Shown here: piece after piece, positions 1 through 62,339 of the stretch | How the letters are laid out: every line of letters begins with the position of its first letter | Numbering within the stretch: position 1 is the stretch's first letter | Origin: Candidatus Zhuqueibacterota bacterium | GTDB taxonomy: Bacteria; Zhuqueibacterota; Zhuqueibacteria; Zhuqueibacterales; Zhuqueibacteraceae | NCBI GenBank assembly: GCA_003576975.1 | Contig: QEVD01000020.1 | Location: forward strand, 1 to 62,339 | DNA length: 62,339 nt | Direction of reading: 5' to 3' | Notes under the pieces: generated by a model | What the model was told of the DNA's origin: nothing | What the model saw: only the letters and a program-made list of their open reading frames with translations | The model's database searches: none | Translations under genes and position numbers: made by a program

Positions 1-607
1 ATGGTTGGCAACTCATGCTCGACCATCAAAAAAGCGCTTGTCTTGGTTTTCATGCCTTCATATTTTAACACAGCGCCAAGCCGCGAATCAGTGATTTTTT
101 GTCATCCCTTCGGGATTCACCGTCGGCGGTACATCTTCGGCCCTGCCGATGCGCTTTCTGTAGCAGGCAATGTGAAGCACCATCCCGAACCGCGAAGCGG
201 TGACAAGATTATAGCCGTCGGCACCAGGCACCGTCCCAACCGCGAAGCGGTGGCAGGATCATAGCCAACAGCACCAGGCATCATCCCAACCGCGAAGCGG
301 TGACAGGATTATAGCCAACAGCACCAAACACAATCCCGAAACCGCGAAGCGGTGACAGAATCGCGGCCCTTGGTTGCCAGACCGCTGAGAAGTGTTCGCT
401 TTGTTGAAGTCAGGCGGGATAATGGTTTTATCCTAATCATCCTCATCACCAAACATGATCGAATTCTTAGCCTGTCAAGCAATCCTTCCTTCCAACTGGA
501 ACCACATATTCCATTTTCAGAAGTTGTACCCCGCTTCTGGCTCTGCCGGCATGCTCCTGTCAACGAGAGTCCTGCGCGAAGCAGAAAACTACAAATACCC
601 GACGGAC
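1..607. other. Non-coding stretch downstream of the polysaccharide operon
   Basis: No convincing gene is visible here. The open frames in it read through repeated DNA and have no recognisable protein character. The stretch lies just past the stop codon of the last glycosyltransferase gene of the minus-strand operon. Its main content is the tandem palindromic repeat array listed separately; I see no clear rho-independent terminator. Confidence 0.6.
191..365. repeat. Tandem array of about four 50-bp units carrying a short palindrome
   Basis: The block CCGCGAAGCGGTG(A/G)CAGGAT recurs with starts near 191, 241, 291 and 343, a period of 50, 50 and 52 bp. Each copy holds the perfect inverted repeat ACCGC-GAA-GCGGT (or CCGC-GAA-GCGG), able to form a small hairpin, followed by a partly conserved spacer containing ATAGCC and AGCACCA. 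The spacers are similar to each other, so this is a diverging tandem duplication and not a CRISPR array. Confidence 0.8.
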
Positions 608-1843
608 TTATCGTAAAGTCACGGCAAAATCAATGCGAGACGGTTCGAGAGTATTGAGATCAAGATTGTGAAAGGCTCCCGGCTCGCTGGGCTCGATCTT
701 CAAGAGTCGCTGATATTGCGCGATTACTTTGTTGGGCGCAAAAAGATCGATGGCGCGGGCACGTACATGATGGTTGAGCGCGTCCAGAGATTCGCGATGA
801 TCGAGCAACCGTTCAAAAGCCAGTACAAACTCCAGCCAGCTTGCTCCAGCAACTACTCCCATTCGCTCACGACTGATCAAACCATCCGGGTCCAATTCAT
901 AAGACAATACCGGCACTTCTCTCAACCAAGCCTCGACCATCGAATTCGGGATGCCGTCGCCACCGCGGCTGCTCGTGTTGACCAAGAGAGAGGCTGTACC
1001 CACAAGCTCCAGAAGCGCATCGCGATCAAGCCAATTCAAATGGCGAAAATCGCAGACCTTGGCAAGGCGGGAAATCTCTGCGGCCCATTCGTTTGTTGCA
1101 GAAATCGGCCCGATCATACGGAACGCCACGTTGCTGGTCTTACAGGCATCAACCAGTTTGAGAAAGAGTTCCGGCTGCTTTTCCCGTGACAACCTGCCAA
1201 TCCACAACACGAACAGCGGGTTGGCCTTCCGAAACGGTCCGGGCGGCACTTCCTGCATTGAATAGATGACATTGCCTTCACGCTGGAAGTGTTTTGCCAA
1301 CGCCTCTTGCTGGCCCTTGGTTTGGTTGACGAGGAAAGAAGCCTGCCGAATGCCACGGACATAGGTAAGGTCTTCCAACGCGCCCTTTGTCATGCGGTAG
1401 AGCCTTCTGAACGGTTGAACGTTGGCCCGTTTCGCCTTGATGGTGAATTTCCACGGATCACAACCATCTTCACCGTTGGAGCCCCAAATGAATTCGGCGT
1501 CTCGCCCTGCAGCATAAGCCTGCGCCACACCGACGAGCCACGAACGGCCCTTGACATAAACGAAATCCGGAGAGAGCCGGCGCAGCACCTGATTCACTTC
1601 CCTCCAGAAAAAGATGAAGGGCGCGATTTCGCCGGTCTTCACGTACTCAACGCCCATTCCCTCATAACCTTCGGGAACCGCATCAAAGACCCTTGCCGAG
1701 GCCACCACGAAGCTGACCTTCATACCGGACTTGCAGAACTGCTTGGCAAGATTGTAGTTCTGCAAATGCGTGCCGGTCCAGCCTTTTAAAGCCGGTGAGT
1801 AGAGGCTGTCTTGTAAGAAGCAAATGTGTTCAATACGCTGCAT
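608..1843 (-). CDS. Glycosyltransferase family 4-like protein
   Basis: A cytosolic glycosyltransferase, probably adding a sugar to the growing exopolysaccharide repeat unit; donor and acceptor cannot be read from sequence. The 411-residue protein has the GT-B layout. An N-terminal Rossmann-like half (residues about 1-200) is followed by a C-terminal half beginning at FVLWIGRLSREKQPELFLKL (about 212-231), the usual nucleotide-sugar-binding region of GT4 enzymes. The downstream segment with SRGGDGIPNSMVEAWLREVPVLSY matches the place of the family's E-x7-E motif, but only partly. It is the last gene of the long minus-strand operon, 28 nt after asnB. The final stretch is not conserved-looking. 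Family assignment is firm, specificity unknown. Confidence 0.82.
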   Translation of the reverse strand: MQRIEHICFLQDSLYSPALKGWTGTHLQNYNLAKQFCKSGMKVSFVVASARVFDAVPEGYEGMGVEYVKTGEIAPFIFFWREVNQVLRRLSPDFVYVKGRSWLVGVAQAYAAGRDAEFIWGSNGEDGCDPWKFTIKAKRANVQPFRRLYRMTKGALEDLTYVRGIRQASFLVNQTKGQQEALAKHFQREGNVIYSMQEVPPGPFRKANPLFVLWIGRLSREKQPELFLKLVDACKTSNVAFRMIGPISATNEWAAEISRLAKVCDFRHLNWLDRDALLELVGTASLLVNTSSRGGDGIPNSMVEAWLREVPVLSYELDPDGLISRERMGVVAGASWLEFVLAFERLLDHRESLDALNHHVRARAIDLFAPNKVIAQYQRLLKIEPSEPGAFHNLDLNTLEPSRIDFAVTLR

Positions 1844-1871
1844 GATTGCACCACGGTGCGGACGCTTGCGC

Positions 1872-3767
1872 TCAGTTTACCAGGGGTTGGTGATGTTGCC
1901 ACCAGGCGAGCAGAAACAGAATTGCCCACAACCGGCTGTGATGATCCCGCCTTTTGCTTTCATGCTCCCGAGCCAGCCTCGTCACAACCTCGCGATTCAA
2001 AATTTTTTCAATGCCAGACGCGGCCTGCCATTTCTGCTCCAACAACGACGCCAGCGAAATCTCGCGAAACCAATATCGCAGGGGCACGCTGAACCCGCGT
2101 TTGGGCCGGCCGGCAAGCTCCTCCCCCAGCAGTTTGGTTGCCAGCCGCCGCAGGGGATATTTCAAGGATTTTTCACTCAAGCTGCCATTGCGACGCACGC
2201 GCAGCTTGCTGCTGACCTGCATGGCCAGCGCCATCATCCGTACATCCAGCATCGGAACCCGAACCTCCAATGAGGCCGCCATGCTGGCGCGATCGACCTT
2301 GGTCAGACCATCCTCCGGCAAATAGCTATTGACGTCGATCCATTGCATAACATCGAGCAAATCGCGGCCACGTCCCGCCTCGGCAGCCAGGCCACCAAGA
2401 TAATCGGGCGTCGAGCAGGCCGCAAAAGCATCCGGCGACAGAAGCTGGCGCAGACTGCCATCGCTGAAGTAAAGCTGCAGGCCACGAACAAAGCGCTCGA
2501 GCGGTGCCTGCGCATAATAGGCCAGTGACTGCTGCTTCCACTCAAAGGGCCATAGCGCAGTGCTGACCGCAGCCAGAGCGCGGCGAGTTCTTTGTCCAAA
2601 CCGGTCAAGCTGCTCCTGGTAGAGCAAGGCGGCGAGATAGCGTTTATAACCGCCCCACAGTTCATCACCGCCATCACCGGAAAGCACAACTTTGACATGT
2701 TGCCCAATGGTCCGGCAAAGATGATGAGTAGGCAGGGCCGAGCTGTCGGCAAAGGGCTCATCGTAAATGGCGACCAAGTGGTCTAGTTCCTGCTCGACAC
2801 AGTGACTCTCGAGCAATCCGACATGATGCTCCGAGCCGATCTTTTGCGCCATGCTTTTCGCCGCAGACGACTCATCATACTCCGGCTCAGGGAACGCCAT
2901 GGTGAAAGTATGAATCGGCTGAGTGGAGGAACGGGCTCCGAAATGGGCCACCAGGCTGGAATCAATGCCACCGCTGAGAAAGAAACCGAGCGGGACGTCG
3001 CTGATCATATGATCTCGCACCGATTCGGCGAGCTGATATTCGAGCTGTTCCAGGCACGCTGCTTCATCGCGCAACGGTATATCGGCAAACGTTAGCCGCC
3101 AGTAGCGCTGTGGTTTGAGACGAGCCGCCCTTTCCCAGTTGATTTCAAGAAAGTGGCCAGGGAGAAGTTTTCTGCAGCCGCGGTAAATCGTGTGCGGGGC
3201 GGGGATGTAGCCCCACCGCAAATAAAGACCCAATGCCTGCCAGTCCAGAGACAACTGTTGATCCATGGCGGCAAGCAAACCTTTGAGTTCCGAGCTGAAC
3301 AGAAAACCGTGCGGCGTAAGCGCATAGTGCAACGGCTTGATGCCGGCATGATCGCGTGCCAGAAAAAGCTTCCGTTCATCCAGCCGCCAGATGGCGAAGG
3401 CAAACATACCCTGCAAACGCTGCAGACAGCCGCTTCCCCAGGTGAGATAAGCATTGAGCACCACTTCGGTGTCCGATTGGGAGTGAAAGCGGCAACCGTT
3501 CTTCTCCAGCTCGAGCCGCAACTGGCGATAGTTGTAGACTTCGCCGTTGTAAACAATCGCCGCCCGCCCATCGCAATCCATCATGGGCTGCGAGCCACCC
3601 GCGAGATCGATGATACTCAGGCGGCGATGACCGAGCCACAAGCGGCCATCACAGTCGCTATAACAACCGGCCTCATCCGGGCCACGGTGACGCTGCGCTT
3701 CCGTCATGGCGAGGATCGTCCGTTGATCGATGGGGCTGTCTGAGAGAATTCCGGCAATGGCGCACAT
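1872..3767 (-). CDS. asnB: Asparagine synthetase, glutamine-hydrolysing (polysaccharide-cluster type)
   Basis: A complete glutamine-dependent amidotransferase of 631 residues, the usual length for AsnB. It begins MCAIAG, so Cys2 becomes the N-terminal nucleophile of the glutaminase domain. RHRGPD (residues about 27-32), YNGEVYN (about 73-79) and SDTE (about 97-100) match glutamine-binding segments. The synthetase half carries the PP-loop SGGIDSS (about 264-270) and SGDGGDE. It would adenylate a carboxylate and amidate it; in capsule clusters such enzymes often amidate a sugar acid or aminoacyl group, which is inference here. It contrasts with the second AsnB-like protein in this window (the lasso cyclase), which lacks Cys2. 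It sits between two glycosyltransferase genes on the same strand. Confidence 0.9.
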   Translation of the reverse strand: MCAIAGILSDSPIDQRTILAMTEAQRHRGPDEAGCYSDCDGRLWLGHRRLSIIDLAGGSQPMMDCDGRAAIVYNGEVYNYRQLRLELEKNGCRFHSQSDTEVVLNAYLTWGSGCLQRLQGMFAFAIWRLDERKLFLARDHAGIKPLHYALTPHGFLFSSELKGLLAAMDQQLSLDWQALGLYLRWGYIPAPHTIYRGCRKLLPGHFLEINWERAARLKPQRYWRLTFADIPLRDEAACLEQLEYQLAESVRDHMISDVPLGFFLSGGIDSSLVAHFGARSSTQPIHTFTMAFPEPEYDESSAAKSMAQKIGSEHHVGLLESHCVEQELDHLVAIYDEPFADSSALPTHHLCRTIGQHVKVVLSGDGGDELWGGYKRYLAALLYQEQLDRFGQRTRRALAAVSTALWPFEWKQQSLAYYAQAPLERFVRGLQLYFSDGSLRQLLSPDAFAACSTPDYLGGLAAEAGRGRDLLDVMQWIDVNSYLPEDGLTKVDRASMAASLEVRVPMLDVRMMALAMQVSSKLRVRRNGSLSEKSLKYPLRRLATKLLGEELAGRPKRGFSVPLRYWFREISLASLLEQKWQAASGIEKILNREVVTRLAREHESKRRDHHSRLWAILFLLAWWQHHQPLVN

Positions 3768-3803
3768 GGGTGCTTCAATAAAGTGTGGCTGTGTTGTGTG
3801 TTT

Positions 3804-5243
3804 TCATGACTGCTTGCCCTTTTGTTGGTGCAGGGACGTCAATACTCGCTTGGCTGATTCGGCATTGTTGGATGGATGGAGGCAATTTCCATTCTTTTGA
3901 AGAATCCCAGCGATGCGTTCATTCAGCATCCGAACCTGATTTTGAACGGTGAGGCCAAGGGTCTCCAACGAACGGCGGGCTTGCTGGCCAATGTGCCGAC
4001 AATCATCCCGACACGACAACAATTCACGGATCAACTTCTGCAGTTCCTCGATGTCGCCGACCAGAAAGCCATTCTGATGGGAAGCTATGATCTCGGCCGT
4101 GCCACAGCCATCTTTGAAAACGGCGACCGGCACACCGGCAAACATGGCCTCCAAAGCAGCATTGGAAAAGGCTTCATTGTCAGAGGGAAGCACAAAAAGA
4201 TCGCACAGACTCAGCACATCATAGGGATTGCGTCTGGTGCCAAGAAACTCTACTACTGCGGCGATATCGAGTGACACGGCCAGTTGCTCGAGCGGCCGCC
4301 GCAAGTCACCGTCACCGGCGATCAATACCCGCAGCCGAGAACCGGCATGCACGAGCGGGGCTACGGCCTGCAGGAGGCGATCCAGCCGTTTGCGAGGATC
4401 CAGACGGCCAACGAAGCCGATGGTGAAAAGCTCATCTCTCTGCGTGCCCTTGCGGGCTCTCTCCAAACGTTCTGTTTCAAGGGAGGCGTCGAGACCACTA
4501 CGTGTGATTAGAAGTTTCTCATCAGAGAGTCCATACTCTCGCTGGCCAACGGACTTGAGAAAATTCGAATTAACCAGAACTAAAACTGCACGACGCCGCA
4601 GAAAATTGACGAACAACAGCCAGCGAATAAGGCGACGAATCCGAACGGCGACGTATTTCGCAGGGTGTTGCAGAGCGGCAGATGTCGGTTTCAAGTGCGT
4701 CACCTTGCTGGTTGTCATCGCTGACTTTTCATCCGGTTTGAGCGGGGCGCGCTGGAAGGGCCAGGGCGCGCTCATTTGCAAACCAGAAAGCCGGTAAACG
4801 ACGGGCCGATTGGCAAGCCACAGTCCGAGCAGAAAGGGAATGCGCGGACTGTGTAGAAATGCGACGTCATGCTGACAGGCGAGGCGCAAGGTTTGAATGG
4901 CTGCCCGGAGGCTCGTTTCGTTAGGTGATTTCAAGCTGATGACACGAATGTCAGTGTGATCAAGAAGAGCTTCGTAATTCGGCCCGGCAGGATTTTGAAA
5001 CACGACCGTCACCTGGTGCGCAAACTGACGGGTTTGTTCCCTCGCGATCAGCACAAGCTGCTTTTCTCGACCGCCCATCATGCCACTGCCGATAAAATGA
5101 ACGATTCGACGGCCACGAGGTGAGAAATACGGGACAGCATCCTCCTGTGCCACCGCTTTTAGCTCTCCCCTTTCGTTACCGGCTGGCGTTTCCAAAATCA
5201 GCTCAGTGCATTCGATTCGTGCCGATAGGTCTTGGATATTCAT
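3804..5243 (-). CDS. Glycosyltransferase family 4 protein
   Basis: A 479-residue GT-B glycosyltransferase, expected at the cytosolic side of polysaccharide assembly. The N-terminal half starts with a variable extension of about 45 residues, then HFIGSGMMGGREKQLVLIA, the glycine-rich loop of GT4 enzymes. The C-terminal half starts at FTIGFVGRLDPRKRLDRLL and contains LFVLPSDNEAFSNAALEAMFAGVPV, a clear E-x7-E motif (EAFSNAALE) that binds the nucleotide sugar. The start codon overlaps the stop of the deacetylase gene upstream by 4 nt (ATGA), so the two are translationally coupled. Sugar specificity is not predictable. Confidence 0.88.
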   Translation of the reverse strand: MNIQDLSARIECTELILETPAGNERGELKAVAQEDAVPYFSPRGRRIVHFIGSGMMGGREKQLVLIAREQTRQFAHQVTVVFQNPAGPNYEALLDHTDIRVISLKSPNETSLRAAIQTLRLACQHDVAFLHSPRIPFLLGLWLANRPVVYRLSGLQMSAPWPFQRAPLKPDEKSAMTTSKVTHLKPTSAALQHPAKYVAVRIRRLIRWLLFVNFLRRRAVLVLVNSNFLKSVGQREYGLSDEKLLITRSGLDASLETERLERARKGTQRDELFTIGFVGRLDPRKRLDRLLQAVAPLVHAGSRLRVLIAGDGDLRRPLEQLAVSLDIAAVVEFLGTRRNPYDVLSLCDLFVLPSDNEAFSNAALEAMFAGVPVAVFKDGCGTAEIIASHQNGFLVGDIEELQKLIRELLSCRDDCRHIGQQARRSLETLGLTVQNQVRMLNERIAGILQKNGNCLHPSNNAESAKRVLTSLHQQKGKQS

Positions 5244-6232
5244 TTCTCTTGTTCAGGGAAACATTGCGAGATTTCACTGAGACCCAAGCTGGACACTTGG
5301 TGGCGCGAAAAAAGAAATTCGAGGGCCTGGTCCATACGCTGCAAAAGTACACCAACCTCCGCCTCATTCTTGGCATAAGGACTCGCGCCGGGCCAAAACT
5401 CGACATTGTGGAACATCATATTTAGTACGCAGGGTTCGTCTGCATGCTTTCGCCCGATCAGGTGGCGCGCCAGGGCAATCATCTGCTCACCGCTGGCATA
5501 GGTCGGCCGAAACCATGTGGTTTTCTTCTGCACTTTCAGAATCTTGCCCATCAAGAAGCTCTGATAGCGGTTGAGTGGATTCAAACAACGCAGCAAGAAG
5601 CCGGGAATGCGGTGCCAAAAGCAGTTGTGCACAGTCACAGGCACTTCGAGAATCCGAAGTGAGCCGGCTTTGCGAAAGTCAATAGGAGACGGATAGTAAG
5701 GTTGCTTTGGCGCACCGAGAAAATTGACCCCATGCGAGGCGTCTGCATACCAGGCCATAAACGGCGTTACGCTGGAATCGACGCGATAGCCCAGCTCCTG
5801 CAGCATTGGTAGCGATTGCCGGCCGATGCCAAAGCGACCGGCGCGAAAAGAGGTGGGCGCGTAACCAAACGCGCGCGTGAAGGCCAGCGTGAGATTTTCC
5901 AGTTTCTGCCGCTCAATCTCCGGGGAATACTGCGATTGAAAGGCGGCCGTCGCCTCCGCCTCCCAATCAGCCTGGGGCTCGATATATTCGCCATGAAGGT
6001 GTGTCCCCAATTCCACCTTTCTGCCCAGGCGCTGAAGCGTGGCCACCGAATCGGCGTCGGCAATCACTTCGGGGCTGAGCAGGTAGGTGGCCTTGATGCC
6101 GTAACGCTCGAACAAAGGCTGCAGGCGTTCCGGAATGCCACGGTTAACCGCTTCGAAACGCATCGGCTTCTGCACGCGCCAGCCGGGCCCCTTGTCGCAC
6201 TCCGTGTCGATCGTAATCGCCAAATAAATCAT
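5240..6232 (-). CDS. Polysaccharide deacetylase family protein (NodB/WalW-like)
   Basis: A 330-residue protein of the NodB-fold deacetylases, which remove acetyl groups from N-acetylated sugars using a metal. The opening MIYLAITIDTECDKGPG carries the TxDxE/D first motif found in the WalW-like branch. KATYLLSPEVIADAD and the histidine pair region LGTHLHGEYIEP (residues about 77-88) give the second metal-binding motif, H-x-H-G-E. FRAGRFGIG matches motif three. No signal peptide is seen, so action in the cytosol or at the inner membrane face is likely. Both ends overlap neighbouring genes by 4 nt, which places it firmly within the polysaccharide operon. Confidence 0.82.
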   Translation of the reverse strand: MIYLAITIDTECDKGPGWRVQKPMRFEAVNRGIPERLQPLFERYGIKATYLLSPEVIADADSVATLQRLGRKVELGTHLHGEYIEPQADWEAEATAAFQSQYSPEIERQKLENLTLAFTRAFGYAPTSFRAGRFGIGRQSLPMLQELGYRVDSSVTPFMAWYADASHGVNFLGAPKQPYYPSPIDFRKAGSLRILEVPVTVHNCFWHRIPGFLLRCLNPLNRYQSFLMGKILKVQKKTTWFRPTYASGEQMIALARHLIGRKHADEPCVLNMMFHNVEFWPGASPYAKNEAEVGVLLQRMDQALEFLFSRHQVSSLGLSEISQCFPEQEK

Positions 6233-7044
6233 TTTACACCAACAGCCATAAGATATTGCGCGTTGTTCTCGGCGAGGCCGAGTTGATTCAGAATATTTTC
6301 CGCAGCGTATCCGAGCGCAGCCGGCAGATATTTTCTGATTTTGTTTGGCATACGGATAATGCCAAAACTCCGAACATTTCGGAAGCCCGCTTCTCTGAGT
6401 AAGTTCGCGATTTCATCCTTCGTAAATGCCATGCGATAGAGACCTGTGCCATTATAATTCTTATCTTCTTTAGGCTGAGGCGGTTTGATCCATCCACCCC
6501 AGCGGTAGGCCGTCAACACGAAAATACCTCCAGCAATCAACATGCTGTTGATATTTCGAACTGTCTCCACGCGTTCGGCGCTGCTCGAAATGTGCTGAAT
6601 GGTGTCCAGGCACATGGCCCTTTCAAAACGTCTTTTATCAGATTTAAAATTCGAAATGTCGGCAACCTCCGTCTCGATATTCCGAAAGTCATGCTGGCGG
6701 GCTTGACTATCAAGAAGCGCAATGCTGGCAGGAGAAAAGTCCGTCGCAAAGATGCTGACCTCGGGAAATCGCCTGGCGAGTTCGAGCGTATAGATGCCAA
6801 CGCCAGCCCCCGCATCATAGACGCGATGTCCCTTCTGCGGCTGCAAAGCGCGCATCACCAGGCCGGCTTGGGCTCGAATCCAATATTCCCCGCGATGCGA
6901 CTTGATGAAATCGTGGTAGTCTGCCGCTTGAGCATCCCTCAAGCGAATCTCTTCAAGCTGGTTCGAGCTGGGGTTGTTCTGCACGACTTGTTTGCCCCGA
7001 ATGAGATCGGTATTGGTTGAAGAATCCATAAAAGCCCCGTTCAT
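6229..7044 (-). CDS. Class I SAM-dependent methyltransferase
   Basis: A 271-residue methyltransferase. Motif I is VYDAGAGVGIYTLELA (residues about 75-90), the glycine-rich SAM-binding loop. An acidic residue follows in SIFATDFSPASIALL, and FERAMCLDTIQHIS matches motif IV. The C-terminal half (GGIFVLTAYRWGGW, EAGFRNVRSFGI) is typical of Methyltransf_11-type enzymes acting on small molecules or sugars. The first possible ATG lies about 90 nt inside the end of the upstream GNAT gene. A second ATG five codons later (7029) or a later start would shorten the overlap, so the exact start is uncertain. It likely modifies a polysaccharide sugar, by context only. Confidence 0.8.
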   Translation of the reverse strand: MNGAFMDSSTNTDLIRGKQVVQNNPSSNQLEEIRLRDAQAADYHDFIKSHRGEYWIRAQAGLVMRALQPQKGHRVYDAGAGVGIYTLELARRFPEVSIFATDFSPASIALLDSQARQHDFRNIETEVADISNFKSDKRRFERAMCLDTIQHISSSAERVETVRNINSMLIAGGIFVLTAYRWGGWIKPPQPKEDKNYNGTGLYRMAFTKDEIANLLREAGFRNVRSFGIIRMPNKIRKYLPAALGYAAENILNQLGLAENNAQYLMAVGVK

Positions 7045-8040
7045 TTAGCCAGCGTATTTGAAAATTGGATCTGAATTGTTTCGTCCAGCGGGTTTTGTAA
7101 TCCGAATCACCGCGCATAAAATTGAATTCGTTCACGCCGGAATGGAAACAGCGCTGAATAACCTCGGCCAACAGAACCTTCGAAGGAGAAAGCTTCTGGT
7201 GAGCGGAATCAAAACCGATATTCCAGTAATAAAAAATCTTCCTGAAATGAAATCCCAAGACAAAGGCGATCGGCTTCTTGTCAAGCAGTAAATAAAACAG
7301 CCGGATTTCGCCAAACCTTTTCAGCTCTTCCATCATGGCGGCAATGAACCGCCGGTAACGATCACTGGCATAGTATGAGCTGCGCGCCTTACGCGTCTGG
7401 CTGCAATGATGCAGGAAGTAAATGGTTTCAATCTCTCGGTGAATATCAGTCAAAGGCGATTCCACCACCTCCCAGTTTTTGTCGCGGAGATGATTGTGCA
7501 AACGTCGCAGATCCTGCTGAACAAAACTTTTGCTGGTGGTGGCATAATATTGTTCCGGGTATCGATGTAATAACACTTCGTTTGCTCACGCACAATCGCA
7601 CTTTCACGAACGAGAATATCTTTCAAGGCGTACAGGTTGGGAGACGTATCGGAAATATTGTGAAACAGCATCTCACCCCAAGTTAGCCGACTACGAAGCC
7701 TTGCGAAAATCGCACGAAGGGCTTGTTCCCGGTGACGCGCCACAATGAAGTCAGAAAAATCCGATTCGGGATCGCCCAGAAAAAGAACCTGGCGATAGGG
7801 AAGCATACCCCTCAGGCGAATTGTACGCACTTGCAGAGGCGCAAACCCGATAGTATCGTTCCCCTCGCGAAGGCGCAGAACCAACAAATCTTTCTTTGCC
7901 AAAAAGTGGGCGGCCCAAGTGTAGAGCCATTCATGCCGGAGATGAATGCTTTCAGAACCGGAAGCGGCAAGCAGATCATTCCATTCCTCGCGCAGGCTCG
8001 CAAACTCGGCAAGTGTGTCAATGCGTTCGATATGAATCAT
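6953..8040 (-). pseudogene. GNAT acetyltransferase of the CelD/BcsL/FemAB-like type, interrupted by a -1 frameshift
   Basis: Two overlapping open frames encode consecutive halves of one protein. The 5' half (8040 down to about 7560) starts MIHIERIDTLAEFASLREEWNDLLA and reads SIHLRHEWLYTWAAHF, typical of the N-terminal lobe of PF13480-like acetyltransferases. The 3' half reads YYATTSKSFVQQDLRRLHNHL, then ends with SPSKVLLAEVIQRCF and FNFMRGDSDYKTRW, the conserved acceptor end of the family. Reading YIDT then PEQYYATTSKSF restores the protein; this needs one extra base in the G run at 7557-7559 (plus strand). The result is either a disrupted gene or a sequencing indel. By family it would move an acyl group to a sugar amine or hydroxyl in the polysaccharide pathway. 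Confidence 0.8.
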
Positions 8041-9614
8041 CGGGTCCTGCCGCGAAAGAACTTGCGGTGGAGGGCATGCACAACCACCAAATCATCGGTG
8101 TCAAGACGAAGCATATACACCGTTGCAGCATAAACACACCAGAAAATGACAAGCTGCAGAAACCAAAGCGGCGGCGCTACTAAAAACCATTCGCTCCGCA
8201 AACCGAGCACACCCAACAAGGCAAGTCCGGCGGCAAAGGGTACTTTCCACAAGCTTGCTTTGAAGGGGTGAATGTTGAGAAAATGGCGAACCTCAAACAA
8301 GCGCACCACGTTGATGACACAATGCGTGACCGCATAAGCAAACGCAGCGCCCACGATACCTTTACGAGGGATCAAAAGAAGATAGAGTGTTACACTAAGC
8401 ACCGTGATCACAACGGAATTGGCAAGATTGACGCCCGGCTTGCCGATCATGGTCAGCACTTGCCCGCTCATGCCGAACATATCGGCAAAAAAATTTCCCA
8501 CACCGAGGATGAGGAGGGCTGCCACTGCGCCGTGAAATTCTTTACCAAAAATGCTCAAGATCGGCTCGTAAAACAATACGATCGTCAAGAAAATGGGGAG
8601 ACTAAATGCCGTGGTCCATTTCGTCACGGTTTTGTAGAGTTTTGCCATTTCGTTGTGCTGCCGGCGGGCGTGCAACTCAGCCACAATGGGGCCGAAGATC
8701 TGCATGATGGCCGTGTGCGGCATGTAAATCAACGGTTGCAGGCGTAGCGCAACTGCATACAAGCCCACTTCCAGCGGCTGACAGAACATGCCCAAAAAAA
8801 CCACATCGAGTTGAAAGGTGTGCTTGTTGAACAGGCTGGTGGCAAACAGCGTGCTCGAGAATTTCCACAACCGTTTTTTCTCGGTGGTGGCCGGCAAGCT
8901 GCGCTCACGCAGGCCGGGAAAAACTTTGAGAAGAAATGTTCCAGCCAAAACGAGAACGATCAAATCCTGCAACAGGCTGGAGGCCAGCGCGGCATAAAGC
9001 TCAAAGCCAAAGGCAAGCAAGACCACCAGGCTGATCAACTTCGTTAAATTGGCGACAACAGCGTTGGTCAGAACGACATAACCCTGCTGTTGCAAACCAT
9101 TGAGCGCCGCAATAAAGATGCTGTAAAGCGCAGTGAACAGAATGGCGATGCTCACAAACCGAAATGCCGTCGCATACTCCGGCTGTTTGATCACATAACG
9201 GCAAAACGGTTCGGCAAACAGCGCAAGCCCGAGCGCCAGTACACTGCCGGCGATAAATGCAATCTTGAGCGACAGCAGAATCGCGCCTTTGGCTTTGTCG
9301 AGCCGGCCTTCGCCCTTGTAGCTGGCGGAAAAACGATTGAGCATGCCGGCAAAACCCAACGTGGAAAAATCCGCCAGCATGCTAGTCCAATACGTGGTGA
9401 GGGTATAGATGCCATACAGCTCGGCGCCCAGCGCTCGCGTGGTGATGATGCCGGTTATGGGTCCGAGAACCTGGCTGAGCAGTTGCCCGCCGGCAGTGAT
9501 GCCTGCATTTTTTGCAATTTTCTTGAGGTAGCCAGCGGTGTCGGTGCCAACCGGCGTCTCAGTCGCCGCAGTTGCCGCTACACGTACGGTTGCTGTATCA
9601 TGGCTCAATTGCAA
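8037..9614 (-). CDS. Oligosaccharide flippase (Wzx-like, MATE/MVF superfamily)
   Basis: A 525-residue inner-membrane protein with about 12-14 hydrophobic helices, the length and pattern of Wzx/RfbX flippases that turn lipid-linked repeat units to the periplasmic face. After an Ala/Thr-rich cytosolic N-terminus (about 30 residues), the segment KNAGITAGGQLLSQVLGPITGIITTRALG (about 35-63) is the typical first helix with the conserved LG-x-x-x-Y-G pattern nearby (GAELYGIYTL). The start overlaps the end of the methyltransferase gene upstream by 10 nt, and its end overlaps the GNAT start by 4 nt. It belongs with the polysaccharide part of the operon. It is not a peptide exporter; the ABC protein upstream fits that role. 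Confidence 0.87.
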   Translation of the reverse strand: MQLSHDTATVRVAATAATETPVGTDTAGYLKKIAKNAGITAGGQLLSQVLGPITGIITTRALGAELYGIYTLTTYWTSMLADFSTLGFAGMLNRFSASYKGEGRLDKAKGAILLSLKIAFIAGSVLALGLALFAEPFCRYVIKQPEYATAFRFVSIAILFTALYSIFIAALNGLQQQGYVVLTNAVVANLTKLISLVVLLAFGFELYAALASSLLQDLIVLVLAGTFLLKVFPGLRERSLPATTEKKRLWKFSSTLFATSLFNKHTFQLDVVFLGMFCQPLEVGLYAVALRLQPLIYMPHTAIMQIFGPIVAELHARRQHNEMAKLYKTVTKWTTAFSLPIFLTIVLFYEPILSIFGKEFHGAVAALLILGVGNFFADMFGMSGQVLTMIGKPGVNLANSVVITVLSVTLYLLLIPRKGIVGAAFAYAVTHCVINVVRLFEVRHFLNIHPFKASLWKVPFAAGLALLGVLGLRSEWFLVAPPLWFLQLVIFWCVYAATVYMLRLDTDDLVVVHALHRKFFRGRTR

Positions 9615-10405
9615 TTTTTAAAGACGAATACGATTTTATGTGAAAACAACTTTACCGGGTTCGAAATAACAACCGGCTTGGCAATTGCTTTAAAGGTTGT
9701 GAACAACTCCACGTCCTGAAAGTGCTTTTTGCCAAGGCGATAAATGCGATTAAAACTGCAAAAATATTGATGCGTTGGATCATCCGCGAACAACCGGCCG
9801 ACTTTGTGAATTAACCACGGTTGACGTCGCGTTGCCTCTTTCGGCAAAGGCGCCGTTGACTCGTTTGGGTAGGTCTCCGAAGCAGCTTGATGCGGTTTTT
9901 TGCCGTTTACCCCAAATGCCGGAATTCGTCCGAACAGACTCAGAATACGGTGGGAGAAATCATAGTAACGCTTGATGGGATAGTTCGGTGTTGAACCGAC
10001 AACAACGCCGTTCGGTTTGAGCACGCGTGCAATTTCATGCAACAGCGGCTCCACTTCCAGCTCGGGAATATGCTCAATGACTTCAAAGAAGATGATCGCA
10101 TCAAAGGCTCGATCGGCATAAGGCAGGCGAAAACCATCAACCTTTGCGCAGGTGAAACCTTTTTTGTTCACTCGGTCGACACGAATCTGGCTGATCTCCG
10201 TTCCGAACAAGTCCCGCTTGGGAAGCGATTTGGCCAAATACTCCAGATGCTGACCATCGCCACAGCCGAGATCAAGTACCTTCATTCCAGGTTTGATATA
10301 CGTGTCCATAACATATCTGCGAGAGGCAGGTATATAACCATGCATGCGATGTGTTATGGCATAGCGCTCAAAATCCAAACGAGCAATCTTAGCGGTGCTA
10401 GTCAT
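9605..10405 (-). CDS. Class I SAM-dependent methyltransferase
   Basis: A 266-residue methyltransferase with motif I VLDLGCGDGQHLEYLA (residues about 43-58), an acidic motif II in LFGTEIS, and motif IV DAIIFFEVIEHIPELE. This VIEHI signature is typical of UbiG/Methyltransf_11-type enzymes. RVLKPNGVVVGSTPNYP follows at the expected place. The C-terminal third (residues about 185-266) is less conserved and may bind the acceptor. The 4-nt overlap with the nucleotidyltransferase-like gene upstream suggests coupled translation. It could act on the lasso peptide or on a sugar; position between the two gene sets does not decide this. Confidence 0.82.
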   Translation of the reverse strand: MTSTAKIARLDFERYAITHRMHGYIPASRRYVMDTYIKPGMKVLDLGCGDGQHLEYLAKSLPKRDLFGTEISQIRVDRVNKKGFTCAKVDGFRLPYADRAFDAIIFFEVIEHIPELEVEPLLHEIARVLKPNGVVVGSTPNYPIKRYYDFSHRILSLFGRIPAFGVNGKKPHQAASETYPNESTAPLPKEATRRQPWLIHKVGRLFADDPTHQYFCSFNRIYRLGKKHFQDVELFTTFKAIAKPVVISNPVKLFSHKIVFVFKNCN

Positions 10406-11646
10406 AAAGAATCAGTACGGGGAGATGAAATGATCGGGTTTCGCTTGGCGGTGAACATTGGCACTGCGACGACATCATTCCACATGAAACGGACAGGCCG
10501 AAATACGGGATAAAGGAAGGATAACCGACTTGGTAACAAAATAAATTTGAAATCGCTAAACGTCGGCGTGATCACCCGCCGCCAGCAAAAACTCACGCGA
10601 TCGCGCCAGCGCTCTCGAGCATTGAGTAAGAATGAAAACTTGGCAGCGGCGCTGGGCTCCCATTCGGCTTCCGGAAAAAGGCCGGCATGAACGCGGGCGG
10701 CAAGGCCGGAAACGTTAGGTTCAGCGCTGAGATTCGCGGCGGCCGCGGGCAGTTCTGCGCCAAGTAATTGGTGCACCAGGTGAAGCCCCACGCCCAGCAA
10801 ACGCTGGCAACCGCAGCGTTGCGCTTGTGCTGTCACGTATTGCCAATCAAGCTGAGGCGCGGTGCGCAAGAGTTCTGCGACATCGCAAATCCAATTCAAA
10901 CCAAACCACAGATGCTTGCCGCCATGAAGGCACAGAATCAACAGTAAATCTTCGGGTGAAAGTTGATTGATGGTCTGGCCCGCCAGCGTTGCGGTTTGCA
11001 TGCGCTGCCAGATGAGGTCGAGATCGAGCGGCAACGCAAAATATTTACGCATGAAATCCCAATGCAAGTCCACGGAAATGTTGTTCTGCTCTTGCACGAA
11101 TGTGTAGCCGCATTCATAACGCAAATAAGTCGCTTCCTGCCCGGAAGAGAGAGTTTCCCACGGGCGAAAACCGTGGGCGAGCAGCAGGGCTTTGGCGGCG
11201 TGAAAATCACTGGCCTCGATGAGTATGTCCAAATCTTCGGATTCACGCAGCGCAGGATCGCCATAAAGCGCGGCAGCCATGGCCGGACCTTTGAAGGGCG
11301 CAGCAGCAATGCCATGATCTGCCAGCAGGCGCAACACTCGCAACAATTCGCTCAATTGAAACAGGCTTTGGTGCGCTAGCGTTGCGCTTTGCCTGCGCAA
11401 TTGCTCGAGCACAGTTTCCGGAACCAGGTTTGCGGGAAGTTGCTTGAGCTGGAGCATCAACAGACGTGTGACGCGATGCCAGGAAGCCAGCCACAACAGA
11501 TAATCCCAATCCAGCTTTTGCATGAGCAGAAAACGCAGGCGCTCGGCGACGGCAGAATCCATTTGTGTGCGGCTGCACGCCAGCAAGACCGCAATTTCAT
11601 GGCGGCGCGGATGCGGCGCGGAGTATATGTCAACCTTTGAGCGCAT
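10402..11646 (-). CDS. Nucleotidyltransferase-like protein of lasso-peptide clusters (NTP_transf_5 type)
   Basis: A 414-residue protein whose central segment reads PFKGPAMAAALYGDPALRESEDLDILI (residues about 112-138). This is the fold signature of the PF14907-like nucleotidyltransferase group, with the metal-binding acidic pair in DLDI. The N-terminal part (FLLMQKLDWDYLLWLASWHRVTRLL) is a helical region usual in this group, and LCLHGGKHLWFGLNWICDV is also family-typical. Homologues are known to sit in lasso-peptide clusters next to HPr-kinase-like genes, where they are thought to modify the peptide; that link is established for the family, the reaction here is unknown. The start codon shares one base with the ABC gene's stop (TGATG). 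Confidence 0.78.
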   Translation of the reverse strand: MRSKVDIYSAPHPRRHEIAVLLACSRTQMDSAVAERLRFLLMQKLDWDYLLWLASWHRVTRLLMLQLKQLPANLVPETVLEQLRRQSATLAHQSLFQLSELLRVLRLLADHGIAAAPFKGPAMAAALYGDPALRESEDLDILIEASDFHAAKALLLAHGFRPWETLSSGQEATYLRYECGYTFVQEQNNISVDLHWDFMRKYFALPLDLDLIWQRMQTATLAGQTINQLSPEDLLLILCLHGGKHLWFGLNWICDVAELLRTAPQLDWQYVTAQAQRCGCQRLLGVGLHLVHQLLGAELPAAAANLSAEPNVSGLAARVHAGLFPEAEWEPSAAAKFSFLLNARERWRDRVSFCWRRVITPTFSDFKFILLPSRLSFLYPVFRPVRFMWNDVVAVPMFTAKRNPIISSPRTDSL

Positions 11647-13466
11647 CAGCGATATTGCCGCGCTTGCGTTTCAAAAAGTTGCGCATAAACGCCGTCACGC
11701 GCAAGCAATTGTTCATGCGTGCCGTTTTCTGAGAGGCGGCCATCTGCTAACACATAAATATTATCCGCCAGACGAACCGTGGACAGGCGATGGCTGATGA
11801 GCACGGTGGCGCGATTCTTTGCCAGCTTCCGAAAGCGTTGAAAAAAAGCGAACTCTGCTTTAGCATCGATAGCGCTGGTGGGCTCATCGAGCACGATGAT
11901 TTGCGCGTCGCGCAGAAATGCGCGCGACAGCGCGATCTTTTGCCATTCACCAATGCTCAGTTCCTCCCCATCTTCAAACCATTTGCCCAGCACGGTTTGA
12001 TAACGCGCCGGCAGCTTGGCAATGACGTGATCGGCGCCGGCATGTTGCGCGGCAAGAGGAATTCGTTCATGCTGCAGCGGCAAGGCGACATTGCCCAGCC
12101 AAATGTTTTCCTGCGCCGTCAAATTGTAATGCGCATGATCCTGAAAAATGACGCCGATCTCACGGCGTACTTCATCGCTGGCGTAATCGCGCAGATCAAC
12201 GCCGTCGAGCGTGATGTGGCCGGTGGTGGGATCATACAAGCGACACAGCAATTTGATCAATGTGGTTTTGCCGGAGCCGTTCTCTCCAACGAGGGCGATG
12301 GTCTCCCCCGGTCGCAAGCTGAGATCAATATCTTGCAGCGCGATTTTGGAGGATTCCGGATAGCGAAAACTGACGCCGTGAAATGCAATGCCGGTTCGCA
12401 TCGGGCGCGGGAACGGCCGCGGTTGCTGCGACTCCGCCACACGCGGCTTCAGTTCCAGGAATTCATCGAGATTCGAAAGGAAGAGATTGTCTTGATAGAG
12501 ATTGGCAACGGCTTGTAACAAGTCTCGAAAAAAACTTTGGCCGCGCACGAAGGCCTGCCAGTACATGACCAGGGCGCCGAGCGTGAGCAAACCGGCGATG
12601 GTTTGATGCGCCATGAAGGCGCAGGCGCCGAAAACCGCCAGAGTTGCGAGAACTTGCGGCGCAAGCTCGGCAAACGCGCTTTTCGTTGCAATCGCCAAAC
12701 GCTCACGGCGAATGGTTTCACGCAGGGCGCGAAAGCGCTGCATGAAAAGCGGGCCAAGATTGAACAGGCGAACTTCTTTGGCATATTCGCCGCTGGTGAG
12801 CATCCAATTGTAATAATACGCCCGGCGTTCACTGGCGGTCCAGTGACGTTGCCAGCGATACGCTTGATCCGCATATTTCAGTCGAACCCAAAGTCCGGGG
12901 AGGGTGGCGAGAAACAAGAGTGAAGCGAGCGTCGCGTTATAAGAAAAAAGCAGTCCGGCAATCGCCAGCAACGAAAGGCCGCTTTGTCCGGCTTGCATCA
13001 GGCTGTTGACGATGCTTTGCGGGCGAAACGGGGCATCCTGTTGCGCGCGATGCAGTGCGTCGTAATAATGCGCATTCTCATAATATTCCAAATCAACGGC
13101 GAGAGATTTGGCATGCAGCATCTCGTGCATGCGATCGGTGATCAATTGCGCTTGCGCCTGGTTGACAAAGCTGGTCAGCGAGCGGCAAATTTCCGCGAGT
13201 AAAGCCACCGCGCCAGCAAGCGCAACCCAGAGCGCGGCCGATTGCCATGCGGCATTTTTATCGGAGGCGCTGAGCGCCAGAGTGACGGCATCGATGATTT
13301 GTTTGGTGAGATAAAGGCTCGCGACCGGCAACGCGCTTTGCGTCAGCAACAAGGCGAGATTGGCGAGCATCCAGGTGCGGGCGTTCTGCCAAACGAGACG
13401 CACCGCGCGATCGAGACGCAGAGCATGGCGCAGCTTGCGCCGGGTTGATTCGTGGATGAAGAGCAT
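11646..13466 (-). CDS. ABC transporter, fused permease and ATPase (probable lasso-peptide exporter, D protein)
   Basis: A half-transporter of about 606 residues: five or six membrane helices, then an ATPase domain. Walker A is GENGSGKTTL, the signature is LSIGEWQ (a known LSGGQ variant), and Walker B is IIVLDEPTSAID followed by the H-loop ISHRLSTV. No C39 peptidase domain is present, as expected when a separate B2 enzyme removes the leader. The reading frame extends upstream to 13610, but that part translates a dispersed palindromic repeat. The first sensible start is the ATG at 13466, just before HESTRRKLRHALRL. Such transporters export mature lasso peptides; the location between the tailoring genes supports this. 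Export of a lipid or glycan remains possible. Confidence 0.8.
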   Translation of the reverse strand: MLFIHESTRRKLRHALRLDRAVRLVWQNARTWMLANLALLLTQSALPVASLYLTKQIIDAVTLALSASDKNAAWQSAALWVALAGAVALLAEICRSLTSFVNQAQAQLITDRMHEMLHAKSLAVDLEYYENAHYYDALHRAQQDAPFRPQSIVNSLMQAGQSGLSLLAIAGLLFSYNATLASLLFLATLPGLWVRLKYADQAYRWQRHWTASERRAYYYNWMLTSGEYAKEVRLFNLGPLFMQRFRALRETIRRERLAIATKSAFAELAPQVLATLAVFGACAFMAHQTIAGLLTLGALVMYWQAFVRGQSFFRDLLQAVANLYQDNLFLSNLDEFLELKPRVAESQQPRPFPRPMRTGIAFHGVSFRYPESSKIALQDIDLSLRPGETIALVGENGSGKTTLIKLLCRLYDPTTGHITLDGVDLRDYASDEVRREIGVIFQDHAHYNLTAQENIWLGNVALPLQHERIPLAAQHAGADHVIAKLPARYQTVLGKWFEDGEELSIGEWQKIALSRAFLRDAQIIVLDEPTSAIDAKAEFAFFQRFRKLAKNRATVLISHRLSTVRLADNIYVLADGRLSENGTHEQLLARDGVYAQLFETQARQYR

Positions 13467-13520
13467 GCAGGGGGCAAGGGGCAAATTGCAAGAGGCAAAA
13501 AGAAAAAAGTTGAACGGATC

Positions 13521-13595
13521 GCTTCGACAGGCTCGGCCAGCGTTGCCTGAGCTTGTCGAAGGCAGCGGTGTTGGCTTCGACAAGCTCAGCCACCG
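13521..13595. repeat. Dispersed palindromic repeat with CTTCGACA(A/G)GCTC arms
   Basis: The arms CTTCGACAGGCTC (from 13522) and GAGCTTGTCGAAG (to about 13561) face each other, and a further copy of TTCGACAAGCTCAGCCACC follows to 13595. The unit can fold as a stem of about 13 bp with one G-T type mismatch. It lies between the PRMT-like gene and the exporter gene and falsely extends the exporter reading frame. A related string, ACTTCGACAAGCTCCAGG, occurs near 62122-62139 inside the terminal partial gene. Confidence 0.7.
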
Positions 13596-13643
13596 GTTAT
13601 CCAACAACAACCAACAACCAACGACCTACCGGCCGCCTCCACC

Positions 13644-14792
13644 CTACTCGCTGTAAAGCAACGACAGCTCTCCGACGCGCGTTAGAGCAGCGGGCCAGGT
13701 TGGAAAATGCTGCGGGAATTGTTGCGTCAGGTCTCGCGCGATGTCACCCAGAGCCTGTTTTTCACTCATCTTATGCAAAACAACCTGGGTAATTTGGCCG
13801 TCGTCATTCAGGCTGGGCACAAAATTGTCTGCGCGTTTGCGTAAGTGCTGCGGTGAAAGCGGCGCGCTGAAAAACGTGGATTGTTGAAAATCGATCTTGG
13901 GTTTCACGCTGTTTTCAGCAGCAAACACGCGCGAGTTCCAGCTCCAGATATAATCGTTGTCCACGAGATTAGCCTGCACACGCACAACAACTTCGTCGCC
14001 GGCAGCAAGCTCCACCGGCTGCGGCCAAGGAAAATAAGCGCGACCATAAATCATTTTGGGATTGCCAGGGGCGTTGGAAAACTGCACGCCATCTGCTAGC
14101 GTCGCATCAAACCAAAGGCCGAGACCATGAGCCGTGCCCGGTGAAGTAATCTTCCAGCTTAGCTCGCCTGAGAGATTCGGTTCCCGCACCGTGCGATAGT
14201 CGAGCGTCGCCCAGCATTGCGGTTCCACTAGCAGTTCTTCGGCGGTAATGTCAACGCGGCGCCAAGCATTGGCAAGCAGGCGCGAACAGGCTTGAGTATT
14301 GAGGCCAAAGAGATCGTCTTGCCAGGGCCGGAAATGGCGCTCGTAATGCGCCGGGGCGGAGAGCAGCGCGGCCCACAGCGTGTCCCGTTGCGGAATGAGC
14401 ACGCCGCCGGGCGCGAGCAAGCGTTCGCGGGCATCGAGAAGCGACGGGATGTGCTGCTCCAGCAAGGGCAGCACCCCGCGCAAATCCGAGATAATGACAT
14501 CTGCGCGCTCGGGCAAACTCACGCGCGTCGAAAGCCCTTGGATGAAGGTGATGCGATCGGTATAACCGTTGGCCGCGGCCATCTCGCGCGCCACTTGAAT
14601 CGCATTATTGTACTCAATGGCATAAACCCGGGCCGCGCCGAATTTGCATGCGAGCAGCGTGAAGAGACCTGAGCCGGCGCCCAGATCAATCACAACCGCG
14701 CCGGGCTTGACAGCCTGACGCACCGCTTGCGTGTACGCTTCCATGCGCACACGGTCTACAATCATGTCGCCGTAATCAAAAATGCTGTACAT
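13644..14792 (-). CDS. PRMT/L11-methyltransferase-like SAM-dependent methyltransferase (lasso tailoring candidate)
   Basis: A 382-residue protein with a PRMT-like plan. YSIFDYGDMIVDRVRMEAYTQAV matches the N-terminal helix that closes over SAM in arginine methyltransferases. VVIDLGAGSGLFTLLACKFGAARVYAIE is motif I with post-I acid. ADVIISDLRGVLPLLE stands where the PRMT double-E loop would be, but the first Glu is replaced by Asp, so classical arginine methylation is not certain. The C-terminal half (about 190-382) is a beta-rich domain. An AAGGAC ribosome site lies about 9 nt before the ATG. It follows the HPr-kinase-like gene by 15 nt. Since two predicted cores contain Arg, the peptide is a plausible substrate; this is inference. 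Confidence 0.75.
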   Translation of the reverse strand: MYSIFDYGDMIVDRVRMEAYTQAVRQAVKPGAVVIDLGAGSGLFTLLACKFGAARVYAIEYNNAIQVAREMAAANGYTDRITFIQGLSTRVSLPERADVIISDLRGVLPLLEQHIPSLLDARERLLAPGGVLIPQRDTLWAALLSAPAHYERHFRPWQDDLFGLNTQACSRLLANAWRRVDITAEELLVEPQCWATLDYRTVREPNLSGELSWKITSPGTAHGLGLWFDATLADGVQFSNAPGNPKMIYGRAYFPWPQPVELAAGDEVVVRVQANLVDNDYIWSWNSRVFAAENSVKPKIDFQQSTFFSAPLSPQHLRKRADNFVPSLNDDGQITQVVLHKMSEKQALGDIARDLTQQFPQHFPTWPAALTRVGELSLLYSE

Positions 14793-14807
14793 GTCGATCG
14801 TCCTTGA

Positions 14808-15830
14808 TCAGGTGGGAGATTTTTGGTTGTGTGCGTGCGTTTGAAAATCATCAATGATGGCGGCGCACAGCTCCGGCAGCCGGGCGGGATCGGTATGCGC
14901 TTTCACACGCCGCATGGGCACATGCCTCGCCACGCGGCTCAACACTTGAAACTCCAGTGCGCGTTGTTGCGGGTTGATGACATTCGCCGCGTAGCTGTTT
15001 GCCAGCAAGGCCAGCAAACCCTCGCGCGCGGAAACTTCTGCAACTGCGGGCGCACTGGCGCAACGCTCATCCAAAATATAAATCGCTGCGAGCGGTGATT
15101 CTTGTGTGTGAAATTTATACGCCTCGCGGGTGAGATCGAGGCCGCGTTTTTCCCAGGTGGGCGTGAGACAGGGCAACGCCTCGGGCGAACCGAACAGCGC
15201 ATCCACCGAAGACGGCCATAGCCGCAAACAGGGATAGCCGGGTTGCGTCAAGAAATGATCGCGTTGATCTCGCAACGGCACGACGTCATCAGAGAGCACG
15301 GGATAACCCAGGCGCGCAAACATGGCGGCGGTGGTGGATTTGCCTGCGCCCGAAGGCCCGAGCAACGCGATAGCCCGATCCTTAATGGCAACTGCGCTGG
15401 CATGCAGGCAAGTGATATTCCGCAATGCCAAAACAAATGCCATGATCGGGCCAACGAGATATGTCACGGCATCTTCGTACGTCGTACTCTCCCGCCAGGT
15501 CATGCCGATCACACTGCCGGCGCGATCGACGAGAAACTGCACGCCATCCTCGAAGCTCAGGCGAAAATAGTCGCCGCACACGCCGCGATGTATTTTTAAA
15601 GCAGGCGTGCCTTGCTCATCTGTTTCCGCGCTGACATAGAATACAAGCTCGGCAGTGGGGGTAATATCGCACAGTTCCGGCGGCATGGCGTTCAACCACA
15701 CCCGCACGTCGCCCGGCATGACCGCCGCCGGCGCTGCCGCCACCAACCCGGGAATGGGAAGGTTGGAATGCAAACGCAGGCCATAAAGAGAATAGTCACA
15801 CCACAAATCAGGGTTCAGCTTTAGACTCAC
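14808..15830 (-). CDS. HPr-kinase-like lasso peptide tailoring kinase
   Basis: A 340-residue HprK-related protein. It opens with the fold seen in lasso-cluster kinases, WCDYSLYGLRLHSNLPIPGL. The P-loop is LLGPSGAGKSTTAAMFARLG (residues about 169-188), and YPVLSDDVVPL follows, containing the acidic pair after Walker A used for catalysis. LHASAV before the P-loop is also family-typical. Related kinases in other lasso clusters phosphorylate the precursor or core peptide (family knowledge). The start is GTG at 15828-15830. It overlaps the stop of precursor gene three by 3 nt (GTGA arrangement), which implies translational coupling to that precursor. The true carbon-catabolite HPr kinase is unlikely, since no HPr gene or DNA-binding partner is near. 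Confidence 0.85.
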   Translation of the reverse strand: MSLKLNPDLWCDYSLYGLRLHSNLPIPGLVAAAPAAVMPGDVRVWLNAMPPELCDITPTAELVFYVSAETDEQGTPALKIHRGVCGDYFRLSFEDGVQFLVDRAGSVIGMTWRESTTYEDAVTYLVGPIMAFVLALRNITCLHASAVAIKDRAIALLGPSGAGKSTTAAMFARLGYPVLSDDVVPLRDQRDHFLTQPGYPCLRLWPSSVDALFGSPEALPCLTPTWEKRGLDLTREAYKFHTQESPLAAIYILDERCASAPAVAEVSAREGLLALLANSYAANVINPQQRALEFQVLSRVARHVPMRRVKAHTDPARLPELCAAIIDDFQTHAHNQKSPT

Positions 15831-15982
15831 TGCAATCTCGTAAAATTCAAGCGGCCCTGCGTGGCATTATCCAGCCTGCCGTCAGCAGCGGTCATCCGGG
15901 TAATTTGCTGGATTGTGCCATAGGTTATCAGTTGCGGAGGTTGATAGTTTTTTTTCTCAGGCTGCTTTTTTGTCGGTGGCAT
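15827..15982 (-). CDS. Lasso peptide precursor 3 (51 residues)
   Basis: A small gene missed by length filters. The leader (residues 1-29) has Y13, P16, L18, G22 and T28, an exact fit to the lasso leader pattern YxxPxLxxxGxxxxxT. Thr at the minus-2 position predicts cleavage after Arg29. The core then begins MTAADGRLD, giving a nine-residue ring closed on Asp9 in line with the two sister precursors. A core starting with Met is unusual; other known rings start with Gly, Ala, Ser or Cys. The tail ends FTRLQ. The stop codon overlaps the GTG start of the kinase gene, so the two are made together. The ribosome site is weak (TTTGAG about 9 nt before ATG). Confidence 0.78.
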   Translation of the reverse strand: MPPTKKQPEKKNYQPPQLITYGTIQQITRMTAADGRLDNATQGRLNFTRLQ

Positions 15983-16054
15983 TGGTGTTTCTCAAAGTTT
16001 GTGGCATGCGTGCATTCCAGGCAACCAGACCTGGTTGCGAACAACAACATGATC

Positions 16055-16150
16055 TCATGCCGGTCGGGGCAAATACCATCGGTATTCCGCCGTCGGTGTG
16101 ATTTCGCAAATCGCACCTTGTGCAAATATCAATCGATTTGTTAGATAATG
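16055..16150 (-). pseudogene. Decayed lasso precursor copy
   Basis: Between precursors 2 and 3 the minus strand still encodes HYLTNRLIFAQGAICEIT, close to the leader end NYISPRLLTYGAIREIT of precursor 2 but with one codon inserted and the key Pro lost. Immediately afterwards a different frame reads DGGIPMV, similar to the DGGTVMG stretch after the ring Asp in precursor 2. The ring-coding segment between them is missing. There is no in-frame start with a ribosome site. This fits a duplicated precursor that has lost about 20 bp and its frame. Similarity is short, so the call is moderate. Confidence 0.5.
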
Positions 16151-16221
16151 CAAGGGTGCGTCCGATGCGGTTTCTGCAATTAAGCCGTTCAAGCGAATCA
16201 GAAGTTGATTCGCCAAGCATC

Positions 16222-16374
16222 TCATGCGATACCGGATCTTCTCATTCCCATAACTGTCCCGCCATCCAACATTTTTACGGAGCCTACAGATTGTGTAATT
16301 TCACGAATCGCACCGTAGGTCAGCAATCGCGGGCTAATATAGTTCTTTTTTAGGATTTTCTTGGTCGCTTTCAT
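16222..16374 (-). CDS. Lasso peptide precursor 2 (50 residues)
   Basis: The leader (residues 1-28 from the second of two adjacent ATGs) shows Y12, P15, L17, G21 and T27, an exact YxxPxLxxxGxxxxxT pattern used by B1/B2 proteins for recognition and cleavage. Cleavage after Gln28 exposes Ser1 of the core SVGSVKMLD, where Asp9 can close a nine-residue macrolactam. The post-ring part starts GGTVMG and ends SGIA, with a double Arg in the tail. AAGGGA lies a few bases before the first ATG (16377), and the second ATG gives better spacing. The core is clearly paralogous to precursor 1 (both have ML-D-GGTV), so the pair arose by duplication. Confidence 0.87.
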   Translation of the reverse strand: MKATKKILKKNYISPRLLTYGAIREITQSVGSVKMLDGGTVMGMRRSGIA

Positions 16375-16588
16375 CATCGTTCCCTTTTCATACTAGGTGT
16401 TTTGCTACCATACCCGGTATACTGTTGCCGTGAAGTTTGTCGGTGCAACTCCTTGTGAAGCGGTGTTTTCGCCAACCGGTCCACGAGGGCAGCGTGATTA
16501 CAATCAGGGTCACAGTATGCCGTTGAATTAATTTGATGCGTCTTGCCTCCTCTCTCTCTTCTCCAAAAGAGGTTGTGACGCCTCCCGT
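16375..16588. other. Spacer between lasso precursors 1 and 2
   Basis: About 210 bp with no convincing gene. An open minus-strand frame (16374-16592) translates to Arg/His-rich protein without leader motif or ribosome site, and its start overlaps the end of precursor 1. No copy of the YGAIRE leader segment is found here. A near-palindrome ATACCCGGTAT lies at about 16410-16420. Its role, if any, is unknown. Confidence 0.4.
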
Positions 16589-16738
16589 TCATAGCGAGGC
16601 AACGCTTCGCTTCATCATATTCACAGTACCACCGTCAAGCATCATGTAAGGGCCAACTGCTTGCGTGACTTCACGTATGGCGCCGTAAGTCGTAAAGCGC
16701 GGGCGTTGATAAGCCTTTTTCTCGAGATTAGTTTTCAT
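16589..16738 (-). CDS. Lasso peptide precursor 1 (49 residues)
   Basis: It starts MKTNLEKKAYQRPRF and carries Y10, P13, F15, G19 and T25, the lasso leader pattern with Phe in the Leu place. Cleavage after Gln26 frees Ala1 of the core AVGPYMMLD; Asp9 would close the ring on the Ala1 amine. A seven-residue ring starting at Gly29 is the alternative, but the Thr at minus 2 and the sister peptides favour Ala. The tail starts GGTVN, contains Lys-Arg and ends VASL. A GGAG ribosome site lies about 6 nt before the ATG. The gene starts 23 nt after the cyclase stop, so it is co-transcribed with the maturation genes. Confidence 0.88.
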   Translation of the reverse strand: MKTNLEKKAYQRPRFTTYGAIREVTQAVGPYMMLDGGTVNMMKRSVASL

Positions 16739-16761
16739 GAGCATCTCCAAAAGGTCAAGAA

Positions 16762-18594
16762 TTAGTTAAGGTGATTCAACCGCTGTAACCAGCAGTTCAA
16801 ACCGAGAGGGCGAAGGTGAATACTCGGATCACCTTGTTCGAATTTTCTTCCCGCAACTTTGGGAATGTTAACGCGCTGCACAAATTCCGACAGCCGGGGA
16901 AGTGGAACAAATTCATCGAGCCAGCGCGCGTCCGGCCGTTGCAGTAAATTGACCACCGGATCCTCTTGCAACGGCGTTTTGGGGCGCCGCAGCACTTTTT
17001 CCGGCAGGATGCCGTTCATCGCGAGGCGTAACATTCCTTTTTCAACGAACCAGGGCAAGGGCGGAATGGCTAATGCAAAGTCCACCAGACGCAAATCCAA
17101 AAACGGCAATCGGAACTCGAGCGGGGCCAACGTTACACTCGCATCATTGTACTCGAATACGCTTTGCCACAGCGGCATGGCCAAGCGGTGATACGCTTCG
17201 GGACGCAAGCGATGCCTGACCGGCAGTTTCATATGATTGATTTCGTTCCAGCGGGCTCGCAACTGGCAACGGGACGCAAAACGTTCATCCAGCCACCCGG
17301 GAAAATCAACTTCAGGATGAGGCCGCTTGCGCCAATTCCGCAGCTTTTTGCACAAGCCCAGCCCCAAAGGCGGCATTCTGCGATACGTACGCAGATACTG
17401 TGCGGCATCAAACAGGGTCTGCCACATTCGCATGCCTTTCAGCATCTGCGCCAGACCGGACGGAAACAACAACTCATCGCCGCCGTCGCCGGTCAACACC
17501 ACATGGCCGCCGGCGGCACTGACACGCATTTGATCGGCATGTAAAGCCAACAATGGCTCTTCCGATGGCTCCGGCCGCTGTAACTCCGGCTGATCATAAC
17601 GCTCAAACAAGCGGTAATGATCTCCCACCAAAAATTGTGTCGGTATGCCGAGTTTTTTACTGACGAGATCCGCAAAATAGCGTTCATCGTCGGGAATCAA
17701 TTGCTCATAGACGACGGTCATTCCCGCAAGTTCGGCGGGCTGGCCTTTCTCGAGCATATGCGCGCGTGTGACCGCTGCAATCGTCGCAGAGTCGAGGCCG
17801 CCGCTCAACCAAATGGTGAGACGATCGGTGCGCAGACGATCAGCCACGGCTTGTTGCAACAACGCTTGAAAATGATCAAGGTAATCTTGCGCATGCTTGT
17901 AACGAATGCTTTCCGGAACCGGCAACGTCCAATAACGCCGCACCGAGAGCCGCTCCGGGGTAATGCTCAACGCGTGACCTGCCGGCAGCCTTTTAATATC
18001 TGCAAAGCTGGTCGTGGTTAGATCATAATTGCATCCGAACAATAAAAAATCACCAATCGCGCGATCGTCCAGGCAATCACTAACCTGCGGATGCCGGCGC
18101 ACGCAATTGAGCGTGTTGCTCAATACAATGGTTTGGCCGACGCAGGCATAATAGAGCAACTTCAAGCCGAATTGATCGCGGGCGCAGAAAAGGCGCTGCT
18201 GGCGTTGATCCCAAATGATAAAGGCAAAATCGCCGAGCAAATGCTGCACACACTCTTCGCCCCAAACGTGATAAGCATGCAAAATCAATTCAACGTCATT
18301 GGCTGCTTCGACCTCACGCCGGCCGTGTGAGGCCAGCCGTTGTTTGAGCGCTTGACGATCATCGATGCGCGCGTCCGCGGTAATCCAAACCCGGCCGTCG
18401 AGACTGCACGGTTGCTGCTCGTGCTGTGACTCAAATGTCGTGCGCAACATGGCGTGACCCAAGCCCACATTGCCGTCTTGCCAGGAAGATTGCGCATGCG
18501 GCCCGCGAAACGCCATGAAGTTCGTCAACTTCTGCAGCAGTCCACCGTCAACTGGCGCGCCGTCTTTATTGAAAATGCCGACGATTCCGCTCAT
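16762..18594 (-). CDS. Lasso peptide cyclase (asparagine-synthetase-like, C protein)
   Basis: About 610 residues with the AsnB plan. The start is the ATG at 18594 giving MSGIVGIFN; the frame extends further upstream, but this would overlap the B2 gene strongly. Residue 2 is Ser where glutamine-using AsnB has Cys, so the N-terminal domain cannot release ammonia, which is the rule in McjC-like cyclases. The synthetase half has the PP-loop WLSGGLDSATIAAV and LTGDGGDELL. It would adenylate the ring Asp carboxylate and join it to the core N-terminus. The start overlaps the B2 stop by 4 nt (ATGA). Together with B1, B2 and three precursor genes this assignment is strong. Confidence 0.9.
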   Translation of the reverse strand: MSGIVGIFNKDGAPVDGGLLQKLTNFMAFRGPHAQSSWQDGNVGLGHAMLRTTFESQHEQQPCSLDGRVWITADARIDDRQALKQRLASHGRREVEAANDVELILHAYHVWGEECVQHLLGDFAFIIWDQRQQRLFCARDQFGLKLLYYACVGQTIVLSNTLNCVRRHPQVSDCLDDRAIGDFLLFGCNYDLTTTSFADIKRLPAGHALSITPERLSVRRYWTLPVPESIRYKHAQDYLDHFQALLQQAVADRLRTDRLTIWLSGGLDSATIAAVTRAHMLEKGQPAELAGMTVVYEQLIPDDERYFADLVSKKLGIPTQFLVGDHYRLFERYDQPELQRPEPSEEPLLALHADQMRVSAAGGHVVLTGDGGDELLFPSGLAQMLKGMRMWQTLFDAAQYLRTYRRMPPLGLGLCKKLRNWRKRPHPEVDFPGWLDERFASRCQLRARWNEINHMKLPVRHRLRPEAYHRLAMPLWQSVFEYNDASVTLAPLEFRLPFLDLRLVDFALAIPPLPWFVEKGMLRLAMNGILPEKVLRRPKTPLQEDPVVNLLQRPDARWLDEFVPLPRLSEFVQRVNIPKVAGRKFEQGDPSIHLRPLGLNCWLQRLNHLN

Positions 18595-19031
18595 GGCTGT
18601 GTGCTTTCCAAGGCCGGCAACAAGGTGTAGCGCGCGAGATCCTCGGAATCTCCGATCACGATATTCCCGCCGCATTCCAGCCAGGCATGCGCCTGCAGAC
18701 GCCCGGCTCCATCTTTGGCGACTCCGATCTGCATGCGCGTGGCGTAACCGTGTCGTTTCAGCCACACCTGCGCTGCCAGCGCCTGCGTGAGGCAGGTAGC
18801 GCGCGGCACAAACGCGCTTAGTACCTTAAGCGCGCGAATCATGCGATTGCCGTAGTACGGGTCCAATTTATGACGCGCCGGCGTTGCAGAAAAATGCGCC
18901 AACCAGGATTGCAGGCGTTGAAACGGCAAGAGCCAGAGTCCCATGCGTACGGATATTAGCAATAAATATGCCTTCACCCACAAACGTTGCTCCACGACTG
19001 GAAGCCGGAGGAATTTAACTATACGCACCAT
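18591..19031 (-). CDS. Lasso peptide leader peptidase (B2, transglutaminase-like)
   Basis: A 146-residue protein matching the C-terminal half of McjB (transglut_core3 type). PRATCLTQALAAQVWLKRHG holds the catalytic Cys, and LQAHAWLE holds the catalytic His; the following VIGDSEDL offers the acidic third member. The N-terminal part (LRLPVVEQRLWVKAYLLLISVRMGLWLLPF) is the usual hydrophobic helix. It cleaves the leader after the residue following the conserved Thr. It overlaps the B1 gene by 17 nt and the cyclase gene by 4 nt. B1 and B2 being separate genes is the common arrangement outside Proteobacteria. Confidence 0.9.
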   Translation of the reverse strand: MVRIVKFLRLPVVEQRLWVKAYLLLISVRMGLWLLPFQRLQSWLAHFSATPARHKLDPYYGNRMIRALKVLSAFVPRATCLTQALAAQVWLKRHGYATRMQIGVAKDGAGRLQAHAWLECGGNIVIGDSEDLARYTLLPALESTQP

Positions 19032-19332
19032 CAGCGTAATTTGCCAAACCGGCTTGTACGAGTTGTTGCAGTAATGTCATCACATCGCGCTCGCATTGCT
19101 CCGGCGCCACTTCGTATTCGGTCAAAATCGCGTCGCGAATCTCGCCGACTGTGCGTGGCTGTTGGATCAAATGCCACACGCGCGCCCCGACTTCATCGAG
19201 GCCGTGATACACGCCGGAGGCAACATTTAAGATCACAATTTCGCCGCCGAGATCGGAAAAAATTTGATCCCTGGCGGCGACGACACGCGTGTTTCCGGAA
19301 AGGTTGGTTCCATTATGCCATTCTCCTTGCAT
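19015..19332 (-). CDS. Lasso precursor recognition protein (B1, PqqD-like RRE)
   Basis: A 105-residue PqqD-family protein. The beta strands in DLGGEIVILNVASGVYHGLDEVGARVWHLI, followed by helices TVGEIRDAILTEYEV and CERDVMTLLQQLVQAGL, form the winged-helix fold that binds the leader of the precursor peptide, usually through its Tyr and Pro residues. No catalytic residues are expected. It overlaps the antiterminator gene by 20 nt at its start, so the antiterminator and lasso genes are linked in one transcript. The position directly before the B2 gene makes the lasso assignment better than a PQQ or sactipeptide role. Confidence 0.87.
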   Translation of the reverse strand: MQGEWHNGTNLSGNTRVVAARDQIFSDLGGEIVILNVASGVYHGLDEVGARVWHLIQQPRTVGEIRDAILTEYEVAPEQCERDVMTLLQQLVQAGLANYADGAYS

Positions 19333-19879
19333 GCGTAGCTGTCCCGACGGCTCTCCCTGTGAGCTTGCTCGGTGGTGAAATTTTTCTCATCTGGCTATGT
19401 TCGATGTTGATGGCCACAGCCTGGCCGATGGCCTCGAACGCAATGACGAAGCGTTGCCGGCCCTGCACCGATTGCAGCACGCCGCGCAGGCCGATCAAAG
19501 GTCCGCTGGTGATCTCAAGCAAATCGCCCGGCATCACATGCGGAATCGGCTCCGGATCAAAATCGTGCGCCAGCATGTTCTTGACGGCGGTAATTTCGAA
19601 TTCAGGAATGATCGAGGGCTGGCCGTGATGTCCCAGCATGCGCACGACGCCCTCCGGCGTTAACGCGAGCAAGCGTTCTTTGGCATCGGCTTTCACAAAA
19701 ACATAGCAGGAGAACAAGGGCGCTTCGATCCATTTTTTGCGATCACTCCACTGCCGCAGGGTGGCGCGCAGGGGTAAATACGGCTGCACGCCCATTTTTT
19801 GCAGCTCTTGTTCGACACGTTTTTCAAAATTGGGACGCGTGTAAAGGGCGTACCAGTTGCGCATTGGGTCTTGTTGCAT
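19313..19879 (-). CDS. UpxY-like transcription antiterminator (NusG paralogue)
   Basis: A 188-residue NusG-family protein. RNWYALYTRPNFEKRVEQELQKMGVQPYLPLR is the NGN domain start (residues about 7-39), PLFSCYVFVKAD continues it, and PGDLLEITSGPLIGLRGVLQ (about 118-137) is the KOW motif. Members such as UpxY and RfaH ride with RNA polymerase and prevent early termination of long capsule operons. It is the second gene of the operon, the usual place, behind the kinase gene. The last 20 residues (KLTGRAVGTATHARRMA) are not conserved and overlap the lasso B1 gene. It likely makes expression of both the lasso and polysaccharide genes processive. Confidence 0.88.
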   Translation of the reverse strand: MQQDPMRNWYALYTRPNFEKRVEQELQKMGVQPYLPLRATLRQWSDRKKWIEAPLFSCYVFVKADAKERLLALTPEGVVRMLGHHGQPSIIPEFEITAVKNMLAHDFDPEPIPHVMPGDLLEITSGPLIGLRGVLQSVQGRQRFVIAFEAIGQAVAINIEHSQMRKISPPSKLTGRAVGTATHARRMA

Positions 19880-19960
19880 TCTTGTCGCTGGTTACTTGTT
19901 GCTGGTTACTGGTTGCTTGTTGCTCGGTGCTTGTTGCTGGCAACCAGGAATCAGCAACGA
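19880..19960. repeat. Low-complexity direct repeats of a TTGCTGGTTAC(T) type
   Basis: The plus strand reads a run of overlapping near-copies of GGTTACTTGTTGCT and GGTTACTGGTTGCT between the wzc-like and upxY-like genes. The repeats are imperfect and of 10-15 bp period. A weaker run of AACCAACAAC repeats lies at 13599-13625. No function is evident; such runs are prone to slippage. Confidence 0.55.
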
Positions 19961-19969
19961 GGAACATTT

Positions 19970-22366
19970 TTACGACCACGGCCAGGAGAGCAGTTTCCGC
20001 TGCGTTTTCGGCAGCTTGCCGTTGCTGTTCTGCGTGTAGTAATGATAATGATAGTAATAGTAATAACTGCCGTACATGCTCTCGACTTTAACCGAGTTCA
20101 AGAGCGTGCCCAACACCTTGGCCTTCACCTGATTGAGCAAGGCATAAGAACGAAAAGCGGCTTCTTTGCTGGTATGTCCCGCTTTTACGACCAGGAAAAC
20201 TCCATCTACCCATCGCGCTAGTACAGCCGCATCGGTCACAGCAATCACCGGAGGGCTGTCAAACAACACCACTTCATAGTCCTGTTTCAAGGCCTCCAGG
20301 GTGCGCTGCATGGCGCTGCTGCCCAACAGTTCCGAAGGATTTGGCGGCAACGCGCCGCACGGCATAATGTGAAGATTTTCGATATCTGTCGGCGAAACCG
20401 CCTCGGCAATATCTGCGCGGCCGACCAATACATTTGACAAACCTACGCGCCGGTCGAGATTGAATACCGTATGCAAAACCGGCCGCCGCAAATCGGCGTC
20501 GATCAACAACACCTTGCTGCCCATTTGTGCCATGACGATGGCAAGATTCGCAACCGAGGTCGATTTGCCGTCGCCCGGCCCCGGACTCGTCACCAGCAGT
20601 GTGCGCAATGTTCTGTCAATGTGCGTGTATTGAATATTCGTGCGCAACGCGCGATAAGCTTCGGAAATGGGCGATTTCGGCGCAACATGCGTGATCAAGC
20701 GCGCCGCGGTGGGCTGTTGCTCAAGCTTGTTTTCAATTGCGGAGACTTTACCGTTGGAAAGTCCATGGTGGACGCCGTTGGGTGCGCCGTTTTTCGAAAT
20801 CTTCAGCCGCGCCAGCGTTTCCCCTTCTTTGATCATCGGAATCGAACCGAGCACCGGCTGGCCCATGCGCTCCAAATCTTCCATCGTGCGCACGGAATTA
20901 TCCAGCATATCGAGCAGAAACGCCAGGCCCACGCCCAGGCCGAGACCGAGAATCATTCCCAGAATAATGTTGAGCTTTCGATTCGGGCCTAACGGAGTCT
21001 CCGGCAACTCCGCCGGCTCAATGATGCGTACGTCCCCGAGTTGGCCGACTTCTGTGATGCGCAACTCTTCGTACTTCTCTTTCATCATTAAAAAAATCTT
21101 CTCATCCACTTGCGCTGAGCGTTGCAGCCGCACCATCAGCAGCTTTTTCTCGGGCAGAGATTCCAGTTTCTTGGCATAATCATCGACGATGTGCTTGAGT
21201 GAAGCGACTTTTGGTATGAGCGTCTCAATGTTCGCTTCCACCTCGAACTTGCGCATGAACATCTCGTCCTGCAGATTCGCGGGGCCGCCCAAACCTGCGG
21301 CCGTAAAGCTGGCCAGTTCGGCGCGGAATTTCTGCGTCAAGCGTTCAATTTGACCATCCAATTCCTGCAGCCGTGCATTATTTTCATCGAGCCTGCCGTT
21401 TTGCGCGAGATAAGCGAGATATGCCGCGCGCTGCTGTTGCAAGTCGGCCATTTCTTTTTTCAACTCGTCCAAGAACGAGGTTGCGGAAATGGCGGCAATA
21501 TCACCCCGCTTTCCCAACTGTTGGTCGATAAACTTCAAACGTTCACGCGCCGCCTCCAGATCAGCCAGTGATTCTTTATATAGCGATTCGAATTCCACCA
21601 GTTTCGTCACCAGGCCGTTGGTTTCGTCCGTAAGCGTCATCGGCGTTTCGCCCTTCAGATAATCCTTCAACGCCAGCTCGGATTCCGCCAATTGTTGTTG
21701 AATCACGCCCAATTGATTCTCCAAAAAGTTTTTGACCTGGCGCACTTCCGCCTGGCTCATGGCGCGGTTAAGCTCGCTGTACGCTTCGACGTAGGCATTG
21801 GCGATAATCATGGCCTCTTGCGGATCTTCCGAAACCACACTCAACAAAATCATGTCGGTGCTGCGAATCGGCGCCACGCTGATATAACCCGGCAACTCAC
21901 GCGCAACGGTTTCCACCTCCAGCAAAACGGGCTCTTGCATTTCGTTTCTGGAATCATCCGCCGCGCTGCTGCCGAACAGCGCGTTGAGAAAGCGCGAGAA
22001 GCGGCCGGAGCGGCTTTGCAAGTGTTTGTTCGCCCCCAAAATCGGCAGTTCATGTGCCTGCTCTGATTGCATCAGTTTTTGCGCCACAGCTTTGGCCAGG
22101 GCGCGACCGCCAATGATCTCGACCTGATTGCTGATCATCGTTTCGGTTTGCCAATACCCCATCGCTTCGAAACCGGGCAAGCCAATGTTCGATTCTGTTT
22201 TGAACATGACTTTGGCGCTCGCCTGATACAACGGCACGGCTGTCATGCCCAAATACACGGTAATAGCCATCACGGCGAGAAATGAAGCCAGGATGATCCA
22301 GCGGCCGCGATAAAGCACGCGGAGATAATCCGCGAGGGGCGTCTGTCGGGCAATTTTTTCTTTCAT
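19970..22366 (-). CDS. wzc: Polysaccharide co-polymerase and tyrosine autokinase (Wzc-like)
   Basis: About 798 residues from the ATG at 22366 (a GTG ten codons earlier is possible). A Wzz domain with one helix near the start (RWIILASFLAVMAITVYLG) is followed by long coiled coils in the periplasm (residues about 200-440), a second helix near NIILGMILGLGLGVGLAFLLDML, and a cytosolic BY-kinase domain. Walker A is SPGPGDGKSTSVANLAIVMA, Walker A' is VLLIDADLRRP and Walker B is VVLFDSPPV. The tail ends in a tyrosine cluster (YGSYYYYYHYHYY), the autophosphorylation site. It controls chain length and export of the exopolysaccharide. It is the first gene of the operon, behind a leader of about 380 nt and a sigma-54-like promoter. 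Confidence 0.92.
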   Translation of the reverse strand: MKEKIARQTPLADYLRVLYRGRWIILASFLAVMAITVYLGMTAVPLYQASAKVMFKTESNIGLPGFEAMGYWQTETMISNQVEIIGGRALAKAVAQKLMQSEQAHELPILGANKHLQSRSGRFSRFLNALFGSSAADDSRNEMQEPVLLEVETVARELPGYISVAPIRSTDMILLSVVSEDPQEAMIIANAYVEAYSELNRAMSQAEVRQVKNFLENQLGVIQQQLAESELALKDYLKGETPMTLTDETNGLVTKLVEFESLYKESLADLEAARERLKFIDQQLGKRGDIAAISATSFLDELKKEMADLQQQRAAYLAYLAQNGRLDENNARLQELDGQIERLTQKFRAELASFTAAGLGGPANLQDEMFMRKFEVEANIETLIPKVASLKHIVDDYAKKLESLPEKKLLMVRLQRSAQVDEKIFLMMKEKYEELRITEVGQLGDVRIIEPAELPETPLGPNRKLNIILGMILGLGLGVGLAFLLDMLDNSVRTMEDLERMGQPVLGSIPMIKEGETLARLKISKNGAPNGVHHGLSNGKVSAIENKLEQQPTAARLITHVAPKSPISEAYRALRTNIQYTHIDRTLRTLLVTSPGPGDGKSTSVANLAIVMAQMGSKVLLIDADLRRPVLHTVFNLDRRVGLSNVLVGRADIAEAVSPTDIENLHIMPCGALPPNPSELLGSSAMQRTLEALKQDYEVVLFDSPPVIAVTDAAVLARWVDGVFLVVKAGHTSKEAAFRSYALLNQVKAKVLGTLLNSVKVESMYGSYYYYYHYHYYTQNSNGKLPKTQRKLLSWPWS

Positions 22367-22754
22367 GCTGAACTGGGTTGAATCAAAACGGCGCACACAG
22401 CGCGTTGCATGCGCAAGTCATACAGCAGGTTTCGAGTCCATTCTGCTGCTGAAATTGGTTTATTTGATTGAATCGTGACTATTCCAAAATGCGATATTCT
22501 AGACGATGCTCCTGCAACGGTTTGGCTGTGGTATTATGGCTCTCAGAACTCTCATGCTCTCAAGATTTTATCGACCCGCGCCGTGCCACGGTCGGAACAT
22601 TTTCAGATGGACATGAAATGCTTCGTCCAGGCACAGCTCCGCCATGTCAGTCCCATTTTGTACAATGGGCATCACAGCCAAACCTCGTTACTTCACTTTG
22701 CTTCAGAAACAACCAGACACACAACACCCGTCGTTACAACTCCACTTCACCAAT

Positions 22755-22770
22755 GGCAAAGCCAGTGCCA
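22755..22770 (-). promoter_or_regulatory. Sigma-54 (RpoN)-type promoter for the polysaccharide/lasso operon
   Basis: The minus strand reads TGGCACTGGCTTTGCC, matching the consensus TGGCAC-N5-TTGCA with only the last base differing. GG and GC are correctly 10 bases apart. Transcription would start near 22744, leaving about 380 nt before the wzc ATG. Such promoters need an NtrC-type activator; one is encoded at 55205-56560 in this window, but no direct link is shown. Confidence 0.6.
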
Positions 22771-23540
22771 CATGGCGATACCATCGTTTGATGGCAAACT
22801 AACGCAGCCAAGATTCTGAGATGATTATGTCTCGCTTGGAAACAGCCGGACACAATCCCTGCGGCGCCGGGCGCCTCTGGGAATGCTTTGCACGATGAGT
22901 GTTAAAAATTTTCACAATATTTGCGTCTCCCGCAGCGACTGGCGCGACGCAAGTATATAAATCCGTTATCGAAAAATTTTTGCGGGAAAAATGACTGGGC
23001 AAGAAGACAGAAATGGCAAAACCTCGCGAGGAGTCCGCAGGAAATCCCCCGAACTTCTCACCGCAACGGTGGCCGCGGCCCCAATTCCAACAATTACTTG
23101 CATACGCGGACATCATGAGGCGAATGGGATCAAGCAAACATGAAACCTTGCTGGCGATAACCAAAAGCGATACACGCATATGGTTTAGCAATCCTTGCTG
23201 AACTGTATTCACTAGTCTGCTCCCTGCATAGCCGCGCGCCGTAAGTCGCCCTAGCATTCCCTTGCTAGACCTGCTACGCGCAGTGGCTTTTCGTTTTTGC
23301 AACGAAATCTCATGGCATTGCTTCCTGCCGGCCGGGGCGTCTCTGCGGCATGCTTCATTTTTATCAGCATGCGCAAGAGAAGTACAGATCGTATTCCATG
23401 AGCCGATTGTGAAGGTCAATGCAAATGTTTACCTCGTACAATACCGCCGGAGGAGGTGAAATGCTGAAATTGGGAGGGAAAACTTTCAGATAAAGTGGCG
23501 AGAAAATTTCAATTCTATCATTTATCTGACAAAATTGAAA

Positions 23541-23576
23541 ACGCCCGGGCAGCGCCAGACAATGTGCGCCCGGGCT
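23541..23576 (-). terminator. Probable terminator of the TonB receptor gene
   Basis: Two copies of the self-complementary GCCCGGGC (23543-23550 and 23568-23575) can pair across a 17-base loop. On the minus strand the stem is followed by GTTTTCAATTTT. It lies about 30 bases after the receptor's stop codon. Confidence 0.5.
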
Positions 23577-23604
23577 TCTAAACAATGGCGGAGATTAACA
23601 AAAA

Positions 23605-25953
23605 TTAATAATCCCAGCGCAAACCTGCGGAAAAATTGCGCACTTCGTTGATATTCCTCTCGACTTGATAGTAATTGTACCGTAGCAAGTTGCGCACGCC
23701 GAGCTGCGCCGTCACATTATTCCAGGTATAAAGCACGCGCACATCCAATTGCTTTTTGGCCACGCGCTGATCGTCTTTGAAAATTTGTACTTGCTCACGC
23801 AACAACTTCGACGCGATGCTGTAATCCGCTTCGAGTGAAACCGGGCCCAGCGTGATAAACGGCGAAAGATAAGCCACGACGCGCGGGCGGTAACTCAGCA
23901 AATCGCCTTCCTGAAAAGTGACGGGGATGTCGCTATCGGGATCGACTTGCGTGATGACGGGATTCGTCCACGTTGCGTTCGCGTCAAAGCCCAGGCGATT
24001 TTGCCAAAAACGAAATCGGCTAGAGGCCTCGATACCTTCGACTTTTGCTTGGGGAATATTCACGAGAATAGCGTAAAAATTGGCGCCTTCAGGCACGAAC
24101 ACCGGCTCGATCAAATCCGCATAGCGATTCGAAAATGCGGTCACTTCGACATTGGCGAACTCGCCGAAGCGCTGGCGCACGCCCACCTCCACCGAGAAAG
24201 ATTTCTCCGTCGCGATGTTGACGTTGGGCCGGAACGGAATGGGAATGTTGAATTGCAGGAAACGTTCGCCCAACACCGGAATGCGAATGCCGCGGCCAAG
24301 CGAGGCATGCACAACAGTTGAAGAGGTGAGTTCGTAACTCGTGCCGAGCTGCGGACTCAGATATTGTTGTTCCAGGCCATCGGGCAAAGGGTTGGCGATG
24401 TCGATCAATTCGAACCGTTCTTTAATTGGATTGTACACGGTTTTCGTGTAACGTTCCGGCCCGGGCATCAAATAATATTGATCATACCGCAGCCCGAGAT
24501 TGATTTGCCAACTCGGGGTGGGCTGCCAATTCTGTTGAAAATACGGGGAGAGCGTGTAGGCGAAGTGGCGGCCGATTTGGCGCTGCTCGGCAAAATCATA
24601 ATGATACTCGACGCCGAGCGTGAAGCTCACGGTGCTGTCGATTTGACTACGGATCTGGAAATCCGCGCCCGGGCCTTGCGCCGGCGCAAAATCTCCCGCA
24701 ATTCGGAATTGATTGCCGGTCAATTGGCGCACAAACGAGGCGCGCCACTTGAATTCCAGCCAGTCATTCAAGCGCTGGCGATATTGGCCATACAACGTGT
24801 AGGCATCGACTTTCAGGCGATACTCGGCAAAATCTTCAGGCTTGCCGCCGGTGGAATTCGGCACGAGATAAGGATTGCCGAGATCAGACCAGACGAATTC
24901 ACCGCGGCGATCACGCGCAAACGCGCCGAACAGCGTAAACTCCGAATTCGTGGCAAAGCCCCAAACCAATTTCGTGGTGGCATTCCAGCGGTGAAAATGG
25001 CGGTTCTGGCGGTCGCCGGAAGATTCCGAGCGCCCGGCGGAAAATCGAAACCCAAGCTTGCCGATTTGCTTCGAGTAACTCACATCCTGCCGGTTGAAGT
25101 TGAGCGTGCGATCGGTCCATTTCCATTCGGCATAATAAGGCTCATCGTAAAATCCGGCGCTGGTGTGCACACTCAACTTGCCCTGCGGCGCCGGCGCTTT
25201 GGTGATAATGTTGATGACACCGCCGAGCGCAAACGAGCCATAAAGCGCAGAAGACGGGCCTTTAATCACTTCGATGCGCTCGAAATCCGTCACCGGCAGA
25301 ATATCCCAATTCATGTTCCCAAAATCCGTGGGCAGCGCCGGCACGCCATCGATCAAAATCAACACGCGGCTGCCCAGACCGCGATTGTAGCCGGAGCTAT
25401 TGCGCACATTGACGTTTTGTTCGACGAGACTCACGCCCGGGATGCTTTCGAGCGCGGCATCCATGCGCAGGGCATTGCGGCGCAGCGCGGCCTCGCCGCT
25501 AAGCGCGCTGATGCTGACCACCGCGGTTTGAATCTCTTCCGGTTGGCGGCTGGCCGTGACCACGACTTCATTCATTTCCAACGTGCTGGCGTTGAGTGCG
25601 AATGCGACGCGGCTCACGGAATCCACTTCTACGGTCACTTCGGCGCGCGCCGTTTGATAGCCGATCAGACTCGCGCGCAGCGTGTATGCTCCCGGCGACA
25701 CACGCTTGATCACGAATGCGCCTTTGGCGTCTGCGCCCGCGCCCAACAACGATCCGAGAATTTGCACATTCGCGCCCGGCAAGGCTTCGCCGGTTTGCGC
25801 ATCGACCACGCGGCCTTGAATTTCGCCCAGCATTTGCGCCTGCAAAACACTGCTTCCCACCCCGACGAACGCGACTACGACATATACAAAAAAGCCCCGT
25901 AAGCGAGGGGCAGGTTTCTTTCGTTTCACAAAAACCCTCCGGAGTAAGCACAT
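23605..25953 (-). CDS. TonB-dependent receptor with carboxypeptidase-like N-terminal domain
   Basis: An outer-membrane active-transport receptor of about 782 residues from the internal ATG at about 25953, which gives a basic N-terminus, the hydrophobic stretch GFFVYVVVAFVGVGSSVLQAQ (signal peptide), and follows the CTCCGG-type context poorly. After the signal comes a CarboxypepD_reg-like domain (GEIQGRVVDAQTGEALPGANVQILG), then the plug (NEVVVTASRQPEEIQTA, VLILIDGVPALPTDFG, RIEVIKGPSSALYGSFALGGVINIITK). The long barrel ends in NFSAGLRWDY with a terminal aromatic residue. The substrate is unknown; BtuB-like vitamin or siderophore uptake is possible. The lipoprotein gene directly upstream is probably co-transcribed. 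Confidence 0.9.
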   Translation of the reverse strand: MCLLRRVFVKRKKPAPRLRGFFVYVVVAFVGVGSSVLQAQMLGEIQGRVVDAQTGEALPGANVQILGSLLGAGADAKGAFVIKRVSPGAYTLRASLIGYQTARAEVTVEVDSVSRVAFALNASTLEMNEVVVTASRQPEEIQTAVVSISALSGEAALRRNALRMDAALESIPGVSLVEQNVNVRNSSGYNRGLGSRVLILIDGVPALPTDFGNMNWDILPVTDFERIEVIKGPSSALYGSFALGGVINIITKAPAPQGKLSVHTSAGFYDEPYYAEWKWTDRTLNFNRQDVSYSKQIGKLGFRFSAGRSESSGDRQNRHFHRWNATTKLVWGFATNSEFTLFGAFARDRRGEFVWSDLGNPYLVPNSTGGKPEDFAEYRLKVDAYTLYGQYRQRLNDWLEFKWRASFVRQLTGNQFRIAGDFAPAQGPGADFQIRSQIDSTVSFTLGVEYHYDFAEQRQIGRHFAYTLSPYFQQNWQPTPSWQINLGLRYDQYYLMPGPERYTKTVYNPIKERFELIDIANPLPDGLEQQYLSPQLGTSYELTSSTVVHASLGRGIRIPVLGERFLQFNIPIPFRPNVNIATEKSFSVEVGVRQRFGEFANVEVTAFSNRYADLIEPVFVPEGANFYAILVNIPQAKVEGIEASSRFRFWQNRLGFDANATWTNPVITQVDPDSDIPVTFQEGDLLSYRPRVVAYLSPFITLGPVSLEADYSIASKLLREQVQIFKDDQRVAKKQLDVRVLYTWNNVTAQLGVRNLLRYNYYQVERNINEVRNFSAGLRWDY

Positions 25954-26058
25954 GATCGGTAATTCAGATTTGTTCGGCCCCAGCTTGGCCGCGGCATCTA
26001 CGATGGTCAAGCCAGAGCCAGGCCGTGACAACATTACCGAACTTGAATGTCACAACTA

Positions 26059-26985
26059 TTACGGGCACGGCGGGCAGTCCTTGCAATAATCAATGCCCCG
26101 CGGTAATGTGGAAAAATTGACTTCGAAATCAACATTCTCCACGACCTGATCCTTGATGGCGATGACGGATTTGGGTATGAGTTGCCCGTCGTCACTCTCG
26201 CCGCAATGATACAAACCCACGGCACGAATATCGAGAAACTGCCCCTTGCCGTACCAAAACAAGGAAATAAATTTGACCTCACCACTGTTGACCGCGATGC
26301 GATATTCATCCTCGGCTTTGAACAGGCCTAGCGTGAAATTCAAACCTTTCAAATTGCCGAGCACGGTCGGCAAAAACGCCGCGCCGCCGGGCGGAACCAC
26401 GCCGATGGCGGCAACGGCAACGGCTTGTGAATTTGCCGGCCAGGGATCTTTGTAAATGATCTTGCCGCTGATAATCGCATCGCGATTGGCGAATTCCCAA
26501 TTCGCGAAAATGTTCACGCTGTCGGCCACCGGCTGATCCTCTCGCACGACGACTTCTTGCAGCGCAAAAACTTCACCCGGCGCAAGATGAACTCCAAGAA
26601 TATTCGCGATATCCCACGGCGCACCCGATTTGCGCCACAACACGCCGGCTGCGGTATAAACGCCCGGATCGGCAAATAATTCGTAGTGCAGCGTATCGTC
26701 TTGCTGCGAGGTTTTATCGCGATTGAATGCCAACGGCGGGCTGTAAATCACCTCAGAAAGAAGATTTTCAGGAGGCAGGTTTTTCACCAAAACCACCACA
26801 GCCTCGGCAACATAATCCGGCGGCTTCGGCCCGGTGAAAATAATATCGCCGGATACTTTGGTGCGCACCGGCTCAACGCCATGATCAGAGCTGCAACTCA
26901 TCCAAAAGGAGGCGGCGGCAATCAAGAAAAACAACAGCGGCTTCCGGCGCGCGATGGAACGGCACAAAAAACAATTTTGCTTCAT
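26059..26985 (-). CDS. Predicted lipoprotein next to the TonB receptor, unknown function
   Basis: About 308 residues starting at the ATG at 26985 (the open frame extends further but without a signal). The N-terminus RRKPLLFFLIAAASFWMSC is a lipoprotein signal with the lipobox ending in Cys, so it is expected to be anchored at a membrane. The rest looks beta-rich with two similar parts: SGDIIFTGPKPPDYVAEAVVVLV and SGKIIYKDPWPANSQAVAVAAI begin equivalent repeats. It ends in the cysteine-rich CKDCPPCP. I do not recognise a named family. The position about 105 bp before the receptor gene suggests a surface partner that binds the receptor's ligand, which is inference. Confidence 0.7.
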   Translation of the reverse strand: MKQNCFLCRSIARRKPLLFFLIAAASFWMSCSSDHGVEPVRTKVSGDIIFTGPKPPDYVAEAVVVLVKNLPPENLLSEVIYSPPLAFNRDKTSQQDDTLHYELFADPGVYTAAGVLWRKSGAPWDIANILGVHLAPGEVFALQEVVVREDQPVADSVNIFANWEFANRDAIISGKIIYKDPWPANSQAVAVAAIGVVPPGGAAFLPTVLGNLKGLNFTLGLFKAEDEYRIAVNSGEVKFISLFWYGKGQFLDIRAVGLYHCGESDDGQLIPKSVIAIKDQVVENVDFEVNFSTLPRGIDYCKDCPPCP

Positions 26986-27238
26986 GATTCCTGCAATCTT
27001 AAAATGGAAGTAGTTCGAGTTTTGCAAACAGACTTCACGACGAGACACACTTTTACAGCCGTAATTCACAGCAAATTTTACGAAAAAAAAACAAGCTTCG
27101 CAATGAACATTCTCGCAGAGCATCGTCTTGCGGTACGATCAACGCCTTGCCCCTTTGGTTTTTCCTTCACGTCGTTGGCAATGAATTTTCGTTATGTGCA
27201 GGCTTGACAATGTAACATTGATGTGACAAATTTAATTC

Positions 27239-28882
27239 ATGCGTCTCGTTCCAAACATTTTACCCGATCTACCCCTCGGCATCGAAAGTGAAACCACGTT
27301 CATCGCGATCATCGCGCTGCTCTTGCCGGCATTATGGGCGATATTCCTTTTACTTGCCGGCAATGTTTTTGACCGCGCCGCAGTGGGAACATTTTTCATG
27401 GCAGTCGGTCTGCTCCTCGGGTGGTTCACGGCTGCCGCGATTAGCTTGTGGCTGGCGCTTCTGCTTGCGTTTGTGATTTTTGCTGCCGGCCTCGCGCTTT
27501 ATTTTTATTCGCCGCGCATTGCCCTGGCAATCGCCATGTTCTGGCCGCTGCCCACGATTTATTTCGCACACTTGTATTTCACCGGTTCCTTTAGCGGCAA
27601 CCCCTGGGTGGGACTTGGTTTGCTTGTGGCAGGCCTTGCCTGCGGCATTCTGTTGGCGCGGGCGAGTGTTGCGATCATTGCCAGCGCACTGGGAGCGCTC
27701 ATTTTCGGTGTTTTATGGCCGGATCAACTTCAATTTATCGGCAGTATCGCAATTTTTATAACCGGCGCGATTTGGCAAATGCTGGTGCAACCACGTTTAT
27801 CATTTTTTAAGAAATGGCCAGTCGCCTCGCTTGCGGTTTCACCGGAAGATCGCAAAACGAAATACTGGGGCGGTTTGCGTATCGCCGCTGCACTTTTGCT
27901 TGCCAGCCTGATCAGTGTGGCGTTCCTCGCGCCGCAACCTTTGCCCTCCTCCCCTGTTCATGAAAATCGCCTGCAAGCGCTGCGGCAAAACGGCGGACTT
28001 GACCGGCCCGCTTTGATCTTCTCCAGCGCGAATGTTTTTTATCTCACGGACCGCGCCCTGCCAGTCGCAATCCTTGCGGAAAAACAGAGCTGGTGGAATC
28101 GTCTTAGGCTGATTGTCGCGGGGAAATCGTCCGCCGCTGCGATTCACCGGTTGCGCGCGCACAAAGATGAAGACGAATTGGAGAAATTGCGGCGCGCGGC
28201 TGCCATCACGTCGCGCGCTTTCGAACACATTGCGCCACTGATCAAGCCCGGCCGCAATGAAAATGAGATTGCGCAAGAAATTCTAAACATGTTTCGAGAA
28301 AATGGCGCAACCGGCCTGGCCTTTCCGTTGATTGTCGGCTCCGGCGCCAACGCCACACGGCCACACTACAGCGCCAACAATGCCGTCATGAACAAAGGCC
28401 TGGTGGTGATCGATATTGGCTGCAGCGTCGAGAATTATGCCAGCGACATGACGCGAACCTTCGCGGTGAATGGCCGCTTCTCCGCGGCAGAACGCGAGTT
28501 GATGAACATTGTTATTGCTGCCGGCGACAGCGCCCGCGCGCATTTGAAGCCCGGCGCAACCATGCGCGACTTGCATGAACGAGCGGCGCGGGTCATCGCT
28601 GCTGCGGGCTTTGGCCCATATTTCACACATATGCTCGGCCATCATGTCGGGCTGGAGGTACATGATCCGCAAATCAATACACTGGCAGCGGGCATGGTGA
28701 TTACGATTGAACCCGGTATTTACATTCCTGCGGGCGCGGCGGTGGATTCGGTTTATTGGAATCTCGGCGTGCGCATCGAAGACACTTACATTGTGACGGA
28801 AAACGGCTTCGAACAAATCACGCATTTTCCGCACATCTGGCCGGCGCGCGGAGATTCTCTCCCGGCGCGTTTCGATCCATGA
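27239..28882 (+). CDS. M24 metallopeptidase (aminopeptidase P-like) with a polytopic membrane domain
   Basis: A 547-residue fusion. Residues 1-230 form seven or eight hydrophobic helices with no named family. From about residue 295 (KDEDELEKLRRAAAITSRAFEHI) the protein is a creatinase/aminopeptidase-P-like M24 catalytic domain. All five metal ligands are present: Asp in VVIDIG, Asp in SDMTRTF, His in LGHHVGLEVHD, Glu in TIEPGIYIP and Glu in VRIEDTY. It should cut Xaa-Pro bonds, probably in the cytosol at the membrane. A truncated creatinase N-terminal domain (ALRQNGGLDRPALIFSSANVFYLTDRA) lies between the two. It has its own plus-strand transcription unit; TTGACA lies about 30 bp before the ATG. 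Confidence 0.85.
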   Translation: MRLVPNILPDLPLGIESETTFIAIIALLLPALWAIFLLLAGNVFDRAAVGTFFMAVGLLLGWFTAAAISLWLALLLAFVIFAAGLALYFYSPRIALAIAMFWPLPTIYFAHLYFTGSFSGNPWVGLGLLVAGLACGILLARASVAIIASALGALIFGVLWPDQLQFIGSIAIFITGAIWQMLVQPRLSFFKKWPVASLAVSPEDRKTKYWGGLRIAAALLLASLISVAFLAPQPLPSSPVHENRLQALRQNGGLDRPALIFSSANVFYLTDRALPVAILAEKQSWWNRLRLIVAGKSSAAAIHRLRAHKDEDELEKLRRAAAITSRAFEHIAPLIKPGRNENEIAQEILNMFRENGATGLAFPLIVGSGANATRPHYSANNAVMNKGLVVIDIGCSVENYASDMTRTFAVNGRFSAAERELMNIVIAAGDSARAHLKPGATMRDLHERAARVIAAAGFGPYFTHMLGHHVGLEVHDPQINTLAAGMVITIEPGIYIPAGAAVDSVYWNLGVRIEDTYIVTENGFEQITHFPHIWPARGDSLPARFDP

Positions 28883-28941
28883 AAAACTTGAGCGCGTTGA
28901 GATTTTGCGCAAAGTTGCCGCCCGTTGCCTCAAAATTAGGG

Positions 28942-28969
28942 TTGCAAAATAGAGATTATTTGTTACATT
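28942..28969 (+). promoter_or_regulatory. Possible sigma-70-type promoter of the E1 gene
   Basis: TTGCAA (28942-28947) and TACATT (28964-28969) are 16 bases apart, about 57 bases before the GTG start of the dehydrogenase gene. The match is fair; no mapped start supports it. Confidence 0.4.
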
Positions 28970-29025
28970 GAACGAATTTTTCGCAAATACGCAAAACATC
29001 TCATTCAACATATTGGAGGTTTATT

Positions 29026-31047
29026 GTGGCTGTTATGCATGCTGTTTCTCGCAGCGCAGAAGCGCCCAGCATTAATGCACAAACGGCGCGTGAATGGTAC
29101 CGCCAGATGCACACCGGCCGGTTGATCGATGACCGGGCCTGGATTCTCTTCAAACAAGGCAAGGGTTGGAGCTATCTCGCCACCTGCTCGGGACACGAGC
29201 CGATTCAATTGGCGCTGGGCCTTTCCTTTCGCCCCAACAAAGACTATCTCTTTCCCTATTACCGCGATCAATTGACCTGTCTGGCCGCCGGACTTACGCT
29301 CGACGAAATCATGTTAAACGGTTTGAGCCGGCGCGATGATGTTGCCGCAGGCGGCCGTCACATGTCGAATCACTTTTCCAAACCGGAAATCGGCATTCAA
29401 AACACCTCGAGCTGCGTCTCGAATCACGCGCTGCATGCCGTGGGTGTGGCGCGCGCGGTGAAGTATTACAAATCCGACGCCCTCACGTTTTGCAGTTTCG
29501 GTGAAGCCTCGGCCTCCGAAGGCTATGTGTTCGAGGCGTTCAACGGCGCGAGCCGGGAACAGTTGCCGGTGATCTTCGTCATTCAAAACAACAAATACGG
29601 CATCAGCGTGCCGGTACACGAGCAAACCGCGAATGAAATTGTTGCGGACAATTTCGTCGGTTTGAAGCATCTGCACATCATTCGTTGTGACGGCACGGAC
29701 CCGATTGACAGCCGTTTGGCGATGGATGAGGCGATGGATTACGTGCGCACCGGCAAAGGCCCGGCGTTGGTGCACGCGCAATGCGTGCGCATCGGCCCGC
29801 ATTCCAACAGCGACAAGCAGGAATCCTATCGTTCCGACCAGGAAATCTCCGAAGTCGCGACGCAAGATCCGCTGCCGCGCTTTCGCGCATACATTCTTGA
29901 AAAGGGTTTGTTGAGTGAAAAAGAGCTGGGCGAGATCGAGGCGGAAAACAAGCGTCTCGTGAACGAAGCCGCCGCCCGCGGCGAGGCCGCGCCCACGCCG
30001 GATCCCAATTCGATTTATGATTTTGCCGTGGCGCCGGTGTATGAAGCCGAAGAAACGCCCACGCCCGCCAGCGATGAAAAAGAAAAAATGCGCGAATCCA
30101 TCAACCGCACGCTGCATGAAGAGTTCAAACGCAACCCGCACACGTTTTTGTGGGGCCAGGATGTGGCGTCAAAGGACAAGGGCGGCGTGTTCAACGTCAC
30201 CAACGGCATGCAGCAGGCATTCGGCAAAAGCCGGGTGTTCAACGCGCCGATTGCGGAGGATTTTATTGTGGGCACGGCCAATGGCATGGCGCGTTTCCGT
30301 GAAGATATGTGGGTGGTGGTGGAAGCCGCGCAATTCACCGATTATGTTTGGCCCTCGATGGAGCAGATGGTGGAGTTGAGCCATGAATATTGGCGCACCA
30401 ACGGCAAGTTTTTGCCGAACATCATCGTGCGGCTGTCGTGCGGCGGCTACATCGGCGGCGGGCTGTATCACTCGCAAAGCGCGGAAGGTGTGTTCGCCAT
30501 GCCCGCGTTCGCCGACGATGCCGCGGGCTTGCTGCGCACCTCGATGCGCTCGCGCGGCGTCACGATCATGTTCGAACCCAAATTTCTCTACAATCATCCC
30601 ATGGCGCAATCACCCAAAACCGGGCCGAACTATTTTGTGCCCTACGGCAAAGCGCGCATTCGACGGCCGGGCAAGGATTTGACCATCGTCACTTACGGCA
30701 ATGCCGTGCATTGGTCGCTGAAAGCCGCGGATAGACTGGCCGAAGAAGGCTACGATGTTGAAGTCGTCGATCTGCGTTCGCTGGTGCCATATGACATGGA
30801 AACGGTGCGCGCCTCGGTGCAGAAAACCAATCGCGTCATCGTTGCCAGTGAAGATCACAAAACCGGCGGTTTTGGCGGCGAGGTGCTGGCGAGTGTCAGC
30901 GAGGAATGCTTCAAATTCCTCGATGCCCCGCCGCGGCGCGTGTGCACCAAAGACACGCCCATCGGCTTCAGTCGCATTCTCGAAGCCGCGATTCTGATCA
31001 GCGAAGAGGATATTTATCAGGCTGCGCAGGAAGTACTGAAATACTGA
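29026..31047 (+). CDS. Fused E1 alpha-beta subunit of a 2-oxoacid dehydrogenase (branched-chain or pyruvate type)
   Basis: A 673-residue protein joining both E1 subunits of the thiamine-dependent dehydrogenase that decarboxylates a 2-oxoacid and loads the E2 lipoyl arm. The alpha half has SCVSNHALHAVGVARAVKYY, the thiamine site LTFCSFGEASASEGYVFEAFN (G-E-x-ASEG instead of GDG), and VIQNNKYGISVPV. After a linker rich in Glu/Ala/Pro, the beta half begins RESINRTLHEEFKRNP and contains FNAPIAEDFIVGTANGMA and LIVTYG-like DLTIVTYGNAVHWSL. The start is GTG with a GGAGG site about 9 bases before it. The beta half resembles branched-chain E1, but substrate choice is not certain. A strong terminator follows. 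Confidence 0.9.
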   Translation: MAVMHAVSRSAEAPSINAQTAREWYRQMHTGRLIDDRAWILFKQGKGWSYLATCSGHEPIQLALGLSFRPNKDYLFPYYRDQLTCLAAGLTLDEIMLNGLSRRDDVAAGGRHMSNHFSKPEIGIQNTSSCVSNHALHAVGVARAVKYYKSDALTFCSFGEASASEGYVFEAFNGASREQLPVIFVIQNNKYGISVPVHEQTANEIVADNFVGLKHLHIIRCDGTDPIDSRLAMDEAMDYVRTGKGPALVHAQCVRIGPHSNSDKQESYRSDQEISEVATQDPLPRFRAYILEKGLLSEKELGEIEAENKRLVNEAAARGEAAPTPDPNSIYDFAVAPVYEAEETPTPASDEKEKMRESINRTLHEEFKRNPHTFLWGQDVASKDKGGVFNVTNGMQQAFGKSRVFNAPIAEDFIVGTANGMARFREDMWVVVEAAQFTDYVWPSMEQMVELSHEYWRTNGKFLPNIIVRLSCGGYIGGGLYHSQSAEGVFAMPAFADDAAGLLRTSMRSRGVTIMFEPKFLYNHPMAQSPKTGPNYFVPYGKARIRRPGKDLTIVTYGNAVHWSLKAADRLAEEGYDVEVVDLRSLVPYDMETVRASVQKTNRVIVASEDHKTGGFGGEVLASVSEECFKFLDAPPRRVCTKDTPIGFSRILEAAILISEEDIYQAAQEVLKY

Positions 31048-31068
31048 GCGCCGGCTGTTCGTTTTAAT

Positions 31069-31100
31069 AAAAAGGGCGACCAATGCTGGTTGCCCTTTTT
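31069..31100 (+). terminator. Rho-independent terminator after the E1 gene
   Basis: AAAAAGGGC (31069-31077) pairs with GCCCTTTTT (31092-31100); ACCA/TGGT extend the stem, leaving a four-base loop. The T tract follows directly. It is about 20 bases after the dehydrogenase stop and could serve both strands. Confidence 0.85.
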
Positions 31101-31234
31101 GTTTTGTTGCATATCTTTTGGGGCTTTCACCAAAGCTCTTGTTACGGCAGCGTCAAACTTTTTTCCATTGCAAAGCTTTTGCAAGTAAACTTCCCATTAG
31201 TCAACATACACTTCAGCTAAAAATAGGTGAACTT

Positions 31235-32347
31235 ATGGGAAGGCTCAGCATACTTGTGGCTGCAGTATTGATCGCCACTCAAGCTCGTGCACAATTCGAG
31301 AATTCGAATTACTTGCATTGGGAAGATAAAAAGCTGGAATGGGCGGACTTTCAAGGCATTCCTCTGCAGGCCTCGCCATTCCATTCCGGGTTGAGCTATT
31401 TTATCGGATATACAACAAAAAAATACAAGGTAGATGATCTCAAGATCAAAGGATTGGTGGCTTTTTGCTATGTCGACAAAAACGCCTCATGGGTAAAACA
31501 GGGATCTCAAAACCAAAGTCTGCTGCTTTACAACCAAATCCTTTTTGATCTGGCCGAGCTTTATTCCAGAAAGTTGCAGAGTGCGCTCAATCGCATTTCA
31601 GGTTCGGAGCTATATAGAGCCGATGAGATTTTACACAATTTAAACTCCCAATTCAATCAACGTGCCAATCAGTTCTCAGAGTCATCGGAATACGGGAAGA
31701 AGAGTGATGTTATCGAGGCATGGTCGGCAGCAATCGCATATGAATTGACGCAATTTCCACGAGAAAGAATGCCAATTTACCGGGAAAGCAAATTTGGTTT
31801 GGGCGCAACCATAGGAGGCGGGTACGGGATTTTGACAAATTCGCTGGATGATTATTTTTCAAACAATATCAACCTTGACTACGGCTTTGATGTGGCATAC
31901 GGCAAACCGGTGCTTTATTTGAGAGCAACTCTCGGACTGAATCATGTAAATGCCGAATACACGAATGCCGGCAAAATATGGGAAAAGGATCTAAAAACCA
32001 CTTTAGCGGTTTTAGAGGCAACGCTGGGATACCCGGTTAGCGATAATTCAAAGTTCAGAATTTCGCCGTTTCTTGGGATTGCCGGGTTCGAATTCTCAGC
32101 AAGAAGTTCGGACGAGGCTTATGGTGATTTCAGGGTGGTCAAGGCTGTGGGAGTGTTTGGCATAAACTGTGATTATAAGTTCTCTAAACAACTCTCGCTA
32201 GTGGATATCTTCAAAGAAAAGGTTGACTGGATTATAAGGATGAGAATTTTTGTAATTCCTGCTCGTTTCGACAGCGATTTCAAGGGCGCATCGATAAATC
32301 TTTCGGTTGGTATTGGTGGCTTCGCAAGATTTGCGAAAACAAATTAG
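31235..32347 (+). CDS. Secreted protein: DUF922-like domain plus outer-membrane-like barrel domain
   Basis: About 370 residues from the ATG at 31235, chosen because AGGTGA lies about 5 bases before it and a signal peptide follows (GRLSILVAAVLIATQARA, cut near QFEN). Residues about 25-200 resemble DUF922-like secreted proteins, with LHWEDKKLEWADFQGIP as the best match and helices LLLYNQILFDLAELYSRKLQ. The second half has alternating strands (GATIGGGYGILT, LDYGFDVAYGKPVLYLRATLG, FRISPFLGIAGFEF) ending in GIGGFARFAKTN, like a small porin-fold barrel. The base composition is more AT-rich than its neighbours, which may indicate transfer. The function is unknown. Confidence 0.65.
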   Translation: MGRLSILVAAVLIATQARAQFENSNYLHWEDKKLEWADFQGIPLQASPFHSGLSYFIGYTTKKYKVDDLKIKGLVAFCYVDKNASWVKQGSQNQSLLLYNQILFDLAELYSRKLQSALNRISGSELYRADEILHNLNSQFNQRANQFSESSEYGKKSDVIEAWSAAIAYELTQFPRERMPIYRESKFGLGATIGGGYGILTNSLDDYFSNNINLDYGFDVAYGKPVLYLRATLGLNHVNAEYTNAGKIWEKDLKTTLAVLEATLGYPVSDNSKFRISPFLGIAGFEFSARSSDEAYGDFRVVKAVGVFGINCDYKFSKQLSLVDIFKEKVDWIIRMRIFVIPARFDSDFKGASINLSVGIGGFARFAKTN

Positions 32348-32433
32348 AACGGCTCCCGCCGGGAGTGAATCAGTAGGTGTTTGTTTTCTTTATATTGGTC
32401 AGACGGCCTCGCGGCTCATGTTAGGAGTGAATA

Positions 32434-33132
32434 ATGGATATTGACGCCTACCTGAAACGCCTCAACTACGATGGGCCACGCACACGAACGCTTGAAACAT
32501 TGCAGGCGCTGCATCAAGCGCATCTGTTGGCCGTGCCTTTTGAGAATCTCGACATTCATCTCGGCCGGCCGATTGCCTTGGAGGAAGAAGCGTTATATGA
32601 CAAAATCGTGCGCCAACGCCGCGGCGGATTCTGTTATGAAAGAGTAATGGAGAATGGCAAATTCGGCCCGGAGTTCGATCACTTGACGTTGTTAGTGCCG
32701 CTTGAAGAACGCTGGCTGGCCGATGTCGGCTTTGGCGATTCGTTCCGTGAGCCTCTGCGGCTGGAGGAATCCGGCGAACAAATTCAATATGGCGTTGCTT
32801 ATCGCTTACGCAATGCTGACGAGTTATGGACGCTGGATCGACGCTTCTCTGATCAGGCTTGGGAACCGCAATACCGCTTCACGCTGCAGCCACGCCAGCT
32901 TACTGATTTCGCCGGCATGTGCCGATATCATCAAACCTCGCCGGCATCGCATTTCACGCAGAAGCGGATTTGCTCGCGCGCGACACCGGAAGGACGAGTG
33001 ACGCTGAGCGACATGCGGCTGATCATCACCGCCAGCGGCCAACGGCAGGAGACGGTGTTGCAAGATGAGGAAGAATACCGCCACGCTCTTGAGGAACACT
33101 TTGGCATTGATTTGACTATATCAAAATCATAG
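32434..33132 (+). CDS. nat: Arylamine N-acetyltransferase with an internal deletion
   Basis: A NAT-family protein of 232 residues, shorter than the usual 260-280. VPFENLDIHLGRPI is the family's opening, RRGGFCYE has the catalytic Cys (about residue 69), FDHLTLLVP the catalytic His and DVGFGDSFREPL the Asp. In typical members RGGFCYE is followed by about 20-25 residues (an LNGLF-like helix and strand) before the stretch leading to the FDH segment. Here RGGFCYE runs straight into RVMENGKFGPEFDH, so an in-frame deletion seems to have removed that helix. The triad is kept, but the fold near the active Cys may be damaged. It would transfer acetyl groups from CoA to arylamines if active. Confidence 0.8.
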   Translation: MDIDAYLKRLNYDGPRTRTLETLQALHQAHLLAVPFENLDIHLGRPIALEEEALYDKIVRQRRGGFCYERVMENGKFGPEFDHLTLLVPLEERWLADVGFGDSFREPLRLEESGEQIQYGVAYRLRNADELWTLDRRFSDQAWEPQYRFTLQPRQLTDFAGMCRYHQTSPASHFTQKRICSRATPEGRVTLSDMRLIITASGQRQETVLQDEEEYRHALEEHFGIDLTISKS

Positions 33133-33155
33133 AGTCTTTCCGAGATGCGATGGCA

Positions 33156-36100
33156 TTACTGTACCCTCTTACCAAACTTGTAAAACAAGCTCGGCACCAC
33201 GATCCAACAATCCGCCCAGAATGACAATAGCCATCGGGGTTTGAATTTCTTTGCCGGGTTCGCCGCCGCCGAGCGCCAATGGAATCAAACCGAGTCCCGC
33301 TGCGAGCGCGGTCATGAGAATTGGATTCAATCTTTCCAACGACCCTTGCACGATAGCCTCGCGGAAAGATTTGCCCTCGGCAAGCAGATGGTGATAGTGC
33401 TCGATCATTAAAATGCCGTTGCGCGTGGCGATGCCGAAAAGCGTGATGAAGCCGACGAGCGAGGCCACGCTGATGATGCCGCCGGTGAAAAACACCGCCC
33501 AAATGCCGCCAATCAGCGCGAGCGGCAAATTGACCATGATGAACAACGCAGGACGTAATGCGCCGAACTCAAGATAAAGAATCAAAAAAATCGCGGCGAT
33601 GGAGACGAGGCTGAGCAGCGTCAACAGTCGCGTGGCGGCTTGTTCGCTCTCGAATTGGCCGCCAAATTCGACATAGTAGCCTTGTGGCATAGAAACATTT
33701 TTGTCCAACCGCACTTGAATGTCATCAATCACGCTGCGCAAATCGCGGCCTGAAACGTTGGCTTGCACGACGATCTTGCGCTGCACATTTTCGCGGCTGA
33801 TAGTGTTCGGGCCTTTTTCATAAACCACTTCGGCGAGTTGGCTGAGCGGCACTTTCGGGCCCACCGGCGTATCGAACAAGGCGTTGCGAATGCGCTCAAT
33901 ATTGCCGCGATTTTCCTCGTTGAAACGCACCACCAAATTATAACTCTGTTGGCCTTCCAAAATTTGCGAAGCGACTTCGCCGTTGAATGCCACGTCGATA
34001 GCCTCGGCCAGATCTCCGACCGTGACGCCGTAAGTCGCCATCGCGCTACGATTGGCTTTGATGCGCACTTGCGGCACATCGACTTGCTGCTCAACCGCCA
34101 AATCCACAACGCCGGGGATATCTTCCATTTGCTTGCGTACGCTTTCAGCGAGAGAACGTAAGCGATAAAGATCCTCACCAAAAATTTTCACCGCAATGTT
34201 CGCGCGCGTGCCGGAAAGCATGTGATCGATGCGATGGCCGATGGGCTGGCCGATGGTGATATTCGTGCCGGGAATGATCGAGAGCGAGCGGCGCAGCTCG
34301 TCAAAAAATTCTTCCTTGTGTTTGCCGTTCAATTCGAAGCGCGCGTCAAGCTCCGCCGCATTCACGCCTTGCGCATGTTCGTCCAACTCGGCGCGACCGG
34401 TGCGGCGCGCGGTGGATTTGACTTCGGGATGTGATAGCAAAATTTGCTCGGCAAGTTGGCCGATTTTGTTGGATTCATCCAGCGATGTGCCGGGTACGGT
34501 GAGCACGCTGATGGTGAGCGAGCCTTCATTGAACTCCGGCAAAAACGCGCGACCGAGAAACGGCAAGATTGCAATTGACACGACCAACGCAACCGCTGCG
34601 CCGGCGAGCACCAGTTTTGGAAAACGCAGTACCAAGTCCAGCGTTTTGCGATAAGCTCTTTTCAAATGTGTGACCAGCCAACTGTCGCCCTCCTTTTTCA
34701 TGAAGTCCGCGTTGGGTAAAAGAAAAGAACACAAAGCCGGCGTGACTGTGACGGCAACGAGAAGCGAAGCGAAAATCGAAGTGATATAGGCATAACCCAA
34801 TGGCCGCAACAACCGGCCTTCGACGCCGCTGAGGAAAAACAAAGGCACAAACACGATGATAATAATCAAGGTCGCCATAACCATTGGCGAGCGGATTTCA
34901 CTCGAAGCGGAAAAAACGACTTCGAGCGTAGGGCGTCGCTCTGCCGGGAGCCGCTGCTGATTTTCTTTCAGCCGGCGAAAGACGTTTTCTACGTCGATGA
35001 TGGCGTCATCAACCAGTGCGCCGACTGCGATGGCGAGTCCGCCGAGTGTCATGGTGTTAATCGTGATGCCAAAAATTTGAAAGACGAAAATCGTGACCAC
35101 GAGTGCAAGCGGAATCGCCAAAATCGAAATGACCGTGGTGCGCACATTACCGAGAAAAAAGAAGAGCACGATCATGACCAAAATCGCGCCGTCGCGCAAG
35201 GCTTCGATGACATTGTCAATCGCGACGCGGATGAAATCCGATTGCCGGAAAATTTGGGTGTTGATGGCAATACCGGGCGGTAAAGTCTTTTGAATTTCAG
35301 CGACCGTGCTTTCGATGCGCTCCGTCAACTTCAACGTATTGGCGTTGGGCTGCTTCTGCACCATGATAATGGCAGCGGGTTTGGCATTGGCGGAGCCGTC
35401 ACCAAATTTGATGGCCGGGCCGATTTTCACTTCCGCTACGTCGCGAATGAGCACGGGCAGATTGCCGCGCAGGGCGATGACGGAAGTAGCGATATCCTCC
35501 AAATTTTGTACGCGCCCGATGCCGCGAATGAGATACTCCTGTCCGGCATCCATGTACGCGCCGCCGGAAGAGTTGGTGTTGCTTTGCTCCGCCGCATGCA
35601 GCACTTCATTGAGCGAGACATCGTATGCCGTGAGTTTTTCCGGCGAGACTAAAATTTGATACTGCTTGACGTCGCCGCCAATCGGCACAACTTGCGAAAC
35701 GCCGGGCACCGAGAGCAAGCGCCGCCGAATCGTCCAATCGGCAATGGAGCGCAAATCCATTGCATTGATGGAGTGCCCATTGCTTGTCGCAGCAGAATCA
35801 AGGCTCACGCCGATGAGCATGATTTCGCCCATGATGGAAGAGATCGGCGCGAGAATCGGGCGGTCGATGCCGGCAGGCAAAGAGGCCGCGGCGATTTGCA
35901 ATTTCTCGTTGACGATTTGCCGCGCGATGAAAATGTCGGTGCCCCAATCAAATTCCACCCACACGATGGCAATACCGGCGGCGCTGGAAGATCGCACGCG
36001 CCGCACGCCGGTCGCGCCGTTCACTGCGGTCTCAATTGGAAACGTCACAAGCGTTTCAACCTCTTCGGCGGCCATGCCGTGCGCCTCGGTGATGACCGTC

Positions 36101-36240
36101 ACGGTCGGTGCGGTGAGATCGGGAAAAACATCAACCGGCAGGCGAATGGCCACCAGCACGCCGGTAATGAGCAACAGCAACGCCGCCGCTAAAACGATGA
36201 GGCGGTTTTCGAGCGAAAGCTTGATGAGTTTGTCAAACAT
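33156..36240 (-). CDS. RND heavy-metal efflux pump, CusA-like, with altered C-terminus
   Basis: An inner-membrane proton-driven pump of the HME-RND family. The open frame stops at 33169 after 1023 residues. It has the typical start (SLENRLIVLAAALLLLITGVLVAIRLPVDVFPDLTAPTV), periplasmic porter domains, and helix 4 GGLAIAVGALVDDAIIDVEN, closer to the monovalent-ion (Cu/Ag) CusA type than to the CzcA DFG-x3-DGA type. The end is abnormal: MAIVILGGLL runs into DRGAELVLQVW and stop. Another frame just there reads VVPSLFYKFGKRVQ and stops at 33156, which is a normal family ending. A short frame-shifting deletion in the last helix is the best explanation. It forms a tripartite system with the two genes upstream. 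Confidence 0.85.
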
Positions 36241-36261
36241 GAAAAGCTCCGGTATGCGAAA

Positions 36262-37788
36262 TTAATGTTCGTGTCCATGGCCAACCGGCACTGAAGTCGA
36301 AAGCGAGGCAAGGCGTACTTGATAACCGCCGATGGTAACGACGCGCTCGCCTTTGGCAATGCCGCTGAGAATTTGCGTGAAGCCTACGTCATTGATTCCG
36401 GTATGCAACGCACGCTTGGCAAACGCTTCGCCCTCGATGTGGACATACGTGACCGGCGTGCCGTTGTCGTCAAAAATCGCATTCGTCGGAATCGCCAGCG
36501 TTTCTTCAACTTCGCTCGTTTGCACAGCAACTTCGGCGAACATGCCGATCTTAAATTTGTCGTCGGGATTGTCGATCTCGAAAATGGTTGGAACGGTGCG
36601 TGATTTTTCGTCAACCGTGCTGCCGGTCGAAATCAATCTGCCGTTGAGCTGGTCAACGCGAAATTCTTGCTCGTAGCCTTCGACTTTGAAGGAAGCGCCG
36701 GTGGCCGCTTGCACACGCGCAAGGAGCGCCAGTGGTATATTCGCCTTAAGCCAAACGCGCTTGGGATTGGAAATGGTAAAAAGCTTTGTGCCGGTCTCAA
36801 CGGTCTCGCCAAGATGAAAATGAATTTCTTCGATGATGCCCGCAATCGGCGCTTTGAGATGAAAATGCGGGGTATTGTTGCTGCCGTCTTCAGCACTACC
36901 GAAATCGACTTGCTGCGCGATGACGTCGTAGCCGGCGCGCTTAGCTTCGAATCGCAATTTTGCTTCATCGAGCCGCCTCTGGGAAATCGCCTGTTTCTCG
37001 AAGAGTCGTTGCGCGCGCTCGAATTCCGCTTTGGCAAGCAGATATTCATTGCGAACGTTATTGAGACCGGCTTCCGTGTTGGCGGGCGGCGAGATCACAG
37101 CAAGCACGGCGCCCTTTTGCACCCACGCGCCAACCGAAGGCAGATTGGCGTTTTGATCGGCGAGAATAACACCATTCACCAACGCGGGAACTTCGGCATG
37201 CCATTGCGCCTTTGGCAAAATTTCACCGACGGCTTTTACCGAGCCGGAGAGCTTGCGTTTCTGCGCCGGTTCCGTGCGGAAATCAATTTTCCATTGCTGC
37301 TCTTTGAGAAACGTGATTAGTTCTTCTCCTGTTGCGGTTTCTTCTTCATGTGGGATGGCGGCCTCGTCAGCAAAGACACGTACATTCGGCACGTGAATGG
37401 TATCAGCAACCTGCTGTCCTTCGAGTCGCAATTCCATATCATAAACACCGGCATCGGAAAATTTAACGACCGGCCGGAAGATGCCTGGATGGCTCGGCGA
37501 TTCCGCGACGAAGGTAATTTCACCGCCGGCGGCATTTTTAAAAACGCAAGTGAGGCGGCCTTGCGTCACCGCTTTGAAATCTTTCATATCGGAAAGATGC
37601 ACGGCGAATGCCGCCTCTTGTCCAACGATGAGCGCCGGATACTCCATGAACAACTCGGACTTCTCCGTCCACAACGTGACGGAGGTGCCTTCATGCTCGT
37701 GCTCGGCTGTGGCCTCGTTTCGTGTTTGACAGCCGAGGCAAAAGGCAGAGAGCAAAAGGCAAAAAGAAAAAAATGAAGAGCGTAACAT
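36262..37788 (-). CDS. RND efflux periplasmic adaptor (CusB-like) lipoprotein
   Basis: A 508-residue membrane-fusion protein linking the RND pump with the outer-membrane channel. The N-terminus FCLLLSAFCLGCQT is a lipoprotein signal with lipobox ending FCLGC. An extra domain of about 130 residues follows (TLWTEKSELFMEYPALIVGQEAAFAVHLSDMKDFKAV), as seen in some CusB/CzcB-type proteins. Then come the barrel-sandwich (AEVPALVNGVILADQNANLPSVGAWVQKGAVLAVI), the helical hairpin (LLAKAEFERAQRLFEKQAISQRRLDEAKLRFE) and the beta-barrel (RVWLKANIPLALLARV). HEHEG near the start and GHGHEH at the end are possible metal-binding sites. It lies 21 nt before the pump gene. Confidence 0.88.
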   Translation of the reverse strand: MLRSSFFSFCLLLSAFCLGCQTRNEATAEHEHEGTSVTLWTEKSELFMEYPALIVGQEAAFAVHLSDMKDFKAVTQGRLTCVFKNAAGGEITFVAESPSHPGIFRPVVKFSDAGVYDMELRLEGQQVADTIHVPNVRVFADEAAIPHEEETATGEELITFLKEQQWKIDFRTEPAQKRKLSGSVKAVGEILPKAQWHAEVPALVNGVILADQNANLPSVGAWVQKGAVLAVISPPANTEAGLNNVRNEYLLAKAEFERAQRLFEKQAISQRRLDEAKLRFEAKRAGYDVIAQQVDFGSAEDGSNNTPHFHLKAPIAGIIEEIHFHLGETVETGTKLFTISNPKRVWLKANIPLALLARVQAATGASFKVEGYEQEFRVDQLNGRLISTGSTVDEKSRTVPTIFEIDNPDDKFKIGMFAEVAVQTSEVEETLAIPTNAIFDDNGTPVTYVHIEGEAFAKRALHTGINDVGFTQILSGIAKGERVVTIGGYQVRLASLSTSVPVGHGHEH

Positions 37789-37800
37789 GATTTTCTCCGT

Positions 37801-39096
37801 TTAAAAATTCGCCATAGAAGTCGCAGCAGCTTTCTCCAGGTCGAAGATGCTGAGTTGATATTGCAACAATAAATCAAAGTGGGTTTGAAAAGCTTCACTG
37901 TAAGCGCGGACGCCGTCGAGCAGCTCGACCAGCGACATTTCGCCCTCGGCATACGAGAATTGTGCGATCTGCAACATCGACTCCGGTAGTTCGGCGGTGC
38001 GCGCTTCCAACAATTCACGATAGAGGCGATAGTGGTCGTGAGCTTGCCGTACTTCCAGCGCGACTTGTTTTTCCAGCAACTCTGTTGCAGTGATTTGTTG
38101 CTCATAAGCGGCGCGGGCGCTGCGCACTGCGCCTTGATTGCGGTCGAAGAGGGGAAAACCGAGATTGACCTGAATCACCGCGCCTTCGAAATCATCCACC
38201 TGCTTTTTGTAACCGGCAGAAACGCTGGCGTCCGGCAAACGCTGCCATTTGGCCGCGCTCAATGCCGCTTGTTTGCTGCGCGCTATGGCGCGCGTTGCTT
38301 GTAGATCTGGACGATTTTGCATCGCGTGTGCGAGCAGATTTTCAAAATTTATTTCGGGCATCGGCGAAGTCGGACTTTCGCCCGCGAACACTATATGTTG
38401 AAAGCTGCCGTTGCGAAAGTCCGACTTCACTTCGACTGGCTCAAACTGCATCTCGCTTTGCGTCGGGTCGAGCAGAAAAGCCAGTCGTCGCCGGCTGTTG
38501 ATGAATTCCGCCTGCGCTTCGCCGGCGGCCTTTTGGTAGTGTTGATGTTCGAGCGCGATGCGCTGCTGTTCGTAACCGGAGATGTCGCCATCGGTCAAAC
38601 GGATATTGCCGGCAGTCGCGGCCTGCTTGAAGACGGCGGCTGCTTTATGCCAAGCTTCGTAACTTTGGGCGGCGTAATAGCATTCGACAAACGCTTTTTG
38701 CACTTCAAATTTGACCAAGCGTTGTAGGTTGGCAAGCGTAATATTCTCTGCTTCAACCTGCGCGCTTGCCGCATCAACTTGCGGCCAACGGTTCCAAAGA
38801 AAATTCAGCGGCAAACCGGCGGAGAAAATTTCTTCACCGCCTTTCTGTCCGTGGAGATCGAGGTCTTCCTTGTAATAAGAAAGCACCGGATTGGGCAAAA
38901 GGCCGGCAGTGGTTTTGTTTCCCAACGCTTGCTCGATTTTATAACGCTGAATTTGCAGCGCCGGATAATTTTCCAGCGCGCGCTCGAGGGCTTGTTGCAG
39001 CGTTAATGTTTGCGCCGGCTTCAGCTCTTGCGATATTACCATGCTCGAAAATCCAAACAAGAAAAGAAGCCAAGCGGCGAATTGAATATGTTTCAA
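37801..39096 (-). CDS. TolC-family outer-membrane efflux protein (CusC/CzcC-like)
   Basis: A 431-residue outer-membrane channel. A signal peptide (FAAWLLFLFGFSSMVISQE) is followed by LTLQQALERALENYPALQIQRYKIEQA, the standard opening of OEP proteins, and two repeats of the long-helix/strand unit. The second starts at FENLLAHAMQNRPDLQATRAIARSKQAAL. SYAEGEMSLVELLDGVRAYSEAF near the end is the conserved TolC ending. It sits 12 nt before the adaptor gene and 114 nt after the His-rich secreted protein gene. It gives the outer-membrane exit for the metal pump. Confidence 0.9.
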   Translation of the reverse strand: MKHIQFAAWLLFLFGFSSMVISQELKPAQTLTLQQALERALENYPALQIQRYKIEQALGNKTTAGLLPNPVLSYYKEDLDLHGQKGGEEIFSAGLPLNFLWNRWPQVDAASAQVEAENITLANLQRLVKFEVQKAFVECYYAAQSYEAWHKAAAVFKQAATAGNIRLTDGDISGYEQQRIALEHQHYQKAAGEAQAEFINSRRRLAFLLDPTQSEMQFEPVEVKSDFRNGSFQHIVFAGESPTSPMPEINFENLLAHAMQNRPDLQATRAIARSKQAALSAAKWQRLPDASVSAGYKKQVDDFEGAVIQVNLGFPLFDRNQGAVRSARAAYEQQITATELLEKQVALEVRQAHDHYRLYRELLEARTAELPESMLQIAQFSYAEGEMSLVELLDGVRAYSEAFQTHFDLLLQYQLSIFDLEKAAATSMANF

Positions 39097-39210
39097 GACG
39101 AAATCCTCCGCTTGTTTGCACTTTAGAAAAAGAGAGGGTATATCCCGATGATCTCTTGCGAGATTCGGTCAAGTCAAATCGGAAAAAGATAAAAATAGAG
39201 GAGAGCAAGG

Positions 39211-39702
39211 TCAGGCAAGCGGAGGCGAAAGCCCTGTAGCAGTTAGAGCGAAATAATCTCGAGCGGTTTGAATGGGTGGGAGTTTGAGGACAGTTTTGAC
39301 GACAGAATTTTGGGCAGAATTTTCAACAACGGGCGCAACAAAGGAATCAATCTGCTGCACAAATTTACCGGGAGTGAAAACTTGACCGAAATGCGCCGGG
39401 ATCGCGGCTTGCATCTTCTCGAATAGTGGTGCGTCTCCGAGAAGATGCAAAGACCCTCGTGAATCGTGGTGATCTTGCTCAAATTTCTGTACATGCGAAG
39501 CTAACGCCGAAACATGTGAATGATAGGCACTGCCTTTCATCTCGGCATGGTCATGATCGGGATGCTGATGAAACCATAACGAGAAAAAGCACGTAGCGAG
39601 ATAGGCGCTAACCAATGCACTGATCGTCAGGTTTTTGCTATTTTGTCGAAAGAAGAGAATCATCATTTTTAATATAGTAATTTTACTTCGGAAAACCAGC
39701 AT
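39211..39702 (-). CDS. Small His-rich secreted or membrane protein at the head of efflux operon 1
   Basis: A 163-residue protein (a start at the later ATG pair, MMILFFRQN, would remove 12 residues). After a hydrophobic helix (LTISALVSAYLATCFFSLW) comes HQHPDHDHAEMKGSAYHSH, rich in His and Asp and suited to bind metal in the periplasm. The C-terminal part (QNSVVKTVLKLPPIQTARDYFALTATGLSPPLA) is not recognised. It is the first gene of the operon, the same place as the Cys-rich small protein of operon 2. A periplasmic metal-binding or sensing role, as for CzcI-like proteins, is inference. Confidence 0.65.
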   Translation of the reverse strand: MLVFRSKITILKMMILFFRQNSKNLTISALVSAYLATCFFSLWFHQHPDHDHAEMKGSAYHSHVSALASHVQKFEQDHHDSRGSLHLLGDAPLFEKMQAAIPAHFGQVFTPGKFVQQIDSFVAPVVENSAQNSVVKTVLKLPPIQTARDYFALTATGLSPPLA

Positions 39703-39705
39703 TTC

Positions 39706-40247
<542 letters not shown>

Positions 40248-40268
40248 GATTCCGCTTCCTTTAAGAAA

Positions 40269-41387
40269 TTATAATCCAACGGCGAGCTGCACGGTAACGA
40301 TGCGTTGGCCATCTTTGTTTTGATGATCAACAAACGTGTAATCCAAACTTATCTTGCCGTTGTGGCCTTTAAGATAGTAATTGAGGCCACCGCTGAAAAA
40401 ATTGGTATCGCTCTTTTGGTCGACCGCCGCGGTTTCGTAGCGCATGTAAGGTTGGACCCGGCCCGCGCCGATTGGGGCCGGCAGATAATAGCCGGCATGA
40501 AGGTAGAAAATTTCGGCATCGTCGCCAGCAGCAAGCTGCGAGAAATTGTGCGTCTGAGTATTGTTCCGGATGTGGATGTAGGCCGACTCCATCGTGACGG
40601 CGCCCGTGGCCAGCGGATGGTCAAAGAACGCATCAGCCGTCCAGACCAAATTGTCCTGTCCCGTTTGATTGTTCAAAGTTAAATCACTTTGGTTGTCCAT
40701 ACCAAAACCCAAACTTAAAACCTTTTTCTGGCCGAGATAGGTGCCCTGGTTGAACCACTCTTTCTCCGGTTCCAGTAAATTGATCGCCATCCTGCCGGCA
40801 AAGCGCAGATGGTCTTTGGGATTGCTGTTTTCCTCCACTCCCTCCGAAACCATCAGGCGGTATTGGATGCGGCCGCCCAACGGATTGCCCCAGAAAGTCA
40901 CGCCGTCGTCCCGTCCCACTTTGCTGGCATAAAAAATAGTGCCACGCACGCCGCCCTGAAAAAAGGATAGGTCGGTGGTCAACAGCGCCTTGGTGGAGGT
41001 GGTGCCGTAATTGCGCGTGAGAGGAACGTACATGCGCCCGACCTGAATCTTAAAAGCCCCGCTCAGATGCCAGGTGGCCCATGCGTCCCGAAAAGCCAAA
41101 CCGCTGCCCAGTCCCAGCGATGGATTGTCCAAGCCATCCTGACCGTAGCGATCAACCGCAATGTGGGTGAAAAAACTCAGATAAGTGGCCGGTTGACCTT
41201 TTACAGAGAAATAGGCTCTTCGGGCCATGAAGTCGTTAAGCCCATTGCCGTTCTTGCCGTTTTCCACATACTGATACCAGAACTGGGCCCAAAAGCCGAT
41301 CTCGACTTTTTCTTGAGAGACAGCGTCTTGCCAAAAAGCAAAACTCAAAACAGAAATTAGAAGCAAAAATGAAGCAGGCTTTTTCAT
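40269..41387 (-). CDS. Porin-like outer-membrane barrel protein
   Basis: About 372 residues from the ATG at 41387, which directly precedes a signal peptide (KKPASFLLLISVLSFAFWQDAVSQ). The mature part is a sequence of amphipathic strands (EIGFWAQFWYQYVENG, RRAYFSVKGQPATYLSFFTHIAVDRYG, FKIQVGRMYVPLTRNYG) and ends in GQRIVTVQLAVGL. It resembles phosphate-selective porin O/P-type barrels. It may let a sulfur oxyanion or other small anion pass, by the context of the operon; the substrate is not known. Confidence 0.75.
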   Translation of the reverse strand: MKKPASFLLLISVLSFAFWQDAVSQEKVEIGFWAQFWYQYVENGKNGNGLNDFMARRAYFSVKGQPATYLSFFTHIAVDRYGQDGLDNPSLGLGSGLAFRDAWATWHLSGAFKIQVGRMYVPLTRNYGTTSTKALLTTDLSFFQGGVRGTIFYASKVGRDDGVTFWGNPLGGRIQYRLMVSEGVEENSNPKDHLRFAGRMAINLLEPEKEWFNQGTYLGQKKVLSLGFGMDNQSDLTLNNQTGQDNLVWTADAFFDHPLATGAVTMESAYIHIRNNTQTHNFSQLAAGDDAEIFYLHAGYYLPAPIGAGRVQPYMRYETAAVDQKSDTNFFSGGLNYYLKGHNGKISLDYTFVDHQNKDGQRIVTVQLAVGL

Positions 41388-41432
41388 TTTGAGTAAGCCT
41401 TCCTTTTCATCGACCAATGTCGTAGGTCATAA

Positions 41433-42251
41433 TTACTTTCTATTACCGATGGTCGGCATCCACTTGTAGAATGGATAGAACAGCCGCCCAATTAGATGGC
41501 GCGGAAAACTTTCCATTCCTGCAAATCCCAAACGTTCCGGCTGGCCTTTCTCCGGCAGATAAGCCGTGCCAAAGAGCCAATCCCACACGCTCAACGTAAT
41601 GCCAAAATTCTGGCCGCCCTTGCCGCGAACCACTACATCGTGGTGCCAGACGTGCATCCTGGGAGAATTGAGAAGATATTTGAGCGGGCCCCAACTGATC
41701 GAGAGATTGGAATGATTAAGATGGCCGATGAGCGTGCCGATGATAGCGATGATGAAAATCACGTTGGTATCAACCCCAAGAACCACCAGCGGAAAATAGG
41801 AAATCGATTTGTAGATCACCGCTTCCATCCAGTGGAAACGCATGTTGCCGATCCAATCCAGCTCTTCGATGCTGTGGTGCAGCTTGTGGAATTCCCAAAG
41901 CCAGGAAACTCGGTGCAGCATGCGATGGATATTCCACTCGATGAAATCCTTGACGACGAAGAATACGGCGAATTGCAGCCACAGCGGTGTGCCTTGCATC
42001 AGAGCAAGGGATTCCGGAACCGGCAATCCAAGGTTATAGAGAAAAGTATTGAGAAGCTGAATGAGCTTACCGGAAACGATGGCGATGATCACCCCCACGT
42101 AATGGCCGTTGAATATCAACCAGAACACATCCTGCCAGAAGCCATTACGAAAAGCTTTTTGTTCCGGCCGCCAGGGTTTGAGGCGTTCCAGAACAAAGCA
42201 GAATGCTGAAATCGCAACCAGCCAAAAATAATATTGCACGTAGATGGGCAT
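41433..42251 (-). CDS. Fatty acid hydroxylase / sterol desaturase family protein
   Basis: About 272 residues from the ATG at 42251 (the frame opens earlier but through repeat DNA). The protein has several membrane helices and the diiron His motifs of the family: HRMLHRVSWLWEFHKLHHS, LIGHLNHSN and RMHVWHHD. Such enzymes hydroxylate or desaturate lipids with oxygen at the membrane. The link with the sulfur genes around it is unclear; similar proteins often occur near YeeE-like permeases only by annotation habit. The C-terminus ends FYPFYKWMPTIGNRK. Confidence 0.85.
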   Translation of the reverse strand: MPIYVQYYFWLVAISAFCFVLERLKPWRPEQKAFRNGFWQDVFWLIFNGHYVGVIIAIVSGKLIQLLNTFLYNLGLPVPESLALMQGTPLWLQFAVFFVVKDFIEWNIHRMLHRVSWLWEFHKLHHSIEELDWIGNMRFHWMEAVIYKSISYFPLVVLGVDTNVIFIIAIIGTLIGHLNHSNLSISWGPLKYLLNSPRMHVWHHDVVVRGKGGQNFGITLSVWDWLFGTAYLPEKGQPERLGFAGMESFPRHLIGRLFYPFYKWMPTIGNRK

Positions 42252-42269
42252 TTGATATTCTCCATTGAT

Positions 42270-42345
42270 TCGTGTAATGAGTGAAACGTAAGGCGTAAAA
42301 CGTAAGGCGCAACGTTTACGCATTACGTTTTACGTTTCACTCCCG
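42270..42345. repeat. Palindromic repeat with ACGTAA / TTACGT arms
   Basis: GTGAAACGTAA and GTAAAACGTAA on the left face TTACGTTTTAC and GTTTCAC on the right, giving an imperfect stem of about 18 bp around a loop of some 15 bases. It lies between the YeeE-like and hydroxylase genes and supplies the last codons (KRKT) of the YeeE-like frame, so insertion may have altered that C-terminus. Confidence 0.65.
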
Positions 42346-43219
42346 CCCATGCTCCGAGCACGGCAAAAATCGTGAACGCGATGCTGCCGAGCGAAAGCAG
42401 AGGAATACCGGTCAGGCCGTGGCCAACGGTGCAGCCTCCTGCCAGAGAGGCTGAAGCACCCAAGACAAAGCCGCCAGCAGCCAGTTTCCAGATTGCCGTT
42501 CCCGATATATTCGACCAACTGAATTGTCCATTGCGAGAAACCGATAGGTAGCCGCCGACTGGAATACCCAACACAAAAAAGAAATCCCAGCTCAAAGCGC
42601 CAAGTTTGCCAATGGCCAGCAGCTCGAGCGCGTCTTTATTGCCTGGCATAACCGCCATGCCGAAATATCGACCGGAAAGCGAGGAAGCCACCCATGCGAT
42701 TATGCCTATTGCGCCAACCCATAGTCCGGTTTTTCTCCAGTTCCAGCCTTTCTCGGGATTGGCGGGTGAATTCTTCAACAAGAAAAATAGGAGAACGACA
42801 GCAAAAGGTATGCTAATCCACCACAAAGGCAGATCCAACAAATTGGCGATGGTCATGGTTTCGATACGGCTATCGCTGCCAATGGATTGTATCAACGTGC
42901 GCAGGGGTTTCAACGCGCCGCTTTCGGTTGACGCATATCCAAGAATCAACCCAATAATGGCAACGAAAGCGCCGATACTGCCGCTGCCGAGTTTGTACCA
43001 GACACCACCCGCGCAGCCGCCGCCCCAATTCATGGCGAGACCAAAGAGAAATCCGCCCAGCGCTGCGCCGAGAGGGTAGAATGTGGGTACGGTGAATTTG
43101 ACGATGCCCAAAAGTTGCAAGAGTGGCAGCATCAGCATCTGCACGGCAATCGCCAGAAAATAAGCTTTGAATCGAGTGGCGTCCCTCCTGACCAGGAGGT
43201 TGCGAAAACCCGAATTCAT
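42323..43219 (-). CDS. YeeE/YedE family sulfur-compound permease
   Basis: A 298-residue membrane protein with about nine helices. FGLAMNWGGGCAGGVWYKLGSGS and GASASLAGGCTVGHGLTGIPLLSLGS hold the two conserved G-G-C motifs that form the thiosulfate or sulfur path in YeeE-type transporters. Half one and half two are homologous repeats, as usual. It follows the ArsR-rhodanese gene by 90 nt. The last four codons come from a palindromic repeat. The likely substrate is thiosulfate or a similar sulfur species. Confidence 0.85.
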   Translation of the reverse strand: MNSGFRNLLVRRDATRFKAYFLAIAVQMLMLPLLQLLGIVKFTVPTFYPLGAALGGFLFGLAMNWGGGCAGGVWYKLGSGSIGAFVAIIGLILGYASTESGALKPLRTLIQSIGSDSRIETMTIANLLDLPLWWISIPFAVVLLFFLLKNSPANPEKGWNWRKTGLWVGAIGIIAWVASSLSGRYFGMAVMPGNKDALELLAIGKLGALSWDFFFVLGIPVGGYLSVSRNGQFSWSNISGTAIWKLAAGGFVLGASASLAGGCTVGHGLTGIPLLSLGSIAFTIFAVLGAWAGVKRKT

Positions 43220-43309
43220 TCACAGATTACCGCGATGCGAGACGTAGCCAAAGGCCATGCCATTTGACAGGCCAAGCAAAAAATTGGTGATAAGATTTGT
43301 CACCGGCAT

Positions 43310-44014
43310 TCATCTCCGTGCTTTTATTTCTTTTTTATTTGGCATACGTCCATTCCCCATTTCAATCGCCAAGCCCGCCTGTTGCCATTCATAAACTCCA
43401 TCTTCCAAGCGTAGCGCCTTATAGCCGGCCCTTTTCAGTATGGCTACTGCTTCCGCGGCAAGCACACAATAGCGGCCACGGCAATAGGCCACGATCTCGC
43501 GGCGCTTCGAAAGTCTGTCAAGACCGCTTTTCAACTCGATTAGAGGCATTGATACGGCGCCTGGCAAATGCCCGTTTTCATATTCTTCAATCGGCCTGAC
43601 GTCGAACAAAACGATTTCGTTATTTTTGAGACGGCGTTGGAGTTCCGCGATCGAAACCGGCTCGATGGGATCCCTTTCCGCAAAGAATGATTTGGCCATT
43701 TCTTTGATTTCCGTTCTTCTCTTCTCGGCCAGCGTCTGCAAGGCTTTCCAACAGGCCAGCACCCCGTCATCAGCAAGAAGATAGATGACGCTCACGCCTT
43801 GCTTGCGGCTTCTGACGATTCCGGCGCTCTTCAACACCTGTAGGTGCCGTGAAGTGTTGGCGATGGTCATCGACACTTCGTGCGCCAGCGTTTCCACGCT
43901 GCGCTCGCCTTGCGCCAGGATGTCAATGATCTCGAGCCGCTTGGGGCTTGCGAACGCTTGCGCGATCACCGCAATTTCCTGAAAGACGAAATCTTTGAAT
44001 TCTCTTCCCTGCAT
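43310..44014 (-). CDS. ArsR-type regulator fused to a rhodanese domain
   Basis: A 234-residue fusion. Residues about 10-100 are a winged-helix ArsR domain (AFASPKRLEIIDILAQGERSVETLAHEVSMTIANTSRHLQVLKSAGIVRSRKQG). Residues about 125-220 are a rhodanese domain (NNEIVLFDVRPIEEYENGHLPGAVSMP) with the active-site loop CRGRYC, holding the catalytic Cys. A regulator that can carry a persulfide itself could sense sulfane sulfur and control the downstream YeeE, porin and DsrE genes. A good palindrome lies just upstream of its start. Confidence 0.9.
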   Translation of the reverse strand: MQGREFKDFVFQEIAVIAQAFASPKRLEIIDILAQGERSVETLAHEVSMTIANTSRHLQVLKSAGIVRSRKQGVSVIYLLADDGVLACWKALQTLAEKRRTEIKEMAKSFFAERDPIEPVSIAELQRRLKNNEIVLFDVRPIEEYENGHLPGAVSMPLIELKSGLDRLSKRREIVAYCRGRYCVLAAEAVAILKRAGYKALRLEDGVYEWQQAGLAIEMGNGRMPNKKEIKARR

Positions 44015-44028
44015 GCTTGATTCCTATA

Positions 44029-44046
44029 TTCAATTGTTTAATTGAA
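44029..44046. promoter_or_regulatory. Palindromic operator candidate for the ArsR-rhodanese regulator
   Basis: TTCAATTGTTTAATTGAA is a perfect inverted repeat of 7-base arms around GTTT, 15 bases upstream of the regulator's ATG. ArsR-type proteins bind AT-rich dyads of this size. The next bases (TTATAGAATAATTCTAG) include a second small dyad, AGAATAATTCT. Autoregulation is likely. Confidence 0.6.
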
Positions 44047-44069
44047 TTATAGAATAATTCTAGAAAAAG

Positions 44070-47000
44070 TCAAGAAGAAGAATTCTTTTTCTGCCGTGCT
44101 TCCATCCATTGATACACCGCCGGCAAAATGAACAGCGTTAGCAAAGTCGAAGTCACCAAGCCACCGATGACAACGGTTGCGAGCGGGCGCTGCACTTCCG
44201 CGCCGGTGCCGTGCGAGAGCGCCATCGGAATGAAGCCGAGCATCGCGACCAGCGCGGTCATCAATACCGGGCGCAATCTCTCTGAGGCGCCGCGCACGAC
44301 GGCGAGATGCACGGAAATGCCTTGCGCTCGCAGTTGATTCATGTAGGTCACCAGCACGACGCCGTTGAGCACCGCCACGCCGAAGAGGGCGATGAAGCCG
44401 ATGCTCGCGGAGACGCTGATGTGCAAGCCGCGAATCAACAGCGCGAAAATACCGCCACTGAGCGCGAAGGGCAGATTGGCAAGAATTAAAAGGGAATGGC
44501 GAAAATTGCCAAACGTGGTGTAGAGCAATGCGAAAATGATGAAGATGGAAAGCGGCAATACGACCATGAGCCGCCGCGTGGCGGATTGTTGATTCTCGAA
44601 TTGTCCGCCCCACGTGAGATAATAGCCGGAAGGCAGTTGCACTTCTGCGGCGATTCGGCGTTGCGCTTCGCCTACGAAACTGCCGATGTCGCGATTACGC
44701 ACGTTGCACTCAACGGCAATGCGGCGCTGGCCGAACTCGCGGCTCACTTGCACCGGCCCTTCTTCGGCGACGACGCGCGCGATTTGCGAGAGCGGAATGG
44801 CGCCGCCGCTGGGCAAATGCACGAGCGAGCGTTCTATGGGTGCGATGTCGTTGCGCTTGTTTTCGGGATAACGCACGACGACGGCAAAACGTTTATTGCC
44901 TTCGAAAATCTCCGACGCGACTTTGCCGCCGATGGCGATTTCGATGACTCCTTGCACGTCGGCGACGTTGAGACCATAACGCGCGATTGCCGCGCGATCA
45001 ACATAAATGTTGAGGTACGTTTGTCCGGCAATTTGTTCGACCGAGACATCTTCGGCGCCGGAGATTTCGCGCACGACATTGGCAATCGCATCAGCTTTTT
45101 GTTTGAGCAAACTGAGATCATCGCCGAAAAGTTTAATCGCGAGATCGGACTTGACGCCGGAGACCAGCTCATCGACGCGCATGGCAATCGGCTGCGTCAT
45201 GTTGTAATTGACGCCGGGAATCTGTTGCAGCTCATGCACCATTTTATCGACAAGCTCTTCTTTCGTTTCTGCCGTCTTCCATTCGCTGTGCGGCTTGAGC
45301 GTCACGTAAATGTCGCTGAGATTTACGCCCATCGGATCGGTTGCAATATCGGGACGACCGAGACGGCCCACGGCAAATTCAACTTCGGGAAATTGCATGA
45401 TGATTTTCTGCGCCTGCTTTTCGATCTCGATGGACTCGGTGAGGCTGATGCTCGGCATGCGAATCGGTTGCACTAAAATTGCACCTTCATCAAGTTCGGG
45501 AATGAACTCAGTACCGAGCAATGGCACGAGGGCGAACGAGCCGATCAGAATTGCCAATGCACCGATAAGCATTTTACCTTTGTGGTGCAGAGCTTTTTCC
45601 AGTGCCGGTGTGTAATATTTGTGCAACCAGCGCACCAGAAATACTTCTCGGTGTTTAATTTCTTTGGGCAAAATGAAACGCGCAGCAGCAGGCATGAACG
45701 TGAGCGCAAGAAACAGCGAACCGAGCAGCGCGAAACCGACGGTCATCGCCATCGGCGTGAACATTTTGCCTTCAATGCCTTGCAGCGTGAGAATGGGCAT
45801 GTAAACCGCGATGATGATGAGCACTCCGAAGAGCACGGGCCGCGCGACTTCTTTCGCCGCGCTTTCAATCACATGCCCGCGCTGTTCATCAGGGTTGGCA
45901 TGACTGAGTCGCCGCATGATATTTTCAACCATCACCACCGCGCCGTCGACGATCATGCCGAAATCAATCGCGCCGAGGCTCATGAGATTGGCGGTAAGGC
46001 CGCGCCACTTCATGCCGATGAAGGCGAACAGCATTGACAGCGGAATCACCGAAGCAACCAACAGCGCTGCGCGAATGTTGCCGAGAAAAACAAAGAGCAC
46101 GACGATGACCAGCACACCCCCTTCGAAAAGGTTGGTGCGCACCGTTTGAATGGTTTTCTCGACGAGGCCGGTTTGATCGTAGTACGGATGAATTTTCACA
46201 TGGCGCGGCAACGTTTTGTTGATCTCTTCAATTTTGGTTTTAACGCGCGCAATCACTTCGCGACTGTTTTCGCCTTTGAGCATCATCACAATCGCCGCCG
46301 CGACTTCGCCGCGGCCTTGCATCACCACCGCGCCTTGCCGCACTTCCGCGCCGGTGGTGACTTCGGCGACGTTCTTCACATAAATCGGCGTGCCGTTCAT
46401 GGTTTTGACGACGATGTTTTCCAAATCGCTCATCGTCTGCGCGCGCCCGATGCCGCGAATGATGTATTGCTCCGAAGCATGCTCGATAAAATTGCCACCG
46501 ACCACGCTATTGTTATTCTCGATTGCTTCAAACACATCGGCAAGTGTGAGTTCATAACTCAAAAGCTTTTCCGGTGAAACTAAAATTTGATATTGCTTCA
46601 CCAAACCGCCGAAGCTGTTGACTTCAGTGACGCCCGCGACGGTGCGCAGTTGCGGCTTGATCGCCCAATCTTGCAAACTGCGCAGTTCCATCAAATCGAG
46701 GCTGTCGCTTTCGAGAAAGTATTGATAGATTTCGCCCATGCCCGTCGTCACGGGACCCATCTCCGGCTCCGGCATGTTGGGAGGCAGCGCTTCGCGCGCG
46801 CTTTGCAAACGTTCGAGCACGAGCTGGCGCGCGAAGTAAATATCAACGTCATCTTCGAACACGACGGTAATGACGCTCAAGCCGAATTTGGAAATCGAGC
46901 GCACTTCGGTGAGTTGCGGCAAGCCGTTCATCGCCACTTCAATTGGAAACGTGACGAGTTGCTCGACTTCCACCGGCGAGAGGCCAGGCGCCTCGGCGAG

Positions 47001-47147
47001 AATCTGCACCTGCACGTTGGTCACGTCTGGAAACGCATCAATGGGAATGTGGGTGAGCGACCAATAGCCGAGGCCGGCCATAAGAATGACGAGGCAGAAG
47101 ATTAGCAAAGGCTGTTTGAGCGAGAATGCAATGAGACGATTGATCAT
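44070..47147 (-). CDS. RND heavy-metal efflux pump, CzcA-type
   Basis: A complete 1025-residue HME-RND pump. It starts [49 protein letters not shown]. Helix 4 reads [25 protein letters not shown], the DFG-x3-DGA-x3-VEN pattern of pumps for divalent metals such as Zn, Co, Cd or Ni. The end [20 protein letters not shown] is intact, unlike the other pump in this window. The gene is the last of efflux operon 2, after a P-type ATPase and an Fe-S metallochaperone. The adaptor and channel for it are probably the proteins encoded at 50560-53116. Confidence 0.92.
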   Translation of the reverse strand: [1025 protein letters not shown]

Positions 47148-47181
47148 GGATACTCCAAAAGTTTTTATGCAAAAATCAAAC

Positions 47182-47655
47182 TTACAAAAGGTTTTGTTCT
47201 TTCATGGCGCGCGCTTGTTTGATGACCTTAGCGATGGCTCCCAAACAACAACCGCCGCTGGGATTCATCTCTTCACAATGGCACTCGCCGGCCCGCACGC
47301 GTTGCTTGATCAGGTTTTGAATTTGCGTATCGCCAGTGTGACGAATGTCATCGCGAACCGCTCGGCGATCATAACCAAAGCAGTAGCACAGCGGAATCGG
47401 GTCTTCGGTCTCTTTGATGCCGACGCGCACCGTGAGCATGTCTTTGGCAATGAGGTGATCACCCAACGCCGACACGTACACGGTATCACAATCCGGCGCA
47501 TCGCAGAAGTAATAAGGCTGCGGCGTTAAACTGGTTTTGAGTTCCGGTTTGATCAAACTCTCAACCGTCTTCTTCGGAACGGGCCTGGTGATTTGCCCGT
47601 TCATCGGACAGGCCGGTATATCGCCCGTGTGTGGAATGATGCAGCAATTTGACAT
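47182..47655 (-). CDS. CopZ-like iron-sulfur metallochaperone
   Basis: A 157-residue cysteine-rich protein. CCIIPHTGDIPACPMNGQ at the start and YYFCDAPDCDTVYV in the middle supply cysteines for a zinc site. IPLCYCFGYDRRAVRDDI and CHCEEMNPSGGCCLGAI carry the cysteines of the [2Fe-2S] cluster. This arrangement is known from the N-terminal domain of Archaeoglobus CopZ, a copper chaperone with redox activity. It has no HMA domain here. In this operon it could reduce or hand metal to the P-type ATPase. It lies 34 nt before the RND gene. Confidence 0.82.
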   Translation of the reverse strand: MSNCCIIPHTGDIPACPMNGQITRPVPKKTVESLIKPELKTSLTPQPYYFCDAPDCDTVYVSALGDHLIAKDMLTVRVGIKETEDPIPLCYCFGYDRRAVRDDIRHTGDTQIQNLIKQRVRAGECHCEEMNPSGGCCLGAIAKVIKQARAMKEQNLL

Positions 47656-47684
47656 AAAGTTTTCCTGCGATATTTATGCTCTTG

Positions 47685-48278
47685 CTAAAGCCAACGGCAC
47701 GTTCTTTGACAATACTTTTGATATTCTTCGCCGTGTGTTTGGCGCAAATATTCTTCTTCAAGCCGAACTTGGATTTGCATCAATGCGTCGCCTAATAGAA
47801 GCGTGGCGAATGTAACCGCATTCGACAGGATTAGAAAGAATCCGAGTAAGGTGACTCGCATACCTAGGAAGATTGGGTTGCGTGATATTCCAAAGATGCC
47901 TTGCGTGACAAGCGTTGTTTTGTTGCTGGCATCAATCCCAATGCGCCACGAGTTGCCCATTTGCGCTTGCGCGAGCAACGTCCAGATGAGTGAGACAATC
48001 AATAATCCTATACCAATCAACACCAGTGCGGGTTTTTCAAGCCAATGAATCGGCGTCAAATATTGATACGCTTCGCTCGAGATCGAATACAGCATGACGA
48101 CCAATGCGATGGCAACAAGTGTGAGCCGAAAGAGCATGCCGATAAAATCATGCGCGTTGTCGGTCTTGCCGAGCTTGTAGGGATTGATGCCCGTTCTTTT
48201 CCAAACCATGTACGAGCGCCAGAAAAAAGCAGCGGCAAAATACATAAGCAGATAAGCAGGCAAGAAATATCGCAACAT
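47685..48278 (-). CDS. Isoprenylcysteine carboxyl methyltransferase-like membrane protein
   Basis: A 197-residue protein with four or five helices. The C-terminal segment GIFGISRNPIFLGMRVTLLGFFLIL followed by VRLEEEYLRQTHGEEYQKYCQRTCRW is the ICMT/PEMT-like SAM-binding signature (R-N-P-x-Y/F, and E-E-x-L). These proteins methylate lipids or carboxylates at the membrane. Members often occur in metal-efflux operons with unknown role. The gene ends 29 nt before the CopZ-like gene and starts 10 nt after the ATPase gene. Confidence 0.82.
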   Translation of the reverse strand: MLRYFLPAYLLMYFAAAFFWRSYMVWKRTGINPYKLGKTDNAHDFIGMLFRLTLVAIALVVMLYSISSEAYQYLTPIHWLEKPALVLIGIGLLIVSLIWTLLAQAQMGNSWRIGIDASNKTTLVTQGIFGISRNPIFLGMRVTLLGFFLILSNAVTFATLLLGDALMQIQVRLEEEYLRQTHGEEYQKYCQRTCRWL

Positions 48279-48288
48279 TGCAGCTCCT

Positions 48289-50409
48289 TTAACTTTTCAG
48301 CATGCGCAAACCGTTGCCAATCACCGCGAATTCGCTCACTTCATGCGCGAGCACGGCAATGGGCAAGGTGAAAATTCCAGTGAGTGCGCCGATAACCAGC
48401 GTGACGATCACAATAATCGACAGCCAGAGATTTTGCCGAATGAGCTTTTGTGCGCGCCGGCTCAGTTGAAACGCTTCTTTTAATTTTGACAGATCATCCG
48501 CCATCAGCGCGACATCGGCGGTTTCGAGCGCGACATCGGTGCCTGCCGCGCCCATCGCGATGCCGACTGCCGCGGCGGCGAGCGCAGGCGCATCATTCAC
48601 GCCGTCACCGACCATCGCGACTTTGCCGTGGAGTTGCTGGAGTTCTTTGATTTTCGCGGTTTTGTCTTCGGGTTTAAGCTCCGCATAAAATTCGTCAATG
48701 CCCACTTCGTCGGCGATGGCTTTGGCGGTGGCGGTGTTGTCGCCGGTAAGCATGACAATTTTCTTCAAGCCAATTTCATGCAGCGCAGCAATGGCTTCAC
48801 GCGCATTCGGGCGCACTTCGTCGCGAATAGCCAGAACCCCGAGCAGCTTTTTCTCATTGCCAACAATGACAACGGTTTTGCCTGCTGCTTGTAATTGCGC
48901 AATCGTTTCACGGTGGGCGTTGAAATCGTCGCGATGTGAATTTTCAAAGAAACTCGGTTTGGCGACGAAGATGGTTTCGCCATTAATCTGCGCGCGCAGG
49001 CCCGCACCGGTGAGCGCCTCAAAATCTTGCGGCTCGGTGGTCATCACTTCATCGAATTGGGCGCGTCGCAGAATCGCTTTCGCCAGCGGATGCTCGGAAC
49101 GTTTTTCTGCAGAAGCCGCAAGCGCCAAAAGATGTCGCGGTGTGGTTCCATTCAGTGGCACGATGTCGGTGACCTCCGGCGTACCGCGCGTCAACGTGCC
49201 GGTCTTGTCAAGGCACAAAACTTTGGTCGCCGCAAGCTGCTCCACATACACGCCGCCTTTAATGAGCACACCGCGTCGACTCGCGGTGCCGATGGCCGCC
49301 ACAATGGTGATGGGTACAGAAATCACCAGCGCACACGGCGCAGCCGAAACCATAAACACCGTCGCGCGAATTGCCCATGTCCCCCATGCTGCTCCCAAAA
49401 GCGGCGGCACAAGCGCGATCAGCGCACCGATGACGAAAACCGACGGACTGTATTTGCGGCCAAAGCGGTCGATGAGTTTTTGGCCTTCGCCTTTTTCCTC
49501 TTGCGCTTCTTCCACCATGTCTATGATGCGCGAGATGGTATTGTCCTGAAAAGTTTTGGTGGCTTCCACTTCCAGCGCGCCGGTCTCGTTGATCGTACCA
49601 GCAAAAATCAGATCGCCCTCGCGCTTTTCAACGGGAATGGATTCACCCGTAACGGACGCTTCATTGAGACTGGAACGGCCTTTTTTGATGAGGCCATCCG
49701 TCGGAATCGCGCCGCCAGGTTTGATGATGAACCGGTCGCCGACGCGCAATTCTTCGGCAGGAATTTCAATCTCGTTGCCGTCGCGAATGACCAGCGCGGT
49801 TTTCGGGGTCAAATCCATCAACGCGCGGATGGCGCTGCGCGTGCGCTCTTCGGTGTAGCCCTCTGCGGCTTCGGAAATCGAATAGAGAAAGACCAGCGTC
49901 GCTGCTTCTGCCGGTTGTCCCAAAATAAAAGCGACGATGGCAGCGACACTCATCAACATTTCGATGCCGACGGCAAATTCCGCCACAAATTCCTGAATGG
50001 CCTCGCGACCGAAGAAATAGCCGCCAGTGATGACGGCGATGCCGTAGATGAAGTAAGCTGGAATAGTCGGCAGCACGCCAACTTTTTCCAAAAGAAATGC
50101 AATGCCAAGCAAGAGGCCGGAAATAGCGGAAGTAATGACTTTGGGATTCTTCCACGGCTTTGGCAGTTCAGCGATTTCGCGACTTTCGCTCACCGGAAAG
50201 CCCAGTGCCTCAAGTTTGTGTTTGAGTGTTTCGGGCGGCAGCAGCTCAGTATCAACTATTGCCGCCACTTTTGCGGCGCTGCTGTAGATTTTCAACTCTT
50301 GCAGGCCAGGCAATTTTTCAAGCCCGCGACGAATTTGCGCGGCCTCGTTCTCGCAGTCGAGATTGCGCACGCGCCATTCGATATGCGTGACTTCTCTTGT
50401 ATGACTCAT
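48289..50409 (-). CDS. Heavy-metal P1B-type ATPase with APC motif
   Basis: A 706-residue ATP-driven metal exporter. The N-terminal ferredoxin-like domain has WRVRNLDCENEAAQIRRGL with only one Cys, so it lacks the CxxC of copper pumps. The membrane metal site reads SAAPCALVIS, an APC variant of CPC seen in pumps for Zn, Cd or Co. The phosphorylation site is DKTGTLT, followed by the HP motif SEHPLA, TGDN and VGDGVNDAPAL. TGES lies in the actuator. Substrate is likely a divalent metal, in line with the CzcA-type pump in the same operon. It follows a 28-residue peptide gene. Confidence 0.9.
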   Translation of the reverse strand: MSHTREVTHIEWRVRNLDCENEAAQIRRGLEKLPGLQELKIYSSAAKVAAIVDTELLPPETLKHKLEALGFPVSESREIAELPKPWKNPKVITSAISGLLLGIAFLLEKVGVLPTIPAYFIYGIAVITGGYFFGREAIQEFVAEFAVGIEMLMSVAAIVAFILGQPAEAATLVFLYSISEAAEGYTEERTRSAIRALMDLTPKTALVIRDGNEIEIPAEELRVGDRFIIKPGGAIPTDGLIKKGRSSLNEASVTGESIPVEKREGDLIFAGTINETGALEVEATKTFQDNTISRIIDMVEEAQEEKGEGQKLIDRFGRKYSPSVFVIGALIALVPPLLGAAWGTWAIRATVFMVSAAPCALVISVPITIVAAIGTASRRGVLIKGGVYVEQLAATKVLCLDKTGTLTRGTPEVTDIVPLNGTTPRHLLALAASAEKRSEHPLAKAILRRAQFDEVMTTEPQDFEALTGAGLRAQINGETIFVAKPSFFENSHRDDFNAHRETIAQLQAAGKTVVIVGNEKKLLGVLAIRDEVRPNAREAIAALHEIGLKKIVMLTGDNTATAKAIADEVGIDEFYAELKPEDKTAKIKELQQLHGKVAMVGDGVNDAPALAAAAVGIAMGAAGTDVALETADVALMADDLSKLKEAFQLSRRAQKLIRQNLWLSIIVIVTLVIGALTGIFTLPIAVLAHEVSEFAVIGNGLRMLKS

Positions 50410-50454
50410 TTTTCATCCTATTCCGAATTTTCAATAACCGACTTCACATGCGCC

Positions 50455-50541
50455 TCAGCAAGACTGCGCGAGAACCGCAATAATTGCGAGAATGGCAACA
50501 ACGCCGACCGCGGCCAAGAGAACAATGATTTTTTGCTTCAT
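50455..50541 (-). CDS. 28-residue single-helix membrane peptide
   Basis: A very short gene between the adaptor and ATPase genes. After MKQK it is one hydrophobic helix rich in Val, Ile, Leu and Ala, ending AQSC. AAGGGTGG lies about 5 bases before the ATG, a good ribosome site. The gap between the two large genes (about 150 bp) is otherwise unexplained, in an operon with tight spacing. Small helices like this often bind and tune P-type ATPases or RND pumps; here that is inference from position only. Confidence 0.6.
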   Translation of the reverse strand: MKQKIIVLLAAVGVVAILAIIAVLAQSC

Positions 50542-50559
50542 GATGCCACCCTTTGCATA

Positions 50560-51828
50560 TTAATGTTCTTCTCCAAAAGTTTCTTTCGCCAACTCCGATT
50601 TCAAAAAGAACCCACCGCGCGCGACGATGCGTTCGCCCGTCGCGAGGCCGTCGAGCACTTCGACAATCTCGTGGGTCTCCACGCCGGTGCGCACTTCGCG
50701 CTTCTCAAAAGTTGAATCATTGAGCGCGACGAAAACGAAATGTCTTTCGGTTTCGCCGAGCATGGCGCTGGCCGGAACTTTAATCGTGCTGCCGCCAAGC
50801 TCGGTGGTGAGATGCACGCTGGCAAACATTTCGGGCTTGAGCTTGCCGCTTGGATTTTTCACGGCGAGCCGTGCTTTCACGGTGCGGGTTTGCGCATCGA
50901 CGACGCCAAAAATTTCGGTCAACGTGGCGGAAAACATTTCGCGCGGATAGGGCGAGACTTCGACTTGCGCTTTCATGCCTTTATGAACGCGCGGCAAATC
51001 CTGCTCGTAAATATCGGCGAGCACCCACAACGTTGAGAGATCGGCAAGCTCAAACAAATGCGCGCCCAATTCGACGAATTGGCCTTGCACGACTTCAGCG
51101 TTGAGCACCGCACCAGCAAACGGCGCGCGCACGTGCAAATGGCTCAGCGGTTCTTTAGCGGTTTCCAGTTGGCGCAAATCAGCTTCACTCAATCCGGCGA
51201 CTTCCAATTTGCTGCGCGCCGAGAGCAAAATGGTTTTTGCCGTCGATTGATCGGGGCTTTCACTGCCGAAGCGTTGCGTGCGTTCGATAGCCTGCAAATA
51301 TTCCATCTGCATGGCGAGAAAATCCTGGCTGAAAACTTCGGCGAGAGCTTGTCCGGCGCTCACGCGTTCGCCGGCAAACGCCGAAACTATTTCCACGCGG
51401 CCTGCAAGCCGCGCGGTGATCTCGGCGCGACGGCGTTCATTGAGCATCACTTTGCCGGTCAATGTCAATGGAATCGGCACGGAGCTTTCTTTGACCTCGG
51501 CGGTTTCGAGATGAATGTGAAAAAGCTGATGTTTGGTCAAGGTCACGACCGTGGCATTTTCATCGTGAGGCGCAGCGGCTTGATGTGGATGCTCTTCGGT
51601 TTTCCGGCCATCGCAACTTGTTGCCCCCACAAGCAACGCGACAAAAAAAAGTTCGCTGATTTGCCGGGAAAACAATCGTTGGCGGTAAAAGCAAAAGACT
51701 TTATGCAAATACGCAAAGTCGCAGAGATTTCGCAAAGAAAACCCCAACGAGCGCAGCCCTTGCGTTTCCTTGGCGTCTTTGCGTCTCCGCGTGCAGCTTT
51801 TTTCTTTTTGAGTATGATTGACATTCAT
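50560..51828 (-). CDS. RND efflux periplasmic adaptor (CzcB-like) lipoprotein
   Basis: An adaptor of about 350 mature residues. LFFVALLVGATSC followed by DGRKTEEHPHQ is a lipoprotein signal, with His residues just after. RVEIVSAFAGERVSAGQALAEVFSQDFLAMQMEYLQA is the lipoyl/hairpin part, and LWVLADIYEQDLPRVHKGM and ASVHLTTELGGSTIKVPASAML follow in order. The start is uncertain. The ATG at 51828 lies 5 nt after the channel gene's stop but makes a 70-residue leader that is mostly translated repeat DNA (KSCTRRRKDAKETQ). A TTG at about 51708, starting HKVFCFYRQRL, gives a normal lipoprotein leader. The repeat seems to have landed in the 5' end of the gene. Confidence 0.82.
   Translation of the reverse strand: MNVNHTQKEKSCTRRRKDAKETQGLRSLGFSLRNLCDFAYLHKVFCFYRQRLFSRQISELFFVALLVGATSCDGRKTEEHPHQAAAPHDENATVVTLTKHQLFHIHLETAEVKESSVPIPLTLTGKVMLNERRRAEITARLAGRVEIVSAFAGERVSAGQALAEVFSQDFLAMQMEYLQAIERTQRFGSESPDQSTAKTILLSARSKLEVAGLSEADLRQLETAKEPLSHLHVRAPFAGAVLNAEVVQGQFVELGAHLFELADLSTLWVLADIYEQDLPRVHKGMKAQVEVSPYPREMFSATLTEIFGVVDAQTRTVKARLAVKNPSGKLKPEMFASVHLTTELGGSTIKVPASAMLGETERHFVFVALNDSTFEKREVRTGVETHEIVEVLDGLATGERIVARGGFFLKSELAKETFGEEH
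51695..51805. repeat. Dispersed repeat of GCAAAGACGCCAAGG type
   Basis: The minus strand carries GCAGAGACGCAAAGACGCC-like sequence near 51770-51800 and the plus strand reads GACTTTATGCAAATACGCAAAGTCGCAGAGATTTCGCAAAG-like sequence near 51700-51740 in inverted relation. The two arms can pair imperfectly. A degenerate relative lies at 56815-56905 (CGAAGCCACAGAGAGTTCCC, then GCGTCTTTGTCTCG). The type is common as an intergenic element in some bacteria. Confidence 0.55.
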
Positions 51829-51832
51829 TGAG

Positions 51833-53116
51833 TTATTCCTGCAATTGATTGAGATCAAAAATTTCACCGGCGGTTTCCAAATCAGCACAGGCGGCGAGAT
51901 AATTGAAAATGGCGCGACTTTTTTCCAAACGGGCTTGCCGCGCAGTACGGTAAATGTCCAGTAAATCCGTGAGCGACAATTGGCCGGATTGATATGCTGC
52001 GACTGCAGCATTCACCGCGTTTTCTGATTCCGGCAACACGACGTCGTGAAATTCCACAACTTGCTTTTCCGCCGTTTCGACCGCTGCGAATGCGACTTCA
52101 AAATTGCGGCGCAACTGTTGCTCGAAATAAGCCAACTGCGTCTCCGCCGCGGCCAATTCTGCCTGCGCCATTTGCGCTTCACCTTTCGGCGCGGCGCGAT
52201 TGAACAATGGCAGGCTGATGCTTGCTTCGATGCCGAAAGCGTTCACGGTTTCACCAGCCGGTCGCGCGGCAGTGAATGGCGGATTTTCCGCGACGCGCTG
52301 AAACGAGGCGCCGAGCGAAAAATCCGGTCGACCGACAAGCTGCGCCAATCGCAACGCACGACGTTGGCGCTCAACCGTTGCGATGAAGATTTGGCGGAGG
52401 TTTGATTTTGGGAAGATATAGATCGAATCGCGTGGGAGGGTGAAAGGCGCGAACGCCAATGAATCGCTCAATTGCAGCGGTTGAGGACTTTGGCGGCCAA
52501 GCAGAAGATCGAGCTTTGAGCGCGCAACGATTTGCTCCTGCTGCACGGCAGCCAACTCGCTGCGGCCACGTCCCAACTCAATTCGGCTGCGCACAACGTC
52601 AACGTAACTCGCCGCGCCGCTTTGATAGCGTTGAGTGAGCAAGCGTTGCAAGTCGTCGAGCAGTTGCACGGCAAATTGTTGGCCGGTGAAATTTTCATTC
52701 GCCAAAAGGTTTTCATAATAACGCTTCTTGACTTCCGCCGCGAGCAAGACGCGCAGCCGCGCCAATTGCAACTCGGCAATTTGACGATCAGCAATCGCGA
52801 CAGCTTTACGGCTGCCGCGCTTTCCTGGAAATTCAAAACCCTGGCTCAGGCCGAGTTCGATTTCATTGACTGCGGCAACATCGAAACCAATCTCGTTGAA
52901 GCGAAAAAAAACTTCAGCAGGCGGCAGCGCACCAGCAAGCGCGTTGCGGCCTTGTTCGGCGGCAATTTCTTGCTGGGCGATGGCGATCTGCAGATTTTGC
53001 TGCAGCGCCAAATCGAGGGCTTGCTGCAAAGAAAGTCTCTCCTGAGCACCGGCGTTTTCAAGCAACAACAAAAAAGAAAACAGCACGGCACCGCAGGAAC
53101 GCAAAAATAGAAACAC
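51833..53116 (-). CDS. TolC-family outer-membrane efflux protein (CzcC-like)
   Basis: A 427-residue channel protein with signal peptide (FSFLLLLENAGAQ). RLSLQQALDLALQQNLQIAIAQQEIAAEQG is the OEP opening. GLSQGFEFPGKRGSRKAVAIADRQIAEL and LLTQRYQSGAASYVDVVRSRIELG are the first helix pair, and VAAYQSGQLSLTDLLDIYRTARQARLE the conserved end of the second. It should form the outer-membrane exit for the CzcA-type pump. It is followed by the adaptor gene and preceded by the Cys-rich small protein gene. Confidence 0.9.
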   Translation of the reverse strand: MFLFLRSCGAVLFSFLLLLENAGAQERLSLQQALDLALQQNLQIAIAQQEIAAEQGRNALAGALPPAEVFFRFNEIGFDVAAVNEIELGLSQGFEFPGKRGSRKAVAIADRQIAELQLARLRVLLAAEVKKRYYENLLANENFTGQQFAVQLLDDLQRLLTQRYQSGAASYVDVVRSRIELGRGRSELAAVQQEQIVARSKLDLLLGRQSPQPLQLSDSLAFAPFTLPRDSIYIFPKSNLRQIFIATVERQRRALRLAQLVGRPDFSLGASFQRVAENPPFTAARPAGETVNAFGIEASISLPLFNRAAPKGEAQMAQAELAAAETQLAYFEQQLRRNFEVAFAAVETAEKQVVEFHDVVLPESENAVNAAVAAYQSGQLSLTDLLDIYRTARQARLEKSRAIFNYLAACADLETAGEIFDLNQLQE

Positions 53117-53190
53117 GTTCCGGTTCCTTTCTAAACAAAAAACAGAATGTTCAACACTTGGAATAATATCTGGGAACTCAACGAGGGAGA

Positions 53191-53535
53191 TTAAACACAG
53201 GGGGGATGATCAATCTCGTGGGGCGGCGCAGCAAAAAAATGTGACTCTTCAAACATGTGAAGTTGCGCGATATTCAATACCGCGGCTTGCAGATTTATCT
53301 GGGGAAAATTGATCAAAAGGTGGCACAAACATTGGCAAGAATCATTAGCGCCGCTGCTGGCCGCTGCCGGCGGCGACGAATGCGCGGCAAGCAGGCCACA
53401 CAACAGCGTCGTACAGTTTTCCTCGGAACCGCCTTGCAGGCAATCCACATCGCCGCAGAAAACCAGGCCAAGCAGTTGGCTCACCAGCGTCACGCATGCG
53501 AGATATGAACAAAATTTTCGTCTAGTCAAATTCAT
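53191..53535 (-). CDS. Small Cys-rich secreted protein at the head of efflux operon 2
   Basis: A 114-residue protein with a hydrophobic leader (KFCSYLACVTLVSQLLGLVFCG). The rest contains many cysteines (DVDCLQGG, ENCTTLLCGLL, NDSCQCLCHLL) and ends with histidines and a final Cys (HEIDHPPCV). It is likely a periplasmic metal-binding protein. I do not recognise a family. It is the first gene of the operon, like the His-rich protein in operon 1, though the two are not obviously homologous. Confidence 0.6.
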   Translation of the reverse strand: MNLTRRKFCSYLACVTLVSQLLGLVFCGDVDCLQGGSEENCTTLLCGLLAAHSSPPAAASSGANDSCQCLCHLLINFPQINLQAAVLNIAQLHMFEESHFFAAPPHEIDHPPCV

Positions 53536-53847
53536 GCGTGAAGATAGATGAAATGCGCGGAAAGCACAAGTTAATTTTCAGAAAGGAGAGCACGACAGAT
53601 TCCCTGTCGTGCTCTACGGAGGAATCGGCTCCCGCTGCCAGGAGAAGTTCAGCGCAAGCCGACATGAGGTTTAGGGGGAAGGGCTTGGGGATAATACTGC
53701 AATCTGCAATTTGCTTTCAACGGTACGTTTGTGACCGTGGCCGGCGGCTGTAATGCGTGCTGGCGCGCCACGTGACTTTTGCGATGGCCGATCGCCAATC
53801 CGGTTTGAGCCGGGCAGCGCGCAACGCTTTCATGCGCTGCCACAGAT
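53536..53847. other. Intergenic region before efflux operon 2
   Basis: About 310 bp. The left part should hold the promoter of the efflux operon, although no clear consensus is visible. A perfect hairpin lies at 53587-53615 and is listed separately. The remainder up to the end of the LysM gene shows no gene. Confidence 0.5.
53587..53615. terminator. Perfect 12-bp hairpin, possible terminator or regulatory stem
   Basis: AGAGCACGACAG (53587-53598) pairs exactly with CTGTCGTGCTCT (53604-53615) over a five-base loop. On the minus strand CCTTTCTGAAAATT follows, which is only weakly T-rich. It stands between the LysM membrane protein gene and the efflux operon, so it may end the first transcript or regulate the second. 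Confidence 0.5.
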
Positions 53848-54584
53848 TCACGCGCGGGTTTCCACTTCTGCGTTTTTTCTTAAGATTATCGACCGGCGAT
53901 CGTGAGGAAAATTTTGCCGTTTGTCATCCTCCTTCGATTTACTCTGCTCCGCATCGCGACGGCGATAAAAGTTGCTATCCTCGTCCTGCGCTTGCGCCAG
54001 TTCTTCCTGGCGGCGGCGATAAAGCACAAACGCGATCACGCCGCCGATCAAAACCAATCCCAAAATCAACCAGAACCAGGATAAGCCGCTCGAGGATTCC
54101 GGGCGCGGTTGCGAAACCAGTCTGACGGCGAACCCGCCGGCGGTGAATCAACACCGGCTACCGGCGTGGTATTGGGATTGCCGGTTGAAACCACGCTGGG
54201 CTCGGAACGAGAATACGCGCCGTTGTCCGGCGAAGCCTTTGCTGCCATTTGCTGCTGATCCACCAGAGAATTGACACTCGAAATCGTGCGCGCTTTGCGC
54301 AAATCTTGCATGACATTGGCGGCCGGCAGCAGAATTTTTTCGTCCGGCTCGATGTGATTGGGGTTCGGTGCACGGTTCACCAATGCCAGCTCGCGCCAGT
54401 AATCCGTATCGCCGTAATGTTCTTTGGCGAGCTTGCTGAGTGATTCGCCTTTTTGCACGTGGTGAACCTGCGGCGATTCGAGCCAGCGCAGACGGCTCAT
54501 GAGCAGGTTGTCATGCGCCATGACAAGCAGCAGGACGACGCCGCAAAAGGCCGTCAGCAAAACTTTCTTCATAACATCCTCCAA
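53848..54584 (-). pseudogene. LysM-domain protein with C-terminal membrane helix, interrupted by a frameshift
   Basis: The first frame (54584 down to 54066) encodes a signal-like helix (KKVLLTAFCGVVLLLVMA), then a LysM domain (HHVQKGESLSKLAKEHYGDTDYWRELALVNRAPNPNHIEPDEKILLPA), and a Ser/Pro-rich linker. It then runs into NRARNPRAAYPGSG and stop. Another frame from within the linker reads QPRPESSSGLSWFWLILGLVLIGGVIAFVLYRRRQEELAQAQ, a membrane helix with basic and charged tail, and continues to 53848. One extra base in the GGG run near 54140 would join the two. The protein would bind peptidoglycan and be anchored at both ends. It may be truncated in this strain or a sequencing indel. Confidence 0.7.
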
Positions 54585-54608
54585 AAAAAGTTAGGGTAGA
54601 AATTGGCT

Positions 54609-54881
54609 TCACATCGAAATCCTCCAACCGAGACGCGCGCCGAAGCGGCGCAGGCTGCGAAATAAAACCAACGCGACGCACGCCGACAAAATGCTAATGG
54701 CCAAAAATTTGTTATAGAGCGCAGGCACGGATTGACTGACAAGCGCGCCCGTGGCCGCGCCGATCATGCCGATGGCGTAATTCATCGCACGCCCGCGTTC
54801 ATGCGCACGATCACACAATGCAAAGGCATGGCCTAGTATCCAACCTAACAAGCATGAAAACAAAACAGGCAAAAGTGCCAT
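54609..54881 (-). CDS. Small membrane protein resembling GlsB/YeaQ-type stress proteins
   Basis: A 90-residue protein from the ATG at 54881, which has GGAGGATTGAC just before it; the frame opens earlier at 55052 but without a ribosome site. It has three hydrophobic helices (LLPVLFSCLLGWILGHAFAL, NYAIGMIGAATGALVSQSV, FLAISILSACVALVLF). The pattern recalls transglycosylase-associated (GlsB/YeaQ) proteins, but the match is loose. It lies directly downstream of the NtrC-type regulator gene and has a sigma-54-like promoter about 120 bp before it, so control by that regulator is plausible. The LysM gene follows by 24 nt. Confidence 0.65.
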   Translation of the reverse strand: MALLPVLFSCLLGWILGHAFALCDRAHERGRAMNYAIGMIGAATGALVSQSVPALYNKFLAISILSACVALVLFRSLRRFGARLGWRISM

Positions 54882-55204
54882 GTCAATCCTCCGAGGCGGC
54901 TTTGAAATCCCGCTTGTGATTCCGTCGTATAGCGCACGTTTTCTTCCAGCATGATTGATCATCTTTTGAGGTGAATACAAAATTTGACGCAACAACAATC
55001 GCCCATGATCAACGCAAAACGATTGCCAAACTTGTTGCGTGCTTGGCAACAATGGCGTGATTATTTTGGGAGTCGTGGAATCAAGGATTTAGAAGAAAAA
55101 AAGCGGCGGGAAGAAAATTGGGCAAGACTGCGCGGATAGAAACATCTTCGGAAAACGTGTAAAGACTGCCGAGAAGAAAGCACCGAGGGCGTAATTTTTA
55201 CATG
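54882..55204. other. Intergenic region between the NtrC-type regulator and its neighbour
   Basis: About 320 bp without a gene. It holds the sigma-54-like promoter at 55011-55030 and the dyad TTGTTGC-N7-GCAACAA (55032-55052); a further half site GCAACAA lies at 54989-54995. The section 55060-55200 is A-rich and without visible motifs. A clear terminator for the regulator gene is not seen. Confidence 0.55.
55011..55030 (-). promoter_or_regulatory. Sigma-54-type promoter upstream of the small membrane-protein gene
   Basis: The minus strand reads TTTGGCAATCGTTTTGCGTT. GG and GC are at the correct 10-base gap, and TTGGCA-N5-TTTGC agrees with the -24/-12 consensus except for the C of CAC. Transcription would start near 55002, giving a leader of about 120 nt. 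The dyad TTGTTGC-N7-GCAACAA is centred about 40 bases before the start point and could bind the activator encoded just upstream. Confidence 0.55.
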
Positions 55205-56560
55205 TCAAGACTCCAACCGATAACGTGCCAGTTTGTTGTGCAATGTTTTCAAACTGATCCCCAACACGTCTGCCGCTTTGGTTTTATTATTTTGATGCAG
55301 ATCGAGTGTTTTGAGAATCAGCATGCGTTCCGCTTCGTCAACAGTAGTTCCGATTGGAATGGTGAGGGCGTTGGAGTTTTCTGCCGACAACATGTGCTTG
55401 GGCAAATCCGCGGGCGTGAGGTGACGGCCCTGGCAGAGAATCACGGCGCGTTCGATGACATTGCGCAACTCGCGCACATTGCCGGGCCAGGGATGGCGCA
55501 ACAAAATATCGAGAGTATCACGGGTGAGGCCTGAAACTTTTTTGGCATTCTTTTCCGAAAAGCGCGCGATGAAATCCTCCACCAGCAAGGGCAAATCGTT
55601 CAAACGTTCGCGCAGCGGCGGCAATTCAACTTCAACGACGGCGAGGCGATAAAACAAGTCTTCGCGCAAACTCTTCTCCCGCACCGCCGCACGCACATCG
55701 CGATTCGTGGCGGAGATGAGGCGCACATCGACGCTGACTTCCTCGCGGCCGCCGAGCCGGCGAAACTTGCGTTCTTCGAGCGCGCGCAACAATTTCGCCT
55801 GCAACTCAAACGGCATTTCGCCGATTTCGTCAAAGAACAACGTGCCGCCATCGGCCAATTCAAAACAACCGTGTTTTTCCGCTAACGCGCCGGTAAAAGC
55901 GCCCTTTTCGTGGCCGAACAATTCGTTCTCGAGAATCTCCGCGGGCAACGCCGAGCAATTCATCGCGACAAACGGAGCTGCGCTGCGCTCGCTGCGGCGA
56001 TGAATCGCGCGCGCGACGAGTTCCTTGCCGGTGCCGCTTTCCCCGGTGATTAAAACCGTGGCATCTGTTTTCGCGACGGTTTCGATGAGGCGATAAATTT
56101 CGCGCATGGCCTCGCTTTGGCCGAGCAACTCTTCATAGCGCGTCAACTCGCGCAATTGCACGGTCATGGCGCGATGCGAGCGCCAGAGACGGTATTTCTC
56201 GGCGGCTTTGGCAACAATCGGCAGCAGGCGTTTGCCTTCAATCGGCTTGGGAAGATAATCGTAGGCGCCCAAACGCATGGCATCAACCGCCGTGTCAATG
56301 CTGGCATAGCCGGTGACCACGATCAATTCCGTGCCCAGCAATTTTTTCTGCATGCGCTGCAAAAGCTGCAAGCCGTCGAGATCAGCCAGAGTCAAATCGA
56401 CCAACGCCACGGCAATATCTTCTTCCTGCAGAATCGCCCAGGCTTGCTCGCCGGTGGCGGCGGTGAAAAGTTGGTAGGTGTCGCCCAGCAACGTTTCAAG
56501 GCCAAAGACGCCTTCCGGCTCGTCGTCTACCAGCAAAATTTTGTCACGCTCGTCGCTCAC
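55205..56560 (-). CDS. NtrC-family sigma-54-dependent response regulator
   Basis: A 451-residue three-domain activator. The receiver (residues about 1-120) has LLVDDEPEG, the phospho-accepting Asp in VALVDLTLADLDGLQLL, TGYA and the Lys in YLPKPI. The AAA+ domain has Walker A GESGTGKELVARAIHRRS, the sigma-54-contacting loop GAFTGA, and Walker B GGTLFFDEIGEM. The C-terminal Fis-type helix-turn-helix is ILKTLDLHQNNKTKAADVLGISLKTLHNKLARY. Phosphorylation would permit it to open sigma-54 promoters. The gene overlaps the preceding small phosphotransfer-like gene by 4 nt. Two sigma-54-like promoters lie in this window, one right behind this gene. Confidence 0.93.
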   Translation of the reverse strand: MSDERDKILLVDDEPEGVFGLETLLGDTYQLFTAATGEQAWAILQEEDIAVALVDLTLADLDGLQLLQRMQKKLLGTELIVVTGYASIDTAVDAMRLGAYDYLPKPIEGKRLLPIVAKAAEKYRLWRSHRAMTVQLRELTRYEELLGQSEAMREIYRLIETVAKTDATVLITGESGTGKELVARAIHRRSERSAAPFVAMNCSALPAEILENELFGHEKGAFTGALAEKHGCFELADGGTLFFDEIGEMPFELQAKLLRALEERKFRRLGGREEVSVDVRLISATNRDVRAAVREKSLREDLFYRLAVVEVELPPLRERLNDLPLLVEDFIARFSEKNAKKVSGLTRDTLDILLRHPWPGNVRELRNVIERAVILCQGRHLTPADLPKHMLSAENSNALTIPIGTTVDEAERMLILKTLDLHQNNKTKAADVLGISLKTLHNKLARYRLES

Positions 56561-56775
56561 AACTGCTCCGTTGCTTTGATTACAAGCTCTTTCAATTTTT
56601 GCATTTCACTCGCCGCGATGCGCAAATGCTTGGCCAGGCGTTGGGCATTGGCATCTTTTGATTTTGCGGCAAGCATCTCCGCGGCTTCCAGATTCAATTG
56701 CGCGGTGTTCACCGGATTGCGCAGATCATGCGCGAGTTTGGCCAGAACAGCGCGAGGGTCGTTGGAGGAGGGCAT
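56557..56775 (-). CDS. Stand-alone HisKA/DHp-like domain, 72 residues
   Basis: A tiny protein which consists only of a histidine-kinase dimerisation domain. KLAHDLRNPVNTAQLNLEAAEML is an H-box with the phosphorylatable His and the usual D-L-R-N-P. RLAKHLRIAASEMQKLKELVIKATEQL forms the second helix of the hairpin. No ATP-binding domain follows; the gene ends inside the start of the NtrC-type regulator gene (4-nt overlap). A role like Spo0B or HPt, passing phosphate between the hybrid kinase encoded upstream and this regulator, is possible but inferred. The alternative is a remnant of a lost kinase. Confidence 0.75.
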   Translation of the reverse strand: MPSSNDPRAVLAKLAHDLRNPVNTAQLNLEAAEMLAAKSKDANAQRLAKHLRIAASEMQKLKELVIKATEQL

Positions 56776-57020
56776 ATTTTTTCCCGGATTGATTTATCTA
56801 CCCAAAAAACTTTCACACAAAACCGCGAAGCCACAGAGAGTTCCCAGAGAAAGCTTCGTGGATTCTATGCGTCTTTGTCTCGTTTTTGCGAAATGCACTT
56901 TTTCTTGTTTGATTGCGGCTTATCGTTGCACCGATACAAACACCTTGACCTGTCATTCTGGTAGAATATTGTGAAACACTCGGAAGGCGGCTTGCGCAGA
57001 ATCGCAAAATCACCTTTCTC

Positions 57021-60000
57021 CTACTCCAGCCACTTGGCAATCATGCCCAAAATGTCCTTTTTCTCAAACGGTTTGGTGAGATAATCGTCGCAGCCGGCGG
57101 CCAGCGCTTTTTCGCGATCGCCCTTCATGGCGCGCGCCGTGAGCGCCACCACCGGAATGTGTGCGAGTTGCTTCTGCGCTTTCAGCGTGCGCGCCACTTG
57201 ATAGCCGTCCATTTTCGGCATCATGATATCCATGAGAATCATGTTGGGGCGTTCGTGCTGCGCTGATAAAATCGCCTCTTCGCCCTCCGCGAAGCTGACG
57301 CGATAGCCTTCATTTTCCAAAATAAACTGCATGGCGTAGCGCGTGTTTTCGTCATCCTCGACCACGAGAATATGCCCGCTCGGACGGCGGCGCTTTTTGG
57401 ACGAAGCGGCTTGCGCCGGCGCCGGTTTGCGGGTAACGCCGGCGGCGCGTTTTGTTTCTGCCGGCGACGAAATTTTTACCGGCACATGAATCGTAAACGT
57501 CGAACCGCTGCCGACTTTACTCACCACCTCGATGCGGCCGCCCAAAATCGCCAGCATGTTTTGCGAGATGGCCAGCCCCAAGCCCGTGCCGCTGTGGCGC
57601 CGGGCTTCGCTCATTTCCAATTGCCGGAACGGCTCGAAAATTTCTTTCAGGCGGTTCGCCGGGATGCCGATGCCGCTATCGCGCACGGCAATCACCAACG
57701 CCGGCGCGCGATAATGCGCGGAAACGTCGAGGTAACCGTCTTCGGTAAATTTGACGGCATTGCCGAGCAAATTCGTGAGCGCGCGGGTGAGCATGTTGCG
57801 GTCGCTATTGATCAACACCGGCAGCGAATCCGCCAGATTGATTTGCAGCTTCAATTTTTTCTTCTCGCACAGCGGCCGCACGGTTTCCGCAATTTCCGAA
57901 ATCATCAGCCGCGGATCGAAATCCTCGAGAATGGCTTCCATTTTGCCCGCCGCAATCTTGCTCAAATCCAAAATATCGTTGATGAGGGCGAGCAGATTCT
58001 TGCCGCTTTGCCGCTGCGCTGCACAATCTCCAGGTGATGGCGCTGTTCCGGATGCAATTTTTTTGAATCATCATCCAGCAGGATTTCCGAGAATTGTAAA
58101 ATGGCGTGCAAGGGCGTGCGCAACTCGTGCGAAGTGCTGGCGAGAAACTCTGAAATATGCTGATTGGCGTGCGCCAACTCATGCGCTTTTTCTTCGGTTT
58201 GATGAAAGAGGCGCGCGTTGTCAATGGTCAACGTCGCTTGCGCGATCAAATCGGATAAAAATGTTGCGGGAATCGCGGGCGAGACTGTCGCGGCCTCGGC
58301 TTCAAAGCAAAGCACAAAACCAAAACTCCGGCCGCGCGAGCGCAACGCGATCAACCGGGCAGAAAGAGTATCGGCGGTATCATTCGCCGGTGAAGCCGCA
58401 ATCAATTCGCGCCAGGGCGCAGGCTCAAGCTCGACCAGGCGTTCACGTTCACGGCCGGTTTGTTCGAACAATTCTTTGAGCAGCGTTTCAGGAACATCGT
58501 CGTTTGTCAAGCGACGCCCGCGCCCTTTTTCGGCGCGCGCAGGCTGGCCGGCAGCCGCCACCCATTTGGGAGAGAGCAAACCGCCATTCACGCCGGCAGC
58601 AGCCACGGCATCGGCGCGCACCACAATCACCAACGGACACGACAACGCTTGCGCCATCAAGCCGGCAATATCGATCACAACTTCGTCCAATGTCGACGCG
58701 GCTTGAAAGGCGTTACCGATGTGCGCGAGCAGCCGGGCCTGGCGTTCGCTTGCAGCATGCGAGGCCAGCAATTCGCTGTTGGCGATGGCAAGGCCGGCAT
58801 CATCGGCCAACAACTCAAGGTCATGGACTTGCGAAGCCTCGGGCCGGCGGCCATCGCTCGGACTGAACACCATGATCATGCCGATAGTTTTGTCGCGGCC
58901 GCGAATCGGCACGAGCAGACAATCATGTTCATGCCAATCGCCCACTGCAAAAATGTCGAGCGTGTTGGGCAAAAATCCCGGGCGTTTGCCCTGCAATTGC
59001 CGCGCATCAAGGTAAAAGGATTGGCTGATGCGCCAGCGTTCGAGCAAATACGGCGCAAGATCGGGATATGAAATCTTCACGAATTTGCGCGGCAGGCTCG
59101 CCCGGCGCTCGTCAAATCCCGCGCTCGCCACCAATTCATAGGTTTCATCCTGGCGGCGATGAAAAACGCCGACGCGTTGCCAGCCCAGCGCTGAAATGGC
59201 ATTGGCCACCGCCTGCATGATGACATCGAGGCTGACGTTGAGGCGAATATCTTCGCCAATCTCCATCATTTTGGCGAGTTGGTCGATACGGCGCTGCAGC
59301 TCGGCGGTGCGCTGTTGAATTTTCTGTTCCAGCTCCAGCGTGTCCGCCGAAGTCCGCAAGCGTTTTAATTCATCCATCTCGCGGCCGATTGCCAGCGTGC
59401 CAAGCCATTCTTTTTTGGCATTGAACAGCGGCCGCGCACTCCACAAGCAGGTGAGGGTTTCGCCCGCGCGCGTTTGAATCGCGGCTTCATATTCACGAAA
59501 CTCGATTTTCACGGCGTCGCCGTAACCGCCAAGACGCTGAACTTCCTGCAAAAAATTCGGCAGTTTCTTCGCCGTCAACTCTTCCGCCGAGAAACCCAGC
59601 CGCTCGCGCGCCGGCGCATTCAGATAGAGGCATCGTCCGGCTGTATCGACAATGATGAAAATGTCGTTCAGGGTGTCCAGCAGAGATTCAAAATATTGCC
59701 GCGTCGCCGCGATTTCATCTTGCTTGGCCTGCACGACTTGCGCGCGGCGCGCCAACTCGTTTTCCAGCTTGCGCTGTTCGGTGAGATCGTGCGCGATCCA
59801 CAAATAACGCACAATGCGTTGCTCATCTGCCGTCAGCGGAATCACGGCGAGATCGCTGACAAACGTGCGGCCATCTTTGCCGCTGCTCAACACTTCCCCG
59901 CGCCAGGGCTTGTGCTGCGCCAGCCGGCGCTGGATATCCGCCAGCGGAAATGAATCCGAGGCAAAACACTCGCCGATCTCGTGCGCCAGGATTTCCTGCT

Positions 60001-61252
60001 TTGAGAAGCCAAAGGCGCGCTCGAACGCGGGATTGGCGTCGCTAATCTTGTACTGCAAATCGGTAATCACCATGGCATCCGACGCATTGGCCTGCGCCTG
60101 ATAAAAAATATTGAAATTTTCCCGGTGGCTGCCGGCCAACGCCTGCAGCGACTTTTCCGTGCGGCGATACTCGGTGACATCAATCAGGCCGAGATGCAGG
60201 CCCTCGATTCGTTGATTGTCCTGGCGAATCGGCGCATACGAAGCCTGCATGAGGCGTTGCCCGCCGGGCAAAGGCACGGCAATCTCCACCTGCGCCGCAC
60301 GCTCGCGCCGCGCTTCGCGCAGCAGGGGCTGAAACGCCTCATAAACTTCCTTCGACACAATCTCTTTCAGACTCCGGCCCAACGGCGGGTCGCCGTGATA
60401 GCCGAGCAATTGCAAAAAATTCTCATTCGCAAACGTGATCTTGTCGTTCAAATCAAGGTGTGCGATGGCTTCGTGCGTGAGCGCCATGGCCGCGCTCTGG
60501 CTGCGAAGCTGTTCCTCCAGCTTGATGCTGTTTTCCAGCAGGCTTTTGCGCAGCTCAGCTTCGAAACGCAAAAAGCGCGCGCGATCCGCAAACAAACCAC
60601 CCGCGACCAGCAAACTTGAGAGGCCGAGCAAGGCCATAACCGAAACCGCGGAAGACGGCAGCAGAAATTGCAGCGCCGTGGTTGCTGCCAGCGTCACAGC
60701 GGCCAAGACCAGCCAAATCCAAAGCGCATTGCGGCTGCGCCACCAACGCATACCGGCGCTCACACTCGCCAACAAGAAACAGCCGGCGCATATACCGGCG
60801 GCAAATTGCCGGATCAAGTCTTGCGCGGACGGCGTCAGAGTAATCGTTTGCAAAAGGGATTGATGCCCGAGCGTCAGGCCGAAAATCAAGGCGAGCGCCA
60901 TCACCGCATAAATCGACCAGTGCAACAGATGAGATTTTTCCGCAGGTGAGGAATGATGAAAGGCGAGAAAGGAAAAAACCAGCCAGAACGCGCTGAGCAT
61001 GATCAAAAACACGCGCGCAATAAATGCAACGCTGCCCGGGCCGGTCCAGGCCCATACCGGATTCATCTGGCCCAACAGGGTGAGCAGATAAAACAGCTTG
61101 ATCACCTCTGCGGCAAACAGGCCGGCAAACACGGCAAAGCTCTGCGCGCGATAAACATGCAGCGCAAACAGCGCGGCAAAGATTGCCAGGAATGCCGCAA
61201 TCCCAAAGGCAATGCCGGCAGAAGTGGTGTTCGAAATGAGCAGTTCGGGCAT
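57021..61252 (-). pseudogene. Hybrid sensor histidine kinase, split by an 8-bp tandem duplication
   Basis: Together about 1400 residues. The first frame encodes about eight membrane helices (residues 1-235), three PAS-like domains (about 255-370, 385-500, 515-635), two GAF-like domains (about 660-830 and 850-1015) and the HisKA H-box STSHELRTPLHAILQFSEILL. It then runs out of frame at RSGK. The second frame resumes at NLLALINDILDLSKIAAGKMEA, with an ATPase domain (NLLGNAVKFTEDG, RDSGIGIP, GTGLGLAISQ) and a C-terminal receiver (ILVVEDDENTR, DIMMP, TKPF). TTGCCGCT is present twice in tandem at 58000-58015 (plus strand); removing one copy restores one frame. The gene may be disrupted or switchable. 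It heads the signalling operon. Confidence 0.85.
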
Positions 61253-61320
61253 GAGGCGCGCTGGGCGATTAACTTCTCAAAGTTAGAATAGAATTCTGAA
61301 AGTGTCTCGCCCACGGAAAT

Positions 61321-61361
61321 GAAATCCCACAGAAAAGGCTTTTGCTTTTTTGTGGGATTTC
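61321..61361. terminator. Perfect inverted repeat before the hybrid kinase gene
   Basis: GAAATCCCACA (61321-61331) pairs with TGTGGGATTTC (61351-61361), an 11-bp stem. The loop is rich in T/C on the plus strand. CCATTTTT follows on the plus strand, so it could end transcription in that direction, but there is no plus-strand gene. It may instead isolate the kinase operon from the gene to the right or act as an RNA leader. Confidence 0.4.
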
Positions 61362-61473
61362 CATTTTTGTGAGCGGAGTTTAAAGCGGCTCAAGAAGTTT
61401 CAATTTTCAGTTTGACTGAAAAACGGCGTAGACGCCAACAGATTCAAATAAACAGTTGATGCGAATCTCGTCC

Positions 61474-61521
61474 CAAAAACAAAAACTCCCACAGACGCGA
61501 GTTCCTGGTTTCTGCGGGAGT
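61474..61521 (-). terminator. Rho-independent terminator of the gamma-glutamylcyclotransferase-like gene
   Basis: On the minus strand ACTCCCGCAGA and TCTGTGGGAGT form an 11-bp stem with one mismatch, over a loop of 15 bases. TTTTTGTTTTT follows directly. It starts about 20 bases after the gene's stop codon. Confidence 0.75.
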
Positions 61522-61543
61522 CAATATGTTTGCATGCGCGTCA

Positions 61544-62056
61544 TTATTCGTCAAGCCAGCCGGTAACCGGTTGATAGGCGCGAAAATTTCCTGAAGGGAT
61601 TTGCGGCAAGCCCTCGCTCGGCAAATTCAAGAGGTAGGCCCAGGCGTTGATCGGGCCGGAAGCGGTGGCCACGGAAATTATTTTTCGAATCGACAAACTG
61701 CGCTCGGGTTGATCGGGCCAGTAGCCCTCGATGAGATCAAGCGTCTCAAAAAAAATCTCGGGATCGTGCAGCTCGTACAATTCGCCGTAAACCACGCCGC
61801 CGTTTTGGCTCGCAATCATGCCGGGGAAAGAGCCGACATCGTACAAAACACCGGCAGCTTCCGCCTTGCCGATAAAGCTCGCTTTGTCAGGATTATTCAG
61901 AAAATCAGCGCGTTCCAAACCGCGCATCAACAAACCATAAACAAAAAGAAAATTCGTTTCAATGGGGGAAGCATTCTTCTGCCGCGGCCGCAGAATGCCG
62001 TTTCGTTTGGTATCGCCAGTAAATAGCATGGAAGATCCGACCACGTTCGTTCTCAA
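61544..62056 (-). CDS. Gamma-glutamylcyclotransferase-family (AIG2-like) protein
   Basis: A 170-residue protein (152 or so if the ATG ten codons later or another start is used). NFLFVYGLLMRGLERADFL is the substrate-binding loop of the family (YGSLR/YGTL variant), and VYGELYELHDPEIFFETLDLIEGYWP holds the catalytic Glu region (L-D-x-x-E-G). INAWAYLLN and the ending AYQPVTGWLDE are also family-like. It may cleave gamma-glutamyl groups from a small molecule or act as a repair enzyme. It has its own terminator and is probably a single-gene unit. Confidence 0.82.
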   Translation of the reverse strand: MRTNVVGSSMLFTGDTKRNGILRPRQKNASPIETNFLFVYGLLMRGLERADFLNNPDKASFIGKAEAAGVLYDVGSFPGMIASQNGGVVYGELYELHDPEIFFETLDLIEGYWPDQPERSLSIRKIISVATASGPINAWAYLLNLPSEGLPQIPSGNFRAYQPVTGWLDE

Positions 62057-62105
62057 AAACCGGCGAAAAGGTAATCATCTCCCCTCACGATGTCAAGGGC
62101 TTTGA

Positions 62106-62339
62106 TCAGAACGTGGCCGCGACTTCGACAAGCTCCAGGCTTAAATGCGCAGAAGGATAGATTTGTTTGATGATGCGGTGAGGATAGGCGGTGTCGAGCA
62201 GCAGAATCCAGCGCGCTTTGCCGGAAAACCCCTCGACGCGAAAGCATTGAAACGCGCCGGCCGGCACGGTCACGGTTTCGGTTTTGGAAATCCAGCCGCG
62301 CGCCAGGCTTTCTTCATTATCAAAGGCATTGTAGATCGG
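62106..62339 (-). CDS. C-terminal part of a protein, cut by the window edge; DUF3108-like end
   Basis: The last 77 codons of a gene whose start is beyond the window. The fragment contains TETVTVPAGAFQCFRVEGF, which recalls the strand pattern of DUF3108-like and other secreted proteins (the phrase VTVPAGxFxCxxVE). It then reads ARWILLLDTAYPHRIIKQIY and ends ELVEVAATF. The end shares a short stretch with the dispersed CTTCGACAAGCTC repeat on the other strand, so the very C-terminus may derive from a repeat. The family call is weak; that it is coding is more certain. Confidence 0.55.
   Translation of the reverse strand, partial: PIYNAFDNEESLARGWISKTETVTVPAGAFQCFRVEGFSGKARWILLLDTAYPHRIIKQIYPSAHLSLELVEVAATF

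Follow-up and report, generated by a model that had tools for sequence, protein, structure and literature searches.

We analysed a 62,339-nt stretch of contig QEVD01000020.1 from Candidatus Zhuqueibacterota bacterium (the window), and found a lasso-peptide cassette within an exopolysaccharide operon. The genes on the minus strand are, in order, Wzc, UpxY, B1, B2, cyclase, three precursors, HprK-like kinase, methyltransferase, MsbA-like ABC protein, PF14907 nucleotidyltransferase (NTase), methyltransferase and Wzx-like flippase. Beyond the flippase follow a split FemAB-like gene, a methyltransferase, one gene without a family, a glycosyltransferase and an asparagine synthase. The features are listed below from upstream to downstream.

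22756..22770, minus strand: sigma54-like promoter TGGCAC-N5-TTGC (TGGCACTGGCTTTGC), upstream of wzc; 15 nt invariant in four congeners
22632..22648, minus strand: 17-base leader element GACATGGCGGAGCTGTG, candidate UpxY recruitment site; exact 17-mer, always just upstream of wzc
19970..22396, minus strand: Wzc-like polysaccharide co-polymerase/tyrosine autokinase (TIGR01007 above cut-off; PF13807, PF02706)
19313..19879, minus strand: UpxY-family NusG paralog, an antiterminator (NF033644, 133.7 bits, cut-off 100)
19015..19332, minus strand: B1, PqqD-like RiPP recognition element (PF05402, E 7e-21; NF033536, 77.7 bits, cut-off 80)
18591..19031, minus strand: B2 leader peptidase (NF033537, 91.8 bits, cut-off 33; PF13471)
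16762..18594, minus strand: AsnB-like lasso cyclase (best model NF033535, 378 bits, cut-off 525; PF00733)
16589..16750, minus strand: precursor 1, core AVGPYMMLDGGTVNMMKRSVASL (leader motif and D9)
16222..16377, minus strand: precursor 2, core SVGSVKMLDGGTVMGMRRSGIA (leader motif and D9)
16055..16225, minus strand: probable degenerate precursor, weak, between precursors 2 and 3 (31-nt match to the precursor of congener G001)
15827..15982, minus strand: precursor 3, core MTAADGRLDNATQGRLNFTRLQ (leader motif and D9; stop overlaps the HprK start)
14808..15830, minus strand: HprK-like kinase (TIGR04352, E 5e-7; catalytic residues invariant in congeners)
13644..14792, minus strand: PRMT-like methyltransferase (E 1e-26 to PRMT6; motif YGDMIxDxVRxEAY)
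11646..13610, minus strand: MsbA-like ABC exporter (PF00005, PF00664, TIGR02203)
10402..11646, minus strand: PF14907 nucleotidyltransferase, PsmN/LppN-like by role (E 3e-66)
9605..10405, minus strand: methyltransferase that opens the downstream polysaccharide block (PF08241; overlaps NTase and flippase)
8037..9614, minus strand: Wzx-like flippase (PF01943)

From the coordinates, the overlaps are 20 nt at upxY/B1, 17 nt at B1/B2, 4 nt at B2/cyclase and 4 nt at precursor 3/HprK, and further downstream 1 nt at ABC/NTase, 4 nt at NTase/methyltransferase and 10 nt at methyltransferase/flippase. The joints without overlap are those between the precursors (211 and 239 nt), between the kinase and the methyltransferase (15 nt) and before the ABC gene (33 nt). 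Polysaccharide genes lie on both sides of the cassette on the same strand, and likewise in the congeners G001 and G002. A preliminary description of this DNA had proposed a complete lasso locus inside an exopolysaccharide operon, which the families, the coordinates and the gene order in these two congeners bear out. It had also described the genes as joined by overlaps or short gaps; most joints do overlap, but the precursors are more widely spaced.

Low-complexity tracts of the GTTGGTTGTTGGT type were observed in the wzc-upxY (19880-19969) and PRMT-ABC (13611-13643) gaps of the window. The wzc-upxY gap of G062, a genome listed as the same species, holds a similar tract, which possibly helps recombination. 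The FemAB-like gene (6953-8040, minus strand) consists of two overlapping ORFs in different frames and is a single ORF of 355-366 aa in G062 and G002; we read the split in the window as a frameshift or an assembly error. A PADLOC search matched one methyltransferase domain only, and an Rfam search returned no match.

B1, B2 and an AsnB-like cyclase are all present together, B1 falling 2 bits under the Bacilli-type cut-off of NF033536. Since the best model for the cyclase is the lasso cyclase family but the score stays under its cut-off, we read it as a distant lineage. The cyclase starts with MSGI (not MCGI) and carries an SGGLDS loop, both invariant in three species (that of the window, G001 and G002), and it thus lacks the glutaminase cysteine (Cys2). 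Looking for a Cys-His-Asp triad in B2, we found Cys80 and His115 invariant among congeners, Asp131 in all of them and Asp128 in the window only.

The three precursors of the window share the leader motif YxxPx[LF]xxYGxIxx[IV]Tx, and the form YxxPx[LF]xxYGxI...T is found in 5/5 precursors from the three species. The leader form includes the YxxP motif and the penultimate Thr expected of lasso precursors. All five cores have Asp9, an Asp/Glu being expected at position 7-9 of a lasso core; four of them have Arg18, and position 19 holds Ser in all but one, which has Thr. Their C-terminal residues are L, A, Q, G and P; none is Ser, and Ser/Thr19 is internal. Over 45 residues, precursor 1 shares 76% and 60% identity with the lone precursors found in the two congeners. 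For the three cores of the window less one water, the calculated [M+H]+ values are 2410.18, 2191.11 and 2431.23. The three precursors of the preliminary description were all found, and to these we add the weak, probably degenerate copy at 16225-16055. Its 31-nt match to the G001 precursor was equalled in 0/300 shuffles, with a protein-level p of just 0.006-0.3. A decayed HprK copy was also considered for this stretch because of a CEITPTAE resemblance, which fails at the DNA level (202/300 shuffles as good). Thus, a degenerate precursor fits better.

The tailoring genes resemble those of pseudomycoidin (PsmK/PsmN) and paeninodin (PadeK), in which an HprK-homologue kinase and a nucleotidyltransferase stand beside the lasso core genes. 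PadeK and PsmK phosphorylate and PsmN adds hexoses, so that the pseudomycoidin kinase/NTase pair attaches a phosphate, then a hexose (PMC9266682, PMC8498205). In the window, the kinase residues His143, Lys164, Asp181 and Asp182 are invariant in congeners and correspond to the His-Lys-Asp-Asp motif described in lasso kinases (PMC9266682). NCBIfam HprK_rel_A was tried as the family of this kinase and rejected, its match being far under cut-off. The Asp138-x-Asp140 pair of the NTase is invariant in eight homologues. Unlike PadeK and PsmK, which act on a C-terminal Ser, the kinase here faces cores of which 0/5 end in Ser.

The PRMT-like enzyme has the PRMT N-terminal motif, with Asp103/Glu112 at the double-E pair and MIY/TIY in place of THW. 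With these two substitutions, the enzyme may not methylate Arg; on the other side, Arg is a plausible substrate since the conserved Arg18 adjoins Ser/Thr19. Precursor 3 is without KRS, and its tailoring may therefore differ. A limited literature search found no report of a PRMT in a lasso cluster. Relatives of the enzyme did not appear in viral contigs, and none of the PRMT-like matches on plasmids lay within a RiPP cluster in the annotated regions.

To place the locus among its relatives, we compared the congeners, and found the same order wzc-upxY-B1-B2-C-precursor-HprK-PRMT-ABC-NTase in G001 and G002, with one precursor each. Cyclase identity to these is 57-60%, and at the upxY/B1 joint each of the three species has either an overlap or a gap of 4 nt. 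The preliminary description had suggested looking for Wzc/UpxY genes around related cyclases, and wzc-upxY indeed adjoin the cassette in both genomes; absence of the arrangement from all relatives would have spoken against it, and two relatives keep it. The shared order rules out a chance reading. After the NTase, G001 and G002 carry different sugar genes (GT2, formyltransferase, DegT aminotransferase), then the flippase block again, indicating that the cassette sits at the border of the constant and variable halves of the operon.

Every cassette gene is intact in the three species, and the catalytic residues are kept. This weighs heavily against a decaying or non-functional cassette, which we regard as very improbable even though the precursor array holds a degenerate copy, the FemAB-like gene downstream is frameshifted and G062 has lost the cassette.

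In G062 the polysaccharide operon is kept, and its first downstream genes are 97% identical in protein to those of the window. There, immediately after upxY comes a fragment of the NTase, its last third, that has no start; the methyltransferase is next, and B1 to ABC are missing. The PRMT-like gene was found nowhere in the G062 genome, and its sole B2 belongs to another system. The broken NTase remnant indicates loss, not ancestral absence. Since Wzc (74%) and UpxY (87%) are far more divergent from the window than the downstream genes, recombination probably replaced wzc-upxY-cassette by a cassette-free version. The retained operon shows that the peptide is dispensable for it and that the coupling is not obligatory.

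Among 82 genomes of the phylum, lasso B2 matches were confined to this genus and one other genome. A search of genome contigs for related loci gave only two AsnB-like matches, at 27%. The second B2 of the window's genome (G000, contig C208) and those of G062 (contig C45) and G067 were not counted as further lasso loci, because no cyclase match was found at the two loci checked (C208 and C45) and C208 carries a radical SAM gene.

Upstream of wzc, the 15 nt of the sigma54-like site are surrounded by otherwise divergent DNA in the four congeners. The site has one exact match in the window's genome, which encodes the sigma54 factor (rpoN). About 100 nt beyond it lies the leader 17-mer, which each of the four congeners carries exactly once in its genome; no second copy of either element was found elsewhere in the window. 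From this conservation we infer a sigma54 promoter and an UpxY site. The predicted fold of the leader RNA was not exceptional in stability. Terminator-like sites in the region numbered 33 (shuffle mean 27.5, sd 5.9), with no excess inside the operon. Thus start elements were found only upstream of wzc, and the separate promoters and terminators that would have told against the preliminary description did not appear. Since the invariant elements lie there, one transcript from upstream of wzc would be the simplest reading. This operon-like block behind UpxY agrees with the earlier suggestion that peptide and polysaccharide are produced together; that the two are made for each other does not follow from nesting.

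NusG paralogs such as UpxY, RfaH and LoaP control long surface-polysaccharide or metabolite operons, and the gene here likewise adjoins wzc of a long operon with a conserved leader element. It differs from the other cases in that upxY is the second gene, the operon holds a RiPP cassette, and the recruitment site is a candidate only.

Nesting itself is not new: kinase-type (paeninodin-like) lasso clusters, along with LPP clusters, were described inside capsule loci of Bacilli (Nat Commun, May 2026; PMC13381572). Those clusters are upregulated together with a polysaccharide gene by RT-qPCR and show patchy gain and loss (PMC13381572). Like the window, they combine lasso B1/B2/C, an HprK-like kinase, an NTP transferase and an MsbA-like exporter in a polysaccharide locus. 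In contrast, the cassette here is Gram-negative, lies behind wzc-upxY with overlapping genes, has no SipW-like peptidase, adds a PRMT-like enzyme and has an acceptor, Ser/Thr19, that is not C-terminal.

Outside the phylum, relatives were sought on plasmids only. In a PLSDB sample we identified seven lasso loci with an HprK-like kinase and an NTase in or near the cluster (Halopiger, an archaeon; Antarctobacter; Thalassobaculum; Azospirillum oryzae; Butyrivibrio; Priestia; Paenibacillus cellulosilyticus). Polysaccharide genes lay within ~10 kb in 7/7, spanning Bacilli, Clostridia, Alphaproteobacteria and an archaeon; for Priestia the basis is galU and one polysaccharide gene, its NTase being elsewhere on the plasmid. 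Kinase-free loci, of the isopeptidase type or like it, had such genes nearby in 0/9. The difference gives a Fisher p of 9e-5 in a small sample whose controls all come from Sphingomonadales/Caulobacterales, so that it is taxonomically confounded.

A comparable arrangement was found in another genus of the same class (G041, contig C588, 1-18980), where a radical-SAM RiPP cluster lies between Wzc and an SLBB gene. This cluster has PqqD, a PRMT, an HprK-like stretch fused to radical SAM, an S26 peptidase, an ABC protein and a PF14907 NTase, with two near-identical Cys-containing precursor-like ORFs (6222-6404 and 5958-6143). Unlike the lasso cassette, it has no lasso B2 or cyclase, and the double-E pair and THW of its PRMT are intact. 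The two thus differ in ring chemistry but share their location and their set of tailoring/export genes.

These comparisons bear on the main rival reading, in which a phosphorylated lasso antimicrobial is a passenger parked in a recombination hot spot and co-expressed with the polysaccharide without a functional link. The loss in G062, the divergence of its Wzc and UpxY as a sign of recombination here, and the patchy distribution in Bacilli (PMC13381572) would all fit. However, the position is the same in three divergent species, the association is seen for the kinase/NTase type and not the isopeptidase type, and radical-SAM chemistry keeps the same company. We consider the passenger reading unlikely, while giving it real weight.

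We favour, with some reserve, a kinase/NTase-type (paeninodin-like) lasso cassette that is co-transcribed within the exopolysaccharide operon and whose product is an accessory acting at the surface or in the matrix. The cassette would sit between the conserved wzc-upxY export/regulation end and the variable sugar-assembly end. The sigma54-type promoter is the most likely start of transcription, and UpxY, probably loading at the leader element, would keep polymerase moving through the cassette and sugar genes, so that the peptide would be made when the polysaccharide is. B1 is expected to pass the precursors on to B2 and the cyclase for closure of a 9-residue ring between residue 1 and Asp9. 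In the predicted tailoring, the kinase would phosphorylate Ser/Thr19, the PRMT-like enzyme would methylate a neighbouring Arg/Lys, probably Arg18, and the NTase would put a sugar or nucleotidyl group on the phosphate, before export by the ABC protein. The peptide's most likely place of action is the cell surface or the matrix, where it would serve interaction, protection or signalling while the polysaccharide is being produced. Because a relative lost the cassette but kept the polysaccharide genes, it is most likely an accessory, not required for polysaccharide synthesis.

A closer tie was also considered, in which the NTase and the phosphate form a phosphodiester or sugar-phosphate bridge from the peptide to the exopolysaccharide or a lipid carrier. 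The kinase and NTase of pseudomycoidin add a hexose to phosphoserine (PMC8498205, PMC9266682), LppN was inactive in a heterologous host, suggesting an absent partner or substrate (PMC13381572), and the NTase gene overlaps polysaccharide genes here. Against this, the cassette has its own ABC exporter, no gene resembles an obvious peptide-polymer ligase, and G062 keeps the polymer genes without it. We therefore hold this bridge to be improbable. Given the exporter and the G062 operon, nesting does not by itself show that the two products are bound together; of the options in the preliminary description, the peptide may be either bound to the capsule or released with it. Equally doubtful is its fullest form, a phosphorylated, methylated lasso peptide from one UpxY-controlled transcript that the NTase would join to a sugar from the same operon, for display on the exopolysaccharide or incorporation into it, with radical-SAM analogues.

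Returning to the accessory reading, the pairing described in Bacilli recurs in this distant genus of Gram-negatives, in an archaeon and on plasmids of Alphaproteobacteria. This suggests a peptide that works with the polysaccharide but is not needed for it. New here are the phylogenetic reach, the PRMT-like enzyme, the non-C-terminal acceptor, the operon-start elements and the natural loss. The recurrent polysaccharide-operon home, from Bacilli, Clostridia, Alphaproteobacteria and an archaeon to this genus, directs the search for the role of kinase-type lasso peptides to the cell surface or matrix, and G062 offers a natural comparison. With the PRMT-like enzyme and the internal acceptor Ser/Thr19, lasso tailoring chemistry gains two specific features that can be tested.

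Other peptide-modification genes were observed alongside. The locus at C208 and the related one at C45 hold a B2-like gene, an HprK-like kinase, PqqD, an NTase, a formyltransferase and a radical SAM/SPASM-like gene, with no lasso cyclase found; together with a small peptide ending GGIGSTGVTGGIGGF they form a separate peptide-modification system. Without lasso genes, Crinalium plasmid pCRI9333.04 carries an ABC-NTase pair, an HPr kinase, a second NTase and PqqD among glycosyltransferases.
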